Source: Runella sp. CRIBMP (GTDB taxonomy: Bacteria > Bacteroidota > Bacteroidia > Cytophagales > Spirosomataceae). From it: DNA of 59,355 bases. The stretch spans positions 1 to 59,355 of the forward strand of contig NZ_JAAAKZ010000025.1 of NCBI RefSeq assembly GCF_009905605.1. The letters are read 5' to 3'. Below are positions 1 through 59,355 of this stretch, in pieces. Below the pieces are notes generated by a model. The model was not told where the DNA came from. It made no database searches and worked only from the letters and a program-made list of their open reading frames with translations. Positions within the stretch are counted from its first letter, which is position 1, and each line of letters begins with the position of its first letter. A program made the position numbers and the translations under genes.

Positions 1-77
1 TTTTTTTTTACGGACTGAATCAACCATTTTTAGGAGTGAACCGCCTGTTTTTTGGGAGTGAACTGGGGTTTTCTTTA
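1..77. repeat. Terminal overlap identical to 59279-59355 (circular contig)
   Basis: The first 77 bases, from the run of nine T to the ...TTTTCTTTA stretch, match the last 77 bases exactly, in direct orientation. An exact direct overlap at the two ends of an assembled molecule is what a closed circle gives when written out with its k-mer overlap. With rep, iterons and parAB present, I read the window as one complete plasmid of 59,278 bp. The unit therefore occurs once in the real molecule, between the fasciclin gene and the Crp/Fnr gene. Confidence 0.93.
32..63. promoter_or_regulatory. Direct repeats resembling a LytTR response-regulator site
   Basis: GGAGTGAAC occurs at 33-41 and again, preceded by G, at 55-63. 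The period is 22 bp, two helical turns. Read on the minus strand each copy is GTTCACTCC, close to the known LytTR half-site pattern (GTT-N-A core in direct repeats spaced about 12-13 bp). The repeats lie upstream of the divergent fasciclin gene and the Crp/Fnr gene across the circle junction. Two LytTR regulators are encoded here, one of them (56313-57077) close to the fasciclin gene. Function is inferred. Confidence 0.45.
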
Positions 78-175
78 TTCAACCATCAATCAAAATTCAA
101 TGCTGAATTAAGGCTTGAAAAGAGGATGTTTTTGCAAAAAACAATAACTTATCTGGCGGAAAATAGCCGCATTTA

Positions 176-772
176 ATGACCACACAAATGGAAAGCGCAT
201 TTGAAAAATACATCCAGTCTTATTTTGGAATTCCGCCCGAAACGGTGACGGAAATCGTCTCCTATTTTCAGCCAATGACTTTAGGAAAAGGAGAATATTT
301 TCTGAAAGAAGGGGCAAAATGTGATAAAATGGGGTTTGTGCAATCGGGCATCATGCGCGAATACCTCATCGAAGAGCAAGGTCGAGAAGTGACCAAATGG
401 ATTTCGACCTCAGGTTATTTTGTAGTTGATATTGCTGCTTTTTTGTTTCGTGCTCCCGCCCGTTGGAATCTTCAAGCCCTCTCAGATTGTGAATTATTGG
501 TCATTCACCAGAAAGATTACGCCCAAATCGGCCAAAAAATACCTCAATGGCCCGAATTGGAGAAGCTGTTTATTGCCCGTTGCTTTACGATTCTGGAGCA
601 ACGCATCGTGACGCACCTGTCTTTGACGAGCGAAGAGCGTTACGAACTGTTTTTTACCCATCATCGTGAGTTGTTCAACCTGGTACCGTTGCAGTATTTG
701 GCTTCGATGCTCGGCATGACCCCCGAAACTTTCAGCCGAATCAGAAATAAATTGGCCAAACGCACTTCTTGA
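176..772 (+). CDS. Crp/Fnr-family transcriptional regulator with Fnr-like recognition helix
   Basis: A 198-aa protein with a cyclic-nucleotide-binding-type beta barrel (about residues 20-130), a long dimer helix, and a Crp-type winged helix-turn-helix at the C-terminus (about 150-195). The recognition helix reads GMTPETFSRIRNKL. The E-x-x-S-R arrangement is the one E. coli Fnr uses to read TTGA half-sites. There is no N-terminal cysteine cluster, so an Fnr-type oxygen-sensing Fe-S cluster is unlikely. Its stop codon lies inside a perfect CTTGA-N6-TCAAG dyad that fits the promoter of the next gene (846-1277), a likely direct target. ATG at 188 is an alternative start. The signal sensed is unknown. 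Confidence 0.9.
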   Translation: MTTQMESAFEKYIQSYFGIPPETVTEIVSYFQPMTLGKGEYFLKEGAKCDKMGFVQSGIMREYLIEEQGREVTKWISTSGYFVVDIAAFLFRAPARWNLQALSDCELLVIHQKDYAQIGQKIPQWPELEKLFIARCFTILEQRIVTHLSLTSEERYELFFTHHRELFNLVPLQYLASMLGMTPETFSRIRNKLAKRTS

Positions 773-812
773 TTTTTGTCAAGAGAGATGATATGAATGG
801 GCGCGACCTTTG
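768..812 (+). promoter_or_regulatory. Class II-type promoter of the SRPBCC gene with Fnr-like dyad
   Basis: A perfect inverted repeat, CTTGA-TTTTTG-TCAAG, occupies 768-783. After 21 bp comes GACCTTTG (805-812), one base from the Bacteroidota -7 consensus TAnnTTTG. The dyad centre falls about 41.5 bp before the expected transcription start, the position of class II Crp/Fnr activator sites. The dyad overlaps the stop codon of the upstream regulator gene, whose ETFSR helix suits TTGA half-sites. Confidence 0.6.
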
Positions 813-845
813 TATCATCAATCAACGCAAAAAATAAGTAAGACA

Positions 846-1277
846 ATGAAAATCAACCCACATGCGCCCGTCAAACAAGCAAAACAAATCATGATTTATG
901 CCGCACCCGAAAAGGTATGGGCCGTATTGACCGACATCAATCATTGGGTAAACTGGAACGACAAAATTACCCAAGCCTATGTAGCCCAAACTCCAAGCGT
1001 GGGCGTACGGTTTGATTGGAAAGTAAATGGGGCAAAAATCAAATCGATACTGCACACCGTCGAAATCAATAAAAGCTTTGGATGGAGCGGGACCACCTTT
1101 GGCGGTGCGGCCATTCATAATTGGTATTTATCTGTTCAAACTGGCGGAACTCTGGTAAACGTTGAAGAAAGCATGGAAGGGTGGCTAGTGTTGTTATTTA
1201 AGAACAAAATGAACAAAGACCTTGAAAAAGATATGCAGTTTTGGCTAGAAATGCTGAAAAAAGAATGTGAAAAATAG
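846..1277 (+). CDS. SRPBCC-family (polyketide cyclase/START-like) protein
   Basis: A 143-aa protein of the SRPBCC/Polyketide_cyc2 type: an N-terminal strand, then the family-typical phrase APEKVWAVLTDINHWVNWN, a W-rich middle strand (FGWSGTTFGG) and a long C-terminal helix. Such proteins form a deep pocket for hydrophobic ligands; the ligand here is unknown. An in-frame TTG at 810 would add 12 residues, but it lies inside the predicted -7 box, so the ATG at 846 is preferred. It follows the Crp/Fnr gene and carries its own Fnr-like dyad promoter, suggesting it is a regulated target, not a simple operon partner. Confidence 0.82.
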   Translation: MKINPHAPVKQAKQIMIYAAPEKVWAVLTDINHWVNWNDKITQAYVAQTPSVGVRFDWKVNGAKIKSILHTVEINKSFGWSGTTFGGAAIHNWYLSVQTGGTLVNVEESMEGWLVLLFKNKMNKDLEKDMQFWLEMLKKECEK

Positions 1278-1394
1278 TCTTTTCGTGGTAAATACCCTAC
1301 CAAATGGGGAGAATTTTGGCGCAATGAGTAATTTTTGGGTTAATAATCATTATGTAAATAAACGATAACGAACCTTTTAAAGCCTACTATTGCA

Positions 1395-2351
1395 ATGCGA
1401 CTAATTCAGTTTATAAATTCGGATAACCAACCCCGTGTTGGCATTGTCGGAGAGGACAAAATTCAAGTTTTGTCGGACATACATTCCGTCTACTATTTGT
1501 TTCATGATGCTGTTAAAAACAATCTAAGCCTGGAAGAGAGAGCAACAGAATTGGCTGGAAAACAGTATGTTGATTATGAAACTTTAGTAAAGACAAATAA
1601 ACTTTTGCCGCCGTTGACCCATCCAGACCCTTATCATACGTGGATTTCTGGCACGGGGTTGACGCACTTAGGTAGTGCCGCTTCCCGCAACGCGATGCAC
1701 GATAAAACCAACGTGACCGAGCTTACCGATTCGATGAAAATATTTAAGATGGGAGTAGAAAACGGGAAAATGCAAGCGGGTATTCCAGCCTCTCAACCCG
1801 AATGGTTTTTCAAGGGAAATGGTCTGATGGCGGTTAATCCGGGCGAGGAGTTAACGTCACCAGCGTTTGGAATGGACGGTGGCGAAGAGCCCGAAATGGT
1901 GGGTTTGTACATTGTGGATGCGCAAGGTACTCCGCAGCGTATCGGTTTTGCGGTGGGAAATGAGTTTTCAGACCACAAAATGGAGCGTATCAACTACCTT
2001 TATTTGGCTCATTCCAAACTGAGAAATTGCTCCTACGGGCCAGAGTTGTTGTTAGGCAACCTTCCCGAATCGGTCACTGGAACCAGTCGTATTATTCGTG
2101 ATGATAAAGTGTTTTGGGAAAAAGAATTTTTGACGGGCGAGGCACACATGAGCCATAATTTGGCCAATTTGGAGCACCATCATTTTAAACACAAATTGTT
2201 TAGGCAGCCTGGAGATGTGCATGTTCACTTTTTTGGAACGTCGGTGTTAAGCTTTGCTGACGCCATCGAAACCCAAGAAGGCGATATTTTTGAAATCACG
2301 GCGGAAGGTTTTGGAAAGCCTTTACGCAACCGATTGATTATCGAAAAATAA
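1395..2351 (+). CDS. FAH-superfamily AraD1/GguC-like enzyme
   Basis: A 318-aa protein resembling the AraD1/GguC branch of the fumarylacetoacetate hydrolase superfamily. Evidence is the start MRLIQF, the metal-binding segment GGEEPEMVGLYIV with acidic residues near 158-163, and GNEFSDHKMER. Family members act as 2-keto-3-deoxy-sugar-acid dehydratases (for example on L-2-keto-3-deoxyarabonate); the substrate here is inferred. The plasmid has a second, shorter FAH protein at 50036-50884 beside an aldehyde dehydrogenase and a UxaA protein, so this gene may belong to the same aldonate route although it lies elsewhere. It ends convergently with 2498-3841 across a strong hairpin. Confidence 0.85.
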   Translation: MRLIQFINSDNQPRVGIVGEDKIQVLSDIHSVYYLFHDAVKNNLSLEERATELAGKQYVDYETLVKTNKLLPPLTHPDPYHTWISGTGLTHLGSAASRNAMHDKTNVTELTDSMKIFKMGVENGKMQAGIPASQPEWFFKGNGLMAVNPGEELTSPAFGMDGGEEPEMVGLYIVDAQGTPQRIGFAVGNEFSDHKMERINYLYLAHSKLRNCSYGPELLLGNLPESVTGTSRIIRDDKVFWEKEFLTGEAHMSHNLANLEHHHFKHKLFRQPGDVHVHFFGTSVLSFADAIETQEGDIFEITAEGFGKPLRNRLIIEK

Positions 2352-2435
2352 TAAGAATTTATTTTACTCAATAAGCTCAGTAAAATGAATTACTGAAAAA
2401 ATACACCCATCCCTGATTTTCAATCTGAAACAACA

Positions 2436-2477
2436 AACGCGTCAAACCAAAGAATAATTTCTTTGATTTGACGCGTT
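2436..2477. terminator. Long hairpin between convergent genes
   Basis: A 19-bp arm at 2436-2454 pairs with 2459-2477 around the loop TAAT with one mismatch. It lies between the FAH gene (ends 2351) and the oxidoreductase gene (ends 2498 on the minus strand). There is no clean T-tract, so it may act as a bidirectional stop or as a 3'-end RNA stabiliser. Confidence 0.6.
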
Positions 2478-2497
2478 GAATAATGGCCTTAATTGCC

Positions 2498-3841
2498 TTA
2501 AATCTTTGGTTCCCAGCCTTTTTCGTACTCACGTCCCCAGAGTTTCATGGCGTCGCGGTCGCGGATATGGCCGTTTTGAGGGTCAACTTCAAAAGATTTG
2601 TTGGTACGATATGCAATGTTGGCTAAGTGACAAAGCAAGGTGCTTTTAGCTCCCTCGTCGATGGGTGAGGCTTGTTTTGCCTTACCCCGTACAGCGTCAA
2701 AGAAATTGACCACGTGGCGCGTGGTCATGTCGCCGCCACCGCCCAAGGCCGTGCCTGCTTCTGAGCCAGTTGACTTGCTGTCTTTGATTACTTTGCCGTC
2801 GCGACTGAATAATTTATAGCCGTCGCGGTCAACGTACACGCTTCCGTTACTTCCATAAATAACCGTTCCTCGGTCGCTGCCGTAGGTTTTGTGACCGTTG
2901 CGGCTTTTCCCATCCCATTTGATTACTTTATTTCCAGGAAAGCGGAACATTGCATCCATGGTATCATACATGGTCCAACCGTCGTCCAAGAAAGAGCGTT
3001 TGGCGGCCTCCACCATGACAAATTCTGGGAATTCTACCTGCAAAGCCCAACGCGCCACGTCTAACTCATGGGTGGCGTTGTTGCCGCTTTCGGCAGTACC
3101 ATAATCCCAGCCGTACCAGTGCCAGTTATAATCCCAAGTGTCGTGCGTGTATTCTCTGCGAGGTGCTGGCCCTTGAAACAATTCCCAATCCAAACCATCG
3201 GGAACGGGTGATTTTTTAGGAACAGGAACCTCACCGCGTGAGGCGGCGTAGAAAGCCACGGCTTTGTAGGCGGTTCCGATGGCACCATTATGGATTTGGT
3301 TAATGATATCAATCGACTCCAACGACGAACGTTGCTGATTGCCCATTTGAATCACTTTACCGTATTTTTTCTGGCATTCTGCCAAAATTTCACCTTCACG
3401 AGGGTTATGGCTACAAGGTTTTTCGACATAGACGTGCTTCCCAGCCTGCACGGCCATCCACGTACCCGGGGCGTGCCAGTGGTCGGGAGTTGCGTTTATG
3501 ATGGCATCTACTTGTTTATCAGCGTATATTTTGCGGAAATCATTTTCTAATTTTGGCGCATAAGTAATGTGCTTTGAAAATTTTTGGGCCGCTGATTCGC
3601 GCTGTTTTTTCATGACATCGCACAAATAAATCAACTCTACGTTGCTGCTTTTGAGGCCAATAGGCTCATAATAAGCCCCTAAACGTCGCCCTAAGCCCAA
3701 AATAGCAAGGTTGATGCGGTCGTTGGCCCCGATGATTTTGGCGTAACTTTTGGCCGACATGCCGTTTGCCAACCCGCCAAAGGTTAAGCCAGCGGTGCTG
3801 AGTGCAGCTTTCTTTATAAATTCTCTCCTCGAATTTTCCAT
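2498..3841 (-). CDS. Gfo/Idh/MocA-family oxidoreductase, Tat-type signal
   Basis: A 447-aa secreted oxidoreductase. The N-terminus NSRREFIKKAALSTAGL is a twin-arginine signal. A Rossmann NAD(P) fold follows (NLAILGLGRR), then the family's EKP motif (HVYVEKPCSHN) and the C-terminal Gfo/Idh/MocA domain. Tat export of a pre-folded, cofactor-loaded enzyme is common in this family in Bacteroidota. It is probably co-transcribed with the isomerase-like gene at 3904-4761, which lies upstream on the minus strand. Such pairs occur in 3-keto-glycoside and inositol-type sugar oxidation. An upstream in-frame TTG at 3874 would extend the protein by 11 residues, but ATG 3841 puts the RR motif close to the start. 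Confidence 0.9.
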   Translation of the reverse strand: MENSRREFIKKAALSTAGLTFGGLANGMSAKSYAKIIGANDRINLAILGLGRRLGAYYEPIGLKSSNVELIYLCDVMKKQRESAAQKFSKHITYAPKLENDFRKIYADKQVDAIINATPDHWHAPGTWMAVQAGKHVYVEKPCSHNPREGEILAECQKKYGKVIQMGNQQRSSLESIDIINQIHNGAIGTAYKAVAFYAASRGEVPVPKKSPVPDGLDWELFQGPAPRREYTHDTWDYNWHWYGWDYGTAESGNNATHELDVARWALQVEFPEFVMVEAAKRSFLDDGWTMYDTMDAMFRFPGNKVIKWDGKSRNGHKTYGSDRGTVIYGSNGSVYVDRDGYKLFSRDGKVIKDSKSTGSEAGTALGGGGDMTTRHVVNFFDAVRGKAKQASPIDEGAKSTLLCHLANIAYRTNKSFEVDPQNGHIRDRDAMKLWGREYEKGWEPKI

Positions 3842-3903
3842 TTTAAATTTGGTTAAATACTTGTCTGTTAGCAATATAGATTATTTGAACCCAATGATTA
3901 TGT

Positions 3904-4761
3904 CTACACTTTGCGTTTGCCTTTTTTGGAGGCTTCACAAACCCCTTTGAAGTACCCTACCGACTCGGCAATGCCCGCCAACGGGTCTTTCATGTCTTTT
4001 TCGTATTCCAGACTGCAACAGCCGTCGTATTTTACCTTGCGAAGCATAGCCACAAACGCAGGAACATCAATTACCCCACGGCCTAATTCGCAGGTTTTCC
4101 CGTCTTTTGAAGCGGCAGTTACGTTTTTAAGGTGAATATCAAAAATCCGTTTGTTGTATTTTTCTAAATCTGCAATAGGATCATCCCCAAAGCGCATGTC
4201 GTGGCCCATGTCAAAACAAAGACCGATACGCGGATCAAGATTTTTAACGGCATCAATCACCGACGAGGCATTGGGCCAAAGTTTAATGTCGGGGCCGTGA
4301 ATGTGAATCGCATAACGCATGTCATACTCTTTCACTTTTTTGTCAATGTAAGGCAAAAGGTCTTCATTGGGAACCCCAACGATGAGTTTTACTCCCACAC
4401 GCCGCGCATAATCGAAGCCGTTGTCGATTTCTTGCGTTGTTTTCATATAAATGGGCCCCACGGCGTAGCCCGTTACCCCAGATTTTTTTAGGGTTTCGTG
4501 AAAAGTCGTAATCTGCTCGGCGGTGCTATTAAAGGGCAAATGGAAGTCTTTGATACACAGGTAGTGAACGTCCACTTTTTTCATCATTTCGAGGGCTTGA
4601 TCCAGCTTGAAATGCACGAAACTGTAGCCAGCAATTCCCAATTTAAACAGGTCTTCGTTGGCCTGAGCGTTGGTTTGAGATGCGCCAAAGGAAGCCGCTG
4701 CTGGGCTCGCCAAAGCGATGGTTCCCACGGCATTTTTAAGGAATGATCTACGGTTGGTCAT
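3904..4761 (-). CDS. Sugar phosphate isomerase/epimerase-like TIM-barrel protein, Tat-type signal
   Basis: A 285-aa protein with the Tat-type leader TNRRSFLKNAVGTIALASP followed by a xylose-isomerase-like TIM barrel. Recognisable parts are GIAGYSFVHF near the N-terminus, GLCFDMGHDMRFG with metal-binding-type acids and His, IFDIHLKNV, and CSLEYEKDM. It is the first gene of a minus-strand pair with the Gfo/Idh/MocA gene (62 bp to that gene's ATG). The pair resembles periplasmic oxidoreductase-isomerase modules used on 3-keto or inositol-like sugars; the exact substrate is unknown. A LacI-type palindrome lies about 180 bp upstream. Confidence 0.87.
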   Translation of the reverse strand: MTNRRSFLKNAVGTIALASPAAASFGASQTNAQANEDLFKLGIAGYSFVHFKLDQALEMMKKVDVHYLCIKDFHLPFNSTAEQITTFHETLKKSGVTGYAVGPIYMKTTQEIDNGFDYARRVGVKLIVGVPNEDLLPYIDKKVKEYDMRYAIHIHGPDIKLWPNASSVIDAVKNLDPRIGLCFDMGHDMRFGDDPIADLEKYNKRIFDIHLKNVTAASKDGKTCELGRGVIDVPAFVAMLRKVKYDGCCSLEYEKDMKDPLAGIAESVGYFKGVCEASKKGKRKV

Positions 4762-4942
4762 GAAAGTGGAGTATTATGTGCCTGCGCACGGTTGATGGTT
4801 TTTTGGGTTCTTTAATCAATGCTAAAGTGTACTTTTGGGAATATGCCGTTTGAGCAACTCCTTATTTTTTTAAAGAAGGGGCTTGTTTTTCTCTACTTAC
4901 TGGCATTTTCTATTATGGGTTGAATGAGTGAGAGGGTGTTGC

Positions 4943-4962
4943 TTACGCAAACGTTTTCGTTA
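4943..4962. promoter_or_regulatory. LacI-family-type operator candidate
   Basis: TTACGCAAAC followed directly by GTTTTCGTTA: 8 of 10 positions are symmetric about a central CG, with the AAACGTTT core seen in many LacI/GalR-family operators. It lies upstream of the minus-strand sugar genes 4761-2498. No LacI-type repressor is encoded on this plasmid, so a chromosomal regulator would have to use it. Confidence 0.4.
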
Positions 4963-5228
4963 AAAGGTTAACGTAAGCTATTGACTATCTGCGTGATGCG
5001 TAACTTGCAGAGTATGAATGAATACCCCCAATAATCGAATAGGTCTGTAAGTCGGGAAATTTTTTCTAATAATTCAAAAATATTTTTTTAAGTAGTGCTT
5101 TGTCCCTCATGGGTAGTAAGGCCGAATGGCTACGGGGGATTTGCTAAAAATCGTGGAATTTGATTTTCAGGGTAGCTGTACCTCTATAAATCCATCCGCT
5201 GTTGAAATGGTTTGATAAAAATAGTTAA

Positions 5229-5272
5229 TTTTCAACAATTAACGCAAAACATCGTTTGTACAACGTTGAAAA
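5229..5272. repeat. Inverted repeat upstream of the recombinase gene
   Basis: TTTTCAAC at 5229-5236 and its complement GTTGAAAA at 5265-5272 flank 28 bp and end about 33 bp before the recombinase ATG. Inverted arms next to a tyrosine recombinase gene may mark its core or accessory site (plasmid dimer resolution). The arms are short and the link is inferred. Confidence 0.35.
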
Positions 5273-5305
5273 TATACATATCTTTAAAATGATTGAATCA
5301 AATCC

Positions 5306-6493
5306 ATGAAGCTTCAACAGATTTCGCCTAGGCAAGAGATAACGCCGTCAGTGGGTACAGTGGTGTTAACTGTCAGTCAATTGATTAATTATTTTGAGGC
5401 TTCTTTAAAAAAGCCCAACAACTACCCGCGCATTGCCCGTGCCTATGTTGAGTATTGCCTACACAATCACTTTGGCATGGATGCCGTCAGCCTTAGTTTT
5501 TACGCTGCTGGAAAAAAAGGGAATCTGGTTTCGCCCGTTCGTAAGTTTTTGAAGTTTTATGCCGAACAAGGCCAGCCGCAAGTTGTCTTGGACCCGCCCA
5601 CTACGAGTAAAATTTCGCCGGCTGCCAACGAACTGATTTTGGGTTATCTCAACGATGCCACCCATTTGCGCGGTGACCAAAGTCGGGAAAACTATACCAA
5701 AGCCCTAAACGCTTTTTTTGAATACATCGAAACAGAAACCATGTCTGGTCGGCCTGCCTCTTTTTCCAGTCGGACCGTTGGGCAATACGTTAACTTTCTG
5801 CGGACCAAAAACTTATCTGCTTTTACCATCAATTTTTATTTATCGGTGATTAAACAATTGACGGTTTGGGTCATCAAAAATCGCTCTCGGTTGGGGCTGT
5901 CGCTGGAACAATTGGAAGACTTACACGAAATTTCGGGTATCCGTGGACTGAGAATTGAGCGGGGTTTCTACAAGGAAAGTTTGAACGAAACCGAGCGTGC
6001 GGACTTGCTTGCCTCCATCCAAAATCCCACCGACCGTGCCATTGTTGCGTTATTGGGTATCGAAGGCCTCCGAACGGTCGAGGTATGTAGGTTGCAGGTT
6101 GGTGATTTTGATTTGGAGCGCGGTCAATTGTGGGTATTAGGAAAAGGAAAACATACCAAAAAAGTCATTAAACTCTTTGAAACTTGTGCAGAGGCGCTGC
6201 GCCAATATAGTATGTATATAGGCAAACAAGCCACCAAAAATACCCCCCTTTTTCCAGATTTAAAAACTGCACAAATTCGCTATCGGGTCGATAAATACTT
6301 GAAAGCTCTGGGACTGAAAAGACCCAAAATTTCGGCTCATAGTTTGCGTCATACAGTGGGGCAATTGTTGATTGAAAAAGGTGTTGAACCGATTCACGTT
6401 CAGCGGCATTTAAGGCATGAGTTGTTTGAAACCACTCAGTTTTATATAAAAAAACAAACGGAGAAAGACTATCTAAACAAAATGCCTGACTAG
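5306..6493 (+). CDS. Tyrosine recombinase (XerC/D-like integrase family)
   Basis: A 395-aa site-specific recombinase with an N-terminal SAM-like core-binding domain (about 110-200) and a C-terminal catalytic domain. Catalytic residues are visible: Arg in IEGLRTVEVCRL, Lys in GKGKHTKK, the HSLRH box, the second HxxR-like RHLRH box and the nucleophile Tyr380 in TTQFYIKK. The N-terminal ~100 residues before the SAM-like domain are an extension beyond simple XerC length (~300 aa). On a plasmid with rep and par genes it most likely resolves multimers, though integration into another replicon is possible. It stands alone, with an inverted repeat just upstream. Confidence 0.92.
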   Translation: MKLQQISPRQEITPSVGTVVLTVSQLINYFEASLKKPNNYPRIARAYVEYCLHNHFGMDAVSLSFYAAGKKGNLVSPVRKFLKFYAEQGQPQVVLDPPTTSKISPAANELILGYLNDATHLRGDQSRENYTKALNAFFEYIETETMSGRPASFSSRTVGQYVNFLRTKNLSAFTINFYLSVIKQLTVWVIKNRSRLGLSLEQLEDLHEISGIRGLRIERGFYKESLNETERADLLASIQNPTDRAIVALLGIEGLRTVEVCRLQVGDFDLERGQLWVLGKGKHTKKVIKLFETCAEALRQYSMYIGKQATKNTPLFPDLKTAQIRYRVDKYLKALGLKRPKISAHSLRHTVGQLLIEKGVEPIHVQRHLRHELFETTQFYIKKQTEKDYLNKMPD

Positions 6494-6613
6494 ATAGGTA
6501 CTCACGCAAAGTCGCAAACCGTTTTATTCTTCAAATAAGATAGAAAACAGTTGTTTGATATGTTTTTAATATAAAAACGAAATAATAACGATATAAAATC
6601 AAATCATAACGAA

Positions 6614-7663
6614 TCAACGGTGAACAAGCTCATAAGCAAAATTAGGTTCAATAAGCGGAAGTATCACCTGAAACTTGGTTTCTTCCTGAAACACCGAAAC
6701 GGCGGGCTGATTCAGAAGTTGATACTTCGCCATGATATTATTGAGACCAATTTTATTTGAAGCAACAGCTAGACGCTTTTTTTGAAGGTTATTCTCAACA
6801 CACAAAGTATTTTCAGCCGCATAAATCCGAATATGCAGAGGTTTGGAAGCAGAAACAATATTGTGTTTTACGGCATTTTCAAACAATAATTGAAGCGTCA
6901 AGGGTGGAATAAGAAAGTACGAATACTGTTTTGGAATATCAATACTAAGTTCAATCCCTTTTCCGTGACGGGTTTTGAGAAGATTAAAATACGCTTTTAT
7001 AAACGCTATTTCTTCCTCCAAAGCACACAATTCACGGTTGTTTTCCCGCAGTAAATAGCGATAAACCGACGAAAGTTCGTCGATAAAGTCACTGGCTTTT
7101 TCTGGACTTGAATGCACCAGAGACGAAATAGAATTTAAACTGTTAAACAAAAAATGTGGGTTAATCTGGGCCTTCAACGAATCAAGTTGGCTTTGTAAAT
7201 TGGCCTTTTTTAATTCCTGTGCTTCTTTGTAAGAAACCTGCCATAAACGATACAAATAAAAGCCCTCAAAAACCGTAGCAATCTGAATCGTGCCGACTAA
7301 TGACACCAAAGCATTGAAAAAATAGGGCTTGAAATGGGTATAATCTACATAGTCCCACACAGCAAACAGTTGATAAAAATACGTTTGTACCACCCGAACC
7401 GCAAAAGAGCCAATGGTAAACCAAACAGCTTGATACAAAATACGTTGGCGGGTATGAATGAGTTCTGGAAATTTTCGGCGTGAATAAATAATCCCGATGC
7501 GGTTTACTTCCCACACAAAAACCGCCCCTATAACAAAGAAAAAAGGGATTTTCCAGTCATCTGCGTAAGGCACATTGGTGTAACCGTACATGACCCATTG
7601 CCCAAAAAGAGCAATAAGCGGAACACCCGCCAAACGGGTCCATTTATCGTTGAGTTTTTTCAT
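6614..7663 (-). CDS. LytS/YehU-type sensor histidine kinase (His_kinase + HATPase)
   Basis: A 349-aa membrane kinase with four hydrophobic segments in the N-terminal half, a short coiled coil (KEAQELKKANLQSQLDSLKA), then the His_kinase phosphoacceptor motif QINPHFLFNSLNSISSLV and a degenerate HATPase domain (LLFENAVKHNIV; KIGLNNIMAKYQLL). It lies 19 bp downstream of its LytTR response regulator (7683-8459), forming an RR-HK operon on the minus strand. The reading frame is open upstream to 7723, which would overlap the regulator; the ATG at 7663, preceded by GGAAATTG, is the better start. No sensor domain is recognisable. Confidence 0.88.
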   Translation of the reverse strand: MKKLNDKWTRLAGVPLIALFGQWVMYGYTNVPYADDWKIPFFFVIGAVFVWEVNRIGIIYSRRKFPELIHTRQRILYQAVWFTIGSFAVRVVQTYFYQLFAVWDYVDYTHFKPYFFNALVSLVGTIQIATVFEGFYLYRLWQVSYKEAQELKKANLQSQLDSLKAQINPHFLFNSLNSISSLVHSSPEKASDFIDELSSVYRYLLRENNRELCALEEEIAFIKAYFNLLKTRHGKGIELSIDIPKQYSYFLIPPLTLQLLFENAVKHNIVSASKPLHIRIYAAENTLCVENNLQKKRLAVASNKIGLNNIMAKYQLLNQPAVSVFQEETKFQVILPLIEPNFAYELVHR

Positions 7664-7682
7664 CAATTTCCAGTTGATGCCC

Positions 7683-8459
7683 CTATTTGCCCATCCATTC
7701 TTTAAAATCGCCCACACGTTCACGGCTTACCGTTACTTCTTTCTCGACGGAAGGTTTTAGGTCCAGTTTAAGTTTTCCATTAAAATAATTATGAATTTGA
7801 ACCACCGATTTTATTCCCAAAATATACTGACGATTGATTCTGAAATAGTATTTAGGATCGAGTTGTTGTTCGAGTTCATCAAGGGTGTAGTCAATCAAAT
7901 GTTTAACCCGGTCGCGGGTCATTAAAAAAGTAATCCCTTCTTCAGTGTAAAAATAAGAAATATCCGTGATTTCAACTGGAATCAGCCGTTGTCCGAGTTT
8001 TACCAAAAACCGGGAACGATACTCACGGAGTTGGTTATGACGCTGCAACTCCGAAACCAGTTTAGAAATATCAATCGTTTGCGTTTGGGCACTGTTTATC
8101 TGCTCATATTTTCGCAACGCCCTTTCGAGTTCTTCTTTCTTTATGGGTTTAAGCAGATAATCGACGCTGTTTACCCGAAAAGCCTGAATGGCATATTCAT
8201 CGTAAGATGTGGTAAAAATAACCGGACTTTTTACCTCCATTTGGTTGAAAATCTCAAAACTTTGCCCATCGCACAGTTCAATGTCCATTAAAATCAAATC
8301 AGGATTTGGGTTGGCTTGCAGCCATTCAACGGTGCTTTCAATACCGTCAGTTATACCAGAAATTCTGAGTTCAGGAGCAACTTCAAGCAGCAATTTTGAT
8401 AATTTTTGTACTGCTAAGGGTTCATCTTCAACGATAAGCACGTTCATGGATTTGTTCAT
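7683..8459 (-). CDS. LytTR-family response regulator
   Basis: A 258-aa regulator. The receiver domain (about 5-120) has acidic residues in LIVEDEP, phosphoacceptor Asp59 in LILMDIELCDG, Thr/Ser in VIFTTSYDEYAIQAF and Lys in YLLKPIKKEEL. The C-terminal LytTR DNA-binding domain (about 155-255) contains FLVKLGQRLIPVEI and YFRINRQYILGI. It is first in a two-gene operon with the kinase at 6614-7663. A second paralogous pair lies at 56313-58169. ATG at codon 5 (MNVLIVEDE) is an equally good start. Such pairs in Bacteroidota bind short direct repeats; a candidate site lies at 32-63, but the pairing is not shown. Confidence 0.92.
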   Translation of the reverse strand: MNKSMNVLIVEDEPLAVQKLSKLLLEVAPELRISGITDGIESTVEWLQANPNPDLILMDIELCDGQSFEIFNQMEVKSPVIFTTSYDEYAIQAFRVNSVDYLLKPIKKEELERALRKYEQINSAQTQTIDISKLVSELQRHNQLREYRSRFLVKLGQRLIPVEITDISYFYTEEGITFLMTRDRVKHLIDYTLDELEQQLDPKYYFRINRQYILGIKSVVQIHNYFNGKLKLDLKPSVEKEVTVSRERVGDFKEWMGK

Positions 8460-8478
8460 TTGAGAATGTAAAATGACA

Positions 8479-8486
8479 CAAAATTA
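8479..8486 (-). promoter_or_regulatory. -7 promoter box of the LytTR operon
   Basis: On the minus strand this reads TAATTTTG, an exact match to the Bacteroidota TAnnTTTG -7 element, 20 bp before the start codon at 8459. There is no clear -33 TTG at the usual distance, and no Crp/Fnr dyad at the position seen in the sulfur island. Confidence 0.45.
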
Positions 8487-8603
8487 CCGCAACAGTAAAT
8501 AGTGGAATGATTGAAGTGTTAAAAAATGCCAGTAAAATAAATGAAAACTCACTTGAATTGAAGGACGTTTAATACTTGAGAGTCAGTAAAGTCTTAAAAT
8601 TCG

Positions 8604-9665
8604 TTACCGAACGTTGATGCGCAGTTTATCTGGTTGCACCACCCGAAAACCCTGAGGGGTGACTTCGATAAAACCATCATGCTTGAATTCACTGAGCGTT
8701 CGAATCAGCGATTCAGACGTCGTACCAATCATCGCGGCCAGATTTTCGCGGGAAAGCTGAATTGCGCTTTCGGGTTGTTGGGCCTGTAACACCAGCAACG
8801 TATCAGCTACGCGGCGGCGCAAAGAATTGTAAGCCATTCCAAGCAGTTTTTTTTCGTGGTCACTTACGCGGCTAGACATCAACTTGATAAATTTTAGGCT
8901 TACCTCCAAATCATCAGATATCACTTTTAAGAAATCAGCTTTAGGAATATAAATTAATTCTGAGTCAACAAGGGTCACGGCCGAATCGGTGTAATCGGTG
9001 TGCATAAATAAGGAAAGATACCCAAAGAAATCGCCAGGATGATAAAGCCCCGTAATAAACTCTTTGCCGTCACCATTGATACGAACAGTTTTTACTTGCC
9101 CTGATTTGAGATAAAACAATCGAATAGGCTCATCGCCCTCCAAATAAACGTATTGCTTTTTGGGGATAACGTGCGGCTTTCTGTCGGTTATGAAGCTTTG
9201 AAATTTACCTTCATGGTATGTCTCCTGTAAAAAACGGTTTAGATTATCCTCCTGCACAGGGGGAACAGGTACGGGATTAGCCGACGGTTTGAGATGAGCA
9301 ATCTTGTTCAATCGAACCTCAATAGACCGCAGTAAATCACTTTCGTCAAAGGGTTTCATCAAATAATCATCTGCCCCCAAATCCATGCCTTTGCGCAAAT
9401 CAGTGCGTTCAGTTTTGGCCGTCAAAAAGATAAAAGGGGTTCCCGCCAGTTCAGGATTTTGGTTGAAAATTTGCAACACTCCGTAGCCGTCCAATACAGG
9501 CATCATAATATCACAAATCACTAAATCGGGCTTAACGGCAATGGCTTTCTCTACGCCAACTTTTCCATTCTCGGCCACATAAACCTGATAACCAGCCAAT
9601 TCAAGAATATCGGCGGTATTTTCACGAATGATTTCGTTGTCTTCAATCAACAAAATGGTTTTCAT
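8604..9665 (-). CDS. Hybrid response regulator: receiver + Crp/Fnr (CNBD and HTH)
   Basis: A 353-aa fusion. Residues 1-120 are a CheY-type receiver (IEDNE, Asp52 in LVICDIMMPVLDG, Thr in IFLTAKTERTD, Lys in YLMKPFDESD). A linker follows, then a cNMP-binding barrel (about 150-270), a dimer helix and a Crp-type HTH (about 295-345) with helix TTSESLIRTLSEF. The E-x-x-x-R contacts of Crp/Fnr helices are kept, but the Fnr serine is replaced by Ile, so a non-TTGA site is expected. Its ATG overlaps the end of the PAS kinase gene by 23 bp, so the kinase is its likely phosphodonor. It is a prime candidate regulator for the TGTAA-N6-TCACR promoters of the sulfur island (inference). Confidence 0.9.
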   Translation of the reverse strand: MKTILLIEDNEIIRENTADILELAGYQVYVAENGKVGVEKAIAVKPDLVICDIMMPVLDGYGVLQIFNQNPELAGTPFIFLTAKTERTDLRKGMDLGADDYLMKPFDESDLLRSIEVRLNKIAHLKPSANPVPVPPVQEDNLNRFLQETYHEGKFQSFITDRKPHVIPKKQYVYLEGDEPIRLFYLKSGQVKTVRINGDGKEFITGLYHPGDFFGYLSLFMHTDYTDSAVTLVDSELIYIPKADFLKVISDDLEVSLKFIKLMSSRVSDHEKKLLGMAYNSLRRRVADTLLVLQAQQPESAIQLSRENLAAMIGTTSESLIRTLSEFKHDGFIEVTPQGFRVVQPDKLRINVR

Positions 9666-11235
9666 AAGGTAAGGTTATGGTAACGGTCGTTCCTTGATTC
9701 AAGACACTGGTCAGTGTAATATGTCCTCCCAAAAGATTAACGTATTGATTTACAATATGTAACCCCAACCCAGTACCAGAAATATTGGCGGCGTTTTTGG
9801 CTCTGAAGAAACGTTCAAATAAATGTTTTTGGTCTTCTTCCGAAATGCCGATACCGCTATCCTGCACGGTAAGTGTCAGCAGACCGTCTTTACAAGCTCC
9901 CTCCACCGTAATGCTCGATTCAGAATCAGAGTATTTTGCGGCATTTGTCAGAAGATTCAGAATGATATTACGCAACAGCGTAGCATCAATAATGATGATA
10001 TCGGTAGGAGAAAAATGAGACTTAATCGTCTGTCCTGGCTTCAATATCCCTTGCATCACCTCCATAATTTCATCCACTAGTTGGGCCAAGTTTACGCGGT
10101 CGGTATGAATTTCTACTTTTCCCTCTTCTAACCTGCCCAAGGATAAAAACTCTTCTAGGATTTCGTTGAGGTGGTTTACCGATGCACGAATTCTCACCAA
10201 ATGTTTGTGGATTTTATCCTGATTAGCTCTGTCGACGTACTTTTCAACCAATGTTGTGGAGGTTAAAATCGCCGTTAATGGTGTTCTGAACTCATGGGAA
10301 GCCAATGAAACAAAACGCGATTTTAAAGCACCCAATTCACGTTCCCTGTCCAAGGCTTTTGCGAGTTCTTCTTTAGATTTTTCAAGTTGTCGGAGCGTGT
10401 TAATGAGGGCGTGGGTTCGATTGGCCACCTTTTGTTCCAGCTCAACGTTAAGTTGGTTAATCAGTTCATGTTGGGCCTTCAGTTGCAGCTTGGCTTCTTT
10501 CTTAAAGATAATGTTGTTAATAAAAGCGATGGCATACAGCTCATCATTCAGGCGAAAGTAACTTAGGCTTACCTCAACGGGGAAGTCAACGCCCTCTTTA
10601 GTGACGGCTCTCAGGTCATACCCGTTCCCCATTTCCCGCGTTTGGGGGTTGACGTTAAAGTTTTTGCGGTGTTGCCGGTGTACATCGATGCGGTCGGAGG
10701 GTATCAATTGTTCAATGTCCATTGTCGTAAATTCATCCTCCGAATAGTGGAACAGTTTTTCTGCCATTTTATTGGCCGAAATAATCTGTCCATTTTCATT
10801 ACAAACGATGATTCCGATGGTCGCATTCGAAACAATGGTTTCATATTGACGGATAGATTGCAAAAGGGCAAGTTCAGCTTCATACAATCGATTCAGATTG
10901 ACAATTCGAACCAAGGCGTTATTTGTACCTCGGATAAGCGTAATTGTAATACCACCCCGAAATACCTGCCCCGAAAGGCACTTTACCTCAACTTCTTCAT
11001 AATGATGCTCCGATTCCATGAGCTTTGCTATTTTTGTAGCAATCTCTGTATCTTCATCATGCGCCGCACGAAACCAAGGATCCTTGAAATCTGAAAATTT
11101 TTGATTCCCCGAAAAGCCCATTAATCTTATCCCAGAATGATTAATCCGTAGAAAATGAAATCGTTGTAGATCATAAATTCCTAAGAAATCATTTTCCTGT
11201 TCAAAGAGTAAATTCGATAAGTCATTAAAAAGCAT
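9643..11235 (-). CDS. PAS-domain sensor histidine kinase
   Basis: A 530-aa cytoplasmic-looking kinase without membrane segments. One or two PAS folds occupy about 1-245 (GIIVCNENGQIISANKMAEKLF is the clear one, about 140-160). A coiled coil follows (VEQKVANRTHALINTLRQLEK region), then HisKA with phosphoacceptor His314 in LASHEFRTPLTAIL, and HATPase with N box NLLTNAAKYS, G1 box DSGIGISEED and G2 GTGLGLHIV. It overlaps and precedes the receiver-Crp gene 8604-9665, so the two form a two-component operon. Soluble PAS kinases often sense redox, oxygen or small ligands; no haem or flavin signature can be assigned here. Confidence 0.93.
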   Translation of the reverse strand: MLFNDLSNLLFEQENDFLGIYDLQRFHFLRINHSGIRLMGFSGNQKFSDFKDPWFRAAHDEDTEIATKIAKLMESEHHYEEVEVKCLSGQVFRGGITITLIRGTNNALVRIVNLNRLYEAELALLQSIRQYETIVSNATIGIIVCNENGQIISANKMAEKLFHYSEDEFTTMDIEQLIPSDRIDVHRQHRKNFNVNPQTREMGNGYDLRAVTKEGVDFPVEVSLSYFRLNDELYAIAFINNIIFKKEAKLQLKAQHELINQLNVELEQKVANRTHALINTLRQLEKSKEELAKALDRERELGALKSRFVSLASHEFRTPLTAILTSTTLVEKYVDRANQDKIHKHLVRIRASVNHLNEILEEFLSLGRLEEGKVEIHTDRVNLAQLVDEIMEVMQGILKPGQTIKSHFSPTDIIIIDATLLRNIILNLLTNAAKYSDSESSITVEGACKDGLLTLTVQDSGIGISEEDQKHLFERFFRAKNAANISGTGLGLHIVNQYVNLLGGHITLTSVLNQGTTVTITLPYENHFVD

Positions 11236-11325
11236 ATTCCTTGATTTTCAAGTGGTATTTTTCAGAAATTTCTATCTAAAAACGATATTATAACGAAGAA
11301 GGCGCGGGTAAAACACAGGGGCAGA

Positions 11326-11369
11326 GTTGACCAAAATCAATTTCGAGGGGCGAGAAATCACTACCTTTG
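11326..11369 (+). promoter_or_regulatory. Promoter with Fnr-like dyad for the thioredoxin-like gene
   Basis: GTTGA-CCAAAA-TCAAT (11326-11341) has perfectly complementary TTGA/TCAA half-sites with the Fnr-type 6-bp spacer. After 20 bp comes TACCTTTG (11362-11369), an exact Bacteroidota -7 box. The spacing is one base shorter than in the sulfur promoters. Likely activator: an Fnr-like protein such as that of 176-772 (inference). Confidence 0.5.
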
Positions 11370-11410
11370 CCCAAGTTAATGATTCGTTTTTATTTTAAAA
11401 ATAAGCAGGC

Positions 11411-11731
11411 ATGGAGTTCACGGTTTCGCATCCGATTCAGATTCCCTCGCAGTCCGCTGATTTACTTATTTTTATGCCTTCAGCACCGGGAGAAAACACC
11501 TTAATTGCTTCGCTAGACTCCTTAGCCGATTTGCTACAAAATCTGCTGGGTACTAGTGTTCATGTCTTCAAAATTGATGAAATGACGTATCCTGGAATTG
11601 TTAAGAGTTTTGACATCTTCAAAACTCCCACCTTTGTACTAGTGCAGCGAGGCGTTGAAGTTTGGCGTCAAGTCGGTATGACAGATGCCCAGACAATTAT
11701 CAAAGCGGTAAAAAATCAGTTGACCGACTAG
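11411..11731 (+). CDS. Thioredoxin-fold protein without redox cysteines
   Basis: A 106-aa protein with the thioredoxin-like pattern: a beta strand (DLLIFMPSAPG), helix, strand (VHVFKIDE), helix, the cis-proline segment FKTPTFVLVQRGVEVWRQVG, and a C-terminal helix. The usual CxxC site is absent and there is no Cys in the protein, so it is not a disulfide reductase. It may act as a chaperone or binding module. It has its own promoter with an Fnr-like dyad. Its TAG stop overlaps the stop of the opposing gene within a single CTAG (11728-11731). Confidence 0.75.
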   Translation: MEFTVSHPIQIPSQSADLLIFMPSAPGENTLIASLDSLADLLQNLLGTSVHVFKIDEMTYPGIVKSFDIFKTPTFVLVQRGVEVWRQVGMTDAQTIIKAVKNQLTD

Positions 11732-12168
11732 AGCCTGAGACTACGGCCTGCTTTTGATTTGATATGAATTCGGTACACGATAGGGTGCACTGTTTTCTCG
11801 GTTTCAGTTGATGTTTGATTTAAAGTTCCAGGTTTTTCATTGGCAAACACTGGCACTTTTCGGTTTTTGAGCAAATAAAGGGCGGAGTCGCGCAGTTCAT
11901 CATGTAATTCCTCAAACTCTCCTTCAATCAAAACACTTTGCCAAACGCCAGGGTTAATCATTTCATCAATTTCGAAAGCTACATTCGGATTTTTTTTTAC
12001 CATATCAATTTTGGTTCCTGCCCGCGTAATACCGTAAATGTAAAGCCCATCGTAAAAAAACATGACTGGTTCTATCAAAATCCTATTTTCAGCCGAGCAG
12101 CCAATTCGCCCGAAATATTGATTGTGCAGCATGTGGTCTATAATTTCCGTTGAAAGTTCAGTCAGCAT
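11728..12168 (-). CDS. Pyridoxamine 5'-phosphate oxidase-like FMN-binding protein
   Basis: A 146-aa split-barrel flavoprotein of the NimA/PNPOx-like family. Visible features are the N-terminal helix with LSTEIIDHMLHNQYFGRIG, strands around ILIEPVMFFYDGLYIYG, and GTKIDMVKKNPNVAFEID, the usual FMN phosphate-binding region. It lies 33 bp downstream of the alpha-glucan phosphorylase gene on the same strand and may be co-transcribed with it. Members reduce or bind small molecules or haem; the substrate is unknown. It converges with the thioredoxin-like gene with a 4-bp overlap. Confidence 0.85.
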   Translation of the reverse strand: MLTELSTEIIDHMLHNQYFGRIGCSAENRILIEPVMFFYDGLYIYGITRAGTKIDMVKKNPNVAFEIDEMINPGVWQSVLIEGEFEELHDELRDSALYLLKNRKVPVFANEKPGTLNQTSTETEKTVHPIVYRIHIKSKAGRSLRL

Positions 12169-12201
12169 GGTAGATGGTTTTTTGTAATAGGTTGTATCAA
12201 A

Positions 12202-13866
12202 TTATGACTTATAAAGTCGTTCGTAATACTCCGTCGCCAACCGAAGCGCATCAAAACGCGGGCTTATTTCATTGATTCCCGCTTTTACAATGGTCCACCA
12301 AGCATCGGGGGTTTCGTAATAAAGCGGCAAAATCTTGTTTTCAAGGTATTCAAACAGGTTTTTGGCATCAAAATCATCTTGCTCGTGGGTCGGGTTGTTT
12401 ACGTCGGCTTCAGGTAATATAAATGCATTCTGGCCGTTCAAGGCAAATTCAGGTACCCAGCCATCGTTCGTTGAACACATCAACGCACCGTTCATAATGG
12501 CCGTCATGCCGCTGGTTCCTGAGGCTTCGTGAGTGATGCGCGGCGTATTCAACCACACGTCTCCTCCCCTTTTTAGCATTTTTGACAATGACAACTCGTA
12601 ACCTACCAAAACAGAGCAGTTTACGTAGCGCTTTGACAAATGCACAAGTCGGTCAAATTGGCTAATGCCTACATAATCATAAGGGTAAGGCTTACCCGCC
12701 CAAATCAATTGGATGGGATAGCGGGTATTGGAAATCAAACGCTCGAAGCGCTCCAAGTCATTGAGCAATAAATCGGCTCGTTTGTATCCTGTCAGTCTTC
12801 TTGCCCAAACAATCGTCAGGATGTTGGGGTCATATATTTCGCCCGTTTGGTCGGCTACCACTTCAAACAACTCCTTTTTCCAATCCGCTTTTTTTTTCTT
12901 TAAGAATTCATCATTACCCGTTTTTGCGGCTTCAATGAAAGAATTATCCACCCAATACACCTGACTTTGGGCGTTGGTAATGTGAATAATCGGGCTTATG
13001 TCTGCCGTGTGTTGCCAAATAGATTTACTTATTTTCTCGTGCATCGCTGAGACGGCATTACTGAGTCGAGCCAGTCGTAAAGCACCCAACGCATGATTGA
13101 AAGAATCTCCCTCTACCCCCGTCAAACTCCTTACTTTGTCTAAAGGCAAATAGTAAAAAAAACCCATGCGGTCAAGTAAGCGAATATCCGACTGCGGATT
13201 GCCGGCTTCTTCGGGTGTGTGCGTGGTAAAAACAACGCGCTCTTTGACCAACTCAACGCTGCTGAATTTTGAATACAAATAAAAAGCCAACGGCAAGGGG
13301 TGGCTTTCATTCAAATGATATACCTCAGGTGTTAAATTGAGGGCATCTAGCAACTTTGCGCCCCCAATACCCAGTACCGTATAAGCCGCAATTCGGGTTT
13401 CTGGATTGGGGTCATAAAGTCGGTGCGTAATGGTTTGGGCCAAATAATCATTTTGTGGCAAGTCTGTGGTCAGCAGAAAAAGGGGGGCAGTTCCAAACAC
13501 CGAAGGGGGCAAATAGTACGCCCCCACCCACACGGGTGCATTGTTAATCAGCACCTGCACCGTAACATTTAGTTTTACGAGAAAACCATAATGTTTCTCC
13601 ATAAACAAAACATCCATGGTCTGGTCAGCTTTTCTGATTTGATCATAGTAGCCGTACTTCCATAAAATACCAACTCCGATAAGGTTTTGCTTAAGCGCAT
13701 AGGCCCCCCGCAGGTGCGAGCCCGCCAAAAAGCCCAACCCTCCTGAGTACGTTTTTAAGGGTTGATGAATGGCAAATTCCATCGAAAAATACGCAACGCG
13801 CTTAGAATACTCGGCCGTAAAGCCAATGAAATCGTCCGCGAAACCTGATAATGAATAAGTACTCAT
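12202..13866 (-). CDS. Short alpha-glucan phosphorylase-like protein (GT35) lacking the PLP lysine
   Basis: A 554-aa GT35-like protein, in the range of the short alpha-glucan phosphorylase group and well below the ~800 aa of classical GlgP. Family motifs include VAYFSMEFAIHQPLKTYSGG near the N-terminus, YHLNESHPLPLAFYL, RRLTGYKRADLL and EASGTSGM. In classical enzymes the last motif continues with the Lys that holds pyridoxal phosphate; here the codon is ACG (Thr455, bases 12502-12504), giving GTSGMTAIMNGAL. The protein may use another cofactor mode or be a glucan-binding or transferase variant. ATG 13866 (MSTYSLSGF) is preferred over an upstream in-frame ATG at 13953 because the similarity starts there. 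Confidence 0.85.
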   Translation of the reverse strand: MSTYSLSGFADDFIGFTAEYSKRVAYFSMEFAIHQPLKTYSGGLGFLAGSHLRGAYALKQNLIGVGILWKYGYYDQIRKADQTMDVLFMEKHYGFLVKLNVTVQVLINNAPVWVGAYYLPPSVFGTAPLFLLTTDLPQNDYLAQTITHRLYDPNPETRIAAYTVLGIGGAKLLDALNLTPEVYHLNESHPLPLAFYLYSKFSSVELVKERVVFTTHTPEEAGNPQSDIRLLDRMGFFYYLPLDKVRSLTGVEGDSFNHALGALRLARLSNAVSAMHEKISKSIWQHTADISPIIHITNAQSQVYWVDNSFIEAAKTGNDEFLKKKKADWKKELFEVVADQTGEIYDPNILTIVWARRLTGYKRADLLLNDLERFERLISNTRYPIQLIWAGKPYPYDYVGISQFDRLVHLSKRYVNCSVLVGYELSLSKMLKRGGDVWLNTPRITHEASGTSGMTAIMNGALMCSTNDGWVPEFALNGQNAFILPEADVNNPTHEQDDFDAKNLFEYLENKILPLYYETPDAWWTIVKAGINEISPRFDALRLATEYYERLYKS

Positions 13867-13969
13867 GCTATTTTGGCACAGGTTTGAAACTGGTAAAAGT
13901 GTCCAAATTCGATTTTCAGAAAAGTAAATTACTAAAATAGAAACTTCCTTCACATGAAGCTAATCACCG

Positions 13970-14008
13970 AAAAAACTGATTTTTCTCACTTCTAAAAATC
14001 AGTTTTTT
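13970..14008. terminator. Perfect 15-bp-arm hairpin
   Basis: AAAAAACTGATTTTT (13970-13984) and its exact complement AAAAATCAGTTTTTT (13994-14008) flank a 9-base loop. The stem is mostly A/T but ends in T-runs in both directions. It lies upstream of both flanking genes, so it is not the 3' end of a recognised gene. Confidence 0.45.
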
Positions 14009-14170
14009 GAGAAGTACTAAATTCAATTTATCGTTTATTTAACAGGGCTTCGAGCTATCCATCCAAACTTTATTTGGCCTCATTCTTCTCGATATTCAGC
14101 ATAAAAAAGGGGCTTAACATGGGGATTTCATTGCGCAATGAGGAATATTTTACCCACTCTCTGATGATTT

Positions 14171-14215
14171 AAAAACCATAAAACCAGCCAATTAAGGTTA
14201 GTTTTATGGTTTTTT
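14171..14215. terminator. Perfect 14-bp-arm hairpin with T-tract
   Basis: AAAAACCATAAAAC (14171-14184) pairs exactly with GTTTTATGGTTTTT (14201-14214), followed by another T. The form is that of a rho-independent terminator for a rightward transcript, but no rightward gene precedes it, so it may end a small RNA or read-through. Confidence 0.5.
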
Positions 14216-14392
14216 GACTGAGTACGAAAATTTATGTGGGGAAATAATCTCTAATGGGAAAACCCATCTTAAATCATATTAAACATAAAACTTCAATATA
14301 TATCGAACATTTTTTACGCCGCTTTTATAATGAGATAAACTGGTTATAAAAATAGATTTTTGGCCAATTGATAACTTTCAAACGGATAAAAA

Positions 14393-15022
14393 ATGAAAAA
14401 TTCGACGTTAATATATGCCCTCATCACCCGGGCTACGGGTAAAATTGGCGAATCTTTTGCGCGCATTCTGGCGCGAGAAGGATACAGTTTGGTTTTGGTA
14501 GACACCAAACCAGATTTATTAGAAAAAGCATGTAACACCATTCAAGAGGAGTTTCCTTCCACCCACACGGTTTGCATTAACAAAGATTTAACCCCCGAAT
14601 CGGCCTCGTATGAGCTTTATAGGGAAGTAAAAGAACAAAATTTGACCATTGAGCTATTAATCAATAACGAAGAAATCGAACACCTAGATCAAAACCCTTC
14701 CCTAAAACATACCAGTAGTTTCTACGGAAAAGATGGCATCCCAACCACCAATGCTTTTTTAAAGCACCCCTTAACCATTCTTTTTCTGAAAGAAATGATG
14801 GCACAAAATACGGGGAAAATAATGCATTTTATCTCAACAATAAACCGCGCTCGCAACATCCGGTTTTCGACGCATAACTTCGATAAACCACTTATTTTTT
14901 CGCTCATTGAGGTATTTCAAAATACTATCCAAGAAAGTCTCATCGAGCTCAATATCCTGAATTCGCAGAAGTATTCCCTGTCTTATACGTCGTTGGATGA
15001 TTTGGATTTAAGACATAATTAG
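14393..15022 (+). CDS. Degenerate short-chain dehydrogenase-like protein
   Basis: A 209-aa protein with the start of an SDR Rossmann fold: LITRATGKIGESFARILAREG replaces the usual TGxxxGIG, then LVLVDTKPDLLEKA and a later LLINNEE where NNAG is normal. The Ser-Tyr-x-x-x-Lys catalytic set is not visible, and the protein is shorter than the ~250 aa norm. It is therefore likely a non-catalytic or decaying SDR. It precedes the YihY/BrkB gene by 60 bp on the same strand. Function is unknown. Confidence 0.7.
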   Translation: MKNSTLIYALITRATGKIGESFARILAREGYSLVLVDTKPDLLEKACNTIQEEFPSTHTVCINKDLTPESASYELYREVKEQNLTIELLINNEEIEHLDQNPSLKHTSSFYGKDGIPTTNAFLKHPLTILFLKEMMAQNTGKIMHFISTINRARNIRFSTHNFDKPLIFSLIEVFQNTIQESLIELNILNSQKYSLSYTSLDDLDLRHN

Positions 15023-15082
15023 GGGCCGTACTGGTATAGTATTTTAATTTCGTTTTACCCCATCCACTAAAAAACGAATTCA

Positions 15083-16048
15083 ATGACTCGAAAAATCACG
15101 CTTAAAGGATTGTGGGAAGTCTTACTTAATTCATTCAACGGATTTTTAGACGACAATGTGACCAAACTCGGCGGCTCGCTGGCGTATTTTACCGTATTCT
15201 CGGTAGGACCGTTGTTGGTGGTTATCATTTCCTTTTCTGGAATTTTTTTGGGGCGCGAAGCCATCGAAGGGCAAATTTATGCGCAGCTAGACAGTTTTTT
15301 GGGCAAAGACACCGCCATAGAGTTACAGGAAATCATCAAGAAAGCTGCCATAAGTGGTAAAAGTACCACCGCTGCCGCCATCGGTATAGCAACTTTGTTG
15401 ATAGGAACCACAGGTATTTTTGCCGAAATTCAGGACTCCATCAATAAAATATGGGGCATCAAAGCCAAACCAAAAAAAGGATGGCTCAAAATCATCCAAA
15501 ACCGTTTTTTATCCTTTTCGGTCATTATCAGTCTTGGGTTTTTACTGGTGGTCTCATTGGCCGTCACTACCATCTTAGACGGATTCAACAATCGGTTGCA
15601 GGCCGCATTTCCTGAAGTCACGATTGTGGTGTTTTATATTCTTAATCAAGCGCTTACGTTCATCGTCATCAGCTTACTGTTTGCGGTTATTTTCAGGGTT
15701 TTGCCCGATGCCAAAATCAAGTGGCACGACGTATTGGCGGGCTCGATGCTCACTGCCCTTTTATTTATGCTCGGCAAGTTTGGTATTTCATTCTACATCA
15801 GTAAAACCAACATCGGCAGCATGTACGGTGCCGCTGGCTCGATGGCTATTTTGTTGGTTTGGATCTATTATTCTTCTTTGATTCTCTATTTTGGGGCCGA
15901 ATTTACGAAGGCCTACGCCATGAAATTTGGCTCAGCCATTTATCCCAATGCGTACGCCATTACCGTCAAAGAAGTAGAGATTGAAAACGGCAAAGATTCT
16001 ATCCAAACCAACGAAAAAAAAAAGAAAGAACTCATAGATAAGGGCTAG
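15083..16048 (+). CDS. YihY/BrkB-family inner-membrane protein
   Basis: A 321-aa polytopic protein of the YihY/virulence factor BrkB family: LGGSLAYFTVFSVGPLLVVII near the N-terminus, then about five further hydrophobic helices, including FGISFYISKTNIGSMYGAAG and SMAILLVWIYYSSLILYFGAE, a conserved family ending. The C-terminal tail is charged (NEKKKKELIDKG). Family members are inner-membrane proteins of unsettled transport or stress function. It lies just before the sulfur island, but the island's first Crp/Fnr site is downstream of it, so it is probably not a member. Confidence 0.92.
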   Translation: MTRKITLKGLWEVLLNSFNGFLDDNVTKLGGSLAYFTVFSVGPLLVVIISFSGIFLGREAIEGQIYAQLDSFLGKDTAIELQEIIKKAAISGKSTTAAAIGIATLLIGTTGIFAEIQDSINKIWGIKAKPKKGWLKIIQNRFLSFSVIISLGFLLVVSLAVTTILDGFNNRLQAAFPEVTIVVFYILNQALTFIVISLLFAVIFRVLPDAKIKWHDVLAGSMLTALLFMLGKFGISFYISKTNIGSMYGAAGSMAILLVWIYYSSLILYFGAEFTKAYAMKFGSAIYPNAYAITVKEVEIENGKDSIQTNEKKKKELIDKG

Positions 16049-16127
16049 TAATCCAAGCATACCCTCATAACGCTCTTGCATCCCCGTGTAAAAATTCCCT
16101 CAATTTTCTTAAAACTTTCCTGACCTG

Positions 16128-16172
16128 TGTGACAATTATCACGGTAAGGCCCTTTTTGACCTTCTACTTTTG
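16128..16172 (+). promoter_or_regulatory. Crp/Fnr-type class II promoter of the TauE-like gene (site A)
   Basis: The dyad TGTGA-CAATTA-TCACG spans 16128-16143, then 21 bp, then the exact -7 box TACTTTTG (16165-16172). The dyad is close to the Crp consensus TGTGA-N6-TCACA. The same 21-bp spacing recurs at five other sulfur-island promoters. Confidence 0.75.
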
Positions 16173-16204
16173 CAGAGTCATTCAACAACTCACTGCAAAA
16201 GAAA

Positions 16205-17011
16205 ATGAGCTCAATTGAAATTTTTGGTTTTTCAGCCTCCATTTTTATAGGAATAAGTCTCGGGCTTATCGGTGGCGGCGGGAGCATTCTCACTTTACCC
16301 GTTTTAGTTTATTTATTGGGCATCAACCCTGTTCTTTCAACGGCGTATTCCCTTTTCGTGGTCGGTACTACTTCATTGGTTGGTTCGGTCAATTATATGC
16401 GCAAAGAATTGGTCAATTATCGCGCCGCGCTGGTCTTTGCCGTTCCTTCTTTTATCACCGTTTTTCTAACCCGCAAATACCTCGTTCCTGCCATTCCTGA
16501 CTCGTTATTTTCGGTGGGTGGATTTGAAGTTACCAAAAATATCGGCATCATGATATTTTTTGCCATAGTGATGTTGGCCGCTTCGTATTCAATGATTAAA
16601 GAGAAGAAAAAGACTAAAAACAAAGAAACTGGCGAGTTGAAATTCAACTACCCTGTCATTGGGCTTGAAGGGGCCGTTGTGGGAGCATTAACGGGCCTCG
16701 TGGGGGCGGGCGGCGGTTTTTTAATTATCCCTGCCTTGGTGGTTTTAGCGCATTTGCCCATGAAAATGGCCGTAGGAACTTCACTGCTTATCATTGCCGC
16801 AAAATCACTCATCGGCTTTATCGGCGACGTATCCAACCTTCCCGTCGATTGGCCATTTCTGCTTGAATTTACCGCTTTCTCCGTCGTCGGAATCTTCGTA
16901 GGCTCTTACCTTTCAAAATTCGTCCCGAGCGAAAAACTCAAAAGAGCGTTTGGCTGGTTTGTACTCGTGATGGGCATCGGGATTATTTCAAAAGAAATTT
17001 TCTTTAAATAA
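16205..17011 (+). CDS. TauE/SafE-family sulfite/organosulfur exporter
   Basis: A 268-aa inner-membrane permease with seven to eight hydrophobic helices and the family's two internal Gly-rich repeats: GISLGLIGGGGSILTLPVL near the N-terminus and GALTGLVGAGGGFLIIPALV in the second half. TauE members export sulfite or related anions. Here it heads an island with two CstB-like persulfide dioxygenases, the arrangement known from the S. aureus cst operon (CstB with TauE). It probably removes sulfite made during persulfide or thiosulfate oxidation. It is a single-gene unit with its own Crp/Fnr-type promoter. Confidence 0.92.
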   Translation: MSSIEIFGFSASIFIGISLGLIGGGGSILTLPVLVYLLGINPVLSTAYSLFVVGTTSLVGSVNYMRKELVNYRAALVFAVPSFITVFLTRKYLVPAIPDSLFSVGGFEVTKNIGIMIFFAIVMLAASYSMIKEKKKTKNKETGELKFNYPVIGLEGAVVGALTGLVGAGGGFLIIPALVVLAHLPMKMAVGTSLLIIAAKSLIGFIGDVSNLPVDWPFLLEFTAFSVVGIFVGSYLSKFVPSEKLKRAFGWFVLVMGIGIISKEIFFK

Positions 17012-17030
17012 TCAAACAAAATGTGGGTTA

Positions 17031-17075
17031 TGTAATAATTGTCACAGTACGGAGCATCCCCTCATTCTAACTTTG
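17031..17075 (+). promoter_or_regulatory. Crp/Fnr-type class II promoter of the first CstB-like gene (site B)
   Basis: The dyad TGTAA-TAATTG-TCACA spans 17031-17046, then 21 bp, then the exact -7 box TAACTTTG (17068-17075). Architecture is identical to sites A and C-F. Confidence 0.75.
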
Positions 17076-17116
17076 TATCATTAATTCAACAATACTAATC
17101 TTAACACAACACAACC

Positions 17117-18532
17117 ATGTTCTTTCAACACATTTATGACAAAACCCTAGCCCAAGCGAGTTACCTTATCGGTTGCCAAAGAACGGGTGAGTCCATGGTC
17201 ATTGACCCCAAAAGAGATGTAGATACGTACCTTGAAATTGCCAAACAAAACGGTTTGCGCATCACCCATATCGCCGAAACCCACATTCACGCCGATTTTC
17301 TTTCAGGAGCCCGCGAATTAGCCGCAATCACTGGCGCCAATATGTACCTTTCTGATGAAGGCGGCGAAGATTGGGAGTATGAATTTGACCACATCGGTCT
17401 GAAAAACGGGAGTGTTATTAAGGTAGGAAACCTTACATTTGAAGTCATTCACACCCCTGGCCACACCCCAGAAAGTATTAGTTTCTTACTTACCGACAAC
17501 CCCGCAAGTACCAAACCAGTGATGCTGTTTACGGGCGATTTTGTTTTTGTAGGTGATATCGGTCGTCCCGATTTATTGGAAAAAGCCGCAGGCATGAAAG
17601 GAACACAAGACGCAGGTGCGCTTCAAATGTACAATTCCATCCAAAAATTTGCCGCTTTACCCGATTATTTGCAGGTATGGCCCGGCCACGGAGCGGGTTC
17701 GGCCTGTGGCAAAGCCCTCGGCGCTGTTCCTAGCTCAACGGTGGGTTACGAAAAAATCAGGAATTGGGCGTTTCAGCACGACGATGACCAAAAAGGATTT
17801 GTGGATTACCTGCTCGCCGACCAACCCGAGCCACCCAAGTACTTTGCCATGATGAAAAAACTCAACAAAGTAGCGCGACCGTTGCTTACGCAGGTACCAA
17901 CACAAACAAAACTTTCAGGCGATGCTGTAAAAGCCGCCATGGAAAAAGGCATCAAATTGATTGATACCAGAAATAAAGTTGATTTTGCCCAAGGTTTTAT
18001 TCCTGGAAGCATCAACATTCAGGGAAACAACGCCTTTGCTACATGGATGGGCTGGTTTGTAAATTACGAAGAGCCGTTTATTTTGGTGGCCAACGACAAC
18101 CAAGTCGAAGACCTCACCCGCAAATTGATGCGCATTGGTTTAGACAACGTACTTGGTTATATTGACGACGTAAACGCTCTCGAAATCCCGCTCCAAAAAA
18201 GCGAAATCATCGAAATCGACGAATTCAAGTCTTACCTCAACCGCGAAGATACGCAGGTAATCGACCTGCGCGGGGTGTCGGAATACAATACCGAACACAT
18301 CGAGGGAGCCGAGAATATTTTTATCGGCACGATTCTCTCCAATTTGGATAAAATCAGTAAAGATAAGCAAGTGGTTATCCATTGTCAGGGTGGAGACCGG
18401 GCCGCTATTGGGTATTCTCTTTTGGTCAAAAACGGATTCAAAAATGTAAAAAACTATTCGGCAGGCATGAACGAATGGATCGCGAAAGGAAATCCAACTG
18501 CAACCGAATTGGTCGAAGCTGCCGCTTGTTAA
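17117..18532 (+). CDS. CstB-like persulfide dioxygenase with two rhodanese domains
   Basis: A 471-aa soluble enzyme. The N-terminal metallo-beta-lactamase fold (1-~240) carries the Fe site set ETHIHADF (His56, His58, Asp60), HTPGHTPES, GDFVFVGDIGRPDL and WPGHGAGSACGK. The first rhodanese domain (~262-350) has no Cys at its active loop (ILVANDN), so it is a pseudo-domain. The second (~370-465) has the active loop HCQGGDR with Cys423. This three-part layout matches CstB, which oxidises persulfide sulfur and yields thiosulfate. A paralogue follows at 18721-20142. A strong terminator follows the gene, so it is a single-gene unit with its own promoter. Confidence 0.92.
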   Translation: MFFQHIYDKTLAQASYLIGCQRTGESMVIDPKRDVDTYLEIAKQNGLRITHIAETHIHADFLSGARELAAITGANMYLSDEGGEDWEYEFDHIGLKNGSVIKVGNLTFEVIHTPGHTPESISFLLTDNPASTKPVMLFTGDFVFVGDIGRPDLLEKAAGMKGTQDAGALQMYNSIQKFAALPDYLQVWPGHGAGSACGKALGAVPSSTVGYEKIRNWAFQHDDDQKGFVDYLLADQPEPPKYFAMMKKLNKVARPLLTQVPTQTKLSGDAVKAAMEKGIKLIDTRNKVDFAQGFIPGSINIQGNNAFATWMGWFVNYEEPFILVANDNQVEDLTRKLMRIGLDNVLGYIDDVNALEIPLQKSEIIEIDEFKSYLNREDTQVIDLRGVSEYNTEHIEGAENIFIGTILSNLDKISKDKQVVIHCQGGDRAAIGYSLLVKNGFKNVKNYSAGMNEWIAKGNPTATELVEAAAC

Positions 18533-18549
18533 CCCGCTTTATTTTCATT

Positions 18550-18583
18550 AAATCCCCGATGCCACCACGTCGGGGATTTTTTT
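18550..18583 (+). terminator. Rho-independent terminator after the first CstB-like gene
   Basis: AAATCCCCGA (18550-18559) pairs with TCGGGGATTT (18570-18579) around a 10-base loop, followed by a T-run to 18583. It begins 17 bp after the stop codon. Confidence 0.85.
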
Positions 18584-18638
18584 GTGGGTTTTAGAGTCTA
18601 TTAAATGACATAAAAGCTGACATCAATCAGTATTTCTG

Positions 18639-18683
18639 TGTGCTAAAAGTTACAGAAAAGGCTACCAACAGGCGGTAATTTTG
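18639..18683 (+). promoter_or_regulatory. Crp/Fnr-type class II promoter of the second CstB-like gene (site C)
   Basis: The dyad TGTGC-TAAAAG-TTACA spans 18639-18654, then 21 bp, then the exact -7 box TAATTTTG (18676-18683). It is the least symmetric of the six dyads, but spacing and box are the same. Confidence 0.65.
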
Positions 18684-18720
18684 TTCTATTAAATCAGCAA
18701 AATAAACTTCCTCAAAAGAC

Positions 18721-20142
18721 ATGAAAGTAGAACAAATTTACACGGGTTGTTTGGCCGAAGCCGCCTATTACATTGAATCAAACGGCGAAGCCGCCGTCAT
18801 CGATCCTCTTCGTGATACCAAAGCCTACGTAGAGCGCGCCAAAAAAGAAGGCGTTGACATAAAATACGTGTTCGAAACCCACTTCCACGCCGATTTTGTC
18901 TCGGGACACATTGATTTATCCAACGCTACGGGCGCCACCATTGTTTTTGGACCCACCGCCAAGCCCGCATACACAGCCTACGTTGCCAAAGACGGGGAAG
19001 AATTTCAGTTGGGCAATGTAAAAATCAAGGCCATTCATACGCCCGGCCATACGATGGAATCAACCTGCTTTTTGTTGATTGATGAAAACGGTAAAGAAAC
19101 GGCCATTTTCACGGGCGATACCCTGTTTATCGGGGATGTAGGCCGCCCCGATTTGGCGCAGCACGTCAATAGTGATTTGACGGAAGAAAAACTGGCGGGG
19201 CATCTTTACGATTCTCTCCGCACCAAAATCATTCCGTTGGCCAACGACATTATCGTCTATCCAGGCCACGGTGCAGGCAGCGCTTGCGGTAAGAAAATGA
19301 GTAAAGAAACCACCGACACCCTCGGCAACCAGAAGTTGTTTAATTATGCGCTCAATTTGAATCTGACCAAAGAACAATTCATAAAAGAAATTCTGAAGGG
19401 GTTGGTTCCTCCCCCCGCCTACTTTCCTCAAAATGTATTGATGAACATTCAAGGCTACGAATGCCTCGAAGATGTCATGCAGCGTGGAAGTCAGGCATTG
19501 ACACCTGCCGCTTTTGAAGCCGCCGCCAACGAAACCGAAGCCCTGATTTTGGACGTTCGCGAAGCCCAAACTTTTGCCAAAGGATTTATTCCAAATGCCA
19601 TCAATATCGGCCTTAACGGGCAGTTTGCTTCGTGGGTAGGTACGCTTATTCCCGATTTAAAACAACCGATTTTATTGGTAGCCGAAGCGGGCAAAGAGGA
19701 AGAAACCATCACGCGTTTGGCCCGGGTGGGCTACGACAACTGCATCGGCTACTTGCAGGGCGGCATGGCCGCTTGGCAAGCAGCTGGTCTGGAGTTGGAC
19801 AGCGTCACATCTATTTCGGCCCAAACGTTTTCAGATTTGTTTACCGAAAACCCATCCCTGACGGTGTTTGATGTGCGTAAAAAGAGCGAATACGAGGCCG
19901 AGCACGTGGTTGGCGTTGAAAATTTACCGCTGGATTTTCTGAATGACCACATGGCCCAAATTCCAACCGACAAAACCTTTTATGTTCATTGTGCGGGTGG
20001 GTATCGCTCCATGATTGCGATTTCGATTTTAAAAGCCCGGGGCTTTGATAATTTGGTGGATGTAGCGGGTGGTTTTGCGGCCCTCCAAAGCGTGGGAAAA
20101 CTACCTTTGACGGAATACGTCTGTCCTTCTACTTTATTGTAA
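18721..20142 (+). CDS. Second CstB-like persulfide dioxygenase with two rhodanese domains
   Basis: A 473-aa paralogue of 17117-18532 with the same order: metallo-beta-lactamase domain (ETHFHADF, HTPGHTMES, GDTLFIGDVGRPDL, YPGHGAGSACGKK), a pseudo-rhodanese without active Cys (ILLVAEAGKEE), and a C-terminal rhodanese with loop HCAGGYR (Cys424). The active-loop residues differ from the first copy (CAGGYR versus CQGGDR), so the two may prefer different persulfide donors. Its own promoter lies in front and a terminator follows. Keeping two such enzymes under separate but alike promoters suggests division of labour, not recent duplication, since the proteins have diverged clearly. Confidence 0.92.
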   Translation: MKVEQIYTGCLAEAAYYIESNGEAAVIDPLRDTKAYVERAKKEGVDIKYVFETHFHADFVSGHIDLSNATGATIVFGPTAKPAYTAYVAKDGEEFQLGNVKIKAIHTPGHTMESTCFLLIDENGKETAIFTGDTLFIGDVGRPDLAQHVNSDLTEEKLAGHLYDSLRTKIIPLANDIIVYPGHGAGSACGKKMSKETTDTLGNQKLFNYALNLNLTKEQFIKEILKGLVPPPAYFPQNVLMNIQGYECLEDVMQRGSQALTPAAFEAAANETEALILDVREAQTFAKGFIPNAINIGLNGQFASWVGTLIPDLKQPILLVAEAGKEEETITRLARVGYDNCIGYLQGGMAAWQAAGLELDSVTSISAQTFSDLFTENPSLTVFDVRKKSEYEAEHVVGVENLPLDFLNDHMAQIPTDKTFYVHCAGGYRSMIAISILKARGFDNLVDVAGGFAALQSVGKLPLTEYVCPSTLL

Positions 20143-20160
20143 ATCAACCACTTCCTTTGC

Positions 20161-20193
20161 AAGAGAGAGCGATTTATTCGTTCTCTCTTTTTT
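20161..20193 (+). terminator. Terminator after the second CstB-like gene
   Basis: AAGAGAGAGCG (20161-20171) pairs with CGTTCTCTCTT (20179-20189) with one wobble or mismatch, followed by T to 20193. It ends one base before the next Crp/Fnr dyad (site D at 20195). Confidence 0.8.
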
Positions 20194-20194
20194 G

Positions 20195-20239
20195 TGTAAC
20201 ATATATCACGATGTAAGAAAGTAATAACCCCGATTTTTG
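20195..20239 (+). promoter_or_regulatory. Crp/Fnr-type class II promoter of the small membrane-protein gene (site D)
   Basis: The dyad TGTAA-CATATA-TCACG spans 20195-20210, then 21 bp, then GATTTTTG (20232-20239), one base off TAnnTTTG. The first 15 bases of the dyad are the same as in site E, 377 bp downstream. The start codon follows only 19 bases after the box. Confidence 0.65.
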
Positions 20240-20258
20240 TGATAAAATCAACCTAAGA

Positions 20259-20474
20259 ATGAAAAATATGCTCAACAATTGGCAACTTTGGCTCATGGCA
20301 AGTCTGACGTTAGGATTGGCTCCTTTTCTTCCGGAGCCGCACTTATTTGGTAAAATTCGATGGATACTCGGCGGAGCCGTGGGTATGAAACCCATGGATT
20401 GGTTTGATTTTTTTTTACATTTAACCCCTTGGCTTTTGCTCCTACGAAGTATCGCGCTAAAATGGATAAAATAG
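20259..20474 (+). CDS. Small hydrophobic protein of the sulfur island
   Basis: A 71-aa protein with hydrophobic helices at about 6-24 and 50-66 and a conserved-looking middle, PEPHLFGKIRWILGGAVGM, followed by MDWFDFFLHLTPW. I recall similar short proteins in other Bacteroidota but no assigned function. It is supported as a real gene by its dedicated Crp/Fnr-type promoter (site D), good start context, absence of an overlapping gene and place between sulfur genes. It could be an accessory subunit or assembly factor for a membrane redox or transport partner. No Cys or His ligand cluster suggests electron transfer by itself. Confidence 0.75.
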   Translation: MKNMLNNWQLWLMASLTLGLAPFLPEPHLFGKIRWILGGAVGMKPMDWFDFFLHLTPWLLLLRSIALKWIK

Positions 20475-20571
20475 CGCAACCTTAACCACTCGTTAGGTGA
20501 AACTCCCTACATTTAACTCACTATTTTCATATTTTACATATTCATTTTTTTATTCAATTTTTTCATTGATA

Positions 20572-20616
20572 TGTAACATATATCACATTGAAAGAAACTG
20601 AATACCGCTAATTTTG
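20572..20616 (+). promoter_or_regulatory. Crp/Fnr-type class II promoter of the tsdA-dsrE-soxB-like operon (site E)
   Basis: The dyad TGTAA-CATATA-TCACA spans 20572-20587, then 21 bp, then the exact -7 box TAATTTTG (20609-20616). It is the cleanest member of the set and closest to the consensus. Confidence 0.78.
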
Positions 20617-20647
20617 TCCCACCGCCTTTCACAACACTTTGGCAATC

Positions 20648-21730
20648 ATGGAGTTCAACAACCTCGTAGAAACGTTACTACGCTCGCTCAAAATTCTATT
20701 AGTCTTACTACTGACCTCGGCCAGTTTAATGTTCTTTTTAGGATATATTCTGATCGTTGGTGATTCCAATTCAAACGATAATGCGCCCATTGTTGAGCAA
20801 AACAATTATGTAAAGCCCGATTCAAACTTTGTGGGTCTTTGGCCTGGCCCCGCCGATTGGCAAAAGTCAAAATTCAACCCAGAACAACAAAAGTTAATCA
20901 ATTATGGCAAAGCGCTCATTGCCCACACGGCTGATTATCTGGGGCCCAAGGGCAGCGTAAAGCCTATTTCTAACGGCATGAATTGCCAAAACTGCCATTT
21001 GCAAGCGGGTGCACAGCCTTGGGGCAACAACTATTTTGCCGTGCAGTCTACCTATCCCAAATTTCGCGAACGGTCGGGAACAAGCGAAAATCAAGTAAAA
21101 CGCGTTAGCGATTGCTTTGAGCGTAGCCTCAACGGAAAAGCCCCCGACTCGACCAGCCGCGAAATGAAGGCCATTTTGGCCTACATCGAATGGTTAGGGA
21201 CGGGAGTTCCCAAAAATAAAGCACCCAAAGGCTCAGGAATTTATAAGCTCAAAGGACTCAAAAGAGCCACAGACCCCGTTTTGGGGAAAGTAGTGTATGA
21301 ACAAAAATGCCAAAGTTGCCATCAGGCAAAAGGCGAAGGTGTATTGGCCGCCGACGGTAAAAGCTATACGTTTCCGCCGCTTTGGGGCCCCAACAGCTAC
21401 AATATCGGCGCGGGTTTGTACCGCATTTCCAACTTTGCGGGCTATGTAAAATACAACATGCCTTTTGGAGTCACCTACAAAAATGCCCAACTCACCGACG
21501 AAGAAGCCTGGGACGTAGCTGCCTATGTTAATTCCATGCCCCGACCTACCAAAGACTTAAGCAAGGATTGGCCCAATATCGACGGCAAGCCCTTCGACCA
21601 TCCGTTTGGCCCTTACTCCGACCCATTTACCGAAACCCAGCATAAATATGGCCCTTACAAGCCCATCAAGGATTGGAAAGAAAAACACAAAGCCAATAAA
21701 TCCAAAAAGCCTAGCCTCGCCTCCCTATGA
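20648..21730 (+). CDS. TsdA-like dihaem cytochrome c (thiosulfate dehydrogenase family)
   Basis: A 360-aa cytochrome held in the membrane by one N-terminal helix (about 15-37). Two haem c motifs are present: CQNCH (113-117) inside GMNCQNCHLQAG, the TsdA-type context, and CQSCH (221-225). Cys156 in SDCFERSLNG lies where TsdA supplies the unusual Cys axial ligand of haem 1. Met271 in KYNMPFG may ligate haem 2. TsdA couples two thiosulfates to tetrathionate (or the reverse). An in-frame TTG at 20639 exists, but ATG 20648 is preferred. Its stop overlaps the next gene's ATG by 4 bp (ATGA), so the two are translationally coupled. Confidence 0.88.
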   Translation: MEFNNLVETLLRSLKILLVLLLTSASLMFFLGYILIVGDSNSNDNAPIVEQNNYVKPDSNFVGLWPGPADWQKSKFNPEQQKLINYGKALIAHTADYLGPKGSVKPISNGMNCQNCHLQAGAQPWGNNYFAVQSTYPKFRERSGTSENQVKRVSDCFERSLNGKAPDSTSREMKAILAYIEWLGTGVPKNKAPKGSGIYKLKGLKRATDPVLGKVVYEQKCQSCHQAKGEGVLAADGKSYTFPPLWGPNSYNIGAGLYRISNFAGYVKYNMPFGVTYKNAQLTDEEAWDVAAYVNSMPRPTKDLSKDWPNIDGKPFDHPFGPYSDPFTETQHKYGPYKPIKDWKEKHKANKSKKPSLASL

Positions 21731-22149
21731 AATCACTCCTTTTTATTTTTGCCTTAACGGGTATTTTGTTTGTAAATCAGGCCATTGGACAAACACCGGA
21801 GAAAGAACATCGCATCGTATTTCACTTGGCCTCCGCTGACACCCTTGTGCATAAAGCACTCGTTAAACAACTAGGAAACGTCTTAGATTATTGGAAAACC
21901 GCCAAAATCGAAGTTGTTGTTCACAATGCTGGGGTAGGTTTTATGAAAAAAGACGAAGCCATCCTGAGCAAAGAAATTGAACTTCTGAAAGAACGTGGAA
22001 TCGTCTTTGCCGTGTGTGAAAATAGCCTTAAACAACGAAAAATAGCCAAAAACCAGATTTTACCAGCGGCCATTTTTGTCCCCGTCGGGCTGGCAGAAAT
22101 TGTACTCAGGCAAGAGGAAGGTTGGTCTTACATCAAAGCGGGATTTTAA
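21727..22149 (+). CDS. Exported DsrE-like sulfur-carrier protein
   Basis: A 140-aa protein with a cleavable signal peptide (1-~22, ending in AIGQ) and a DsrE/DsrF-like fold: HRIVFHLASADTLVHKALVKQ, then VEVVVHNAGVGF, and the family strand GIVFAVCENSLKQRKI with one Cys. DsrE-type proteins carry persulfide sulfur on such a Cys. The signal peptide places it in the periplasm, alongside the TsdA-like cytochrome and SoxB-like hydrolase encoded in the same operon. Its ATG overlaps the upstream stop by 4 bp and it ends 18 bp before the SoxB-like gene. Confidence 0.85.
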   Translation: MKSLLFIFALTGILFVNQAIGQTPEKEHRIVFHLASADTLVHKALVKQLGNVLDYWKTAKIEVVVHNAGVGFMKKDEAILSKEIELLKERGIVFAVCENSLKQRKIAKNQILPAAIFVPVGLAEIVLRQEEGWSYIKAGF

Positions 22150-22167
22150 CTTAAACCTTTATAAACA

Positions 22168-23838
22168 ATGCCTTCTCGCCGCAAATTCCTCCAATCAGGT
22201 TTGTTTACAGGGGCCATTTTGGGAAGTACACCTCCCCTGTCGGCTTCTGAAGAAAACACAAATTCCGAAAAAGGTAACCACCCCAAAAACGGAACAATTA
22301 CATTCTTACAAACCACCGACGTCCACTGCCAGCTTCACCCCCACGATGAGCTTTTTTGGGAGAACAACCAACTTACATTTCGTAAAGCAGGAGGCTACGC
22401 ACATTTGGCTACGGCCTTAGATGTATTGCGAAAACCAAACCCGTCGAATACCATCGTCATGGATACGGGCGATATGTTTCAGGGCAGTATGCTTGCCGTC
22501 AAAACTACGGGAAAAGCGTTTGTTCCGCTGTTAAATGCGCTCAATTATGACCTGTATCTTCCTGGAAACTGGGAAGTGGTGTACAACAAACAAAACATGC
22601 AGCACCTGATGGGCGGGCTACTGACGCCCAAAGTCTGCGCCAATATGTACCACGACGCAGGCGACGGCAAACGGGGAAATCTCATTTTTCAACCCTACCA
22701 GATTTTCAACCGATTGGGGATTAAAATCGGTTTTTTGGGATATACCGACCCGTTGGTTCCGATTCGTCAATCTCCCATGTACAGTAAAGGAATTATTTAC
22801 ACCAAACCCGAAGAAAGCCTAAAAGAATACGTGACATTGTTAAAAGAGCAAGAACAATGCGATTTTGTAATTTTACTTTCGCATTTAGGGCTTAGCCAAC
22901 AAATTGCTTTGGGCAACAACACTGACTGTAAAGGAGTTGACTATATTTTTGGGGCTGATACGCACGAACGGGTACGAAAACCCATTCAGGCTGAATACAC
23001 CAAAATTGTAGAACCGGGCGCTTTTGGTTCATTCATCGGAAAACTCGACTTGCGCGTTAAAGATGGAAAAATCACGGGAGATTCATACGAACTTATTGAA
23101 GTTGACCCTAAAAAATATCCCGCCAAAAAGGAAGTACAGGAGTTAATAGAACAAATTGAAAAACCGTACCGGGCCGAAATAAATCGTGTTATTGGGTACA
23201 GTACTTTACCCTTATACCGAAATTTTGTGGTCGAAAACACAATCGATACCTTAATTGTGGACGCCCTCAAATGGAAGGTTAATTCAGATATAGCCTTGTC
23301 AAACGGTTTTCGTTTTTGCCCACCCCTAACCGCGGGCAAAGATGGAAAAGTGGCCATCACCGAAGGTTATCTTTTTGACATGCTCCCCATTGATTCTAAC
23401 GTCAAAACAGCCAAAGCAACGGGCCAACAACTCATAGAATGGCTCGAAAAAGAATTGCAAAACGTATTTGCCCAAGATGCATCCAAACGTTTTGGAGGCT
23501 GGTTGATACGGTTTAAAGGGATGAAGATAGAATTTAAAGCAAAGGAAAGAGTGGGTCAACGGGTGCAAAAAGTAACCATTGGCGGTGAGCCTCTCAATCT
23601 TGACAAAACCTACACCTTGTGCGCCTGCGAACGCGACGGTGACCCCGATGACATGCTTTGTCGCCTTAAAGGAGTGAAAGAAGCAAGGCTTACTTCCTAT
23701 ACCTTGCATACAGTGATGAAAGAATATTTGCGGGAATTTTCTCCAGTTACGCCCGCTTTACGCCACGATGCCACCATCTTAGACGCTCCTCAGAATCTTT
23801 TAAGTCAAGTTTTTGGGGTAGATTATACCTTTAGGTAA
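22168..23838 (+). CDS. SoxB-like metallophosphatase/5'-nucleotidase-family protein
   Basis: A 556-aa Tat-exported protein (SRRKFLQSGLFTGAILG). The N-terminal metallophosphatase domain has QTTDVHCQLHPHD (Asp51, His53), MDTGDMFQGS (Asp99/Asp102), GNWEVVY (133-139), LLSHLGLSQQ and GADTHERV. The C-terminal 5'-nucleotidase-type domain contains SNGFRFCPPL. Ordinary 5'-nucleotidases have GNHE; the Trp replacing His is a feature of SoxB thiosulfohydrolases. SoxB releases sulfate from a carrier-bound sulfane, but no SoxYZ, SoxXA or SoxCD is encoded here, so its carrier is unknown; the DsrE-like partner is a candidate. It is last in the tsdA-dsrE-soxB-like operon. Confidence 0.83.
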   Translation: MPSRRKFLQSGLFTGAILGSTPPLSASEENTNSEKGNHPKNGTITFLQTTDVHCQLHPHDELFWENNQLTFRKAGGYAHLATALDVLRKPNPSNTIVMDTGDMFQGSMLAVKTTGKAFVPLLNALNYDLYLPGNWEVVYNKQNMQHLMGGLLTPKVCANMYHDAGDGKRGNLIFQPYQIFNRLGIKIGFLGYTDPLVPIRQSPMYSKGIIYTKPEESLKEYVTLLKEQEQCDFVILLSHLGLSQQIALGNNTDCKGVDYIFGADTHERVRKPIQAEYTKIVEPGAFGSFIGKLDLRVKDGKITGDSYELIEVDPKKYPAKKEVQELIEQIEKPYRAEINRVIGYSTLPLYRNFVVENTIDTLIVDALKWKVNSDIALSNGFRFCPPLTAGKDGKVAITEGYLFDMLPIDSNVKTAKATGQQLIEWLEKELQNVFAQDASKRFGGWLIRFKGMKIEFKAKERVGQRVQKVTIGGEPLNLDKTYTLCACERDGDPDDMLCRLKGVKEARLTSYTLHTVMKEYLREFSPVTPALRHDATILDAPQNLLSQVFGVDYTFR

Positions 23839-23878
23839 CATTTGTCACGGAAGGGCCTTTTTCTTACCTGTACTTTTG
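23834..23878 (+). promoter_or_regulatory. Crp/Fnr-type class II promoter of the porin-YeeE operon (site F)
   Basis: The dyad GGTAA-CATTTG-TCACG spans 23834-23849, overlapping the stop codon of the SoxB-like gene. After 21 bp comes the exact -7 box TACTTTTG (23871-23878). Confidence 0.7.
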
Positions 23879-23912
23879 TAATGTTATTTCAAAACACGAG
23901 GCAGAGAAGAAA

Positions 23913-25310
23913 ATGAATCGCACTTTTTATATTTTAATATTGTTGTCAGGTATGTTAAGTCGTGTTTATGGACAAGGCATACATAGTCACCGAGAAATAG
24001 AAAAAGATACCAATACGTTGAACCACTTTTTTTCCAACGGACGCTTTTACGGTCATGCCCGGTCTTATTGGTCAGGCACCGTAAACGACGGCAATCTGAG
24101 TGATGCTTATGCATGGGGGGCTGGGGCTGGAATTGGCTACGAAACGCCCAAATTTTTTAAGCGTTTTCAACTCGGTTTAAGTGGTTTTTTTATGTTTAAC
24201 ATCAAATCCACTGACCTCGCCAAAGCCGACCCACAAACAGGACAAGTCAACCGCTACGAGATTGGCCTCTTTGACATTGAGCGCCCCAACGACCACGAAG
24301 ATTTGGACCGATTGGAGGAGTTATTTATCAAAACCCACTTCGGTAAAAAATCGGTCGTTACCATCGGTCGGCAAATCCCCCTGTCGCCCTTTATCAATCC
24401 TCAAGATGGACGCATGAGACCCACCCTGACCGAAGCCGCCGTGGTAGATATCAATGAATGGTCAAACCTCAAACTCCACGGCGAATACATTTGGCGGATT
24501 TCTCCCCGCTCTACCGTTCGGTGGTTTGAAGTGGGTGAAAGTATGGGCATTTATCCCGTAGGAGTCGATATAAACGGGAAACCCTCTCAGTACAAAGGAA
24601 ATACGGAATCAAAAGGAGTCGGGATTTTAGGCGCAACGTACCGTAAAAAACAATGGTCGATTGAGCTTTGGGATACCTACCTTGAAAACATAACTAACAC
24701 GGGGTTTCTGAAAGCCGAATGGAAGTCAAAAACCGAAGCAGGCAAAAATTGGTTTATAGGAAGTCAATTAGTTAGGCAAAATGCATTGGGTAATGGTGGA
24801 AATCCAGACCCGTCGCAGGCTTATACTCAACCTAGAGCAACGTCAACGGTGATTTCGGGCCGAATCGGGCGGCAATCTGCCAAATTTGATTGGTACGTAA
24901 ATGCCACCCGAATCACCGCCGAAGGTCGGTACCTCATGCCGCGAGAATGGGGCCGCGAACCTTTTTATACGTTTATGCCCCGCGAACGAAACGAAGGTTT
25001 TGGGGACATAACGGCTACCAGTATCAATACTTTTTATAAACCTCGGAAAAACCTAAAAATTGAAATCAGCGGCGGGTATTTCCAACTACCCGATATCAAA
25101 AATTTCGCACTTAACAAATACGGTATGCCTTCGTACTCTCAAATTAACTTAGGCATCACGTATCAATTTGAAAAATACTTGAAAGGATTAAACGCCCTAC
25201 TTTTGGTTGTTCGAAAAGATGAAATTGGCGAAACATACCAAAACGACCGCTATGTATTCAACAAAGTAAATATGTCTCACTTCAACTTAATTCTCAATTA
25301 TCACTATTAA
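23913..25310 (+). CDS. OprD-family-like outer-membrane porin
   Basis: A 465-aa protein with a signal peptide (1-~20, ending in VYGQ) and alternating amphipathic strands through the whole length, ending in an aromatic C-terminal strand (SHFNLILNYHY). The phrase PREWGREPFYTFMPRERNEG resembles OprD-family substrate-selective porins. As the first gene of the unit with two YeeE/YedE proteins, and under the island's Crp/Fnr promoter, it probably lets thiosulfate or another sulfur anion across the outer membrane. The family assignment is fair; the substrate is inferred from neighbours. It ends 11 bp before the next gene. Confidence 0.8.
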   Translation: MNRTFYILILLSGMLSRVYGQGIHSHREIEKDTNTLNHFFSNGRFYGHARSYWSGTVNDGNLSDAYAWGAGAGIGYETPKFFKRFQLGLSGFFMFNIKSTDLAKADPQTGQVNRYEIGLFDIERPNDHEDLDRLEELFIKTHFGKKSVVTIGRQIPLSPFINPQDGRMRPTLTEAAVVDINEWSNLKLHGEYIWRISPRSTVRWFEVGESMGIYPVGVDINGKPSQYKGNTESKGVGILGATYRKKQWSIELWDTYLENITNTGFLKAEWKSKTEAGKNWFIGSQLVRQNALGNGGNPDPSQAYTQPRATSTVISGRIGRQSAKFDWYVNATRITAEGRYLMPREWGREPFYTFMPRERNEGFGDITATSINTFYKPRKNLKIEISGGYFQLPDIKNFALNKYGMPSYSQINLGITYQFEKYLKGLNALLLVVRKDEIGETYQNDRYVFNKVNMSHFNLILNYHY

Positions 25311-25321
25311 TTAACATTCGC

Positions 25322-25897
25322 ATGCAACAATTCATTGAACTGATTCGTCAACCTTGGCCGTGGTACGTGGCTGGGCCGCTGATTGGGCTGACTGTCCCCA
25401 CATTATTATTGATTGGAAACAAATCTTTTGGTATTTCATCCTCACTGCGTCACATTTGCGCCGCCTGTTTTCCCGCCAATATTTCCTTTTTTAAGTATGA
25501 TTGGAAAAAAGAAATCTGGAATTTGGTCTTCGTACTCGGCGTATTTTTTGGAGGAATGATTGCCACCAACTTTATGGAAAACCCCAACGCTTTCCAACTT
25601 TCAACCAACACAATGGCTGATTTGCGGACGTTAGGAATTCAGGATTTTTCGGGATTGATGCCCGCCGACTTGTTTAGCATGGAAGCACTCTTCTCCCTGA
25701 AAGGATTCATTTTCTTTGTTTTAGGTGGTTTTATGGTTGGTTTTGGCACACGCTATGCGGGTGGATGTACTTCGGGTCACGCAATCATGGGGTTGTCAAA
25801 TCTCCAGATTCCGTCTCTCATCGCAACCTGCTGTTTTATGATTGGCGGTTTTACCATGACTCACTTACTAATGCCCATTATTTTCAAATTATTTTAA
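25322..25897 (+). CDS. YeeE/YedE-family membrane protein (sulfur-compound transport), half 1
   Basis: A 191-aa membrane protein with about four to five hydrophobic helices. The YeeE/YedE (DUF395/TsuA-like) signature is YAGGCTSGHAIMGLSNLQ, with the conserved Cys that contacts thiosulfate in TsuA-type channels. A second conserved-type segment is HICAACFPANISF. At half the length of TsuA it probably pairs with the following protein (25928-26431) to make one pore. It is the middle gene of the porin-YeeE-YeeE unit. Role: uptake of thiosulfate or related sulfur compounds (from family knowledge). Confidence 0.88.
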   Translation: MQQFIELIRQPWPWYVAGPLIGLTVPTLLLIGNKSFGISSSLRHICAACFPANISFFKYDWKKEIWNLVFVLGVFFGGMIATNFMENPNAFQLSTNTMADLRTLGIQDFSGLMPADLFSMEALFSLKGFIFFVLGGFMVGFGTRYAGGCTSGHAIMGLSNLQIPSLIATCCFMIGGFTMTHLLMPIIFKLF

Positions 25898-25927
25898 TTG
25901 AAACCCAACACATTAAAGCATACAACA

Positions 25928-26431
25928 ATGAGTTTTCAACAAGTTTCTCCTCCCATTGAGCAAGATGAACAGCCCTTCGCCTGTGAAGCTCCCAATGACA
26001 TGGCACAACCCGAAAGTTGGGTCAGTAATATCAAATACCTGATTGTCGGGGTTCTTTTTGGGATTGTTTTTGTCAAAGCCGAAATCATTTCTTGGTTCCG
26101 TATTCAGGAAATGTTCCGCTTGCAAAGTTTCCACATGTACGGCGTTATTGGTAGCGCCGTAGTGGTTGGAATGGTTTCAGTATTTTTGATTAAAAAATTC
26201 AATATCAAGACATTATCTGGCGAAACTATTCAGTTTCACCCCAAGAAATTCCAGCGAGGACAAATCTACGGTGGCCTTATTTTTGGTTTAGGCTGGGCCA
26301 TTACGGGCGCTTGCCCTGGGCCTCTATTTGCTCAAATCGGCAGTGGTTATATGGCCGTGATTGTCACGTTATTGAGCGCCGTGGCAGGAACCTGGGCCTA
26401 TGGGTATTTTAGGGATAAATTACCTAATTAA
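25928..26431 (+). CDS. YeeE/YedE-like membrane protein (DUF6691 type), half 2
   Basis: A 167-aa membrane protein with four hydrophobic helices and the second YeeE-type signature GLGWAITGACPGPLFAQIGSG with one Cys. A hydrophilic N-terminal tail precedes the first helix. An in-frame TTG at 25898 directly follows the upstream stop, but ATG 25928 is the likelier start. In many Bacteroidota two such half-size proteins are adjacent and probably form one sulfur-anion transporter. It is the last gene of the island, followed by a bidirectional terminator. Confidence 0.87.
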   Translation: MSFQQVSPPIEQDEQPFACEAPNDMAQPESWVSNIKYLIVGVLFGIVFVKAEIISWFRIQEMFRLQSFHMYGVIGSAVVVGMVSVFLIKKFNIKTLSGETIQFHPKKFQRGQIYGGLIFGLGWAITGACPGPLFAQIGSGYMAVIVTLLSAVAGTWAYGYFRDKLPN

Positions 26432-26449
26432 GCCCTAAAAAAATACCGC

Positions 26450-26503
26450 AAAAAAAGACAGCGAATCTACGCCAAAATGTGCGCTAGACTCGCTGTCTTT
26501 TTT
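26450..26503. terminator. Bidirectional terminator at the end of the sulfur island
   Basis: A-rich 26450-26456 and GACAGCGA (26457-26464) pair with TCGCTGTC (26490-26497), followed by a T-run to 26503. The stem continues inward as TCTA/TAGA after one mismatch. It serves the island (plus strand) and the nuclease gene (minus strand, ends 26524). Confidence 0.87.
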
Positions 26504-26523
26504 CAATATTAATTAATGAAAAA

Positions 26524-29500
26524 TTATTCTGCTTTCATCACTTTCAACGTCAGACTTTTACCATTTGACTGAACGTTGAGCAGGTACGAGCCTGCCGCCA
26601 ATTGAGGAACAGAGAGGGTTTGACGATGGGCGTTACTACCGCTCACAAATCGGCTCGATACAGCCACACTTCCCTGCACATTCAGCAATTGCCACTCAAC
26701 CGTTTTACCAGCCATTCCTTTCACCAAAAGGGTCAATTCTCTTCCAATCACAGGGTTGGGCGCAATCGCCGCCCACACATTAGCATCAGAAGAATCATCT
26801 GGGTCAAAGGTTTCTGCTCCTACTCTACCGTTGCAGTTTTTGGCCAAAACAACTGCTGAGCCGTTCATGTTAGCGTCACAACCCGTGGCGGCGTTGATGG
26901 CGTCAACTGTGTACGTACCAGCAAGTTGCAACCCAAAACTAATAGCGCTACCAGTTCCTGCCACCAGAATTCCCGTACTTACATTATTTTTCTTGAGCAA
27001 GTAATTGACCCCTGATTCAGAATCCTCCATACCCACTTCTACCCCCGCACTACCCACGCAGTAATTTCCACCACCCGACACCTTAAATTTATCGGGGCGA
27101 CTGTTGGTGTAAATAATGGCCTCTCCCGTCATTGCCGATGTACAGCCAGTCGTTGAAGTCGCAGAAACCGTATAAGCACCCTGCTCGGTCTGCGTAAATG
27201 TCAAAGAGCTACCTGTGCCCGCTACTGCGCTGCCCACTGGCGAGCCATTGCGGAGGAGTTGATAATTTACGTTGGTTTGCGAACCGCTCAGTGTAATAGT
27301 GAATGATGGCACAACTCCATTTCCATTGTTTCCGCTGCATTTTCCACCACCGCCCGAAACGTTGAACACTGAAGGTACAAGCGGAGCAGCATTAACCACA
27401 ACGGGGTTGCTTGCATAGGTTGTAGAGCAAGATGTATTGGCTTTGGAGCGCACTACAAGGGTATAATTTCCCGAAGACAAACCGCTAAAAGTATTTGATT
27501 CCTGCCAACCTATATTATTCAAATTGTACTCCAACGTACCTGTACCCGTGGCGGTAATTACAACGCTGCCCGTAGCGGTCAAACAAGTAGGTTGGGTTAC
27601 TACTACGTTAGTGATTGTGGGCGGAGTGCACAAATTCAGTCCGACCAAAACAGGGTCGTGGTCGGAAGCCCGGTAAGGCTCAGTGCTGTACAATGAAGCA
27701 ACAAGACCTGCTGTTTTAAATTCTGTGTTATAGTCTAAAACGGTGGGCTCGTCTGCATTGATGTGCCATTTTTCGGTCCCCGTTACCTGTGAGGCCAAGG
27801 CAGAACTTCCAAGGGCGTGGTCAAGCGAACCAAGTTGTCCGTCAAAGACGTATGAATACGAAGTCAAAGGAAGAAGATTTCCGAAACCCGCATTGGCAAA
27901 AGCAGTTAGTGGGTCTTCTTTGGCGTACGCATTCAAATCACCAAGAATAAGGTAATCAGGGTCGGTTGCGCCCGTAGGATTTGTCGATAACCACGCGGCT
28001 ACATCCTGTGCCTGACGTGTACGTGTTCCGTTGGAGAAGCCTTGTCCGTCGCCAGAATCGGTATCTCCTGCACCGCCTGAACTGCTACCCTTTGATTTAA
28101 AATGGTTTACTACAGCCGTAAACACTTCTCCCGTTGAAACCTGCTGGAATGTTTGCGCCAACGACCGTCTTCCTACTACCGTGAACGAACCCGTACCAAA
28201 ATCAAAAGGAATGGCTTTAGAATCGCCAACTGGGCTGACCGTAGCAGGTTTATAAATCATTGCAACGGTTATTTCGTCAGTAGAAATGTTGCCTGAATTG
28301 ATAAAATTATAGGTGCCCGCACCCGCAATTCCGTTTAATCCATTCACTAAATCCTGAATAGCGCTCGTGGCTCCAAAACCGTCATTTTCAATTTCCATCA
28401 AACCAATTACATCAGCTCCTGAAGTAATAATTGCGTTCAGAATTTTATCCCGTTGACGATTAAATTCGGTAACATTGTCCGCTCCGCGTGAAGTAGGAAA
28501 CCCACCGCCCGAACCGTTACCGTTGAAATAGTTGAGCACGTTAAAGCTAGCCACTTTCAATGTGCCACCCAGGGCGGGAGGCGTAGCTGGGCGGGCATTA
28601 GTCGCCACAAAATTAGGGCTGGTCAAGGTCTGGATTCGGTAGCCTTCAAAACGATGGTCTAACACCCCCACCACACTCACGACCTCGTCGCCCGTGCGGA
28701 GGGTATTGGAAGCGCTGAGGGGATTTCCACCTCGACCAAAAATGATAGGGTCAGGGTTTTGTGAACCAACGCCATCATCCAAATAAATCTTTCTTTTGGC
28801 AATCTGGGCCAGATAATCAGAATAACCTGCTACGCTTGGCGTATTAAACTGCGTGTATTGATCTAAACGGGCGTCGGTGCCAGGTTGATTGCTGTCACCG
28901 TTTGCGGAGAGCACAAGTTGTCCGAAACGGCCCAATTGAAACAGCTCTGTCACGGTAAGATTTCCCGTGGCGGCGCTCAACTCCACAAGCATTCCTTCAT
29001 AGCGCTCCAAGTCGCTGACGTCAGATACAGGTAATTGTACGTTGGTAATAGCAGGTAACGTAGCCGCACCCGCATTCTGTACACTCACCAATTCGTTCAA
29101 TTGGGTTAAGCTGCTTCCGCTTGAGGTAAATTCTGCCGCTTTACCCGTTACTTTTACTTTATCACCGATGTTACCGTTGAAAAGTTGGGCGGGGTCAAAA
29201 ACAAAAATCCCCTCAGAAGTGGCTGGATTGCCGTCGGTATCGGCATCTTCTTCCTGTACATAAAAACCGTTCAAACGTGTTGAACCAAGAAAAGTACGCG
29301 TTACAATGCCTTCAATGGCAACCGTTGTGCCAGCAAAAGGCGTCGTTGCGCCACTTCCTTGAATTTCGTGTATTTTGGAAACTGCAATATCATCATTTTG
29401 AATGGTTCCCTGCCCTTGTGTATCACCCGCAGTTGCACCAGTTACGTTGGTTACATTAACAAAAAAAGTTTCGTTTGGCTCGGTTGTTTCGTCGCCATTT

Positions 29501-30360
29501 ACTACCACTTCAAAACTGTAACTGTTTGAGCCTTGAGGAATGGTTTGTCCAGTCAATGATTTTGTTACATAATCACTGCTCGAACTAGCGGTATTATCGG
29601 CGGTTGCAATATCAAACGTAACTCCACCTGCTCCCGCAGCTACACTCAAACTTACGGTAAATGAATAAGTAGTGGTGCCGGTATTACCTTCCACTTTAGA
29701 AACGTCATTGATGTTGAGCGTAGGCGTCACGGGACCGCAAGTAGCGGTGTGCGTTCCTAAGCCACCAAATGTGTCGTTGGCAAAGCCATCCCATTCGGTG
29801 GCAGGGTCAAATGCATTACTTCCGTTTACTTCACCACCACAGATGGCTGCTTTCCGACGAAGGGTATTGTCGGCGGTAGAGGTTAGCCCCGATCCCCATT
29901 CGGTCCCAGGGTCATTTCCAATTATACCAATTACGTCAATAATTGTAGTGCCTTTGCGAAGCACAACCACATCGTCACCGTTGAACCAACCAGCGCCATT
30001 GGTTTGATCAGCTTGGGCCAATATAGCCGCATTAGAAGAGGCCTGAGCAATAACAAAAACATCATTACTAGCGACCGTCCCCGTTAAATTAATGGTTAGT
30101 CCCGCAGAAGCACTACCGTTAAAAAACATCTGAATATTATAACCGCCAGTCGCTAGATTTATAGAACTACCAGTACCGTTATAAATTTCAATCGCTTTGT
30201 TGTTGCTACTTCCTTCAACGTATTCAGAAATGAACAATTCGGTAGGTGCCTGCGACCGCGAAACCGTTGAAACCGTTAGCAATAAGGCTAAAAGGCAAAA
30301 AGAGCCTAAATGCTGAAGCCAACGTAAGGGATTTAAAGGGGGTAGTAAAAGTGAAGTCAT
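26524..30360 (-). CDS. Secreted ExeM/NucH-like endonuclease with lamin-tail, Calx-beta and T9SS sorting domains
   Basis: A 1278-aa exported protein. In order: signal peptide (1-~37); lamin-tail domain (~38-175, LFISEYVEGSSNNKAIEIYNG); Calx-beta-like domain (~215-330, ending NETFFVNVTNVTGA); OB-type region (~335-590); endonuclease/exonuclease/phosphatase domain (~600-915). The nuclease domain shows FNVLNYFNGNG, GLMEIENDGFG, NHFKSKGSS, LGDLNAYAKEDP, SLDHALGS and SDHDPVLV, the full metal-dependent site. Ig/SprB-like repeats follow, then a type IX secretion C-terminal domain (~1195-1278, APNPVIGRELTLLV). It should degrade extracellular DNA for nutrients or biofilm turnover. It is a single gene; the T9SS machinery must be chromosomal. 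Confidence 0.92.
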   Translation of the reverse strand: MTSLLLPPLNPLRWLQHLGSFCLLALLLTVSTVSRSQAPTELFISEYVEGSSNNKAIEIYNGTGSSINLATGGYNIQMFFNGSASAGLTINLTGTVASNDVFVIAQASSNAAILAQADQTNGAGWFNGDDVVVLRKGTTIIDVIGIIGNDPGTEWGSGLTSTADNTLRRKAAICGGEVNGSNAFDPATEWDGFANDTFGGLGTHTATCGPVTPTLNINDVSKVEGNTGTTTYSFTVSLSVAAGAGGVTFDIATADNTASSSSDYVTKSLTGQTIPQGSNSYSFEVVVNGDETTEPNETFFVNVTNVTGATAGDTQGQGTIQNDDIAVSKIHEIQGSGATTPFAGTTVAIEGIVTRTFLGSTRLNGFYVQEEDADTDGNPATSEGIFVFDPAQLFNGNIGDKVKVTGKAAEFTSSGSSLTQLNELVSVQNAGAATLPAITNVQLPVSDVSDLERYEGMLVELSAATGNLTVTELFQLGRFGQLVLSANGDSNQPGTDARLDQYTQFNTPSVAGYSDYLAQIAKRKIYLDDGVGSQNPDPIIFGRGGNPLSASNTLRTGDEVVSVVGVLDHRFEGYRIQTLTSPNFVATNARPATPPALGGTLKVASFNVLNYFNGNGSGGGFPTSRGADNVTEFNRQRDKILNAIITSGADVIGLMEIENDGFGATSAIQDLVNGLNGIAGAGTYNFINSGNISTDEITVAMIYKPATVSPVGDSKAIPFDFGTGSFTVVGRRSLAQTFQQVSTGEVFTAVVNHFKSKGSSSGGAGDTDSGDGQGFSNGTRTRQAQDVAAWLSTNPTGATDPDYLILGDLNAYAKEDPLTAFANAGFGNLLPLTSYSYVFDGQLGSLDHALGSSALASQVTGTEKWHINADEPTVLDYNTEFKTAGLVASLYSTEPYRASDHDPVLVGLNLCTPPTITNVVVTQPTCLTATGSVVITATGTGTLEYNLNNIGWQESNTFSGLSSGNYTLVVRSKANTSCSTTYASNPVVVNAAPLVPSVFNVSGGGGKCSGNNGNGVVPSFTITLSGSQTNVNYQLLRNGSPVGSAVAGTGSSLTFTQTEQGAYTVSATSTTGCTSAMTGEAIIYTNSRPDKFKVSGGGNYCVGSAGVEVGMEDSESGVNYLLKKNNVSTGILVAGTGSAISFGLQLAGTYTVDAINAATGCDANMNGSAVVLAKNCNGRVGAETFDPDDSSDANVWAAIAPNPVIGRELTLLVKGMAGKTVEWQLLNVQGSVAVSSRFVSGSNAHRQTLSVPQLAAGSYLLNVQSNGKSLTLKVMKAE

Positions 30361-30490
30361 AAATGGTTTTTTAGAACGTTGGATTTGAGTGAAGTAAAAT
30401 TATGTATTTCGCGAAAATACGAACAGTTATATTATCAAAATATAAATTCTAAAAAATAATATACCTAATAGTCATACTTAAAAGGCTTTA

Positions 30491-31729
30491 TCATTTCACC
30501 AAAATCCCTCCTAAGTATAAAAACTGCTTCTCGTATAACTTAGGGTTGTTTATTTTGTTATTGCGTTTTTGCAAAATCAACGCTTTATCAAGCTTTTCAG
30601 GGGAAACTTTTATGGTTACCTCATGATTTCCCTCTTTTAAACCGTTAATAATGGTATAATTCATCCGGTAGTAGGTCGCATACTCATCAAAACGATTGAT
30701 GTAACGAGGCGGCTCATTGTCAATATATACTCTAATTTGCCCACTACTCGGCCCTATCACATCCACGATTCCAAAACTTGTTCCCTTAAAACGTACCTTG
30801 ATGTACTCCGAAGTGTCATCAGAAGCAATAACGGAGGTCAGAAGCGAGGCGTAAGCTTTTCCCACCACGACTGAATCGACACGTGGCCAACCCGAACTTT
30901 TTTCGATTTTATCCAGCGCCAAAAGGCTTGCTTTTTCTAAATTGTTAGGCATTAACGCCTTTTTCAACTTGTGTTTGCCTTTTTTCCCAACCGATTGAAG
31001 CTGAATGAGGTGTTTTTTTACGGCGTCTGCATATACCTTATGCCCTGTTTCAGGGAAAGGATGCACTCCATCCGCCGAAAAAACCATTGGGTCAGTAGTA
31101 GAACCAGCCTTACCTTGAAGCACCATTTTTCCCTCAGCAATTAAGTTCACCGCAGGAAAAGCCATTGAAATTGAGGGGATTTGGTAATAATCGGCGACGC
31201 CTTCCATCGCTGATGCAGAAACGGGGAATGTACCCCGCTGATAAAATTCCAACTGCGGGCGGGAGAAAGTATACACAAAACAAATATCAATGGAGCGGTT
31301 TTGTTGCCAAATTTGGCGAACAATTCCTTCCATTGATTCCTTCACATCCTGCGCCGATTTTCCATTGTCATTGACGGCAAATTCCACAAAAACCAAATCA
31401 GGAGCATATTGCAGAACGTGGTTTTGCAAGCGATAAGCCCCAAAATCTGAGCCTGTTCCACCGATGGCAGCCATGATTTCCACAAATTGTGCTTGGGGAT
31501 AGTTGCTTTGCAACCATTGGAATGTTTTAGTGCGCCAACCATGATCGGCCCGGGTAATACTCCCACCCAAATAGGCCACTTTTACGGCTTGGCCTTTCTG
31601 TATTTTATCAAAAAAATGAGGCAAACCTGCGCGATAGGTTGCCTCAACGGAATTGACCAAAGTTTCGGTTTGTGCAATGGTGTCTGGAGCAAAAAGTACT
31701 GAATACAGTACAAAAAGAAGTTTTCTCAT
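30491..31729 (-). CDS. SGNH/GDSL-family hydrolase, secreted
   Basis: A 412-aa protein with signal peptide (1-~19). The N-terminal SGNH domain shows block I AYLGGSITRADHGW (nucleophile Ser), Gly block around GGTGSDFGAY, block III VEFAVNDNG and block V SADGVHPFPETGH with the Asp-x-x-His pair. The C-terminal ~150 residues form a beta-rich domain, as in carbohydrate esterases of Bacteroidota. The likely role is removing acyl groups from polysaccharide in the periplasm or outside; the substrate is unknown. It is followed on the plus-strand map by a ThuA gene on the same strand (110 bp gap). Confidence 0.85.
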   Translation of the reverse strand: MRKLLFVLYSVLFAPDTIAQTETLVNSVEATYRAGLPHFFDKIQKGQAVKVAYLGGSITRADHGWRTKTFQWLQSNYPQAQFVEIMAAIGGTGSDFGAYRLQNHVLQYAPDLVFVEFAVNDNGKSAQDVKESMEGIVRQIWQQNRSIDICFVYTFSRPQLEFYQRGTFPVSASAMEGVADYYQIPSISMAFPAVNLIAEGKMVLQGKAGSTTDPMVFSADGVHPFPETGHKVYADAVKKHLIQLQSVGKKGKHKLKKALMPNNLEKASLLALDKIEKSSGWPRVDSVVVGKAYASLLTSVIASDDTSEYIKVRFKGTSFGIVDVIGPSSGQIRVYIDNEPPRYINRFDEYATYYRMNYTIINGLKEGNHEVTIKVSPEKLDKALILQKRNNKINNPKLYEKQFLYLGGILVK

Positions 31730-31839
31730 TACGTTTGGGAAAATACCGATAAATAACGTGTTAATTTTTATCCCAAATGTACTTCTAACTTCTATTTCTA
31801 TCCGTCTTTCTCCATTAATTGTTCCTCATTCTGGTTTAT

Positions 31840-32823
31840 TTAATCAACAAACTTGCGTTGACTAGTGGCATTTTCGGTCGGGAAATCTCTTGGAATGGGG
31901 ATATCGACCTTACCAGTAGCGGCCCACTGAGCACCGCGTTGAAGGCAAGTGATAAAACCAACGCATTCGACCGAATAATCAACGTGTCCTAGCGGCGTAT
32001 GAAAAACGCGCCCTTTGCCGTATTTGATGGTCATCAACATGGGTTCGTGGCGGTCAGTTCCGCGGTTATCTTTAGGAGAAAAAGCCGTGGCCAATACTTC
32101 CATATCTTCGGCGGGCCCGCGCAGGCGGTCATACATTTCATCTTTGGTGTGCATCCATTTCAGCGGCATTCCTTTCGTAATCGGGTGTTTGGAGTTTCTG
32201 ACGGTGATTAAAAACTCTTTTTGTGCTCCATGAGAGCCTGCTTTACCAGCCTGCATATCCTTAACTAACTTTCCATTTTCATCGTAGTAAACAAAAGGGC
32301 CGTCTTTTTCGCTACGGTCGCCCCAGCCTCCTACCCCAATCATTCGGTTATAGGCGGGCCATTTCGGAAATGAATTATCGGCGGCATGGACGACCACTAA
32401 ACCACCGCCATTGTTCATGAATTTCTCAAAATCAGCCTGCGTTTCGTCCGACCAAGGGGCGGCGTTCCAACCAAAATTACAAACCACTAAATCATATTTA
32501 GAAAAATCGGGATGAAAAGCGGAATCCATTTTGGCATTTGCCATTGCTTTGGTGGCAGGAAGTCCTTTGATTTTGTATTTATCAACGAGATCACCACCGT
32601 TCCAAGTGTAATAAGTACGTTGCACATCCACCGAAAATTTACCCGTTTCTTCCAAGTAATCTTTCATCATGTACGTTATTTTGGGCCACTGCTCGTGGTT
32701 ATTTTGCCCGTCAACAATCAAAGTTTTGATGATTTTTGGACCTTTTTCTTTTTTGGATTGGGCTTGAGCATTTCCCCACCCCAGCGTGGTCAGAAGCACT
32801 AAAAAAACGTAAGTAGGTTTCAT
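31840..32823 (-). CDS. ThuA-domain protein, exported
   Basis: A 327-aa protein with signal peptide (1-~21, NAQAQ) and a ThuA-like class I glutamine-amidotransferase fold. Evidence is IKTLIVDGQNNHEQWP at the first strand, YDLVVCNFGWNAAPW, GGLVVVHAADNSFPKWPAYN and GRVFHTPLGHVDYS. The catalytic Cys of true amidotransferases is absent at the nucleophile elbow (VVHAAD), as is normal for ThuA. ThuA takes part in trehalose/3-keto-glycoside use in rhizobia. A second ThuA protein lies at 48180-48935, and DUF1080 and Gfo/Idh/MocA proteins elsewhere on the plasmid fit 3-keto-sugar handling. Confidence 0.87.
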   Translation of the reverse strand: MKPTYVFLVLLTTLGWGNAQAQSKKEKGPKIIKTLIVDGQNNHEQWPKITYMMKDYLEETGKFSVDVQRTYYTWNGGDLVDKYKIKGLPATKAMANAKMDSAFHPDFSKYDLVVCNFGWNAAPWSDETQADFEKFMNNGGGLVVVHAADNSFPKWPAYNRMIGVGGWGDRSEKDGPFVYYDENGKLVKDMQAGKAGSHGAQKEFLITVRNSKHPITKGMPLKWMHTKDEMYDRLRGPAEDMEVLATAFSPKDNRGTDRHEPMLMTIKYGKGRVFHTPLGHVDYSVECVGFITCLQRGAQWAATGKVDIPIPRDFPTENATSQRKFVD

Positions 32824-32885
32824 GAAAAAAGTGAATGGTTATAATTTCTAATCGATTAAATCTTCCTAAAAAACAGTATTTTTAC

Positions 32886-33653
32886 TCAATACCCTTTACT
32901 TTCGGCAATGGGGCCCGTGGGCGCGCTACCATCGACTAATCCAAAACGACGATAAGCATCCTCCATAATGGCCGCCGTTGCGCTGGCTCCCAAACGCGCA
33001 ACGCCCATTTCCTGCACTTTCAGAAGCCCGTCAAGAGTACGCACCCCACCCGCGGCTTTGACCAAAACCCCAGGCCCCACGTGGTCGAGCATCAAACGAA
33101 GGTCATGCTCCGTAGCGCCTTCGTAGCTGTACTTTCCGTCGCTGCCCTTCACAAAACCGTAGCCCGTGGAGGTCTTCACAAATTCAGCCCCAACTGCCGT
33201 ACAAATTTCACAAAGTTTGATTTTAAAGGAATCTTCGGGCAAGAAATCATTCTCAAAAATCACCTTCAGAATGGCCCCGTGCTGCTTACAAGCCGTTAAA
33301 ACGGCTTGTATTTCCTCTTGCACATAAGTCCAATCATTGGCCAATACCTTTCCGATGTTGACCACCATATCAATCTCAACAGCACCGTCCTTACAGGCCT
33401 GAACAGTTTCGGCGACTTTTATAGAAACGGTACTGTTACCGTGGGGAAAACCAATCACCGTACCTACCAAAACATCAGTACCTGCCAGCAACTTCGTGGC
33501 CATTTTGACCGCATAAGGCTTGATACAAACCGAGGCAACATCGTATTTTAGGGCCAGTTTACAACCTTCCAGTAGTTCTGCATCCGTCAGGGTTGGATGC
33601 AGTAGCGAGTGGTCAATCATTTTTGCAAGGCTGCGAATCTTTGCAGTGTTCAT
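32886..33653 (-). CDS. deoC: Deoxyribose-phosphate aldolase
   Basis: A 255-aa class I aldolase TIM barrel. Visible features are the N-terminal MIDHSLLHPTLTDAE, GTVIGFPHGNSTVSIKVAE, EIDMVVNIGK, the Schiff-base Lys in FVKTSTGYGF, and VLVKAAGGVRTLDG with the second Lys of the proton relay. Length matches bacterial DeoC. It splits 2-deoxyribose 5-phosphate to glyceraldehyde 3-phosphate and acetaldehyde. With a secreted DNase nearby it could help recycle deoxyribose, or act on another deoxy-sugar from the carbohydrate module. Start: ATG 33653 is preferred to an in-frame upstream ATG at 33662. Confidence 0.93.
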   Translation of the reverse strand: MNTAKIRSLAKMIDHSLLHPTLTDAELLEGCKLALKYDVASVCIKPYAVKMATKLLAGTDVLVGTVIGFPHGNSTVSIKVAETVQACKDGAVEIDMVVNIGKVLANDWTYVQEEIQAVLTACKQHGAILKVIFENDFLPEDSFKIKLCEICTAVGAEFVKTSTGYGFVKGSDGKYSYEGATEHDLRLMLDHVGPGVLVKAAGGVRTLDGLLKVQEMGVARLGASATAAIMEDAYRRFGLVDGSAPTGPIAESKGY

Positions 33654-33707
33654 AACAATCAAGTTTAAAGTAAAATATCATTATAATGGGTCATTTCTGC
33701 AAAACAG

Positions 33708-35501
33708 TTATTCATTTACCATACAAGCGCTGACTTTGTAAATTTTCCCGTCTGTTTTTGTAAAAATATACAATTCACCGTTTAGCCCCTCTCCCAATCG
33801 AGCGTCTGGTTTGGCATGGCCTGTGAGTTCTCGTAAAGTTATTAACTTCTCATCAAGCATAAGCTCCAATTCATGAATGGTGGCCTGCTGTCCGATGCGT
33901 AACTGATTATTTTCGACGTAGAAAATACGGCCATTGGCTATGTCACCGAAAACATACTTGCCTTTAAGCGACGGAATGCTGTTTGAAGAATACACATATC
34001 CCCCCGAAATGGCATTGCCTTCGTCGTGGTCGTATTGAGCTACTGGATAAGTATACTTGGTTGGAGGCTCATTTTTGGGTAACTGATACACCAAATTCAT
34101 TTTTCCGCGTGCGTTCATCACAAAAGTGCCTTCCCGCTCGGGCCATCCGTAATCAGCTCCTGGTTTGCCAATATTGATTTCTTCAATCTGGGTTTGGCCA
34201 ATATCAGTAATCAACATTTTACCATCTGGTGTCCAAATGATGCGATTGGGATTTCTAAAACCACGGCAATACACTTCACCAACCGCGCCTTTGACTTTAA
34301 CAAATGGATTTGACGCAGGAATTCCGTAGCGCCCGTTTTTACTATTTTTCCCTAATGGATTGATGCGTAATACGGAGCTCCAAACGTGCGTTTTATCATT
34401 GCATAAAAAAGCGAAACCATTTTCTGTAGCGCCCCCATCTCCCACTCCAATGTACAATAAACCATAGTCAGCACTCCCCGCCTTGGCTAAAGGATTGAAC
34501 GTAATTTCTTGTACTCCGTGGATGGGTGAAACCATGTTGACCCGCATCAGCTCACGACCTTTGCCCGAAAAAGAATTGGCATTAGGATTTTCCATTTTCC
34601 ATTCTCGGAGTACCCATTGTAAGGTTACTTTTATGGAGTCGGCGTAGCCAAAATCGGGCGTAGCAGCTTTTCCTTTTTCGGTATGGGTGGTGTAAAAAAG
34701 TCCATTACGGTAGAAATCAGGATGAAAAGCAAAGTTCCCAAATCCAGTCGCCAATCCTGGAGCGTGAATAAATTCAGGAATTTCTTTGGCAATATCCATA
34801 AACTCTACGAGTTGATTTTCAATTATTTCGTAGAGTTTCCCCCGCAAATCCACGATAAACAACCGGTCTTTTGCTCCCGCCAATTTCAACATCTTATTGA
34901 TTCTGGCCAAGGGCAATTTTGCCGCTGTGGGGGGAGCGGTAGTTAGGTAATCTAATTTTAAGTGTAATCCAGATTTTTCAATTTTCTTGGGGATTGGATT
35001 GCTCACAGGCGTTCCTAAATGACTCGAAACAGAAGCGGTAGTTTCAGTTTTTCGTTTGGAATTAATAAACGACATAATTGCCTTAATGTCGGCTTCTGGT
35101 AATGTTGTAAAGGCTGGCATTACCTGCTTATATTCATCAAAAAGCATAGAAGCACGGGCATCACCGCTACTAATCATCTCGGGGGCATTTTGGATAAACT
35201 TTTTTAGCCATTCTGAGGGCACTACGGTTGTTACGGTCGAAAGTTCAGGTCCGATGCCCTTCTGCAAAAAGTTATGACACGCCGAACAGTTGTTTTCAAA
35301 TAAAATCTGTCCTTTGGTAATTATTTTCTTATCGGTTGAATATTCGTCTTCAACTAATCTTTTTTGGGAGCTTTTCGAGGTTGTTTTATTTTCCCCTGCG
35401 TAGGAGGTCACGCCCAATAATGCGGTAAAAAATGATATAAAAATGAGCATTTTAGCTGGGTAAACCGAAGATATGAAAGCAGTGGGGTTGATAATTTTCA
35501 T
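33708..35501 (-). CDS. PQQ-dependent sugar dehydrogenase with N-terminal cytochrome c domain
   Basis: A 597-aa exported fusion. After a signal/membrane segment (about residues 15-35) comes a cytochrome c domain with haem motif NNCSACHNFLQKG and a Met ligand in KQVMPAFTTLP. A soluble glucose-dehydrogenase (GdhB)-type six-bladed propeller follows from about residue 190: GFGNFAFHPDFYRNG (catalytic His), IGVGDGGATENG (Ca-binding type), VYCRGFRNPNRIIW (Arg/Asn) and YGWPEREG. It oxidises aldoses to lactones and can pass electrons to its own haem. It could feed the aldonate enzymes at 50036-54215. An alternative start lies upstream at 35573, but the leader is better from ATG 35501. Confidence 0.88.
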   Translation of the reverse strand: MKIINPTAFISSVYPAKMLIFISFFTALLGVTSYAGENKTTSKSSQKRLVEDEYSTDKKIITKGQILFENNCSACHNFLQKGIGPELSTVTTVVPSEWLKKFIQNAPEMISSGDARASMLFDEYKQVMPAFTTLPEADIKAIMSFINSKRKTETTASVSSHLGTPVSNPIPKKIEKSGLHLKLDYLTTAPPTAAKLPLARINKMLKLAGAKDRLFIVDLRGKLYEIIENQLVEFMDIAKEIPEFIHAPGLATGFGNFAFHPDFYRNGLFYTTHTEKGKAATPDFGYADSIKVTLQWVLREWKMENPNANSFSGKGRELMRVNMVSPIHGVQEITFNPLAKAGSADYGLLYIGVGDGGATENGFAFLCNDKTHVWSSVLRINPLGKNSKNGRYGIPASNPFVKVKGAVGEVYCRGFRNPNRIIWTPDGKMLITDIGQTQIEEINIGKPGADYGWPEREGTFVMNARGKMNLVYQLPKNEPPTKYTYPVAQYDHDEGNAISGGYVYSSNSIPSLKGKYVFGDIANGRIFYVENNQLRIGQQATIHELELMLDEKLITLRELTGHAKPDARLGEGLNGELYIFTKTDGKIYKVSACMVNE

Positions 35502-35649
35502 TAGATAATAAAAATAGTTGATTGAAGTATGGATAAAAAAAGGACATTTCTTAATGAAAGAAGATTTAGCCAAAAATCTCCCGAAAACGATTGCAAGATA
35601 TTATTGGCGGCGTACAAGAATACTTGACATCATGCTTTACATACCTTCA

Positions 35650-35689
35650 AAAAAACAAAAAAGCTCTCTCGTTTAGGGAGAAAGCTTTC
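35650..35689 (-). terminator. Rho-independent terminator of the parAB operon
   Basis: On the minus strand: GAAAGCTTTCTCCC, a short loop, then GAGAGAGCTTTTTTG with a T-rich tail. One mismatch in the stem. It starts about 33 bp after the parB stop codon (35723). Confidence 0.8.
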
Positions 35690-35722
35690 AGTAGATGAGT
35701 GTGAAAATGAGGGGTTACGGTT

Positions 35723-36676
35723 TCAAATCAGTTGTTTTAGTTTCTCTGCCCATTCAATCAATTTATCAACATCTTTCATTCTAACATCCGATGAGGCTGT
35801 GATTTTCTCAAATGCTTTTCTCAGCATTTTTTTCGTTTCTTCTACCTGTGCTTTGGGCTTATTTTTTACGAATAGAGTCGTTTCTTTTTCAGTGAGTATA
35901 CCCTCTAGTTTCTCCGTTGAGTCAATGAGTTGGGTTTCCTGTGTCTTGGCTAATTTCTGAATATCAGCTTTACCAATCTTGATTTCACCGCTTAAAACCG
36001 CATTTTTAAGGTCATTATCTAGCTTATCAAGCCCTGCGGCAAATTCGGCGTCTCTTAGAATTGTATTTCTGCCAACTTTATATTCTTTGGCCAACTTTTC
36101 GGAGGTTGAAAGTGAATTTTTATCATAAGTCCCATTTTGGGAATTATGCTTTTCTCCGTCATTTTCACCATAAGTCCCACTCTGGGACTTATGGTCATTT
36201 CGGTCGTATTTACCTTTTTCAGTCTTCTCTAAATTATACCTGAGACCCCTAAAATAGGAAGTTTGTTGGGGGGTTAGGTTTCGACGACCCAACTGCAAAT
36301 CTATCATGTAGTCTTTTACCTCCTTAAGGGACAAAAAAGGCATCAACTGAACGTTGAAATTAATGTTTCGGGCGGTGCAAATACGATAGCGATTGTGCCC
36401 ATCTACCAATATGTAGGCGGGGGCATTGGGGGTGAGAGAAGAATCGTTAACCACCCCTTGAGTAGTTTCCCATAACAGTAGCGCGTCTTTACACCCGTTT
36501 TTAATGATATTTTGTTCCAGTTGATTAAGTTCATCCTCGGTAGGAGAGGGGATGAAACTGCGAAGTTCCTCTAAAATTTGAATGTTTTGCTTTATCTGTT
36601 CAGAAGTGATATAGCTGTTATTGAGTGCTTGTTTGGTTTTTTCGCCAATGGCGTTTTTGATGTTGAGCTTAGCCAT
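35723..36676 (-). CDS. parB: ParB/RepB-type partition protein
   Basis: A 317-aa centromere-binding protein. The N-terminal ParB/Srx-like domain (~35-140) has IPSPTEDELNQLEQNI and ILVDGHNRYRICTARNI with the GHNRYR box. The central HTH region (~180-225) includes SLSTSEKLAKEYKVGRNTIL, and a C-terminal helical segment follows. Between them, about residues 160-185, is a duplicated peptide (HKSQSGTYG and HNSQNGTYD). Its DNA forms two long palindromes (36124-36148, 36167-36195) that may be the parS site. It lies 7 bp after parA, the usual operon order, and is followed by a terminator. Confidence 0.92.
   Translation of the reverse strand: MAKLNIKNAIGEKTKQALNNSYITSEQIKQNIQILEELRSFIPSPTEDELNQLEQNIIKNGCKDALLLWETTQGVVNDSSLTPNAPAYILVDGHNRYRICTARNINFNVQLMPFLSLKEVKDYMIDLQLGRRNLTPQQTSYFRGLRYNLEKTEKGKYDRNDHKSQSGTYGENDGEKHNSQNGTYDKNSLSTSEKLAKEYKVGRNTILRDAEFAAGLDKLDNDLKNAVLSGEIKIGKADIQKLAKTQETQLIDSTEKLEGILTEKETTLFVKNKPKAQVEETKKMLRKAFEKITASSDVRMKDVDKLIEWAEKLKQLI
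36124..36195. promoter_or_regulatory. Two palindromes inside parB: candidate parS centromere
   Basis: Palindrome 1: CATAAGTCCCA (36124-36134), TTT, TGGGAATTATG (36138-36148), one mismatch. Palindrome 2: ACCATAAGTCCCA (36167-36179), CTC, TGGGACTTATGGT (36183-36195), perfect 13-bp arms. Centres are 45 bp apart. They share the core AAGTCCCA-N3-TGGGA. They encode an in-frame repeat in the linker before the HTH. Long spaced palindromes in or beside par operons are typical ParB targets; the function is inferred. Confidence 0.55.
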
Positions 36677-36683
36677 AGGGATA

Positions 36684-37640
36684 TTATTTTACAATTTGCA
36701 GATAATCAATAAACTCATTACAAAAATCACGGTAATTTTTCGCAGCCTCGGAGTTATCGGCAAATTTGGCAATGGGACGTTGTAAAATTTGTGATTTCTG
36801 AAAGTCTACTAGGTGTTTGATCTCTGTTTTAAAGACCCGAATCGGCACGTTCTCTTTCACGTTTTCTTTGATTCCGTCATGGACGCTGTTTTTCTTCACC
36901 ATTGTAAACACTATGCCATCAACCTTCAATTCTGAGTTGAGGTTCGTCTTCACCTCCATAACGCGCTGTAGAAGCGAATTAAGGCCCTTTACGGCCGACA
37001 TTTCGGGTAATAGTGTAATCAAACAGCTGTTGGATGCATTCATGGCCGAAATCGTCAGTTTATTGAGGGAGGGAGGGCAATCAATCAGTACGTATTCAAA
37101 TTCCGTAAGTAAAGGTTGGAGTTTGTTTTTTAGACGTAAGTCGCCACCAACACTCAAAATAAGTTGAATCTCGGCATCGGCAAGCTCAATATCAGAGGGG
37201 GATAGATAAAGATTTTCAGATATTTCAATGATGGGTAGTAGTTGAGCGTGGTTTAGCAGCGCATGGGCTACCTGCACTTCTGGATTTTCTACACCAAGAA
37301 TTTGACTGAGATTACCCTGTGGGTCTAGGTCGATAAGCAAGACTTTAAAACCTCTCCTAGCTAATGCTTCCCCTAATGAGGACGTTGTGGTTGTTTTTCC
37401 CACTCCCCCTTTGTGATTAATAATGGATATGACTCGGGCTTTTTCGTAAAGGGTGGATGAATAACCGTATTTGGTTAATATGGGGAAGAGCGCAGTCAGA
37501 TGTTTTTCTGCTAGATTACGTGAACCCGTGAGTGCTTGGGCAATGGTTCCCTTCGGAATTCCTGCTTCTTTCTCCAAAGCCGATACGGTGAGGGCGGGGT
37601 TATGCTTCAAAAAATTTTCTACTTCTTTTTGACTTATCAT
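36684..37640 (-). CDS. parA: ParA-family partition ATPase with N-terminal HTH
   Basis: A 318-aa protein. The N-terminal ~60 residues form an HTH (ALEKEAGIPKGTIAQALTGS), as in plasmid ParAs that repress their own operon (type Ia). The deviant Walker A motif IINHKGGVGKTTT (Lys77 and Lys82), LLIDLDPQGNLSQ and the Walker B-like YVLIDCPPSLNKL are all intact. It drives plasmid segregation with ParB (7 bp downstream). A minus-strand -7 box TATTTTTG lies 31-38 bp before the ATG. Confidence 0.95.
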   Translation of the reverse strand: MISQKEVENFLKHNPALTVSALEKEAGIPKGTIAQALTGSRNLAEKHLTALFPILTKYGYSSTLYEKARVISIINHKGGVGKTTTTSSLGEALARRGFKVLLIDLDPQGNLSQILGVENPEVQVAHALLNHAQLLPIIEISENLYLSPSDIELADAEIQLILSVGGDLRLKNKLQPLLTEFEYVLIDCPPSLNKLTISAMNASNSCLITLLPEMSAVKGLNSLLQRVMEVKTNLNSELKVDGIVFTMVKKNSVHDGIKENVKENVPIRVFKTEIKHLVDFQKSQILQRPIAKFADNSEAAKNYRDFCNEFIDYLQIVK

Positions 37641-37670
37641 ACGATTGTTGATTTTGTCATTATTTTTTTA

Positions 37671-37678
37671 CAAAAATA
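37671..37678 (-). promoter_or_regulatory. -7 box of the parAB promoter
   Basis: On the minus strand this reads TATTTTTG, an exact TAnnTTTG match, about 30 bp before the parA start codon. AT-rich inverted stretches around it could be the ParA operator, but no clean dyad is seen. Confidence 0.5.
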
Positions 37679-37825
37679 GTTAAAATAATAATGGTTAGTA
37701 AAAGTGTTTTGACAAAATGCGGTAAAAAGTAGTACAAGGTTTTGGATTTAAGGTCCAAAGCAGAATGTGGAAGTGAAAAGGGGGTAAACATGTGAAATAA
37801 TAAATAAAACTAATTTCTTAGTTGA

Positions 37826-37858
37826 CGCTCCAATCCATTTTTGAATGGAGCGATTTTT
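37826..37858 (+). terminator. Rightward hairpin with T-tract in the origin region
   Basis: CGCTCCA (37826-37832) pairs with TGGAGCG (37846-37852) around 13 bases that can form a smaller inner stem, then ATTTTTTG. It is a terminator shape for a rightward transcript, yet no rightward gene lies before it (parA is on the other strand). It may end a small RNA or shield the origin. Confidence 0.5.
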
Positions 37859-38029
37859 TGTTTTTTGTTTTGTTTTTTCTTGTCCCTTTTTTGTTTTTCC
37901 CTAGAAGAAAACTGCATTGATTTTGATTTGAAAAATTGGTTAAATTTTTATTTAGAAATTGATGATTAAAATATTGATGATTTAAGGGGCTTGCAACAAT
38001 CTGATTATGAGGTAGTTATTGGGTCTAAT

Positions 38030-38194
38030 TCTGTCAAAATGTAGTCTAATTCTGTCAAAATGTAGTCGAACTCTGTCAAAATGTAGTCGAACTCTGTCAA
38101 AATGTAGTCGAACTCTGTCAAAATGTAGTAATCTATTCTGTCAAAATGTAGTCGAATTCTGTCAAAATGTAGTCAAACTCTGTCATTAAAAATG
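38030..38194. repeat. Main iteron array (21-bp direct repeats)
   Basis: The unit core TCTGTCAAAATGTAGT starts at 38030, 38051, 38072, 38093, 38114, 38137 and 38158, with a broken eighth copy at 38179. The period is 21 bp except one 23-bp step (2-bp insertion before the sixth). Variable bases lie between cores (CTAAT, CGAAC). Extra copies lie at 38373, 38584 and 38605 and an inverted half at 38209-38220. These are the expected binding sites of the Rep_3 initiator downstream and its copy-number control. Confidence 0.93.
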
Positions 38195-38372
38195 TCAGAC
38201 AGAAATAGTTGACAGAATTAGAAGTCATTGGTTTTTTTGTTGTGTTCTCAGAATAACAATTTTAAATTTTAGGAGTGAAAAGTGATATTTTTTATTTTTT
38301 TTAAGAAGTTGTTGAATGTGCGTTAAAAAAAATGAATCACCCCAAATCTAGTTTATTGCGCAAAGTCCTAAT

Positions 38373-38388
38373 TCTGTCAAAATGTAGT
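38373..38388. repeat. Lone iteron
   Basis: A full TCTGTCAAAATGTAGT core, about 180 bp away from the main array, after the AT-rich stretch. Confidence 0.85.
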
Positions 38389-38583
38389 CGATAAATAACT
38401 AGAATTTTATATAAAACTTTGATTATCAAACAATTATATATGGTATTGATTTTGAGAAGATGATTTTTATCCTAAAAAGTATAAAAAATGAAGGTTTTAT
38501 GCGGGCAATTGTTCGCTAAAATGCGCTTTACAGTGAATAGAACGCGTTTTTTAGAGCTTTACTGCCTATATTTTAGTTCTAAT

Positions 38584-38620
38584 TCTGTCAAAATGTAGCC
38601 CAATTCTGTCAAAAAAACGC
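38584..38620. repeat. Promoter-proximal iterons before rep
   Basis: TCTGTCAAAATGTAGC (38584-38599) and, 21 bp on, TCTGTCAAAAAAACG (38605-38619), followed by a weaker TCTGACA at 38625. They lie 85-120 bp before the rep start codon, well placed for Rep autorepression. Confidence 0.75.
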
Positions 38621-38705
38621 AAATTCTGACACAGTTTTGTTTTGACATAAAAGATTTTTACCTTAGCTACCAGTAAGTAAAAAAGCAGTCAGCTTGTCCA
38701 AAAGA

Positions 38706-39653
38706 ATGAAATTAAAGCACTACAATCGACAGCCTAATGGGGCAATCATGACTCGTCAAAACTTTTCACTATTGGAAAAGCGCGTTTTTTACATCGTGAT
38801 GAACCAAATAACGGAAACGGATGCCGAATTAAAGCAGAATAAATATTTCAAAATACCCGCAAAACTCATCACTAATAATTATCGTCAGATGCTTGCAATG
38901 ACGCAATCATTGATGCGAAATTGTCAGATTTGGCTCCGAAATGATGATGAAAAAGAATTTAGCGCCTATAATGTTTTTTCATCCGCGAAGTACAGTGCCA
39001 AGGAAGGCGTGTTTGAAATTGGCGTTTCGTACGAAGTACTTCCTCACATTGCAAAAATAAAAAGTGGCTACACCGAATACGAGCTGGCGATTGCTTTGTC
39101 GCTCAACAAAACGTATTCTCAGCGATTGTACGAGATTCTTTCCCGCTGGAAAAACTTTAACGGTGGGGCTTGGTCTGAAATCGCGGTGGATGACCTTAGA
39201 GAGTTGATTTCTGCCACCGAAGAAACATACGATGATTTCGGACAATTTAAGCGGCGAGTGCTAGACCCAAGTCAGGAAGAAATCTCCGCCAAAACTGACC
39301 TCGCGTTTACTTACCAAATCCACAAAACAGGCCGCAAAGTCACCCATATATCTTTTTTGATTGTAACGCAAGAATCAAAAGCATTGGCCGAGTTGCAAGA
39401 AATACGGGATGAATTGGGGCAAATGTCGATGGACGACCGATGGAAATATTTTCAGGAACGCCTCGGGGCGTATGATTTTACCAAGTCACAGCAAAATAAA
39501 ATTGTGCAGGACGAAGAACTTGCCAACCGTTTTATCAACGCTGACATAGAAATACAAGCGGGCAAACGAAGTCCCAATAATCCAACCGCCTACATGGCGG
39601 TGGTGCTGGGATTTAGTGAAAACGGTAGGGTAAAAAAGACAAAATTGGGTTAG
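38706..39653 (+). CDS. repB: Rep_3-family replication initiator
   Basis: A 315-aa initiator with the two winged-helix layout of the Rep_3 superfamily. The N-terminal half has NFSLLEKRVFYIVMNQI and the later SLNKTYSQRLYEILSRWKNF segment, typical of iteron-binding Reps. The second half has AVDDLRELI, FKRRVLDPSQEEI and FTYQIHKTGRKVTHISFLI. The C-terminal ~80 residues are charged and less conserved. It lies directly downstream of the iterons. An in-frame TTG at 38694 would add four residues; ATG 38706 is preferred. It ends convergently with the Zn-dehydrogenase across a 17-bp stem. Confidence 0.93.
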   Translation: MKLKHYNRQPNGAIMTRQNFSLLEKRVFYIVMNQITETDAELKQNKYFKIPAKLITNNYRQMLAMTQSLMRNCQIWLRNDDEKEFSAYNVFSSAKYSAKEGVFEIGVSYEVLPHIAKIKSGYTEYELAIALSLNKTYSQRLYEILSRWKNFNGGAWSEIAVDDLRELISATEETYDDFGQFKRRVLDPSQEEISAKTDLAFTYQIHKTGRKVTHISFLIVTQESKALAELQEIRDELGQMSMDDRWKYFQERLGAYDFTKSQQNKIVQDEELANRFINADIEIQAGKRSPNNPTAYMAVVLGFSENGRVKKTKLG

Positions 39654-39690
39654 TATAAATGCTAAAATACAAGGTTTTTAAAATTGTTTT

Positions 39691-39736
39691 CTTTCAGATG
39701 GTTACGTTCTAAATATAGTACATAATCATCTGAAAG
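39691..39736. terminator. Bidirectional hairpin between rep and dehydrogenase genes
   Basis: The 17-base arm at 39691-39707 (CTTTCAGATG and on) pairs with 39720-39736 (...CATCTGAAAG), with two mismatches that become G-U pairs in RNA on one strand. The loop is 12 bases. It lies between two convergent genes (ends 39653 and 39747). Confidence 0.7.
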
Positions 39737-39746
39737 AGAGTAGCTT

Positions 39747-40766
39747 TTAATCAAATTCAACAACCGCTTTTATCACGCGTTCTTCGGGTGAATACAGTTT
39801 TGTAAAGGTTTCGTGCAGTGTGTCAAAGGCTAATCGGTGAGTGATGTACCCGTCGATGTTAACCAAGCCCGCCTTCAATAAGCGAATCAATTTTGTAAAA
39901 TCTGTAGCCACTGCATTTCTGGAAGATTTAAGGGTAATTTCTTTGCGGTGAAAGAGCGGGTCGTGGAAAACAACGTCACCGATAAAAAGGCCGATGTATA
40001 CAATTGTTCCGCCCTGTGCAACGTATTCGAAGCACTTTTGCATTGATTCTTTGTTGCCAGTGGCATCCAAAATCACCGTTGGTAAATCACCATTTAACAG
40101 TTCTTTAAGCGAATTTTCAACAACATCACTGAGTTTGATGCAGGAGACCGACGGAAACTTTTCGGCGATGTAATCCAATCGGTTTTGGTTCATATCCAAC
40201 ACCAGCACTTTGGCGGCTTTGAGCAAAGCCATCGCTACCGTTCCGATACCAATGGGGCCTGCACCCACTACCAGCACAATATCATCGGGTTGGATGTCGG
40301 CGCGCTCAACGGCATGACTGCCAATGGCCAAAGGCTCAATCATGGCAATCTGGTCGAGAGAGAGTTCATTGGCTGGAAAAACATGCTGGGCAGGGTAGCT
40401 GATGTATTCTTGCATGGCACCGTCTTCGTGGACCCCCAAAACACTCAGGGTACTGCCGCAATTGGTTTTGCCGCGTCGTACGGCCTGATCTATTTCCTTA
40501 TTGCGGTACGGCATCACGGCACACCTATCGCCTATTTTTAAGTGGGACACATTTTCTCCCAGGGCAATCACCTCGGCGGCGATTTCGTGCCCCAAAATTC
40601 TCGGATACGAAAAAAAAGGCTGGTTGCCTTTGTAGGCGTGGAGGTCGGTACCGCAAACTCCCAAGCGTTTCATTTTCAGCAAAACATCGTTTGGTGCAGG
40701 AGGTTGGGGTGCTTCTAATTCAATTTTTTTGAGAACTTCGGGTTGCTCTAATACAATTGCTTGCAT
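39747..40766 (-). CDS. Zinc-dependent alcohol/polyol dehydrogenase (MDR family)
   Basis: A 339-aa medium-chain dehydrogenase. Catalytic-zinc residues lie in GVCGTDLHAYKG (Cys) and ILGHEIAAEV (His-Glu). The Rossmann motif is VLVVGAGPIGIGTVA followed by VLVLDMNQNRLD (Asp suggests NAD). The structural-zinc loop keeps only one Cys (KTNCGSTLS), so that zinc is probably absent. Closest resemblance is to sorbitol, threonine or galactonate-type dehydrogenases. Its place beside the sugar module suggests oxidation of a free sugar or sugar alcohol. It is a single gene on the minus strand, with 266 bp of upstream DNA before the DUF1080 gene. Confidence 0.88.
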   Translation of the reverse strand: MQAIVLEQPEVLKKIELEAPQPPAPNDVLLKMKRLGVCGTDLHAYKGNQPFFSYPRILGHEIAAEVIALGENVSHLKIGDRCAVMPYRNKEIDQAVRRGKTNCGSTLSVLGVHEDGAMQEYISYPAQHVFPANELSLDQIAMIEPLAIGSHAVERADIQPDDIVLVVGAGPIGIGTVAMALLKAAKVLVLDMNQNRLDYIAEKFPSVSCIKLSDVVENSLKELLNGDLPTVILDATGNKESMQKCFEYVAQGGTIVYIGLFIGDVVFHDPLFHRKEITLKSSRNAVATDFTKLIRLLKAGLVNIDGYITHRLAFDTLHETFTKLYSPEERVIKAVVEFD

Positions 40767-41032
40767 ACGGATGAATGATAAACAGAAAGACCCTAAAAGA
40801 GCCTATCAGGGTTTGAAAAATGAATTTTGATTTTGGGTGTATTGAATTAGGGGCTTTAAATCTGCCGTAAATTACGGGCATTTTAATCATTTCAACAGCC
40901 TGTGATGAGTTCCTTTTTGTGAAATGGTTATTGGCTAAACAATCCTGATTGGCGATAAAAATTACTTCTATGATTCTTATAATTGGTTAGAAGTAGGTAA
41001 CTAATCCCTTTTCCAATTAAAAATCCGAAAGA

Positions 41033-41758
41033 ATGAACCAACCTAAAATGAAAAACTTCGCTTTTTTATCTCTTTTGTTGCTGGCGTTTAACGTAAGTTT
41101 TGGGCAACAAGCCCCTAATACACTCTCCAAAAATGAGAAAAAGCAAGGGGTAAAACTGCTCTGGGATGGTAAAACTACCAACGGATGGAGGGGCGCGGCT
41201 TTGGATAAATTTCCCGAAAAAGGATGGAAAATAAGCGATGGCGTCCTGAGCGTGGAGCCCTCCGAAGGCAAAGGTGGCGATATAGTGACCACCGAAGCCT
41301 ATAGCAATTTTGAGTTAAGCGTTGATTTCAAACTCACCGAAGGCGGCAATAGCGGGATTAAATACTTCGTTGACCCCAATCTGCCCAAGTCGGGGCTGGG
41401 GCTGGAATTTCAGCTACTGGATGATGACAAACACCCCGACGCCAAAAAAGGCCGCGACGGAAACCGAACCACCGCTTCTCTCTATGACATGATTCCTGCG
41501 GCAAAAGATAAGCCAGCCAGAAAAATAGGGGAGTGGAATACGGCAAAAATTGTGTCGAAAGGAAATCATACTGAGCACTGGCTCAACGGTGTCAAAGTAC
41601 TTGAATATGAGCGAAACAGCGATGATTACCGTCGGTTGATTGCGATGAGCAAATACAAAGATTTGCCTAATTTCGGTACGGGTGAGCGGGGCAGGATTTT
41701 GTTGCAATACCACGGCGATCAGGCGTTTTTTAGAAACATTAAAATTCGTCCTTTGTAA
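41033..41758 (+). CDS. DUF1080 (3-keto-disaccharide hydrolase-like) lipoprotein-sized secreted protein
   Basis: A 241-aa exported protein with signal peptide (about 1-25, NVSFGQ) and a single DUF1080 jelly-roll (concanavalin-like) domain. Evidence is [16 protein letters not shown] at the start, [35 protein letters not shown] and [22 protein letters not shown], a very typical ending. DUF1080 proteins hydrolyse 3-keto-glycosides in Bacteroidota. ATG 41048 (MKNFAFLSL) is an alternative start with a better leader. It is followed by an isomerase-like gene 66 bp downstream. Confidence 0.92.
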
Positions 41759-41824
41759 CATACCAAGCCGTAATAAAAAAGACGATTATTCCTTTTAACA
41801 TTGAGGCATTGACTAACAGAAGAT

Positions 41825-42745
41825 ATGAATAAGTTAACGAATTCTACCCGACGTGAATTTCTCCAATCAACCCCCGGGCTAGTGGGTTTAGCCTTTGCGG
41901 GCTTTTCATTTGAGATCAAAAAAGCAAATCCTCTATTTTCGTTTTCGACTTTGGGGTGTCCAAAATGGTCTTTTGATACCATTCTTAACTTCGCGGCGGA
42001 GCATAAATACAAAGGAATTGAAATTCGGGGGATTCTTAACGAAATGGATTTAACGAAGTGTCCAGAGTTTAGCAGCGCGGCTCAAATCCAAGAATCGTTG
42101 AAAAAAGCCAATGACAAAGGGATAAAAATAGTGGGTTTGGGAGCATCTGCCAATATGCACATTGCTGAGCCAGTTCTTCGTAAAACCAACCTCGACGAAG
42201 CCAAACGTTTCATTGATTTGGCCCAGCAATTAAACTGCCCCAACGTACGCGTATTTCCCAACGACTTGCCCAAAGAACAGGATAGAGACAAAACCATTGA
42301 GTTGATTATCAATGGCTTGTTGGAATTAGGAAAATATGCCGAAGGAAAAAATGTGAATGTATTGCTTGAATCGCACGGTAAAGTAGTCGGCAAAGAAATT
42401 TTATTTCAAATCATGCAGGCTGCCAAACACCCGCAGATTGGGCTTATCTGGGACGTGGTCAATATGTGGACGGTTACGAAAGAAACACCGACCGAAGTAC
42501 ATGATAAATTGAAACAATACATCCGTCACGTGCACATTAAAGATGTTAAGGTGGTAGATGGGAAATTGCACTATGTCAGGATTGGCCAAGGTGAAGCTCC
42601 GTTGACGGAGGCGATAACGGCACTGGAAAAGAATGGTTACAAAGGTTATTACAGCTTTGAATGGGAAAAACGTTGGCATCCTGAAATTGAAGAACCCGAA
42701 GCGGTTTTCCCAGACTACCCAAAAGCAATGAAAAAATATTTTTAG
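41825..42745 (+). CDS. Sugar phosphate isomerase/epimerase-like protein, Tat-type signal
   Basis: A 306-aa TIM barrel with Tat-like leader STRREFLQSTPGLVGLAFAG. Barrel features are FSTLGCPKWSFDTILNFA, YKGIEIRGI, VNVLLESHGK, IGLIWDVVNMW, HVHIKDVK and YYSFEWEKRWHPEIEEPE, with metal-type Glu/Asp/His at strand ends. It is distinct from the paralogue at 3904-4761. Placed directly after the DUF1080 gene and probably co-transcribed, it likely acts on the released keto-sugar in the periplasm. Confidence 0.88.
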   Translation: MNKLTNSTRREFLQSTPGLVGLAFAGFSFEIKKANPLFSFSTLGCPKWSFDTILNFAAEHKYKGIEIRGILNEMDLTKCPEFSSAAQIQESLKKANDKGIKIVGLGASANMHIAEPVLRKTNLDEAKRFIDLAQQLNCPNVRVFPNDLPKEQDRDKTIELIINGLLELGKYAEGKNVNVLLESHGKVVGKEILFQIMQAAKHPQIGLIWDVVNMWTVTKETPTEVHDKLKQYIRHVHIKDVKVVDGKLHYVRIGQGEAPLTEAITALEKNGYKGYYSFEWEKRWHPEIEEPEAVFPDYPKAMKKYF

Positions 42746-42814
42746 CCGTCAAAAGCACCCCAGAAATTGAATTGGGGCTGATTAAGTAAAACAGATAACC
42801 CATCTCTGTTCGCC

Positions 42815-43618
42815 ATGAATAGTGCCCCTGATTATAAAGCCCACAAGATTTTAACGTCCATCGCAATCGACGGAAACGTGACTAAGGATGTTTGGAAAAA
42901 TGCCCAATGGAGCAAAAGATTTGTGGATATGGTGACGGGTGCCCCAGGAATGTACAACACCCAAACGGCGGTTCTTTGGAACGAGACCCATTTGTACATT
43001 GCCTTTGTCGCGGAGGAGCCTTTTGTAGAGGCTTACCAAACCGAGCGAGATAGCATTGTTTTTTTGGAAAATGACTTAGAAGTATTTATCGATGGCGGTG
43101 ATTGTTATTATGAGCTGGAAATCAACGCCGCAAACACCATTTACGAAGTATTTTTTATTTGGAAAGATGCCTACAACAAAGGCAGCAAATTTGATATTCC
43201 ATCTTTTGATGTCCATCAGCCGCAGGCGTACACTTTTGGCGGAGATTACGATAGGAGCGGGGCTTCGTTTTGGAAAGGCACTAACCCGCGTGGGATTCGC
43301 TGGGCGTTTACCAATTTTGACCTGTCAGGGTTGGAAACGGCGGTGCAAATTGACGGAACATTGAACGATAACTCCGACGTTGACAAAGGCTGGAGCCTGG
43401 AGATTTCAATTCCTTGGAGCAGTTTGCATCTTTTGGCCAATGGGCGTTCTCTTCCGCCCACCAACGGGGATATTTGGACGATGTTTTTGGGTAGATTTCA
43501 AAAATTGACGGTCGGGGGAAAAGAGGTGCAGCCCCACCCCGCAATGTCGCTCACCCCGCATGGTATCTACGATACCCATTTACCCGAAAAATGGAGCCGA
43601 ATTGCGTTTGTAGAATAG
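42815..43618 (+). CDS. CBM9-like carbohydrate-binding protein
   Basis: A 267-aa protein made of one family-9-like carbohydrate-binding beta sandwich: ITSIAIDGNVTKDVWKNA-type start, TAVLWNETHLYIAFVAEEP, NDLEVFIDGGDCYYELEINA, and KGWSLEISIPWSSL near the end. No signal peptide is seen from ATG 42815, unusual because related proteins are secreted; it may act in the cytoplasm or use another export route. It lies 69 bp after the isomerase-like gene and is followed by a terminator-like hairpin. Confidence 0.82.
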   Translation: MNSAPDYKAHKILTSIAIDGNVTKDVWKNAQWSKRFVDMVTGAPGMYNTQTAVLWNETHLYIAFVAEEPFVEAYQTERDSIVFLENDLEVFIDGGDCYYELEINAANTIYEVFFIWKDAYNKGSKFDIPSFDVHQPQAYTFGGDYDRSGASFWKGTNPRGIRWAFTNFDLSGLETAVQIDGTLNDNSDVDKGWSLEISIPWSSLHLLANGRSLPPTNGDIWTMFLGRFQKLTVGGKEVQPHPAMSLTPHGIYDTHLPEKWSRIAFVE

Positions 43619-43635
43619 AAGTTCTGGGTAAAATA

Positions 43636-43664
43636 GGCTCTTAATAGCTTAAAGAGCCCTTTTG
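43636..43664 (+). terminator. Hairpin after the CBM9 gene
   Basis: GGCTCTT (43636-43642) pairs with AAGAGCC (43652-43658), followed by CTTTTG. It closes the DUF1080-isomerase-CBM9 unit. Confidence 0.6.
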
Positions 43665-43814
43665 ATATTGCTTATTGATATTAATGGGTTAACTCAATAA
43701 CTCTTCTGCGCTTGGGTAATCCGACGGATTTGGTACCTGCTACCACCAATTTTTGTTGGGTTTTCTATCCATCATTTTTATCCAAATTATCAGACTATTC
43801 AAACACTTTTACGG

Positions 43815-45863
43815 ATGAAAATCAAAACTATCACCACCATTTTCCTTTGTTTATTTACCATTGTTTCATTGGCTCAAAGCGATTGGAAAAAGCTTACTAC
43901 CGTAGAAGAAGTATGTGCGGCCTATCCCGAACAAATTAACTTTATTTTTCAAAACCTGAATCTGGAGTATCCGGGGTTAGAGGAGGTAAAAAAAGCCTAT
44001 GTGTCAAATAACTTACCTTTGGCAGGTCGCCATTTATTAGCGTATTATGCCAAATCGAAGCGCGTAGTTCCACGCCAAAAACTACCACTTAAATCATTGA
44101 AAACGAGGGCAGATGCCGACTCCATCGTGAAGGATGTTTTTACCTTTCAGGAGGTGAAGGGTAAGACTCCGCGCCTACCCGATGGACATTTAAAATGGGC
44201 GCATACTGGCCCCGAAAATGATTTGGAATGGGCGTGGGCGCTCAACCGCCATTACCCCATACGGGACGTGATTGAGGCATATTTTGAAACGGGTAACCTT
44301 CAGTATCTGCAATATGTAGATTCATTTGTAAAAAGTTGGGTCATTAGTAGTTGGCCTTATCCTGCCAAAAACAGCCGAACAGCCATGTGGCGTGGCCTGG
44401 AAGTAAGCTTTCGGGAAAAAGTATGGGAGAAAGTTTTTTATGAATTATGGAATACGGAGCAAATCAGCTCTGCCACTCAATTGTTGATACTGAGCAGCTT
44501 GCCACATCATGCGCACTACGCCCGAAATTTTCACGCGCAGGGAAACTGGCTCACCATGGAAATGTCGGGTCTTGCGGTTGTGGCAACGGCGTGGCCTGAG
44601 TGGAAAGAATCCCCCTCGTGGCTCGACTACTCCATCAAAGCAATGACCGCAAGCATGAAAGAACAAATATATCCTGATGGCACCCAAACGGAATTATCCT
44701 CAAGTTATCATTATGTAGCGCTTTTGAATTTTAACCAGTTTGCCGAAACCTGCCAAAAAGCGGGGGTGGTACTTTCTGAATATTACAATAAAACCTTGCA
44801 GGATATGTGGAACTACCTCGCCATGACAATCCGACCTGATGGTTTTGGGGTATTGAACAACGATTCAGACTTGAACAACAATCGCCAAAATGTGTTAGAG
44901 GCAGCTCAAAAATACGAACGTGCTGATTGGACATACGTCGTATCTAACGGTGCCAAAGGGGCAAAGCCCAACGCCGCGCCTTCGGTATTTTTCCCTTGGG
45001 CGGGGCAGTTGATTTCCCGAAGTGGGTATGGCGAAAAAGCGCATTGGTCGTTTTTGGACGTGGGCCCCTGGGGAAGCGGGCATCAGCACAATGACAAGCT
45101 CCATTTATCAGTGGTAGCCTACGGCCGTGATTTGTTGGTAGATGCGGGTAGATTTGCGTATACAGGAAGTGTGGCGCAGAAATTCAGAAAATATGCCTTG
45201 GGTAGTCAAGGGCACAATTTGGTTTTGGTGGATGGAAAAGGGCAGGCCGCAGGCCCCAAAGTAACAACTGAACCAACTCCTGAAAATCATTTTTTTGTCG
45301 GAAAAGACCACGATTATGGCTCTGGAAAGATGAGCGCATTTACGGATTTGGAAGGTACATTTGAACATACCCGCTCGGTGGTGTACCTGCGAGATAAGTT
45401 TTGGGTAGTGGCCGACCAGTTAAAAACAGACCGCCCCCGCACCATCGAAACCCTTTGGCATTGGCACCCTGATTGTACCGTTGAAATCGATGCCAATGGA
45501 AATATGTTCACAAAAAACGACTATGGTAATCTCCAAATAACCCCCGTTGATACGCAAGGGTGGCAGATGACTCTGGTCAAAGGACAGGAGAGCCCCACGA
45601 TTCAGGGGTGGTATAGCCGAGTTTACAACGCGTATGTGCCCAATCCTACGGGTATTTATTCGCGTAAACTACCCGCCGATGACACTTTCGTTTGGATTTT
45701 GTGGCCGTCCGAGGGAAAAGGGCCCAAGTTACAAACCTCCATTTTATCAAAAACCGATGACCATGTCATGGTGAAGGTGACCGAGTCTGGCAAAGGTTCG
45801 TGGGTGGTGCGCGTGCCGTTTCTGAACCGCAACGGTGTGGTGATAAAATCAGAAAAAGAGTAA
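43815..45863 (+). CDS. Heparinase II/III-family polysaccharide lyase, secreted
   Basis: A 682-aa exported enzyme with signal peptide (1-~20, VSLAQ). The N-terminal helical toroid (~30-370) includes HLKWAHTGPENDLEWAWALN, ELSSSYHYVALLNF (Tyr/His of the active cleft) and NQFAETCQKAG. The C-terminal beta-sandwich (~385-680) begins ISRSGYGEKAHWSFLDVGPWG and holds GSGHQHNDKLHLSV, the conserved His motif of Hepar_II_III. Family members cleave uronate-containing polysaccharides (heparin-like, alginate or similar) by beta-elimination; the substrate is not decidable. The next gene, an alpha-galactosidase-like protein, follows after 26 bp and is probably co-transcribed. Confidence 0.88.
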   Translation: MKIKTITTIFLCLFTIVSLAQSDWKKLTTVEEVCAAYPEQINFIFQNLNLEYPGLEEVKKAYVSNNLPLAGRHLLAYYAKSKRVVPRQKLPLKSLKTRADADSIVKDVFTFQEVKGKTPRLPDGHLKWAHTGPENDLEWAWALNRHYPIRDVIEAYFETGNLQYLQYVDSFVKSWVISSWPYPAKNSRTAMWRGLEVSFREKVWEKVFYELWNTEQISSATQLLILSSLPHHAHYARNFHAQGNWLTMEMSGLAVVATAWPEWKESPSWLDYSIKAMTASMKEQIYPDGTQTELSSSYHYVALLNFNQFAETCQKAGVVLSEYYNKTLQDMWNYLAMTIRPDGFGVLNNDSDLNNNRQNVLEAAQKYERADWTYVVSNGAKGAKPNAAPSVFFPWAGQLISRSGYGEKAHWSFLDVGPWGSGHQHNDKLHLSVVAYGRDLLVDAGRFAYTGSVAQKFRKYALGSQGHNLVLVDGKGQAAGPKVTTEPTPENHFFVGKDHDYGSGKMSAFTDLEGTFEHTRSVVYLRDKFWVVADQLKTDRPRTIETLWHWHPDCTVEIDANGNMFTKNDYGNLQITPVDTQGWQMTLVKGQESPTIQGWYSRVYNAYVPNPTGIYSRKLPADDTFVWILWPSEGKGPKLQTSILSKTDDHVMVKVTESGKGSWVVRVPFLNRNGVVIKSEKE

Positions 45864-45889
45864 GTGCTTCCGACAAAAACAGAATAGTA

Positions 45890-47950
45890 ATGAGAAACCT
45901 CGTCGTATTGTGCTTCATGATAAGCACTGGGCTGATGGCTCAAGGAGTAAATACTTGCCAGGCCGAACTCAAAAATGATACGTTAATTATTGAAAATCAA
46001 TTAATTGCACGTAAATATTTTTGGAATGGAGGAAACTTAATCACCTGCTCTTTGACCGATAAAACCAGCGGGAAGGTCTGGAAAATGAATACAAAAAAAG
46101 CAGACTTGGACTTTCCAGGACAGTCTGAAGTAGGTGAAAAAGCCCAATTTTCTGCCAAAATAGTCCCTGAAAATGCCGTGGCACCTACGCATTTGGAAGC
46201 TGAAATTACCTATACCTTGGATAGATTAGAGATAAAACGGGTGTTGCGGGTGTATCCCAACTGCGCGGTCATTGCCTGCGATTTGTACTATCGAGGCTCC
46301 ACCATTGCGTTTTGGCTGCAACCCGGCATTAATTTGGCAGATATGGCCAATCTCGAACAACTCGTCTTGAACAACACCGTCACTAATGCGCCCGTCATTG
46401 AAAAGCTAGAACTTCCTGGCAAACATTGGCAACTCAATACTGTCGAGTTTTCGGACATCACCGACCGCTTCAATAATCTGGTCCATACGGAAGAATCAAT
46501 TTCGTACCGCCCCAATCTGTACCGAGGCAATCTGCTTTTTGCCCACGACAAAGTGGGCGATGAAGGGATATTTATCCTAAAAGAAGCGCCGACTTCCAAC
46601 GTCCAGTTGGCGTATCCTGGGGGTGATTTTCTTACTGAATTTGGCACATTCCGAGTCATTGGGGCAGGGCTAAATCCCACTGATTTGCACCCCACCGAAT
46701 GGCGACGCGGCTATGGTTTTGTCACGGGTGTTTACTCGGGCGACGAGTCAAACCGCTACAAAACCCTGCGTTTGTACCAACGTAATCTCCGTACGCACAA
46801 GGCTGGTCGGGATGAAATGGTGCTGATGAATACTTGGGGGGATCGGGGGCAGGATACACGCGTTCGTGAACAATTTGCTTTGGCTGAAGTGGAAGCGGGG
46901 GCTAAGTTAGGCATTACCCATTTTCAGCTGGACGACGGCTGGCAATCGGGTCGTTCTTCCAATTCGGCGCTTAAAGGTGGCTCGTTAAACAATATTTGGG
47001 ACAATAAAAATTATTGGGAGCCTCACCCTGAAAAGTTTCCCAACGGGCTTACACCCGTTCTAAAAAGAGCCAAAGAGCTGGGAATTGAAGTATGCCTTTG
47101 GTTCAATCCAAGTAAAGACAACAGCAATGAATACTGGGAAAAAGACGCTGATGCGCTGATTGGGTTGTATCAAAAATACGGAATTCGGACGTTCAAAATT
47201 GACGGGGTAAACTTGCCCGAAAAATTGGCCGAGGTAAATTTTAGGAAGTTTTTGGATAAAGTAAGCCTTAATACAAATCATAATGTAGTGTTTAACCTTG
47301 ACGTGACGGCGGGGCGGCGCGGTGGGTATCATTATTTTAATGAATATGGAAATATCTTTCTCGAAAACCGATATACCGATTGGACCAACTATTATCCCTA
47401 TACAACCCTTCGTAATTTATGGATGCTTTCTAAATACGTTCCTGCTCAAAATCTCCAAATTGAGTTTTTGAATAAATGGCGAAACGTGGATAAATATCCA
47501 ACGAATGACCCCTTTGCTCCTAAAAATTATTCGTTTGATTACCTTTTTGCCATCACTATGTTTGCGCAGCCACTGGCGTGGTTTGAAGGAACAGGCTTGC
47601 CAGAGGAGGCATTTGCTACACGCAAACTAATCAAGACATACCTTCAGCATAACACTAAAATTCATGCAGGGCAAATCTTTCCAATCGGCAACGAACCCAA
47701 TGGAAAGCAATGGACAGGTTTTCAGTCTATTGGAAATATGAAAGAAGGTTATATCTTAGTGTTTAGAGAAGACAATGGCGCTGTAAAATCGTCGGTAAAA
47801 ACGTGGTTTTCGGCGGGGCAGCGCGTCACGTTTACATCGGTGGCGGGTAGCGGAAAATCATTTGATGGACAAGTACTCAACGGGGGGCATGTTGATTTTG
47901 AATTGCCCCTCAAAAATAGTTTTGCCTTATATAAGTACGCGGTAAAATGA
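45890..47950 (+). CDS. Alpha-galactosidase-like glycoside hydrolase (clan GH-D)
   Basis: A 686-aa exported enzyme. From ATG 45890 there is a signal peptide (LVVLCFMISTGLMAQG); the frame is open upstream to 45800 but that part overlaps the lyase gene. An N-terminal beta-supersandwich (~25-290) is followed by a TIM barrel with THFQLDDGWQSG, EVCLWFNPSKDN, nucleophile Asp in RTFKIDGVN and acid/base-region VVFNLDVTAGRRGG, then a C-terminal beta domain. The KxD pattern is that of GH36/GH27. It removes alpha-linked galactose or a related sugar from polysaccharide opened by the preceding lyase. Confidence 0.85.
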   Translation: MRNLVVLCFMISTGLMAQGVNTCQAELKNDTLIIENQLIARKYFWNGGNLITCSLTDKTSGKVWKMNTKKADLDFPGQSEVGEKAQFSAKIVPENAVAPTHLEAEITYTLDRLEIKRVLRVYPNCAVIACDLYYRGSTIAFWLQPGINLADMANLEQLVLNNTVTNAPVIEKLELPGKHWQLNTVEFSDITDRFNNLVHTEESISYRPNLYRGNLLFAHDKVGDEGIFILKEAPTSNVQLAYPGGDFLTEFGTFRVIGAGLNPTDLHPTEWRRGYGFVTGVYSGDESNRYKTLRLYQRNLRTHKAGRDEMVLMNTWGDRGQDTRVREQFALAEVEAGAKLGITHFQLDDGWQSGRSSNSALKGGSLNNIWDNKNYWEPHPEKFPNGLTPVLKRAKELGIEVCLWFNPSKDNSNEYWEKDADALIGLYQKYGIRTFKIDGVNLPEKLAEVNFRKFLDKVSLNTNHNVVFNLDVTAGRRGGYHYFNEYGNIFLENRYTDWTNYYPYTTLRNLWMLSKYVPAQNLQIEFLNKWRNVDKYPTNDPFAPKNYSFDYLFAITMFAQPLAWFEGTGLPEEAFATRKLIKTYLQHNTKIHAGQIFPIGNEPNGKQWTGFQSIGNMKEGYILVFREDNGAVKSSVKTWFSAGQRVTFTSVAGSGKSFDGQVLNGGHVDFELPLKNSFALYKYAVK

Positions 47951-48179
47951 AAAAACATGTCATTTCAACCTGCAGATTGAGAAGGTTTTAAATGATAAAA
48001 ATGGATGTTTTTGGGGTGGGTTTCTAAAACTTTTGCCCTTGAAGTATGTTTATTGCTAGGGTTTATCCGCAATATTGTCTCAATTGAGGTTGAATGAGAA
48101 TGAAATTATGGTATAGTACTGTAAATGAGATAATTGTAAGGCTAAGATTTAAAAAAACACTATAATAATATAAAAAGCT

Positions 48180-48935
48180 ATGAGACAATATGTTATTTTA
48201 TTCCTCTTGTTTTTTAGCTTCATTATAAAAACCCATTCTCAGGAGGTCTTGATTGTAGCCGACGAAATTCCTGCCATGCAGGTGTTGGCAAAATCTTTGA
48301 AAGCACAAGAGGGAATTACGACCAAAATTGTTTTTCAAACCAACTTGCCGCGCTCGTTGGAAGGCTTTAGGGCGGTGATTGTGTACATCCACAAAGACCT
48401 AGATTCAGGACCAGAAAAAGCGTTTATCCAATACGCAAAAAATGGTGGGAAACTTATTGTACTACACCATTCTATCAGCTCGGCAAAACGAAAAAACAAC
48501 GAATGGTTTACGTTTTTAGGCGTAGATTTACCAAAAAAAGAAGCGGGGGAGGGCGCCTATAAATTCGTTGGCGACATAGCAATGGAGGTGGTCAATCTGG
48601 CTCCCAATCATTTTATTACTACCCATAAAATCACCTACGACACTCAAATCCTTTACACTCCCGAAGGTCAGGCACAAGAAAATACACTATCAGGGTTTGT
48701 ATTACAAAATACAGAAGCTTTTCTAAACCATAATTTTCAAACTCCGCGCACTGTTTTAATGGGTTTTAAAATGAAAGATACCACGGGTAAAGTATGGATG
48801 CAAGACCGCTCGGCGTGGTGTATGCCAGTAGAAAAAGGCTGGGTTTTTTACAGTCAACCGGGGCATTCTTACACCGATTTTGAAAACCAAATTTATGCCC
48901 GTATCATTGCCAATGCCGTGATTTATAAGCTGTAA
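48180..48935 (+). CDS. Second ThuA-like protein, exported
   Basis: A 251-aa protein with signal peptide (1-~20, THSQ) and a ThuA/GATase-like fold: EVLIVADEIPAMQVLAKSL, FRAVIVYIHKDLDSGP, GGKLIVLHHSISSAK and GWVFYSQPGHSYTDFENQIY, equivalent to the GH-x-Y ending of ThuA proteins. It is shorter than and divergent from 31840-32823. It stands alone, in a 229-bp spacer after the galactosidase gene and convergent with the AraC gene (18 bp). Role is probably in glycoside use; no direct biochemical assignment. Confidence 0.78.
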   Translation: MRQYVILFLLFFSFIIKTHSQEVLIVADEIPAMQVLAKSLKAQEGITTKIVFQTNLPRSLEGFRAVIVYIHKDLDSGPEKAFIQYAKNGGKLIVLHHSISSAKRKNNEWFTFLGVDLPKKEAGEGAYKFVGDIAMEVVNLAPNHFITTHKITYDTQILYTPEGQAQENTLSGFVLQNTEAFLNHNFQTPRTVLMGFKMKDTTGKVWMQDRSAWCMPVEKGWVFYSQPGHSYTDFENQIYARIIANAVIYKL

Positions 48936-48953
48936 AGTAAAATTTCCTTAATT

Positions 48954-49823
48954 CTATCCACCAAACGCCGCTCGATACGACGTTGGGTTCTGATTTTTAA
49001 GCATTTTGAAGGCGCGGTTGAAATTAGAGAGATTATGAAAACCGCAATCGAAGGCAATTTGCTGAATGCTTTTTTTATTTTCAATCAACATCCGACAGGC
49101 GTAACCGATACGTACTTCGGTCAGGAATTGTACGTAGGTTTTTTGGGTGCGGTTTTTGAAATACCGACAAAAATTAGCCACCGACATGTGCGCCAGGGCG
49201 GCGGCTTCTTCAATCAAAATTTTGCGATTAAACTGGGAAAGCGTAAATTCATACACACGGTTGATGGTGTCGGTATCAAACCGGTGGTAAGAATCAAGAA
49301 AACCTTCGCTGCTCAAGAAGGCCACTTCTTCCGATTCGGCCAAGGCTTCGAGAATGTTTAAAAATAGCCCTATTCGCTGTATTCCGCTGGGATTTTCTAC
49401 GAGTTGGGCCATCAACGCACCTACTTTTTCTTTCGTTTTTCCCGTTATCCTAAGTCCCCTTTTGGCTTTTTCAAACAGGCGCCGGATATTCTCCATTTCT
49501 TTTAATTTTAGAAAATCTGGGCCAAAACAATCTGGCAAAAACTGAACCACCCGGGCTTTGGCCCGCAGGGTGGAATCGGGTAAAAAATAGTTATTATCGT
49601 TTTTCCAAACGTGGGGTAAATTGCTCCCCACAAAGGTTAAATCACCTTCTTCAAATTCCTCGATACTATCACCCACAAACCGCGTTCCTCGACTTTCAAG
49701 AATATGATTTAACTCAAATTCAGGATGAAAATGCCATTTCTCGTACAAAAAAGGAAGATTATCAATTCGAGCAATGAACGAATAATCGGCCGAAGGATTT
49801 ACTTTTCGAAGGATTGCCTGCAT
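48954..49823 (-). CDS. AraC-family transcriptional regulator
   Basis: A 289-aa regulator. The N-terminal cupin-type sensing domain (~15-110) has KWHFHPEFELNHILESRGTR, and the C-terminal double HTH (~190-285) has ILIEEAAALAHMSVANFCRYF and SIQQIAFDCGFHNLSNFNRAFK, which is the AraC signature. It is divergent from the FAH-ALDH-UxaA genes (50036-54215), with 212 bp between, so it likely controls them in response to a sugar or sugar acid. Confidence 0.93.
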   Translation of the reverse strand: MQAILRKVNPSADYSFIARIDNLPFLYEKWHFHPEFELNHILESRGTRFVGDSIEEFEEGDLTFVGSNLPHVWKNDNNYFLPDSTLRAKARVVQFLPDCFGPDFLKLKEMENIRRLFEKAKRGLRITGKTKEKVGALMAQLVENPSGIQRIGLFLNILEALAESEEVAFLSSEGFLDSYHRFDTDTINRVYEFTLSQFNRKILIEEAAALAHMSVANFCRYFKNRTQKTYVQFLTEVRIGYACRMLIENKKSIQQIAFDCGFHNLSNFNRAFKMLKNQNPTSYRAAFGG

Positions 49824-50035
49824 GAAACTGTATGATATAATTGTATTATTAAATCAATGTAGATGTAAAATTGCTATTATTTCACCGGAAGTAAATAATA
49901 TTTCACAACTAATGTATTGACTAATCTATTTTCTTTGCATACGATTATTCAACTTAATTGGAATTCTTTTTTTACGAAATATATCCCAATTATAACTCAT
50001 AAGAATCCCTTACCAATCAACCAAAAAAACTGACC

Positions 50036-50884
50036 ATGAAGCTGTATCCAACGTCGCAGGGTATTGTCATCGAAGCTGACGCCAATTACTACCTTTCGCC
50101 CCAAAAAAACTGGGACGTTTATATTAATCGCGACGATTTATTTGACGCCATAACGGCCGAAATCAGTACCCTTTCTCCCGATGCGTCGTTGTCTGAAACC
50201 ATCAAAACGGATATTTTGCCGCCCATTCGCCAACAGGAAGTATGGGCTTCTGGGGTTACGTACATGAAAAGTCGCGAAGCGCGCATGGAAGAATCCAAAG
50301 ATGCGGGTGGCGGTGATTTCTACGCCCGGGTTTACGACGCCGACCGGCCAGAGCTTTTTTTCAAAGCTACCGCTGCCCGAACCGTGGGCACGGGTGCCGA
50401 AGTGCTGATTAGACGTGATTCAAAATGGAATGTTCCCGAACCAGAGCTGACGCTTTTTGCCACTTCGAATGGGAAAATTGTAGGTTATACCTGCGGCAAT
50501 GACATGAGCTCGCGCGATATTGAAGGCGAAAACCCGTTGTATTTGCCCCAAGCCAAAAGCTACGATGGTGCCGCAGCCATTGGGCCGTGTTTGTACGTAC
50601 CCGCCCAACCCATCAACCCAGACGCCCAAATTAGCATTGCCATTATACGAAACGGAGCCAACGTTTTTGAAGGAAATATTTCTATCAATCGCATGAAACG
50701 TACTCATACTGAGCTGATTGGTTATTTGTTCCGTGAAACCTCTTTTCCGCATGGGGTGTTCTTGATGACGGGCACCGGCTTGGTTCCACCCAACGAATTT
50801 ACGTTGAACGTGGGTGACGAAGTCAGAATAACCATTGAACATATTGGGACTTTGGTCAACAAAGTCTCACAAAAACCACTTTAA
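50036..50884 (+). CDS. FAH-family 2-keto-3-deoxy-sugar-acid dehydratase-like enzyme
   Basis: A 282-aa fumarylacetoacetate hydrolase superfamily enzyme. Metal-binding and active-site segments are [23 protein letters not shown] (Glu-x-Glu), [31 protein letters not shown] and [11 protein letters not shown]. Relatives dehydrate 2-keto-3-deoxy-pentonates to 2-oxoglutarate semialdehyde, which is what the next gene's enzyme would oxidise. The ALDH ATG starts two bases after its last stop base, so the two are tightly coupled. It is divergent from the AraC gene. Confidence 0.88.
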
Positions 50885-50885
50885 G

Positions 50886-52466
50886 ATGATTTTAGAAGGA
50901 AAACAATTGATTGGGTTTGCCGTTTCGGCCGAAGGCGGAAGCGTATTTCAAGCCCCAAATCCTACGACGGGCGAAACGCTTCCTACCCAATACCATAAGG
51001 CAACCAAAGCAGAATTGGAGTTGGCAGCCCAAAAAGCCTACGACGCTTTTAAAGTTTACCGTAAAAAATCAGGCGTTGAAAAAGCCTTGTTTCTCGAGAC
51101 CATTGCCCAAGAAATTGAGCACATTGGTGATGCTTTGGTAGAAATTGCCACCGCCGAAACGGGTCTACCCGCGGGGCGGATTCAAGGCGAGCGCGGTCGC
51201 ACCACGGGGCAGTTGCGCTTGTTTGCGCAATTATTGCGGGAGGGTTCATGGGTAAATGCCCGCATCGAAACGGCCATTCCCGACCGTCAGCCATTGCCAA
51301 AAGTTGATTTACGTATGATGCAGCGTCCTTTAGGACCCGTGGGCGTATTTGGCGCGAGCAATTTTCCGTTGGCATTTTCGGTAGCAGGCGGAGATACGGC
51401 TTCCGCGTTGGCGGCGGGGTGTCCTGTGATTGTCAAAGCACACTCGGCACATCCGGGCACTTCTGAATTGGTCGGAAAAGCCATTCAACAGGCGGCGATT
51501 AAATCGGGTATGCCCGACGGCGTATTTTCGTTGTTGCACGGAAGCGGTACCGAAGTGGGCGCCGCTTTGGTCCAACATCCTTATATTAAGGCTATTGGCT
51601 TCACAGGTTCGTATCAGGGTGGCATGGCGCTGGTCCAATTGGCGGCCAATCGCCCCGAGCCGATTCCCGTTTATGCCGAGATGGGAAGCACAAATCCCGT
51701 GTTTATCTTACCCCAAATCATGAAAGAGAAAGGGGCACAGATTGCGCAGCAATTTGCCGCTTCGGTGACCTTGGGTGTGGGGCAGTTTTGCACCAATCCA
51801 GGCATGATTATTGCCAATAAAACGGAAGACTATCAGCCCTTTTTGGCGGATTTGGAAACCCAATTTCAAAATGTTTCGGGTGGGGTGATGCTCACAGGTG
51901 GAATCCAAAAGGCTTATACACAAGGAATTGCAAAACACCTTGAAAATGAAAGTGTATCCATCGTAGCAAAGGGAGTAGAGGCCAAAGGATTCACAGCGGT
52001 TCAACCGATTTTGTTTAAAACCGACGCCAACGCCCTTGCCCAAGACCATACGCTTTCGGAAGAAATATTCGGTCCAACCAGCGTGTTGGTAGAAGCCGAA
52101 AGCAAAGAAGAAATGTTGCGCATTGCCGAAACCATGGAAGGCCACCTCACGGCTACCGTTCATGGTACACCCGAAGAATTGGCAGAGTATGCGGATTTAA
52201 TCGACTTATTGGAGCAAAAGGTGGGACGTTTACTCATCAACGGTTTCCCAACGGGCGTGGAAGTTTGCCACGCGATGATGCACGGTGGCCCGTTCCCTGC
52301 TTCTTCAGATTCTCGGAGTACATCGGTCGGAACGGCTGCTATTTACCGTTTTACCCGTCCCGTCAGTTACCAGAATTTCCCTGAAAATCTGTTGCCTGAT
52401 GAATTGAAAAATGCCAATCCGTTGGCTATCTGGCGTTTGGTAAATGGTGATTTTCAAAAAGCTTAA
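50886..52466 (+). CDS. Aldehyde dehydrogenase (2-oxoglutarate semialdehyde dehydrogenase-like)
   Basis: A 526-aa NAD(P)-dependent aldehyde dehydrogenase. Features are GPVGVFGASNFPLAFSVAGG (coenzyme loop with Asn), IGFTGSYQGG, catalytic Glu in YAEMGSTNPVF and catalytic Cys in GVGQFCTNPGMI. The length and GQFCTNPG context match NADP-type 2-oxoglutarate semialdehyde (2,5-dioxopentanoate) dehydrogenases. It would give 2-oxoglutarate, the end point of oxidative aldonate pathways. An upstream in-frame ATG at 50835 lies inside the FAH gene; ATG 50886 is preferred. Confidence 0.9.
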   Translation: MILEGKQLIGFAVSAEGGSVFQAPNPTTGETLPTQYHKATKAELELAAQKAYDAFKVYRKKSGVEKALFLETIAQEIEHIGDALVEIATAETGLPAGRIQGERGRTTGQLRLFAQLLREGSWVNARIETAIPDRQPLPKVDLRMMQRPLGPVGVFGASNFPLAFSVAGGDTASALAAGCPVIVKAHSAHPGTSELVGKAIQQAAIKSGMPDGVFSLLHGSGTEVGAALVQHPYIKAIGFTGSYQGGMALVQLAANRPEPIPVYAEMGSTNPVFILPQIMKEKGAQIAQQFAASVTLGVGQFCTNPGMIIANKTEDYQPFLADLETQFQNVSGGVMLTGGIQKAYTQGIAKHLENESVSIVAKGVEAKGFTAVQPILFKTDANALAQDHTLSEEIFGPTSVLVEAESKEEMLRIAETMEGHLTATVHGTPEELAEYADLIDLLEQKVGRLLINGFPTGVEVCHAMMHGGPFPASSDSRSTSVGTAAIYRFTRPVSYQNFPENLLPDELKNANPLAIWRLVNGDFQKA

Positions 52467-52495
52467 AATTTTAATAGGTTAAAAATGAGTAGTTA

Positions 52496-52522
52496 AAGGG
52501 CTTCTACATTGTAGAAGCCCTT
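52496..52522. terminator. Perfect 13-bp inverted repeat between ALDH and UxaA genes
   Basis: AAGGGCTTCTACA (52496-52508) and its exact complement TGTAGAAGCCCTT (52510-52522) with a single T between. There is no T-run after it, so it may be an intercistronic mRNA-stability or attenuation hairpin, or an operator. Confidence 0.5.
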
Positions 52523-52562
52523 ACTTAACTTCCTCAAAATCATTCACTCAACTTTTTTTACA

Positions 52563-54215
52563 ATGCACACCTATTTGAGTGTACATCCCAAAGACAACGT
52601 TTTAGTTGCACTGCAAAATCTGCCGAAAGGCACTAAAATTGATTTCAATGGTCGGTCGTTTGAATTGGTCATGGATATTCCCGCCAAGCATAAATTTGTG
52701 ACCGAAGACTTGCCAACGGGCGGCCATGTAACTATGTATGGCGTGTTGGTAGGCAAAGCGACCCAGCCCATTCAAACGGGTGAGCAGGTGACTACCTTCA
52801 ACCTTAAACATGATTCAGACGAATATTCGGTAAAGAAACGCAAACCACAATTGGAGTGGCACATTCCTGATGTTTCAAAGTGGGAAAACCGAACTTTCAT
52901 GGGCTATCATCGGTCGGATGGGCAAGTTGGAACGGCCAATTATTGGCTGGTATTACCTTTGGTTTTTTGCGAAAATCGGAATATCCTGAAGCTCAAAGAT
53001 GCGTTTGACAAAGCCCTTGGCTATGCTTTCCCTGATATTTATCTCCAGCAAACGCAGGAGCTAGTCCAACTGTTCAAGGCCCAAGGTTCAGAAGGTTTGA
53101 GCGAATATACACCAGGTTATAATTCAGAAAAACCAACGATTCAACCGCTTTTTCCTAATTTGGACGGGATTAAATTCTTGACGCACGAGTCGGGTTGTGG
53201 CGAAAACAACCAAGATTCGGCGCTCTTGGCGGCGTTGTTTGGGGCGTATGCCAACAATGCCAACGTGGCAGGAATTACGGTGTTGAGCTTGGGTTGTCAG
53301 AAAACCCAGTTTGAAGATTTAACGCAGGAAATCAAGAGTCGAAATCCGCAGTTTGATAAACCCATTTTGTTTTACGAACAGCAATCCTACGGGACGGAAT
53401 TCGAGATGCTTTCGGCGGCTATCAAGGGTACTTTTCAAGGATTGATTGAAGCCAATAAATCAGAAAGACGGCCCGCCCCGCTTTCTAAACTCAACATCGG
53501 ACTCAAATGCGGCGGCTCCGACGGTTTTTCGGGGATTTCGGCCAACCCCGTTTTAGGGCATTTGTCCGACATTGTCGTGGCGCTGGGCGGCAGAACTTAT
53601 CTGGCCGAATTTCCTGAATTGTGCGGCGTGGAGCAGGAACTGATTGACCGTTGCGTGGATGAAGAAAAAGCGCAAAAATTTGAAACCCTCATGCGCGACT
53701 ACGCCGCCAAAGCCGAAGCCGTGGGCGCAGGTTTTGACATGAACCCGTCGGCGGGAAACATAAAAGATGGCTTGATTACCGACGCCATCAAATCGGCAGG
53801 AGCGGCCAAAAAAGGCGGTACGGCGCCCATCGCTGATGTATTGAATTATACTGAGGTTTCAAAAGTGCCTGGTTTACATTTGGTTTGTACGCCGGGCAAC
53901 GACGTACTGGCCACTACTGGACAGGCGGCTTCGGGCGCTACGATTACGCTCTTTACGACGGGATTGGGAACGCCTACTGGAAACCCCATTTGTCCAATGG
54001 TGAAGGTAGCAACCAACACAAAATTGGCCCAGAAAATGTCAGATATAATTGATTTTGATTGCGGACCGATTATCATCGGTGAAAAAACCATTGAACAAAC
54101 CGCCGAAGATTTATTGGATTATTGTATTGATTTGGCAAGCGGAAAGTTTAAAACCAAAGCGCAACTGCTTGGCCAAGATGACTTTATGCCGTGGAAACGA
54201 GGCGTAAGTTTATAA
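52563..54215 (+). CDS. uxaA: UxaA-family (altronate/galactarate) dehydratase
   Basis: A 550-aa full-length member combining the N-terminal SAF domain (~1-95, VHPKDNVLVALQNLPKG) and the C-terminal UxaA/GarD catalytic part. Conserved segments are FMGYHRSDGQVGTANYWLVLP, LTHESGCGENNQDSALLAAL, LGCQKTQFEDL, LKCGGSDGFSGISANPVLG and AELPE-like LAEFPELCGVE. The Cys residues in these motifs bind the metal/Fe-S site. Known members dehydrate D-altronate or galactarate to 2-keto-3-deoxy acids, upstream of the FAH/ALDH steps. It is third in the set under probable AraC control, behind an intercistronic hairpin. Confidence 0.9.
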   Translation: MHTYLSVHPKDNVLVALQNLPKGTKIDFNGRSFELVMDIPAKHKFVTEDLPTGGHVTMYGVLVGKATQPIQTGEQVTTFNLKHDSDEYSVKKRKPQLEWHIPDVSKWENRTFMGYHRSDGQVGTANYWLVLPLVFCENRNILKLKDAFDKALGYAFPDIYLQQTQELVQLFKAQGSEGLSEYTPGYNSEKPTIQPLFPNLDGIKFLTHESGCGENNQDSALLAALFGAYANNANVAGITVLSLGCQKTQFEDLTQEIKSRNPQFDKPILFYEQQSYGTEFEMLSAAIKGTFQGLIEANKSERRPAPLSKLNIGLKCGGSDGFSGISANPVLGHLSDIVVALGGRTYLAEFPELCGVEQELIDRCVDEEKAQKFETLMRDYAAKAEAVGAGFDMNPSAGNIKDGLITDAIKSAGAAKKGGTAPIADVLNYTEVSKVPGLHLVCTPGNDVLATTGQAASGATITLFTTGLGTPTGNPICPMVKVATNTKLAQKMSDIIDFDCGPIIIGEKTIEQTAEDLLDYCIDLASGKFKTKAQLLGQDDFMPWKRGVSL

Positions 54216-54236
54216 GATTTTCAATTAGTAACTTTC

Positions 54237-54278
54237 AAAAAGAGGCTGCTTTGAATATTCGAAGCGGCCTCTTTTTTT
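54237..54278. terminator. Bidirectional terminator after UxaA
   Basis: AAAAAGAGGC (54237-54246) pairs with GCCTCTTTTT (54267-54276), with an inner CTT/AAG stem, T-run to 54278. Lies between convergent UxaA and FAD-oxidoreductase genes. Confidence 0.87.
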
Positions 54279-54292
54279 GCGTAAGAAATATG

Positions 54293-55480
54293 CTATAACT
54301 TAAAAAATCCCTGCGAAAATTCAGATTCAAAATCCAAGTCTTGCGCGCAGTTTGCGCCGAGTCGACCCATGGCATCTGAGCACATGGCCCCGTAGCCATT
54401 GCCACCCGTGCAGATGTATTGTTCACGTCCGATTTGGGCAATCAGCGGGCGACGAGATTGGATGTATTCAATGATGCAGTGTTTGATTTGAAAGGATAAG
54501 AAATCAATCGTAGGACATAAATCAATCACCATTTGCTTCAACACCTCAAATTGATCGGGTAACGGCCCTTGGCAAAACCAACTTTTTATATCTTCCAAAT
54601 TTGTTAAAAAACGGTCGTCGTTTAGATTGGCACCGAGTTTTAAATAGTATTTTCCATCGGGATAAAGTACGGGTTGTATGCCGTAAATTTCGTCATAAGT
54701 ATCTGTTTTACAGGTGTATAATATAGAAGGCATCTGCCGTAGTTTTTCGGCCTGTATTTTTGAAACTTCAGCCAAAATGATGGTTTCCGTTTTTATTTCC
54801 AGCGGAATGGCAGGCGTATTAAATTGAAAAAAAGGATGAAAAACGCCTGTAGCGTACAGTACTTTTTTTGCTCGAAAGGTTTGCGCTTTTCCCGTTGTTA
54901 CTTCATAAAAATCGGTTTTGTCAATAACGGTTTCTACCACATCGTCGACCCATTTTCCGCCTGCTTTGGCAAAAATAGCCAACTGGGCTTCAATTAATAA
55001 ACGCGGATTCAAATGCCCCGATAATGCTTTTTCAAAGTACGCAACCGACGGTTTTTGAAAAGAAAAGTAGGGGAAAAGTTGTTCAAGTTGAGATTCATTC
55101 AAGACCTGAAAATCGTTGTCTTCTTTTGCTAATAGTTGATAATCAATTGCTTTTGCGTAATGGTCGTCGGGCAGTAGATCGCTTACGTAAAGGCATCCTT
55201 CATTGCCGTAAAAGTTGATGCCTGATTGGTCAACGATGGATTTAAACGCCGCTTGGGTTTGGGCGTTTAGCTTACTCCAATCTTTGGTTTTACCGATTTT
55301 GCGGGTTACTCTTCCCGAATCATAGTGGCTCGAAAATACTTTAGCCTCCTTAAAATCAGCGGGTTGTGGTTCTAAAGGTCCAATCAAAAGCGTTTTTAAA
55401 CCATCCTTTTGCAGGTACTTGGCAGCTGGGCTGCCAAACAAACCGCGTCCAATCACAATCACATCGTATATTTCTGACAT
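54293..55480 (-). CDS. FAD-dependent oxidoreductase (DAO family)
   Basis: A 395-aa flavoprotein. The N-terminal dinucleotide motif is DVIVIGRGLFGSPAAKYL, followed by FSSHYDSGRVTRKIG, a DAO-like middle with KVLYATGVFHPFF, and the C-terminal ICTGGNGYGAMCSDAMGRL FAD segment. DAO proteins oxidise C-N or C-O bonds of amino or hydroxy acids. It could oxidise a sugar acid in the aldonate route, but the substrate is not known. ATG 55480 (MSEIYDVIVIG) is chosen over the upstream in-frame start at 55513 because the Rossmann fold starts there. Confidence 0.85.
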   Translation of the reverse strand: MSEIYDVIVIGRGLFGSPAAKYLQKDGLKTLLIGPLEPQPADFKEAKVFSSHYDSGRVTRKIGKTKDWSKLNAQTQAAFKSIVDQSGINFYGNEGCLYVSDLLPDDHYAKAIDYQLLAKEDNDFQVLNESQLEQLFPYFSFQKPSVAYFEKALSGHLNPRLLIEAQLAIFAKAGGKWVDDVVETVIDKTDFYEVTTGKAQTFRAKKVLYATGVFHPFFQFNTPAIPLEIKTETIILAEVSKIQAEKLRQMPSILYTCKTDTYDEIYGIQPVLYPDGKYYLKLGANLNDDRFLTNLEDIKSWFCQGPLPDQFEVLKQMVIDLCPTIDFLSFQIKHCIIEYIQSRRPLIAQIGREQYICTGGNGYGAMCSDAMGRLGANCAQDLDFESEFSQGFFKL

Positions 55481-55571
55481 AGCATATATTAAAACTGCCC
55501 AATAAAGCAGCAAAATAAGCCCTTTTGACCGAAGATGTGCAACTTGTTTTGTTGGGAAATAATGAAGGCAA

Positions 55572-56288
55572 TTAAAACGAGAAACCTGCGCGGAGGGTTA
55601 AGCGGTTAAAATCTTCGGTTTTTTCAATGTTTAATTGTGTCACCGACGACCGTTGAAACCGATACCCTGCCCCGATGACAAAACCCGTATTGTTGGTAAA
55701 TAATATTTTTAAGCCGATACCTCCCGCAAAGGTAGTGCCACCACCGAAGCGGAGATTGTCGACGTCGTTTGAGGTAGCATTGAAACCATAGCCGCCTTCC
55801 AAAAAATAGAAAGGTATTTTATCGCCAGTGTTGCTAAAATCTCCCCGGAGGCTAAGCACAACTGGCACAAAGGTTTGGACGGCGTACAAATCTGCGCCCA
55901 CCCCCAAGCCAGTGTAAAACCACTGGTTAAACTTGTAACCGTTGGTGGTTTGAAATGAAAATGCCGAAGTAGTGACCCCATTGGAGGCGCGGTTGCTCAT
56001 CGCCAGCGGCCCTAATTCGGTGTAATGCACAAAGCCTTTTTCTTTGTACTTTATATTCGGGTTGGGCGATTTTAAAGGGATTGCTTTTTCAATTTCAGAA
56101 GACTGAAAAACCCATTGGCTTTGGTCGTAGGTTTCAATTCTGTAAACGGGGCTTTCTTGCAAAATTTTACCGCGAATGATAGAGCCATTTTTGAGGTAAA
56201 GACTCACGCTTTGGGGAGATTGGCCAAAAGTTAACGTGCTGTAAAAGAGAGTTATAACGAAAAATAATTTTTGAGGAAAAGGTTTCAT
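55572..56288 (-). CDS. Outer-membrane beta-barrel-like protein of the second LytTR operon
   Basis: A 238-aa exported protein with signal peptide (1-~22, LTFGQ). It has a short N-terminal soluble part with LYLKNGSIIRGKILQ and YDQSQWVFQSSEIEKAIPL, then a C-terminal region of alternating strands ending in Phe (RLTLRAGFSF), the pattern of an eight-stranded outer-membrane barrel. I do not recognise a named family. It is 24 bp after the LytTR regulator gene and third in the HK-RR-OMP operon, so it is either the system's target or an envelope sensor partner. Confidence 0.7.
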   Translation of the reverse strand: MKPFPQKLFFVITLFYSTLTFGQSPQSVSLYLKNGSIIRGKILQESPVYRIETYDQSQWVFQSSEIEKAIPLKSPNPNIKYKEKGFVHYTELGPLAMSNRASNGVTTSAFSFQTTNGYKFNQWFYTGLGVGADLYAVQTFVPVVLSLRGDFSNTGDKIPFYFLEGGYGFNATSNDVDNLRFGGGTTFAGGIGLKILFTNNTGFVIGAGYRFQRSSVTQLNIEKTEDFNRLTLRAGFSF

Positions 56289-56312
56289 TGCAATAACTGA
56301 ATTAAATGGGTC

Positions 56313-57077
56313 TTAATTATCCAGCCAGACTTTAAACTCTGGACTTCTTTCTTTGCTGACGTATGTGTCTTGTTCAAAAGTAGGTTTAAGATAGACCTGA
56401 AGGCGGCTGTTGAGAAGGGTTTTTACCTTTTGTACGGCGTCTATCCCCACAATCAATTTTCGGTTGATTCTAAAAAACAACTGTGGGTCAAGGATTTCTT
56501 CCAAGCTCTCCAAATTATAATCAATCAGGTACTTTCGGCCTTCGTTGGTGACCAAGTAAACCACTTTGTCGTCGGCAAAAAAATACGCTACTTCGTTGAT
56601 GTTTTTAAACTGAATGGTATCCCCAAATTTAACCAAAAATCGATTCTTATATTTTTTGCTCAGGGATTGGATTGTTTGCTTAATACGCTGAATATCAAAG
56701 GAAGAAATGCTTTTTCGGTCTTGCATCAGGGTGTGATACTTGGCGAGCGCATTGTTCAATTCGTGCTTATCGATGGGTTTTAATAGATAGTCAATGCTGT
56801 TGATTTTGAAAGCCTGCAAGGTGTATTGGTCATAGGCAGTCGTAAAAATGACTGGGCTTTTGACCGATACGCGCTCAAACAAGTTGAAGCATAAACCATC
56901 CGATAAATGAATATCGAGCAGCATCAAGTCGGGTTCGGGATTGTGTCGGAGCCAGGCGGCGGCATCTTCAACCGATTCTAGCGTTTCAACCACCTCAATA
57001 GAAGGGTCAAATTCGTTGAGGAGTTGTGAAGCTCTTTTAGCAGAGAGCGCTTCATCTTCTAAAATCAATACTTTCAT
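56313..57077 (-). CDS. LytTR-family response regulator (second pair)
   Basis: A 254-aa regulator, paralogous to 7683-8459: receiver domain (LILEDE, Asp55 in LMLLDIHLSDG, VIFTTAYDQYTLQAF, YLLKPIDKHEL) and C-terminal LytTR domain (FLVKFGDTIQFKNI, FFRINRKLIVGI). It lies 30 bp after its kinase gene (57108-58169) and 24 bp before the outer-membrane protein gene. The nearby fasciclin promoter region carries LytTR-like direct repeats (32-63), a possible target. Confidence 0.92.
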   Translation of the reverse strand: MKVLILEDEALSAKRASQLLNEFDPSIEVVETLESVEDAAAWLRHNPEPDLMLLDIHLSDGLCFNLFERVSVKSPVIFTTAYDQYTLQAFKINSIDYLLKPIDKHELNNALAKYHTLMQDRKSISSFDIQRIKQTIQSLSKKYKNRFLVKFGDTIQFKNINEVAYFFADDKVVYLVTNEGRKYLIDYNLESLEEILDPQLFFRINRKLIVGIDAVQKVKTLLNSRLQVYLKPTFEQDTYVSKERSPEFKVWLDN

Positions 57078-57107
57078 GGCTTGTCAATGGCTAAAAGTGG
57101 AAAGAAG

Positions 57108-58169
57108 CTAGTCAATACGTTCAATTTCGGACGAAAAAGCGGGTTTTTTTAGGCGTATCAGCGGAATCGTGACGCTGAATTGTTCGTCGTTTTCCTCAAT
57201 TAGAATGCCTTTTTGCCCCAAAAATTCGTAACGTTTTGAAATATTGCTTAATCCCAATTTTGTGGATTCTTCTTCATCAACTATTTTCCGTTGCAAATTG
57301 TTTTTGACGGTCACTGAAGCGCCATCAACGCTGAAGATGTCAATGTGCAATGGTTTACTCTTTGCAATTACGTTGTGTTTGATGGCGTTTTCAACCAGCA
57401 TTTGCAGCGACACTGGTACGATGTACGCTGAGAGGCCCGACGGTGAAATTTGAATATTTATTACTAAACCCGTTTGAAAACGGGTTTTGAGTAAATAGAG
57501 ATACGATTCGATAAAATTGAGCTCTTCACTCAATTCGATAATTTCCTTTTCATGGCTCTTCAACAAGTACCGATACACCCTCGAAAACTGCCGCACAAAT
57601 TCCACGGAAGCATTGGCGTCGGTCGGAATTAAAGCACTTAAAACGCTCAGGTTGTTAAATAAAAAGTGGGGATTAACTTGATTTTTCAGGGATTGTAGTT
57701 GAGCCTGTGTACTGATTTTTTTGTAGTTCTCAACTTCCTTGTAGCTGTGTTCGAGTTGAAGATGGTATAAATAAATGATGTGGATAGTGTTCAGAAAGAG
57801 ATTGATACGAAAACAAACCATCAGAAAAAGCTTCATCGATAATACCCAATCCTGCCAACGGGAAGAAATGGTCAAATAACAGACGATTCCGCCTAATACA
57901 AGGGTGATGAATGATGTAATGAGGATACTGCCCGTAAAATTGTAGGCGATTCTTTTCCAGAATTCTTTGATATTTTTCTCGGAAATGAAATTGTCCCAGA
58001 TTCGGTTTCCTTCCCAAATTCCGATGACAACCAAGACAAAAAGGGCTAAAATTACTGACTTTTCGGTGGCGATCGGATAATGGTCAAATGCCTCTACTAA
58101 AAGCGTATTCAGAAATGAATATAGCCCTAGCAAAATCATGTAAACAAACCGATTGCGAATGGAAAACAT
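57108..58169 (-). CDS. LytS-type sensor histidine kinase (second pair)
   Basis: A 353-aa membrane kinase with four hydrophobic helices in the N-terminal ~150 residues, a coiled coil (KEVENYKKISTQAQLQSLK), the phosphoacceptor motif NQVNPHFLFNNLSVLSALI and HATPase parts MLVENAIKHNVI and KLGLSNISKRYEFL. It has the same layout as 6614-7663, but here the kinase gene comes first, then regulator, then outer-membrane protein. Signal unknown. Confidence 0.9.
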   Translation of the reverse strand: MFSIRNRFVYMILLGLYSFLNTLLVEAFDHYPIATEKSVILALFVLVVIGIWEGNRIWDNFISEKNIKEFWKRIAYNFTGSILITSFITLVLGGIVCYLTISSRWQDWVLSMKLFLMVCFRINLFLNTIHIIYLYHLQLEHSYKEVENYKKISTQAQLQSLKNQVNPHFLFNNLSVLSALIPTDANASVEFVRQFSRVYRYLLKSHEKEIIELSEELNFIESYLYLLKTRFQTGLVINIQISPSGLSAYIVPVSLQMLVENAIKHNVIAKSKPLHIDIFSVDGASVTVKNNLQRKIVDEEESTKLGLSNISKRYEFLGQKGILIEENDEQFSVTIPLIRLKKPAFSSEIERID

Positions 58170-58195
58170 AGCGGTTAATAGGGATTTTGGAATTT

Positions 58196-58239
58196 AAAAA
58201 AAGGGCAAACCCCGTTTGATAAAGAAACGAAGCCTGCCC
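58196..58239 (-). terminator. Terminator of the fasciclin gene (minus strand)
   Basis: Minus strand: GGGCA (58239-58235), inner CGTTT/AAACG stem (58229-58225 with 58217-58213), closing TGCCC (58207-58203), then seven T. It begins 18 bp after the fasciclin stop. Confidence 0.78.
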
Positions 58240-58256
58240 GTTGGTTATTCCTTCAA

Positions 58257-59207
58257 TTAGGGGAGCAATACCTTATCAATTACGTGGACAACTCCGTTGG
58301 TGGCCAGAATGTTTGCCGCTGTAATGTTGGAGGCCCCGCTGGTTTTTCCTACCACTTTAGCGCCACCTGTAAGGTTAAACGTAACTTTACCCGCAGGGTT
58401 GGCGGTAGATACCTCTCCTGAAACGTTTGGCAAATCGGTTGAGAAAACCCGACCCGGTACCACGTGATAGAGCAATACGCTGGTCAAGAGGGCTCTGTTG
58501 GCAGGAGCCAATAAAGTTGCTTTGGGAGTGGTCTTGTACAGTTCGGTAAATGCGGCATTGGTTGGCGCAAAAACCGTCAAGCCGTTGGCTGAAGCCGATG
58601 AAAGAGCCGTAGCTACTGCTGGGTCGGCGGCTAAAACAAGCGAAACTAACTCCGAAAAATTGCTGTTGCCCTGTGCTACTTGTACTAACGATTGTGTAGG
58701 AGGTACAATTACGTTGTCAATCACGTGGATTACGCCATTAGAGGCACTTACATCGGTAGCAATTACTTTAATGTTTCCATTGATAAATACACCATCGGCA
58801 TTCTTTGAGAGATAAATGTCGTTGTTTGTATTGACGGTTTTCACCGCACCGCTTTTAACATCTGCGGCTTTTACATTGCCACTTATCACGTGGGTCGTTA
58901 AGATGGGCGTGAGAGCCTCTTTGGTCAAACTGGCCAGACTGGTGATACCCGCTTTGGTAAAAGCGGCATTATTTGGCGCAAAAACCGTAAATGGGCCCGT
59001 TCCCTGCAAAGTAGTCACCAATTCTGCCTTAGTTAAGGCGCCAACAAGGGTGGAGAACTGTGGGTCGGCCGAGGCTACACCCGCGATGTTGCCCAACGCT
59101 GGGGTCGACGGAGCGTCGTCGTCATCGTTGCAAGCCGTAAATGAGAGCGCCAACACTGCCGCTGCAAGATAGATTTTGAGGGTGTTACTTTTGAGGGTAG
59201 TTTTCAT
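58257..59207 (-). CDS. Fasciclin (FAS1)-domain lipoprotein
   Basis: A 316-aa lipoprotein: signal peptide ending in the lipobox LSFTAC (Cys about residue 26), then Asp-rich NDDDD linker (typical of Bacteroidota surface lipoproteins), and two FAS1 domains (~35-165 and ~170-315). Repeated FAS1 motifs are seen: GPFTVFAPNNAAFTKAG and GLTVFAPTNAAFTELYK, and NGVIHVIDNVIVPP and NGVVHVIDKVLLP. FAS1 domains mediate adhesion. It is divergent from the Crp/Fnr gene across the circle junction, with LytTR-type repeats between. Confidence 0.92.
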   Translation of the reverse strand: MKTTLKSNTLKIYLAAAVLALSFTACNDDDDAPSTPALGNIAGVASADPQFSTLVGALTKAELVTTLQGTGPFTVFAPNNAAFTKAGITSLASLTKEALTPILTTHVISGNVKAADVKSGAVKTVNTNNDIYLSKNADGVFINGNIKVIATDVSASNGVIHVIDNVIVPPTQSLVQVAQGNSNFSELVSLVLAADPAVATALSSASANGLTVFAPTNAAFTELYKTTPKATLLAPANRALLTSVLLYHVVPGRVFSTDLPNVSGEVSTANPAGKVTFNLTGGAKVVGKTSGASNITAANILATNGVVHVIDKVLLP

Positions 59208-59278
59208 GATTGGATGATATTTAACGTTTGAAAAATTGTTGATTAACTGCCTAGAAAAGTCTCGTAGAAGTCAAATCG

Positions 59279-59355
59279 TTTTTTTTTACGGACTGAATCA
59301 ACCATTTTTAGGAGTGAACCGCCTGTTTTTTGGGAGTGAACTGGGGTTTTCTTTA
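59279..59355. repeat. Second copy of the 77-bp terminal overlap
   Basis: This is identical to bases 1-77 and is an artefact of linearising a circle, not a transposon end or a true duplication. Joining the ends puts the fasciclin start codon (59207, minus strand) and the Crp/Fnr start codon (176, plus strand) about 246 bp apart and divergent. Confidence 0.93.

Follow-up and report, generated by a model that had tools for sequence, protein, structure and literature searches.

The sequence analyzed is that of Runella sp. CRIBMP (GCF_009905605.1, contig NZ_JAAAKZ010000025.1, positions 1-59,355 of the forward strand), and "the window" denotes this whole contig of 59,355 nucleotides. The two ends of the contig have 77 bp in common, and a Runella rosea plasmid carries window positions 16001-24000 at 92.7% identity. 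Both results are in agreement with the plasmid location proposed in the first-pass annotation. The genes of the sulfur island are the following:

16205-17011, forward strand: sulfite exporter TauE/SafE family gene (Pfam PF01925)
17117-18532, forward strand: PDO1, an MBL-fold and rhodanese protein, persulfide-dioxygenase-like (Pfam PF00753, PF00581)
18721-20142, forward strand: PDO2, a second MBL-fold and rhodanese protein (from the Pfam search)
20259-20474, forward strand: small protein of 71 amino acids
20648-21730, forward strand: c-type cytochrome with a SoxA/TsdA-like domain (PF21342, PF00034)
21727-22149, forward strand: DsrE-family protein (PF02635)
22168-23838, forward strand: SoxB-like metallophosphatase/5'-nucleotidase (PF02872, PF00149)
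23913-25310, forward strand: OprD-like outer-membrane porin (PF03573)
25322-25897 and 25898-26431, forward strand: two YeeE/YedE-type sulfur transport genes (PF04143)

Part of PDO1 matches annotated cstB genes. The SoxB-like protein scores 276.8 bits against TIGR04486 (SoxB), which is below the cut-off of 550 for this model. The Pfam search returned no family for the 71-residue protein, which is matched in 7 of the 23 island regions of relatives. Judged from the spacing, both YeeE/YedE-type genes probably belong to the transcription unit of the porin.

By direct reading of the sequence, six 16-bp dyads were located, each of them exactly 21 bp before a -7 box of the type TAnnTTTG, just as had been reported in the first-pass annotation:

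16128-16143, forward strand: dyad TGTGACAATTATCACG upstream of the TauE/SafE gene
16165-16172, forward strand: -7 box TACTTTTG
17031-17046, forward strand: dyad TGTAATAATTGTCACA upstream of the first MBL-rhodanese gene (PDO1)
17068-17075, forward strand: -7 box TAACTTTG
18639-18654, forward strand: dyad TGTGCTAAAAGTTACA, the weakest, upstream of the second MBL-rhodanese gene (PDO2)
18676-18683, forward strand: -7 box TAATTTTG
20195-20210, forward strand: dyad TGTAACATATATCACG upstream of the small protein gene
20232-20239, forward strand: -7 box GATTTTTG, one base off (5/6)
20572-20587, forward strand: dyad TGTAACATATATCACA upstream of the cytochrome c gene
20609-20616, forward strand: -7 box TAATTTTG
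23834-23849, forward strand: dyad GGTAACATTTGTCACG upstream of the OprD-like porin gene
23871-23878, forward strand: -7 box TACTTTTG

The distance from the end of the box to the ATG is 19-41 nt at all six promoters. The dyad at 18639 agrees with the refined consensus at 14 of 16 letters, and the one-mismatch genome scan described below missed it. The box is imperfect in the promoter at 20195, as is the first base of the dyad at 23834.

The significance of the fixed spacing was determined by using 300 first-order Markov versions of the window, both strands, with a generic dyad score (TGTNA-N6-TNACA, maximum 8). With a dyad score of at least 6/8 and an exact box at a gap of 21, five matches were observed (simulated mean 0.27, maximum 2), and with at least 7/8 and a box of at least 5/6 there were again five (mean 0.46, maximum 3). 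At the loosest cut (at least 6/8 and at least 5/6), 15 matches were found against a mean of 5.5 and a maximum of 13, so at this cut most hits in the rest of the window are noise. In the genome of this strain and its family (39 sequences), 54 of 154 oriented dyads are followed by an exact box at gap 21, versus a mean of 0.11 for each of 140 other gaps; the dyads are partly dependent because near relatives are among the 39 sequences. The identical spacing is thus beyond chance, as had been argued, with the stronger evidence coming from conservation in relatives. That the six sites arose by chance, or are copies of one promoter passed down within the island, is very unlikely given the conservation data and merits almost no weight: the dyads at 20195 and 20572 do have the core TGTAACATATATCAC in common, but the six 21-bp spacers appear unrelated to one another, and the simulations and the counts at other gaps speak against it.

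The motif search of relatives that had been suggested as a check was conducted with orthologs of PDO1. At 18 of 24 loci (own locus included, one further match, a fragment in G023, excluded), a dyad, a gap of 21, and a box are found within 300 bp of the gene, while the spacer drifts; the remaining 6 lack the site by the cut used. At 18 of the 24 loci, such a site with a gap of 21 is also present farther upstream (over 300 bp from PDO1), in the part occupied by TauE. The dyad at 18639 is identical in L040 and L041 and has small changes in L042 and L045.

A scan of the genome of this strain for the exact letters with gaps of 20-22 returned three of the six sites, the only other match being C1:735458 (gap 22). 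When one mismatch was allowed, 32 rows at 21 places were obtained versus 7 control rows; 11 of the 19 places examined have no box at gap 21. Three sites beyond the window lie upstream of a rhodanese-thioredoxin cluster, a Tll0287-rhodanese pair, and an OsmC/rhodanese-thioredoxin pair, and these support the proposal of a common sulfur regulon. A dyad without a box (C52:20917) precedes small-protein genes that adjoin the rhodanese cluster. An alternative palindrome, GTNACANNTGTNAC, was rejected; it occurs at one place in this genome (23834) versus 10 for its reversed control, and is thus the rarer of the two.

The best candidate for the regulator is encoded on another contig of the same genome:

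C52:233352-233999: CysCrp, a Crp/Fnr protein of 216 residues

CysCrp consists of an effector domain of the cNMP-binding fold and an HTH_Crp domain, as expected for the Crp/Fnr superfamily. A search of this genome with PF13545 gave 11 matches, several of which are not Crp proteins as judged by sequence. At least 588 relatives of CysCrp were confirmed, and in 10 of the 23 regions from relatives the island has a CysCrp ortholog next to it. No dyad-type site was found at the CysCrp gene of this genome within the 19 kb examined. At 80 loci from named genomes, each surrounding a relative of CysCrp, an exact box is found at gap 21 for 27 of 110 dyads versus a mean of 0.06 at other gaps, and at 60 further loci, with the generic dyad set in advance, the values were 19 of 151 at gap 21 and a mean of 0.15 (maximum 5) at other gaps. 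The number of dyads exceeds that of the control in 54 genomes with a close CysCrp (164 versus 56), with no excess in 39 genomes without CysCrp (30 versus 36) or in 28 genomes with distant homologs only (15 versus 23). The arrangement of dyad, gap, and box therefore recurs in loci sampled across Bacteroidota, and since such sites are also present on other contigs of this genome, the regulon is neither compact nor bound to the plasmid, contrary to what had been proposed.

The residues R185, E186, and R190 of CysCrp align with R180, E181, and R185 of CRP; that is, the recognition residues of cAMP-CRP are found in the protein from this genome. In TGTGA, the fourth base pair is the one read by Glu181 of CRP (cited part of PMC11253593). 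Among 164 CysCrp relatives, both outer positions are arginine in all 164, and the middle residue is Glu in 55, Val in 108, and Ala in 1. This Glu/Val split at a base-reading residue resembles the classical CRP specificity mutants. The fourth base pair is G at 46 of 46 Glu186 loci and at 7 of 59 Val186 loci (105 counted of 163 rows, leaving out rows without a strict site, one Ala regulator, and L169, L184, L234, and L236, each of which has regulators with either type of helix). L234 and L236 are part of the test set; both have sites, and G is found in one of them. A count of half-sites, in which family regions were assigned to a class by genome and repeats were filtered out by context, gave G in 92 of 166 for Glu loci versus 8 of 176 for Val loci. 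About six switches of helix type were found, of which only three independent pairs on supported branches were suitable for scoring, with p = 0.25 in a sign test; shared ancestry may therefore account for much of the raw association. A third helix type, ARV, is associated with an asymmetric and oriented operator in an analysis of 23 loci; L187, outside these 23, also has the ARV helix.

We conclude that the six sites are very probably class II operators of one Crp/Fnr activator, most likely CysCrp, within a wider sulfur regulon of which the plasmid island would be one part; CysCrp would then act on the plasmid in trans from C52. The evidence for this reading consists of the sites, their spacing and conservation, their recurrence in this genome and in the sampled loci of the phylum, the gene linkage, and the association of helix and operator.

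Two Crp-like proteins encoded on the plasmid, which the first-pass annotation had suggested for a DNA-binding test, were rejected as regulators of these sites:

8604-9665, reverse strand: receiver, cNMP-binding, and Crp HTH protein
176-772, forward strand: Crp-like protein with a short HTH

That one of these binds the six sites has only a slim probability. The more plausible of the two is the receiver protein, which has a Crp-type HTH, is encoded some 6.5 kb away from the first site next to a PAS histidine kinase, and travels with the island and this kinase in the two relatives with the highest PDO1 identity. However, it was found in only 2 of the 23 regions (these cover at most 20 kb around the island, and some stop too close to it to include the gene), while the sites persist in many others. 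The residue aligned with Arg180 of CRP is Ser in the receiver protein and Pro in the other, and thus the arginine responsible for reading G2 of TGTGA is missing from both. Neither protein would explain why the operator follows the helix type of CysCrp.

With regard to promoter geometry, the mapped transcription starts of a flavobacterium, in the part of PMC9723704 cited here, place TAnnTTTG at -12 to -5. Together with a gap of 21, this puts the center of the 16-bp dyad at -41.5, where it overlaps the upstream sigma element as in class II Crp-dependent promoters, with starts borrowed from another species; the class II position proposed earlier is thus supported. The activator would contact RNA polymerase from -41.5, and the -7 box would be the only recognizable sigma element. 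A TTTG at -33 is found in 0 of 132 dyad promoters versus 36 of 485 other boxes, which suggests that the dyad promoters are activator-dependent, this control being partly forced since the dyad covers those bases. We infer activation rather than repression, as well as binding and the start sites, from the sequence. Alternatively, the dyad might serve a repressor that obstructs polymerase at -41.5 until the sulfur signal relieves the block, in the manner of BigR, a persulfide sensor that represses a yeeE-yedE-pdo2 operon (cited part of PMC7315123). We regard this as improbable, since a roadblock does not need a gap to the -7 box that is fixed to the base, and the -33 counts also argue against it, within the limit given.

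The signal for CysCrp may be a persulfide or another sulfane-sulfur species acting on cysteine 80, a proposal to which we give about an even chance. C80 is invariant in all 164 relatives, the pair C86-C87 is present in 126 of 164, and in the alignment with CRP, C80 is next to the cAMP-holding residues. The cAMP residues G71, E72, and R82 of CRP correspond to A81, S83, and S93 in CysCrp, with the loop alignment uncertain by one residue. No cysteine precedes C80 in the CysCrp of this genome, and the N-terminal cluster cysteines of [4Fe-4S] FNR are thus absent. In the predicted model the cysteine loop is the least certain inner part (mean pLDDT of 66 for residues 81-90). It is possible, but on balance unlikely, that CysCrp is the regulator and senses some other signal, such as a cyclic nucleotide, oxygen, or nitric oxide, with the sulfur genes merely its main targets. 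CysCrp shares its fold with CRP, FNR, and HcpR, an effector is not visible from sequence, and 15 of the 46 test-set sites lie upstream of none of the 19 query proteins. Against this, the cAMP residues are replaced, and 28 of the 46 sites lie upstream of relatives of the sulfur-locus proteins and 3 upstream of CysCrp itself.

The best sequence match to CysCrp among solved structures is 3dv8, a Crp/Fnr regulator from Eubacterium rectale, which matches the predicted fold and has a cysteine in the same loop but is only 28-29% identical; we know of no regulon for it. HcpR of Porphyromonas gingivalis (9day), from the same phylum and of the Crp/Fnr fold, is 19% identical to CysCrp and is linked to nitrosative stress rather than to sulfur genes. 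CstR, BigR/SqrR, and FisR belong to protein families other than Crp/Fnr. In other phyla, these persulfide sensors control persulfide dioxygenase and yeeE/yedE-type genes (cited part of PMC7315123); CysCrp, with its putative sulfur signal, differs from them in being a Crp/Fnr protein. The class II CRP promoters of Escherichia coli (CC(-41.5) type) likewise have a dyad of the TGTGA-N6-TCACA type at -41.5 that overlaps the upstream sigma element (cited part of PMC12360894). Unlike in E. coli, the promoters here have TAnnTTTG, the -7 box of Bacteroidota, as their sigma element; the residues for cAMP are missing from the proposed regulator, and one gap serves the regulon-defining sites. In the open-access literature searched, which does not include most subscription papers, we found neither a Crp/Fnr sulfur regulon of Bacteroidota nor a persulfide-sensing regulator of persulfide dioxygenase or yeeE/yedE genes for this phylum.

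A broader proposal, which we advance tentatively, is that of a Bacteroidota-wide persulfide-sensing Crp/Fnr activator in which cysteine would have replaced the cyclic-nucleotide pocket and which would control sulfane-sulfur detoxification via base-fixed class II promoters, with helix types SRE, SRV, and ARV and matching operators, one of them asymmetric and oriented such that its TGTAAC half lies away from the gene. The combination of site, gap, and box can be used directly to search Bacteroidota for such regulons and lends itself to a simple reporter design, and the Glu/Val split makes the coevolution of regulator and operator testable. The seeming dependence of a plasmid island on a regulator whose gene lies elsewhere in the same genome is relevant to the transfer of such islands between hosts.

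Six sites, each made of a 16-bp Crp/Fnr dyad, a 21-bp gap and a –7 box (TAnnTTTG), were reported for the window in the first-pass annotation, and a check of the sequence confirmed all of the dyads, gaps and boxes. The first base of the dyad at 23834 is imperfect, the box of the site at 20195 is one letter off, and the dyad at 18639 agrees with the refined consensus TGTRAYAWWTRTYACR at 14 of 16 positions. The units of the sulfur island are the following:

TauE/SafE
two MBL-rhodanese proteins of the persulfide-dioxygenase type (PDO1 and PDO2)
a small protein
a SoxA/TsdA-like cytochrome, DsrE and a SoxB-like protein
an OprD-like porin and two YeeE/YedE-type genes

The genes for the SoxB-like protein (276.8 bits, half of the SoxB cut-off), the SoxA/TsdA-like cytochrome and DsrE lie at 20648–23838 in one apparent unit, an arrangement suggestive of an incomplete Sox-like pathway for thiosulfate in the periplasm.

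The claim that the constant spacing exceeds chance was upheld. For the window taken by itself the excess is clear yet modest: over 300 simulated runs strict sites averaged 0.27 and never exceeded 2, where the window has five, and at a looser cut they averaged 5.5 and reached 13 at most, where it has 15. In 39 sequences (the window, four further regions of the same genome and 34 regions of relatives, the close ones not being independent), 54 of 154 oriented dyads have an exact box at gap 21, compared with a mean of 0.11 at 140 other gaps. Around relatives of CysCrp, the predicted regulator, in 80 loci of named genomes from several Bacteroidota classes, the corresponding values were 27 of 110 dyads and 0.06; at the cut used for that set, 56 of the 80 loci carry at least one site. 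For 60 further loci, whose regulators include none identical to any in the earlier set, a generic dyad (TGTNA-N6-TNAC) was set in advance. Exact boxes were found at gap 21 for 19 of 151 dyads versus a mean of 0.15 (maximum 5), and boxes with at least five of six letters numbered 46 versus 1.79. Distinct regulators account for 103 of 104 rows in one table and 162 of 163 in the covariation table. The combination of dyad, gap 21 and box thus recurs across Bacteroidota loci.

The sites are also conserved before orthologous sulfur genes. Each of the 121 family genomes in the sample has some PDO match. Among 24 PDO1 loci (at least 70% identity, our own included), 18 have a dyad of at least 13/16 and a box of at least 5/6 at gap 21 within 300 bp upstream. 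In four of the six misses (L048 and L051–L053) the site lies about 0.9 kb upstream, at the start of TauE, and the other two (L060 and L061) have a variant dyad with gap 21 kept and a 5/6 box. The spacer sequence varies among PDO1 loci while dyad, gap and box are constant. A site within 300 bp was found for none of six distant PDO paralogs.

Transcription starts mapped across the Flavobacterium psychrophilum genome put TAnnTTTG at –12 to –5 (PMC9723704); "crp" and "fnr" do not occur in the main text of that article. With the box so placed, the 21-bp gap would put the dyad at –49 to –34 with its centre at –41.5, the same position as the CRP site of the tightly CRP-dependent promoter CC(–41.5) (PMC12360894). 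The proposed class II position is well supported. TTTG at the –33 place was found in 0 of 132 dyad promoters versus 36 of 485 other boxes before open reading frames, a difference that is partly forced since the dyad covers those bases.

When the whole genome was scanned with the refined dyad and up to one mismatch was allowed, 21 places (32 rows) matched, versus 7 rows for the control. A box of at least five of six letters stands at gap 21 at 8 of the 19 places examined, five of them in the window. The other three, on contigs C52 and C12 of the same genome, are:

C52:22273, upstream of a rhodanese, then small proteins and a thioredoxin
C52:13955, upstream of a Tll0287-family protein, then a rhodanese
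C12:271234, upstream of an OsmC protein, then a rhodanese-thioredoxin protein

The small proteins at C52:22273 are probably DUF2892-like, a label that does not come from a Pfam match. These three sites show that the regulon extends beyond the plasmid. The remaining 11 places have no box (C52:20917 is a dyad of this kind), so a dyad match by itself often does not mark a promoter of the dyad-gap-box type.

The window is a complete contig of 59,355 bp in a genome of 7.13 Mb, and 77 identical bases are common to 1–77 and 59279–59355. An assembler leaves such an overlap on a circular molecule, for which the length would be 59,278 bp. Positions 16001–24000 match a 47.7-kb Runella rosea plasmid at 92.7% over the whole length and an R. 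slithyformis plasmid at 74.5% over 89%. Given these matches, the end overlap and a ParA-type gene, the contig is very likely a circular Runella plasmid.

There are eleven HTH_Crp_2 matches in the genome. The plasmid Crp/Fnr-type proteins, earlier put forward as regulators, were set aside: Ser and Pro replace R180 of CRP, and the receiver-Crp/PAS-kinase pair was found in only 2 of 23 relatives' regions (up to 20 kb). The pair lies at 8604–11235, where one fusion protein combines a receiver domain with cNMP-binding and Crp HTH parts and a PAS histidine kinase adjoins; two C12 proteins look like paralogs of the fusion. CysCrp (C52:233352–233999, 216 residues) is the only one of the eleven with the helix TSREVISR, and its R185, E186 and R190 align with R180, E181 and R185 of Escherichia coli CRP. 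Its relatives adjoin the island in 10 of the same 23 regions. Genomes with a close CysCrp (n = 54) contain 164 dyads versus 56 for the reversed control. No excess was found in the 39 genomes without CysCrp (30 versus 36) or the 28 with distant homologs only (15 versus 23). Dyad presence differs between close-CysCrp and no-CysCrp genomes with a Fisher p of 1.3e-6, relatedness ignored.

In genome G095, CysCrp gene fragments lie beside the island near PDO1 on a 44.7-kb contig (locus L103, G095:C6) and an intact gene lies on a large contig, so this island may have become reliant on the chromosome. Two genomes encode a second Crp-like paralog near PDO1 (L110:8957–9520 and L117:8692–9279; 34–35% identity to CysCrp) with ESCIMSF where CysCrp has DSCAMSL.

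On TGTGA, Arg180 of CRP contacts G2, Arg185 contacts G4, and Glu181 contacts the cytosine opposite G4 (PMC11253593). Both arginines are invariant in 164 CysCrp relatives, with Val (108), Glu (55) or Ala (1) at the Glu181 place. Strict sites are present at 105 loci; all 46 Glu loci and 7 of 59 Val loci among these carry a G at the fourth base of one or more half-sites. Taken separately, the 60-locus test set gave 14 of 14 versus 4 of 19. The first set has five Val exceptions, two of which encode a Glu-type paralog in the same locus as well. The tree requires six helix switches, with three independent pairs on supported branches. Nearly every pairing of these follows the expected direction (sign test p = 0.25); the direction of the covariation fits, with too few cases to prove it. 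At bases 16–18 from the dyad start, the two half-sites differ: G predominates right after the dyad (0.64 and 0.57), and T predominates at base 16 of Val-type sites (0.57), the search itself having set the first base to T. The half-site nearer the promoter thus does not simply repeat the distal one.

Regulators with an ARV helix go with TGTAAC-N4-GTAGCT, which occurs 15 times in 23 loci and in none of the 27 SRV and 20 SRE loci examined. Loci that carry it include L121, L122, L127, L224–L226, L233, L238 and L257. Thirteen occurrences lie 14–100 nt (box place to match start) before TauE or PDO relatives; for the other two, a DUF2892-like or rhodanese-thioredoxin match lies 377–394 nt further. 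For fourteen, a box of 5/6 or better stands at gap 21 in a single orientation, and the fifteenth (L238) has a 4/6 box in that orientation and a 5/6 box on the opposite side. The boxes are mostly 5/6, often [CG]AnnTTTG. This operator is asymmetric and oriented, although the regulator family is homodimeric.

The shared dyad design of the sulfur genes is real and conserved; it is wider than the compact regulon first described, as the C52, C12 and Bacteroidota loci indicate. The kind of system is already known. In the literature searched, no prior description was found of this regulon, of the regulator family or of its operator types, all of which appear to be new. CysCrp does not retain the cAMP residues of CRP in the alignment. 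All 164 relatives have Cys80 and 126 of them have Cys86-Cys87. These residues lie in a loop that lines up with CRP's cyclic-nucleotide pocket and that is, the C-terminal end apart, the least certain part of the CysCrp model. Since the predicted targets include persulfide dioxygenases and rhodaneses, the natural guess for the signal is a persulfide or polysulfide, as for CstR, BigR and FisR (PMC7315123). If that reading is right, Cys80, invariant where most ARV types have lost the Cys-Cys pair, would be the likelier sensing residue.
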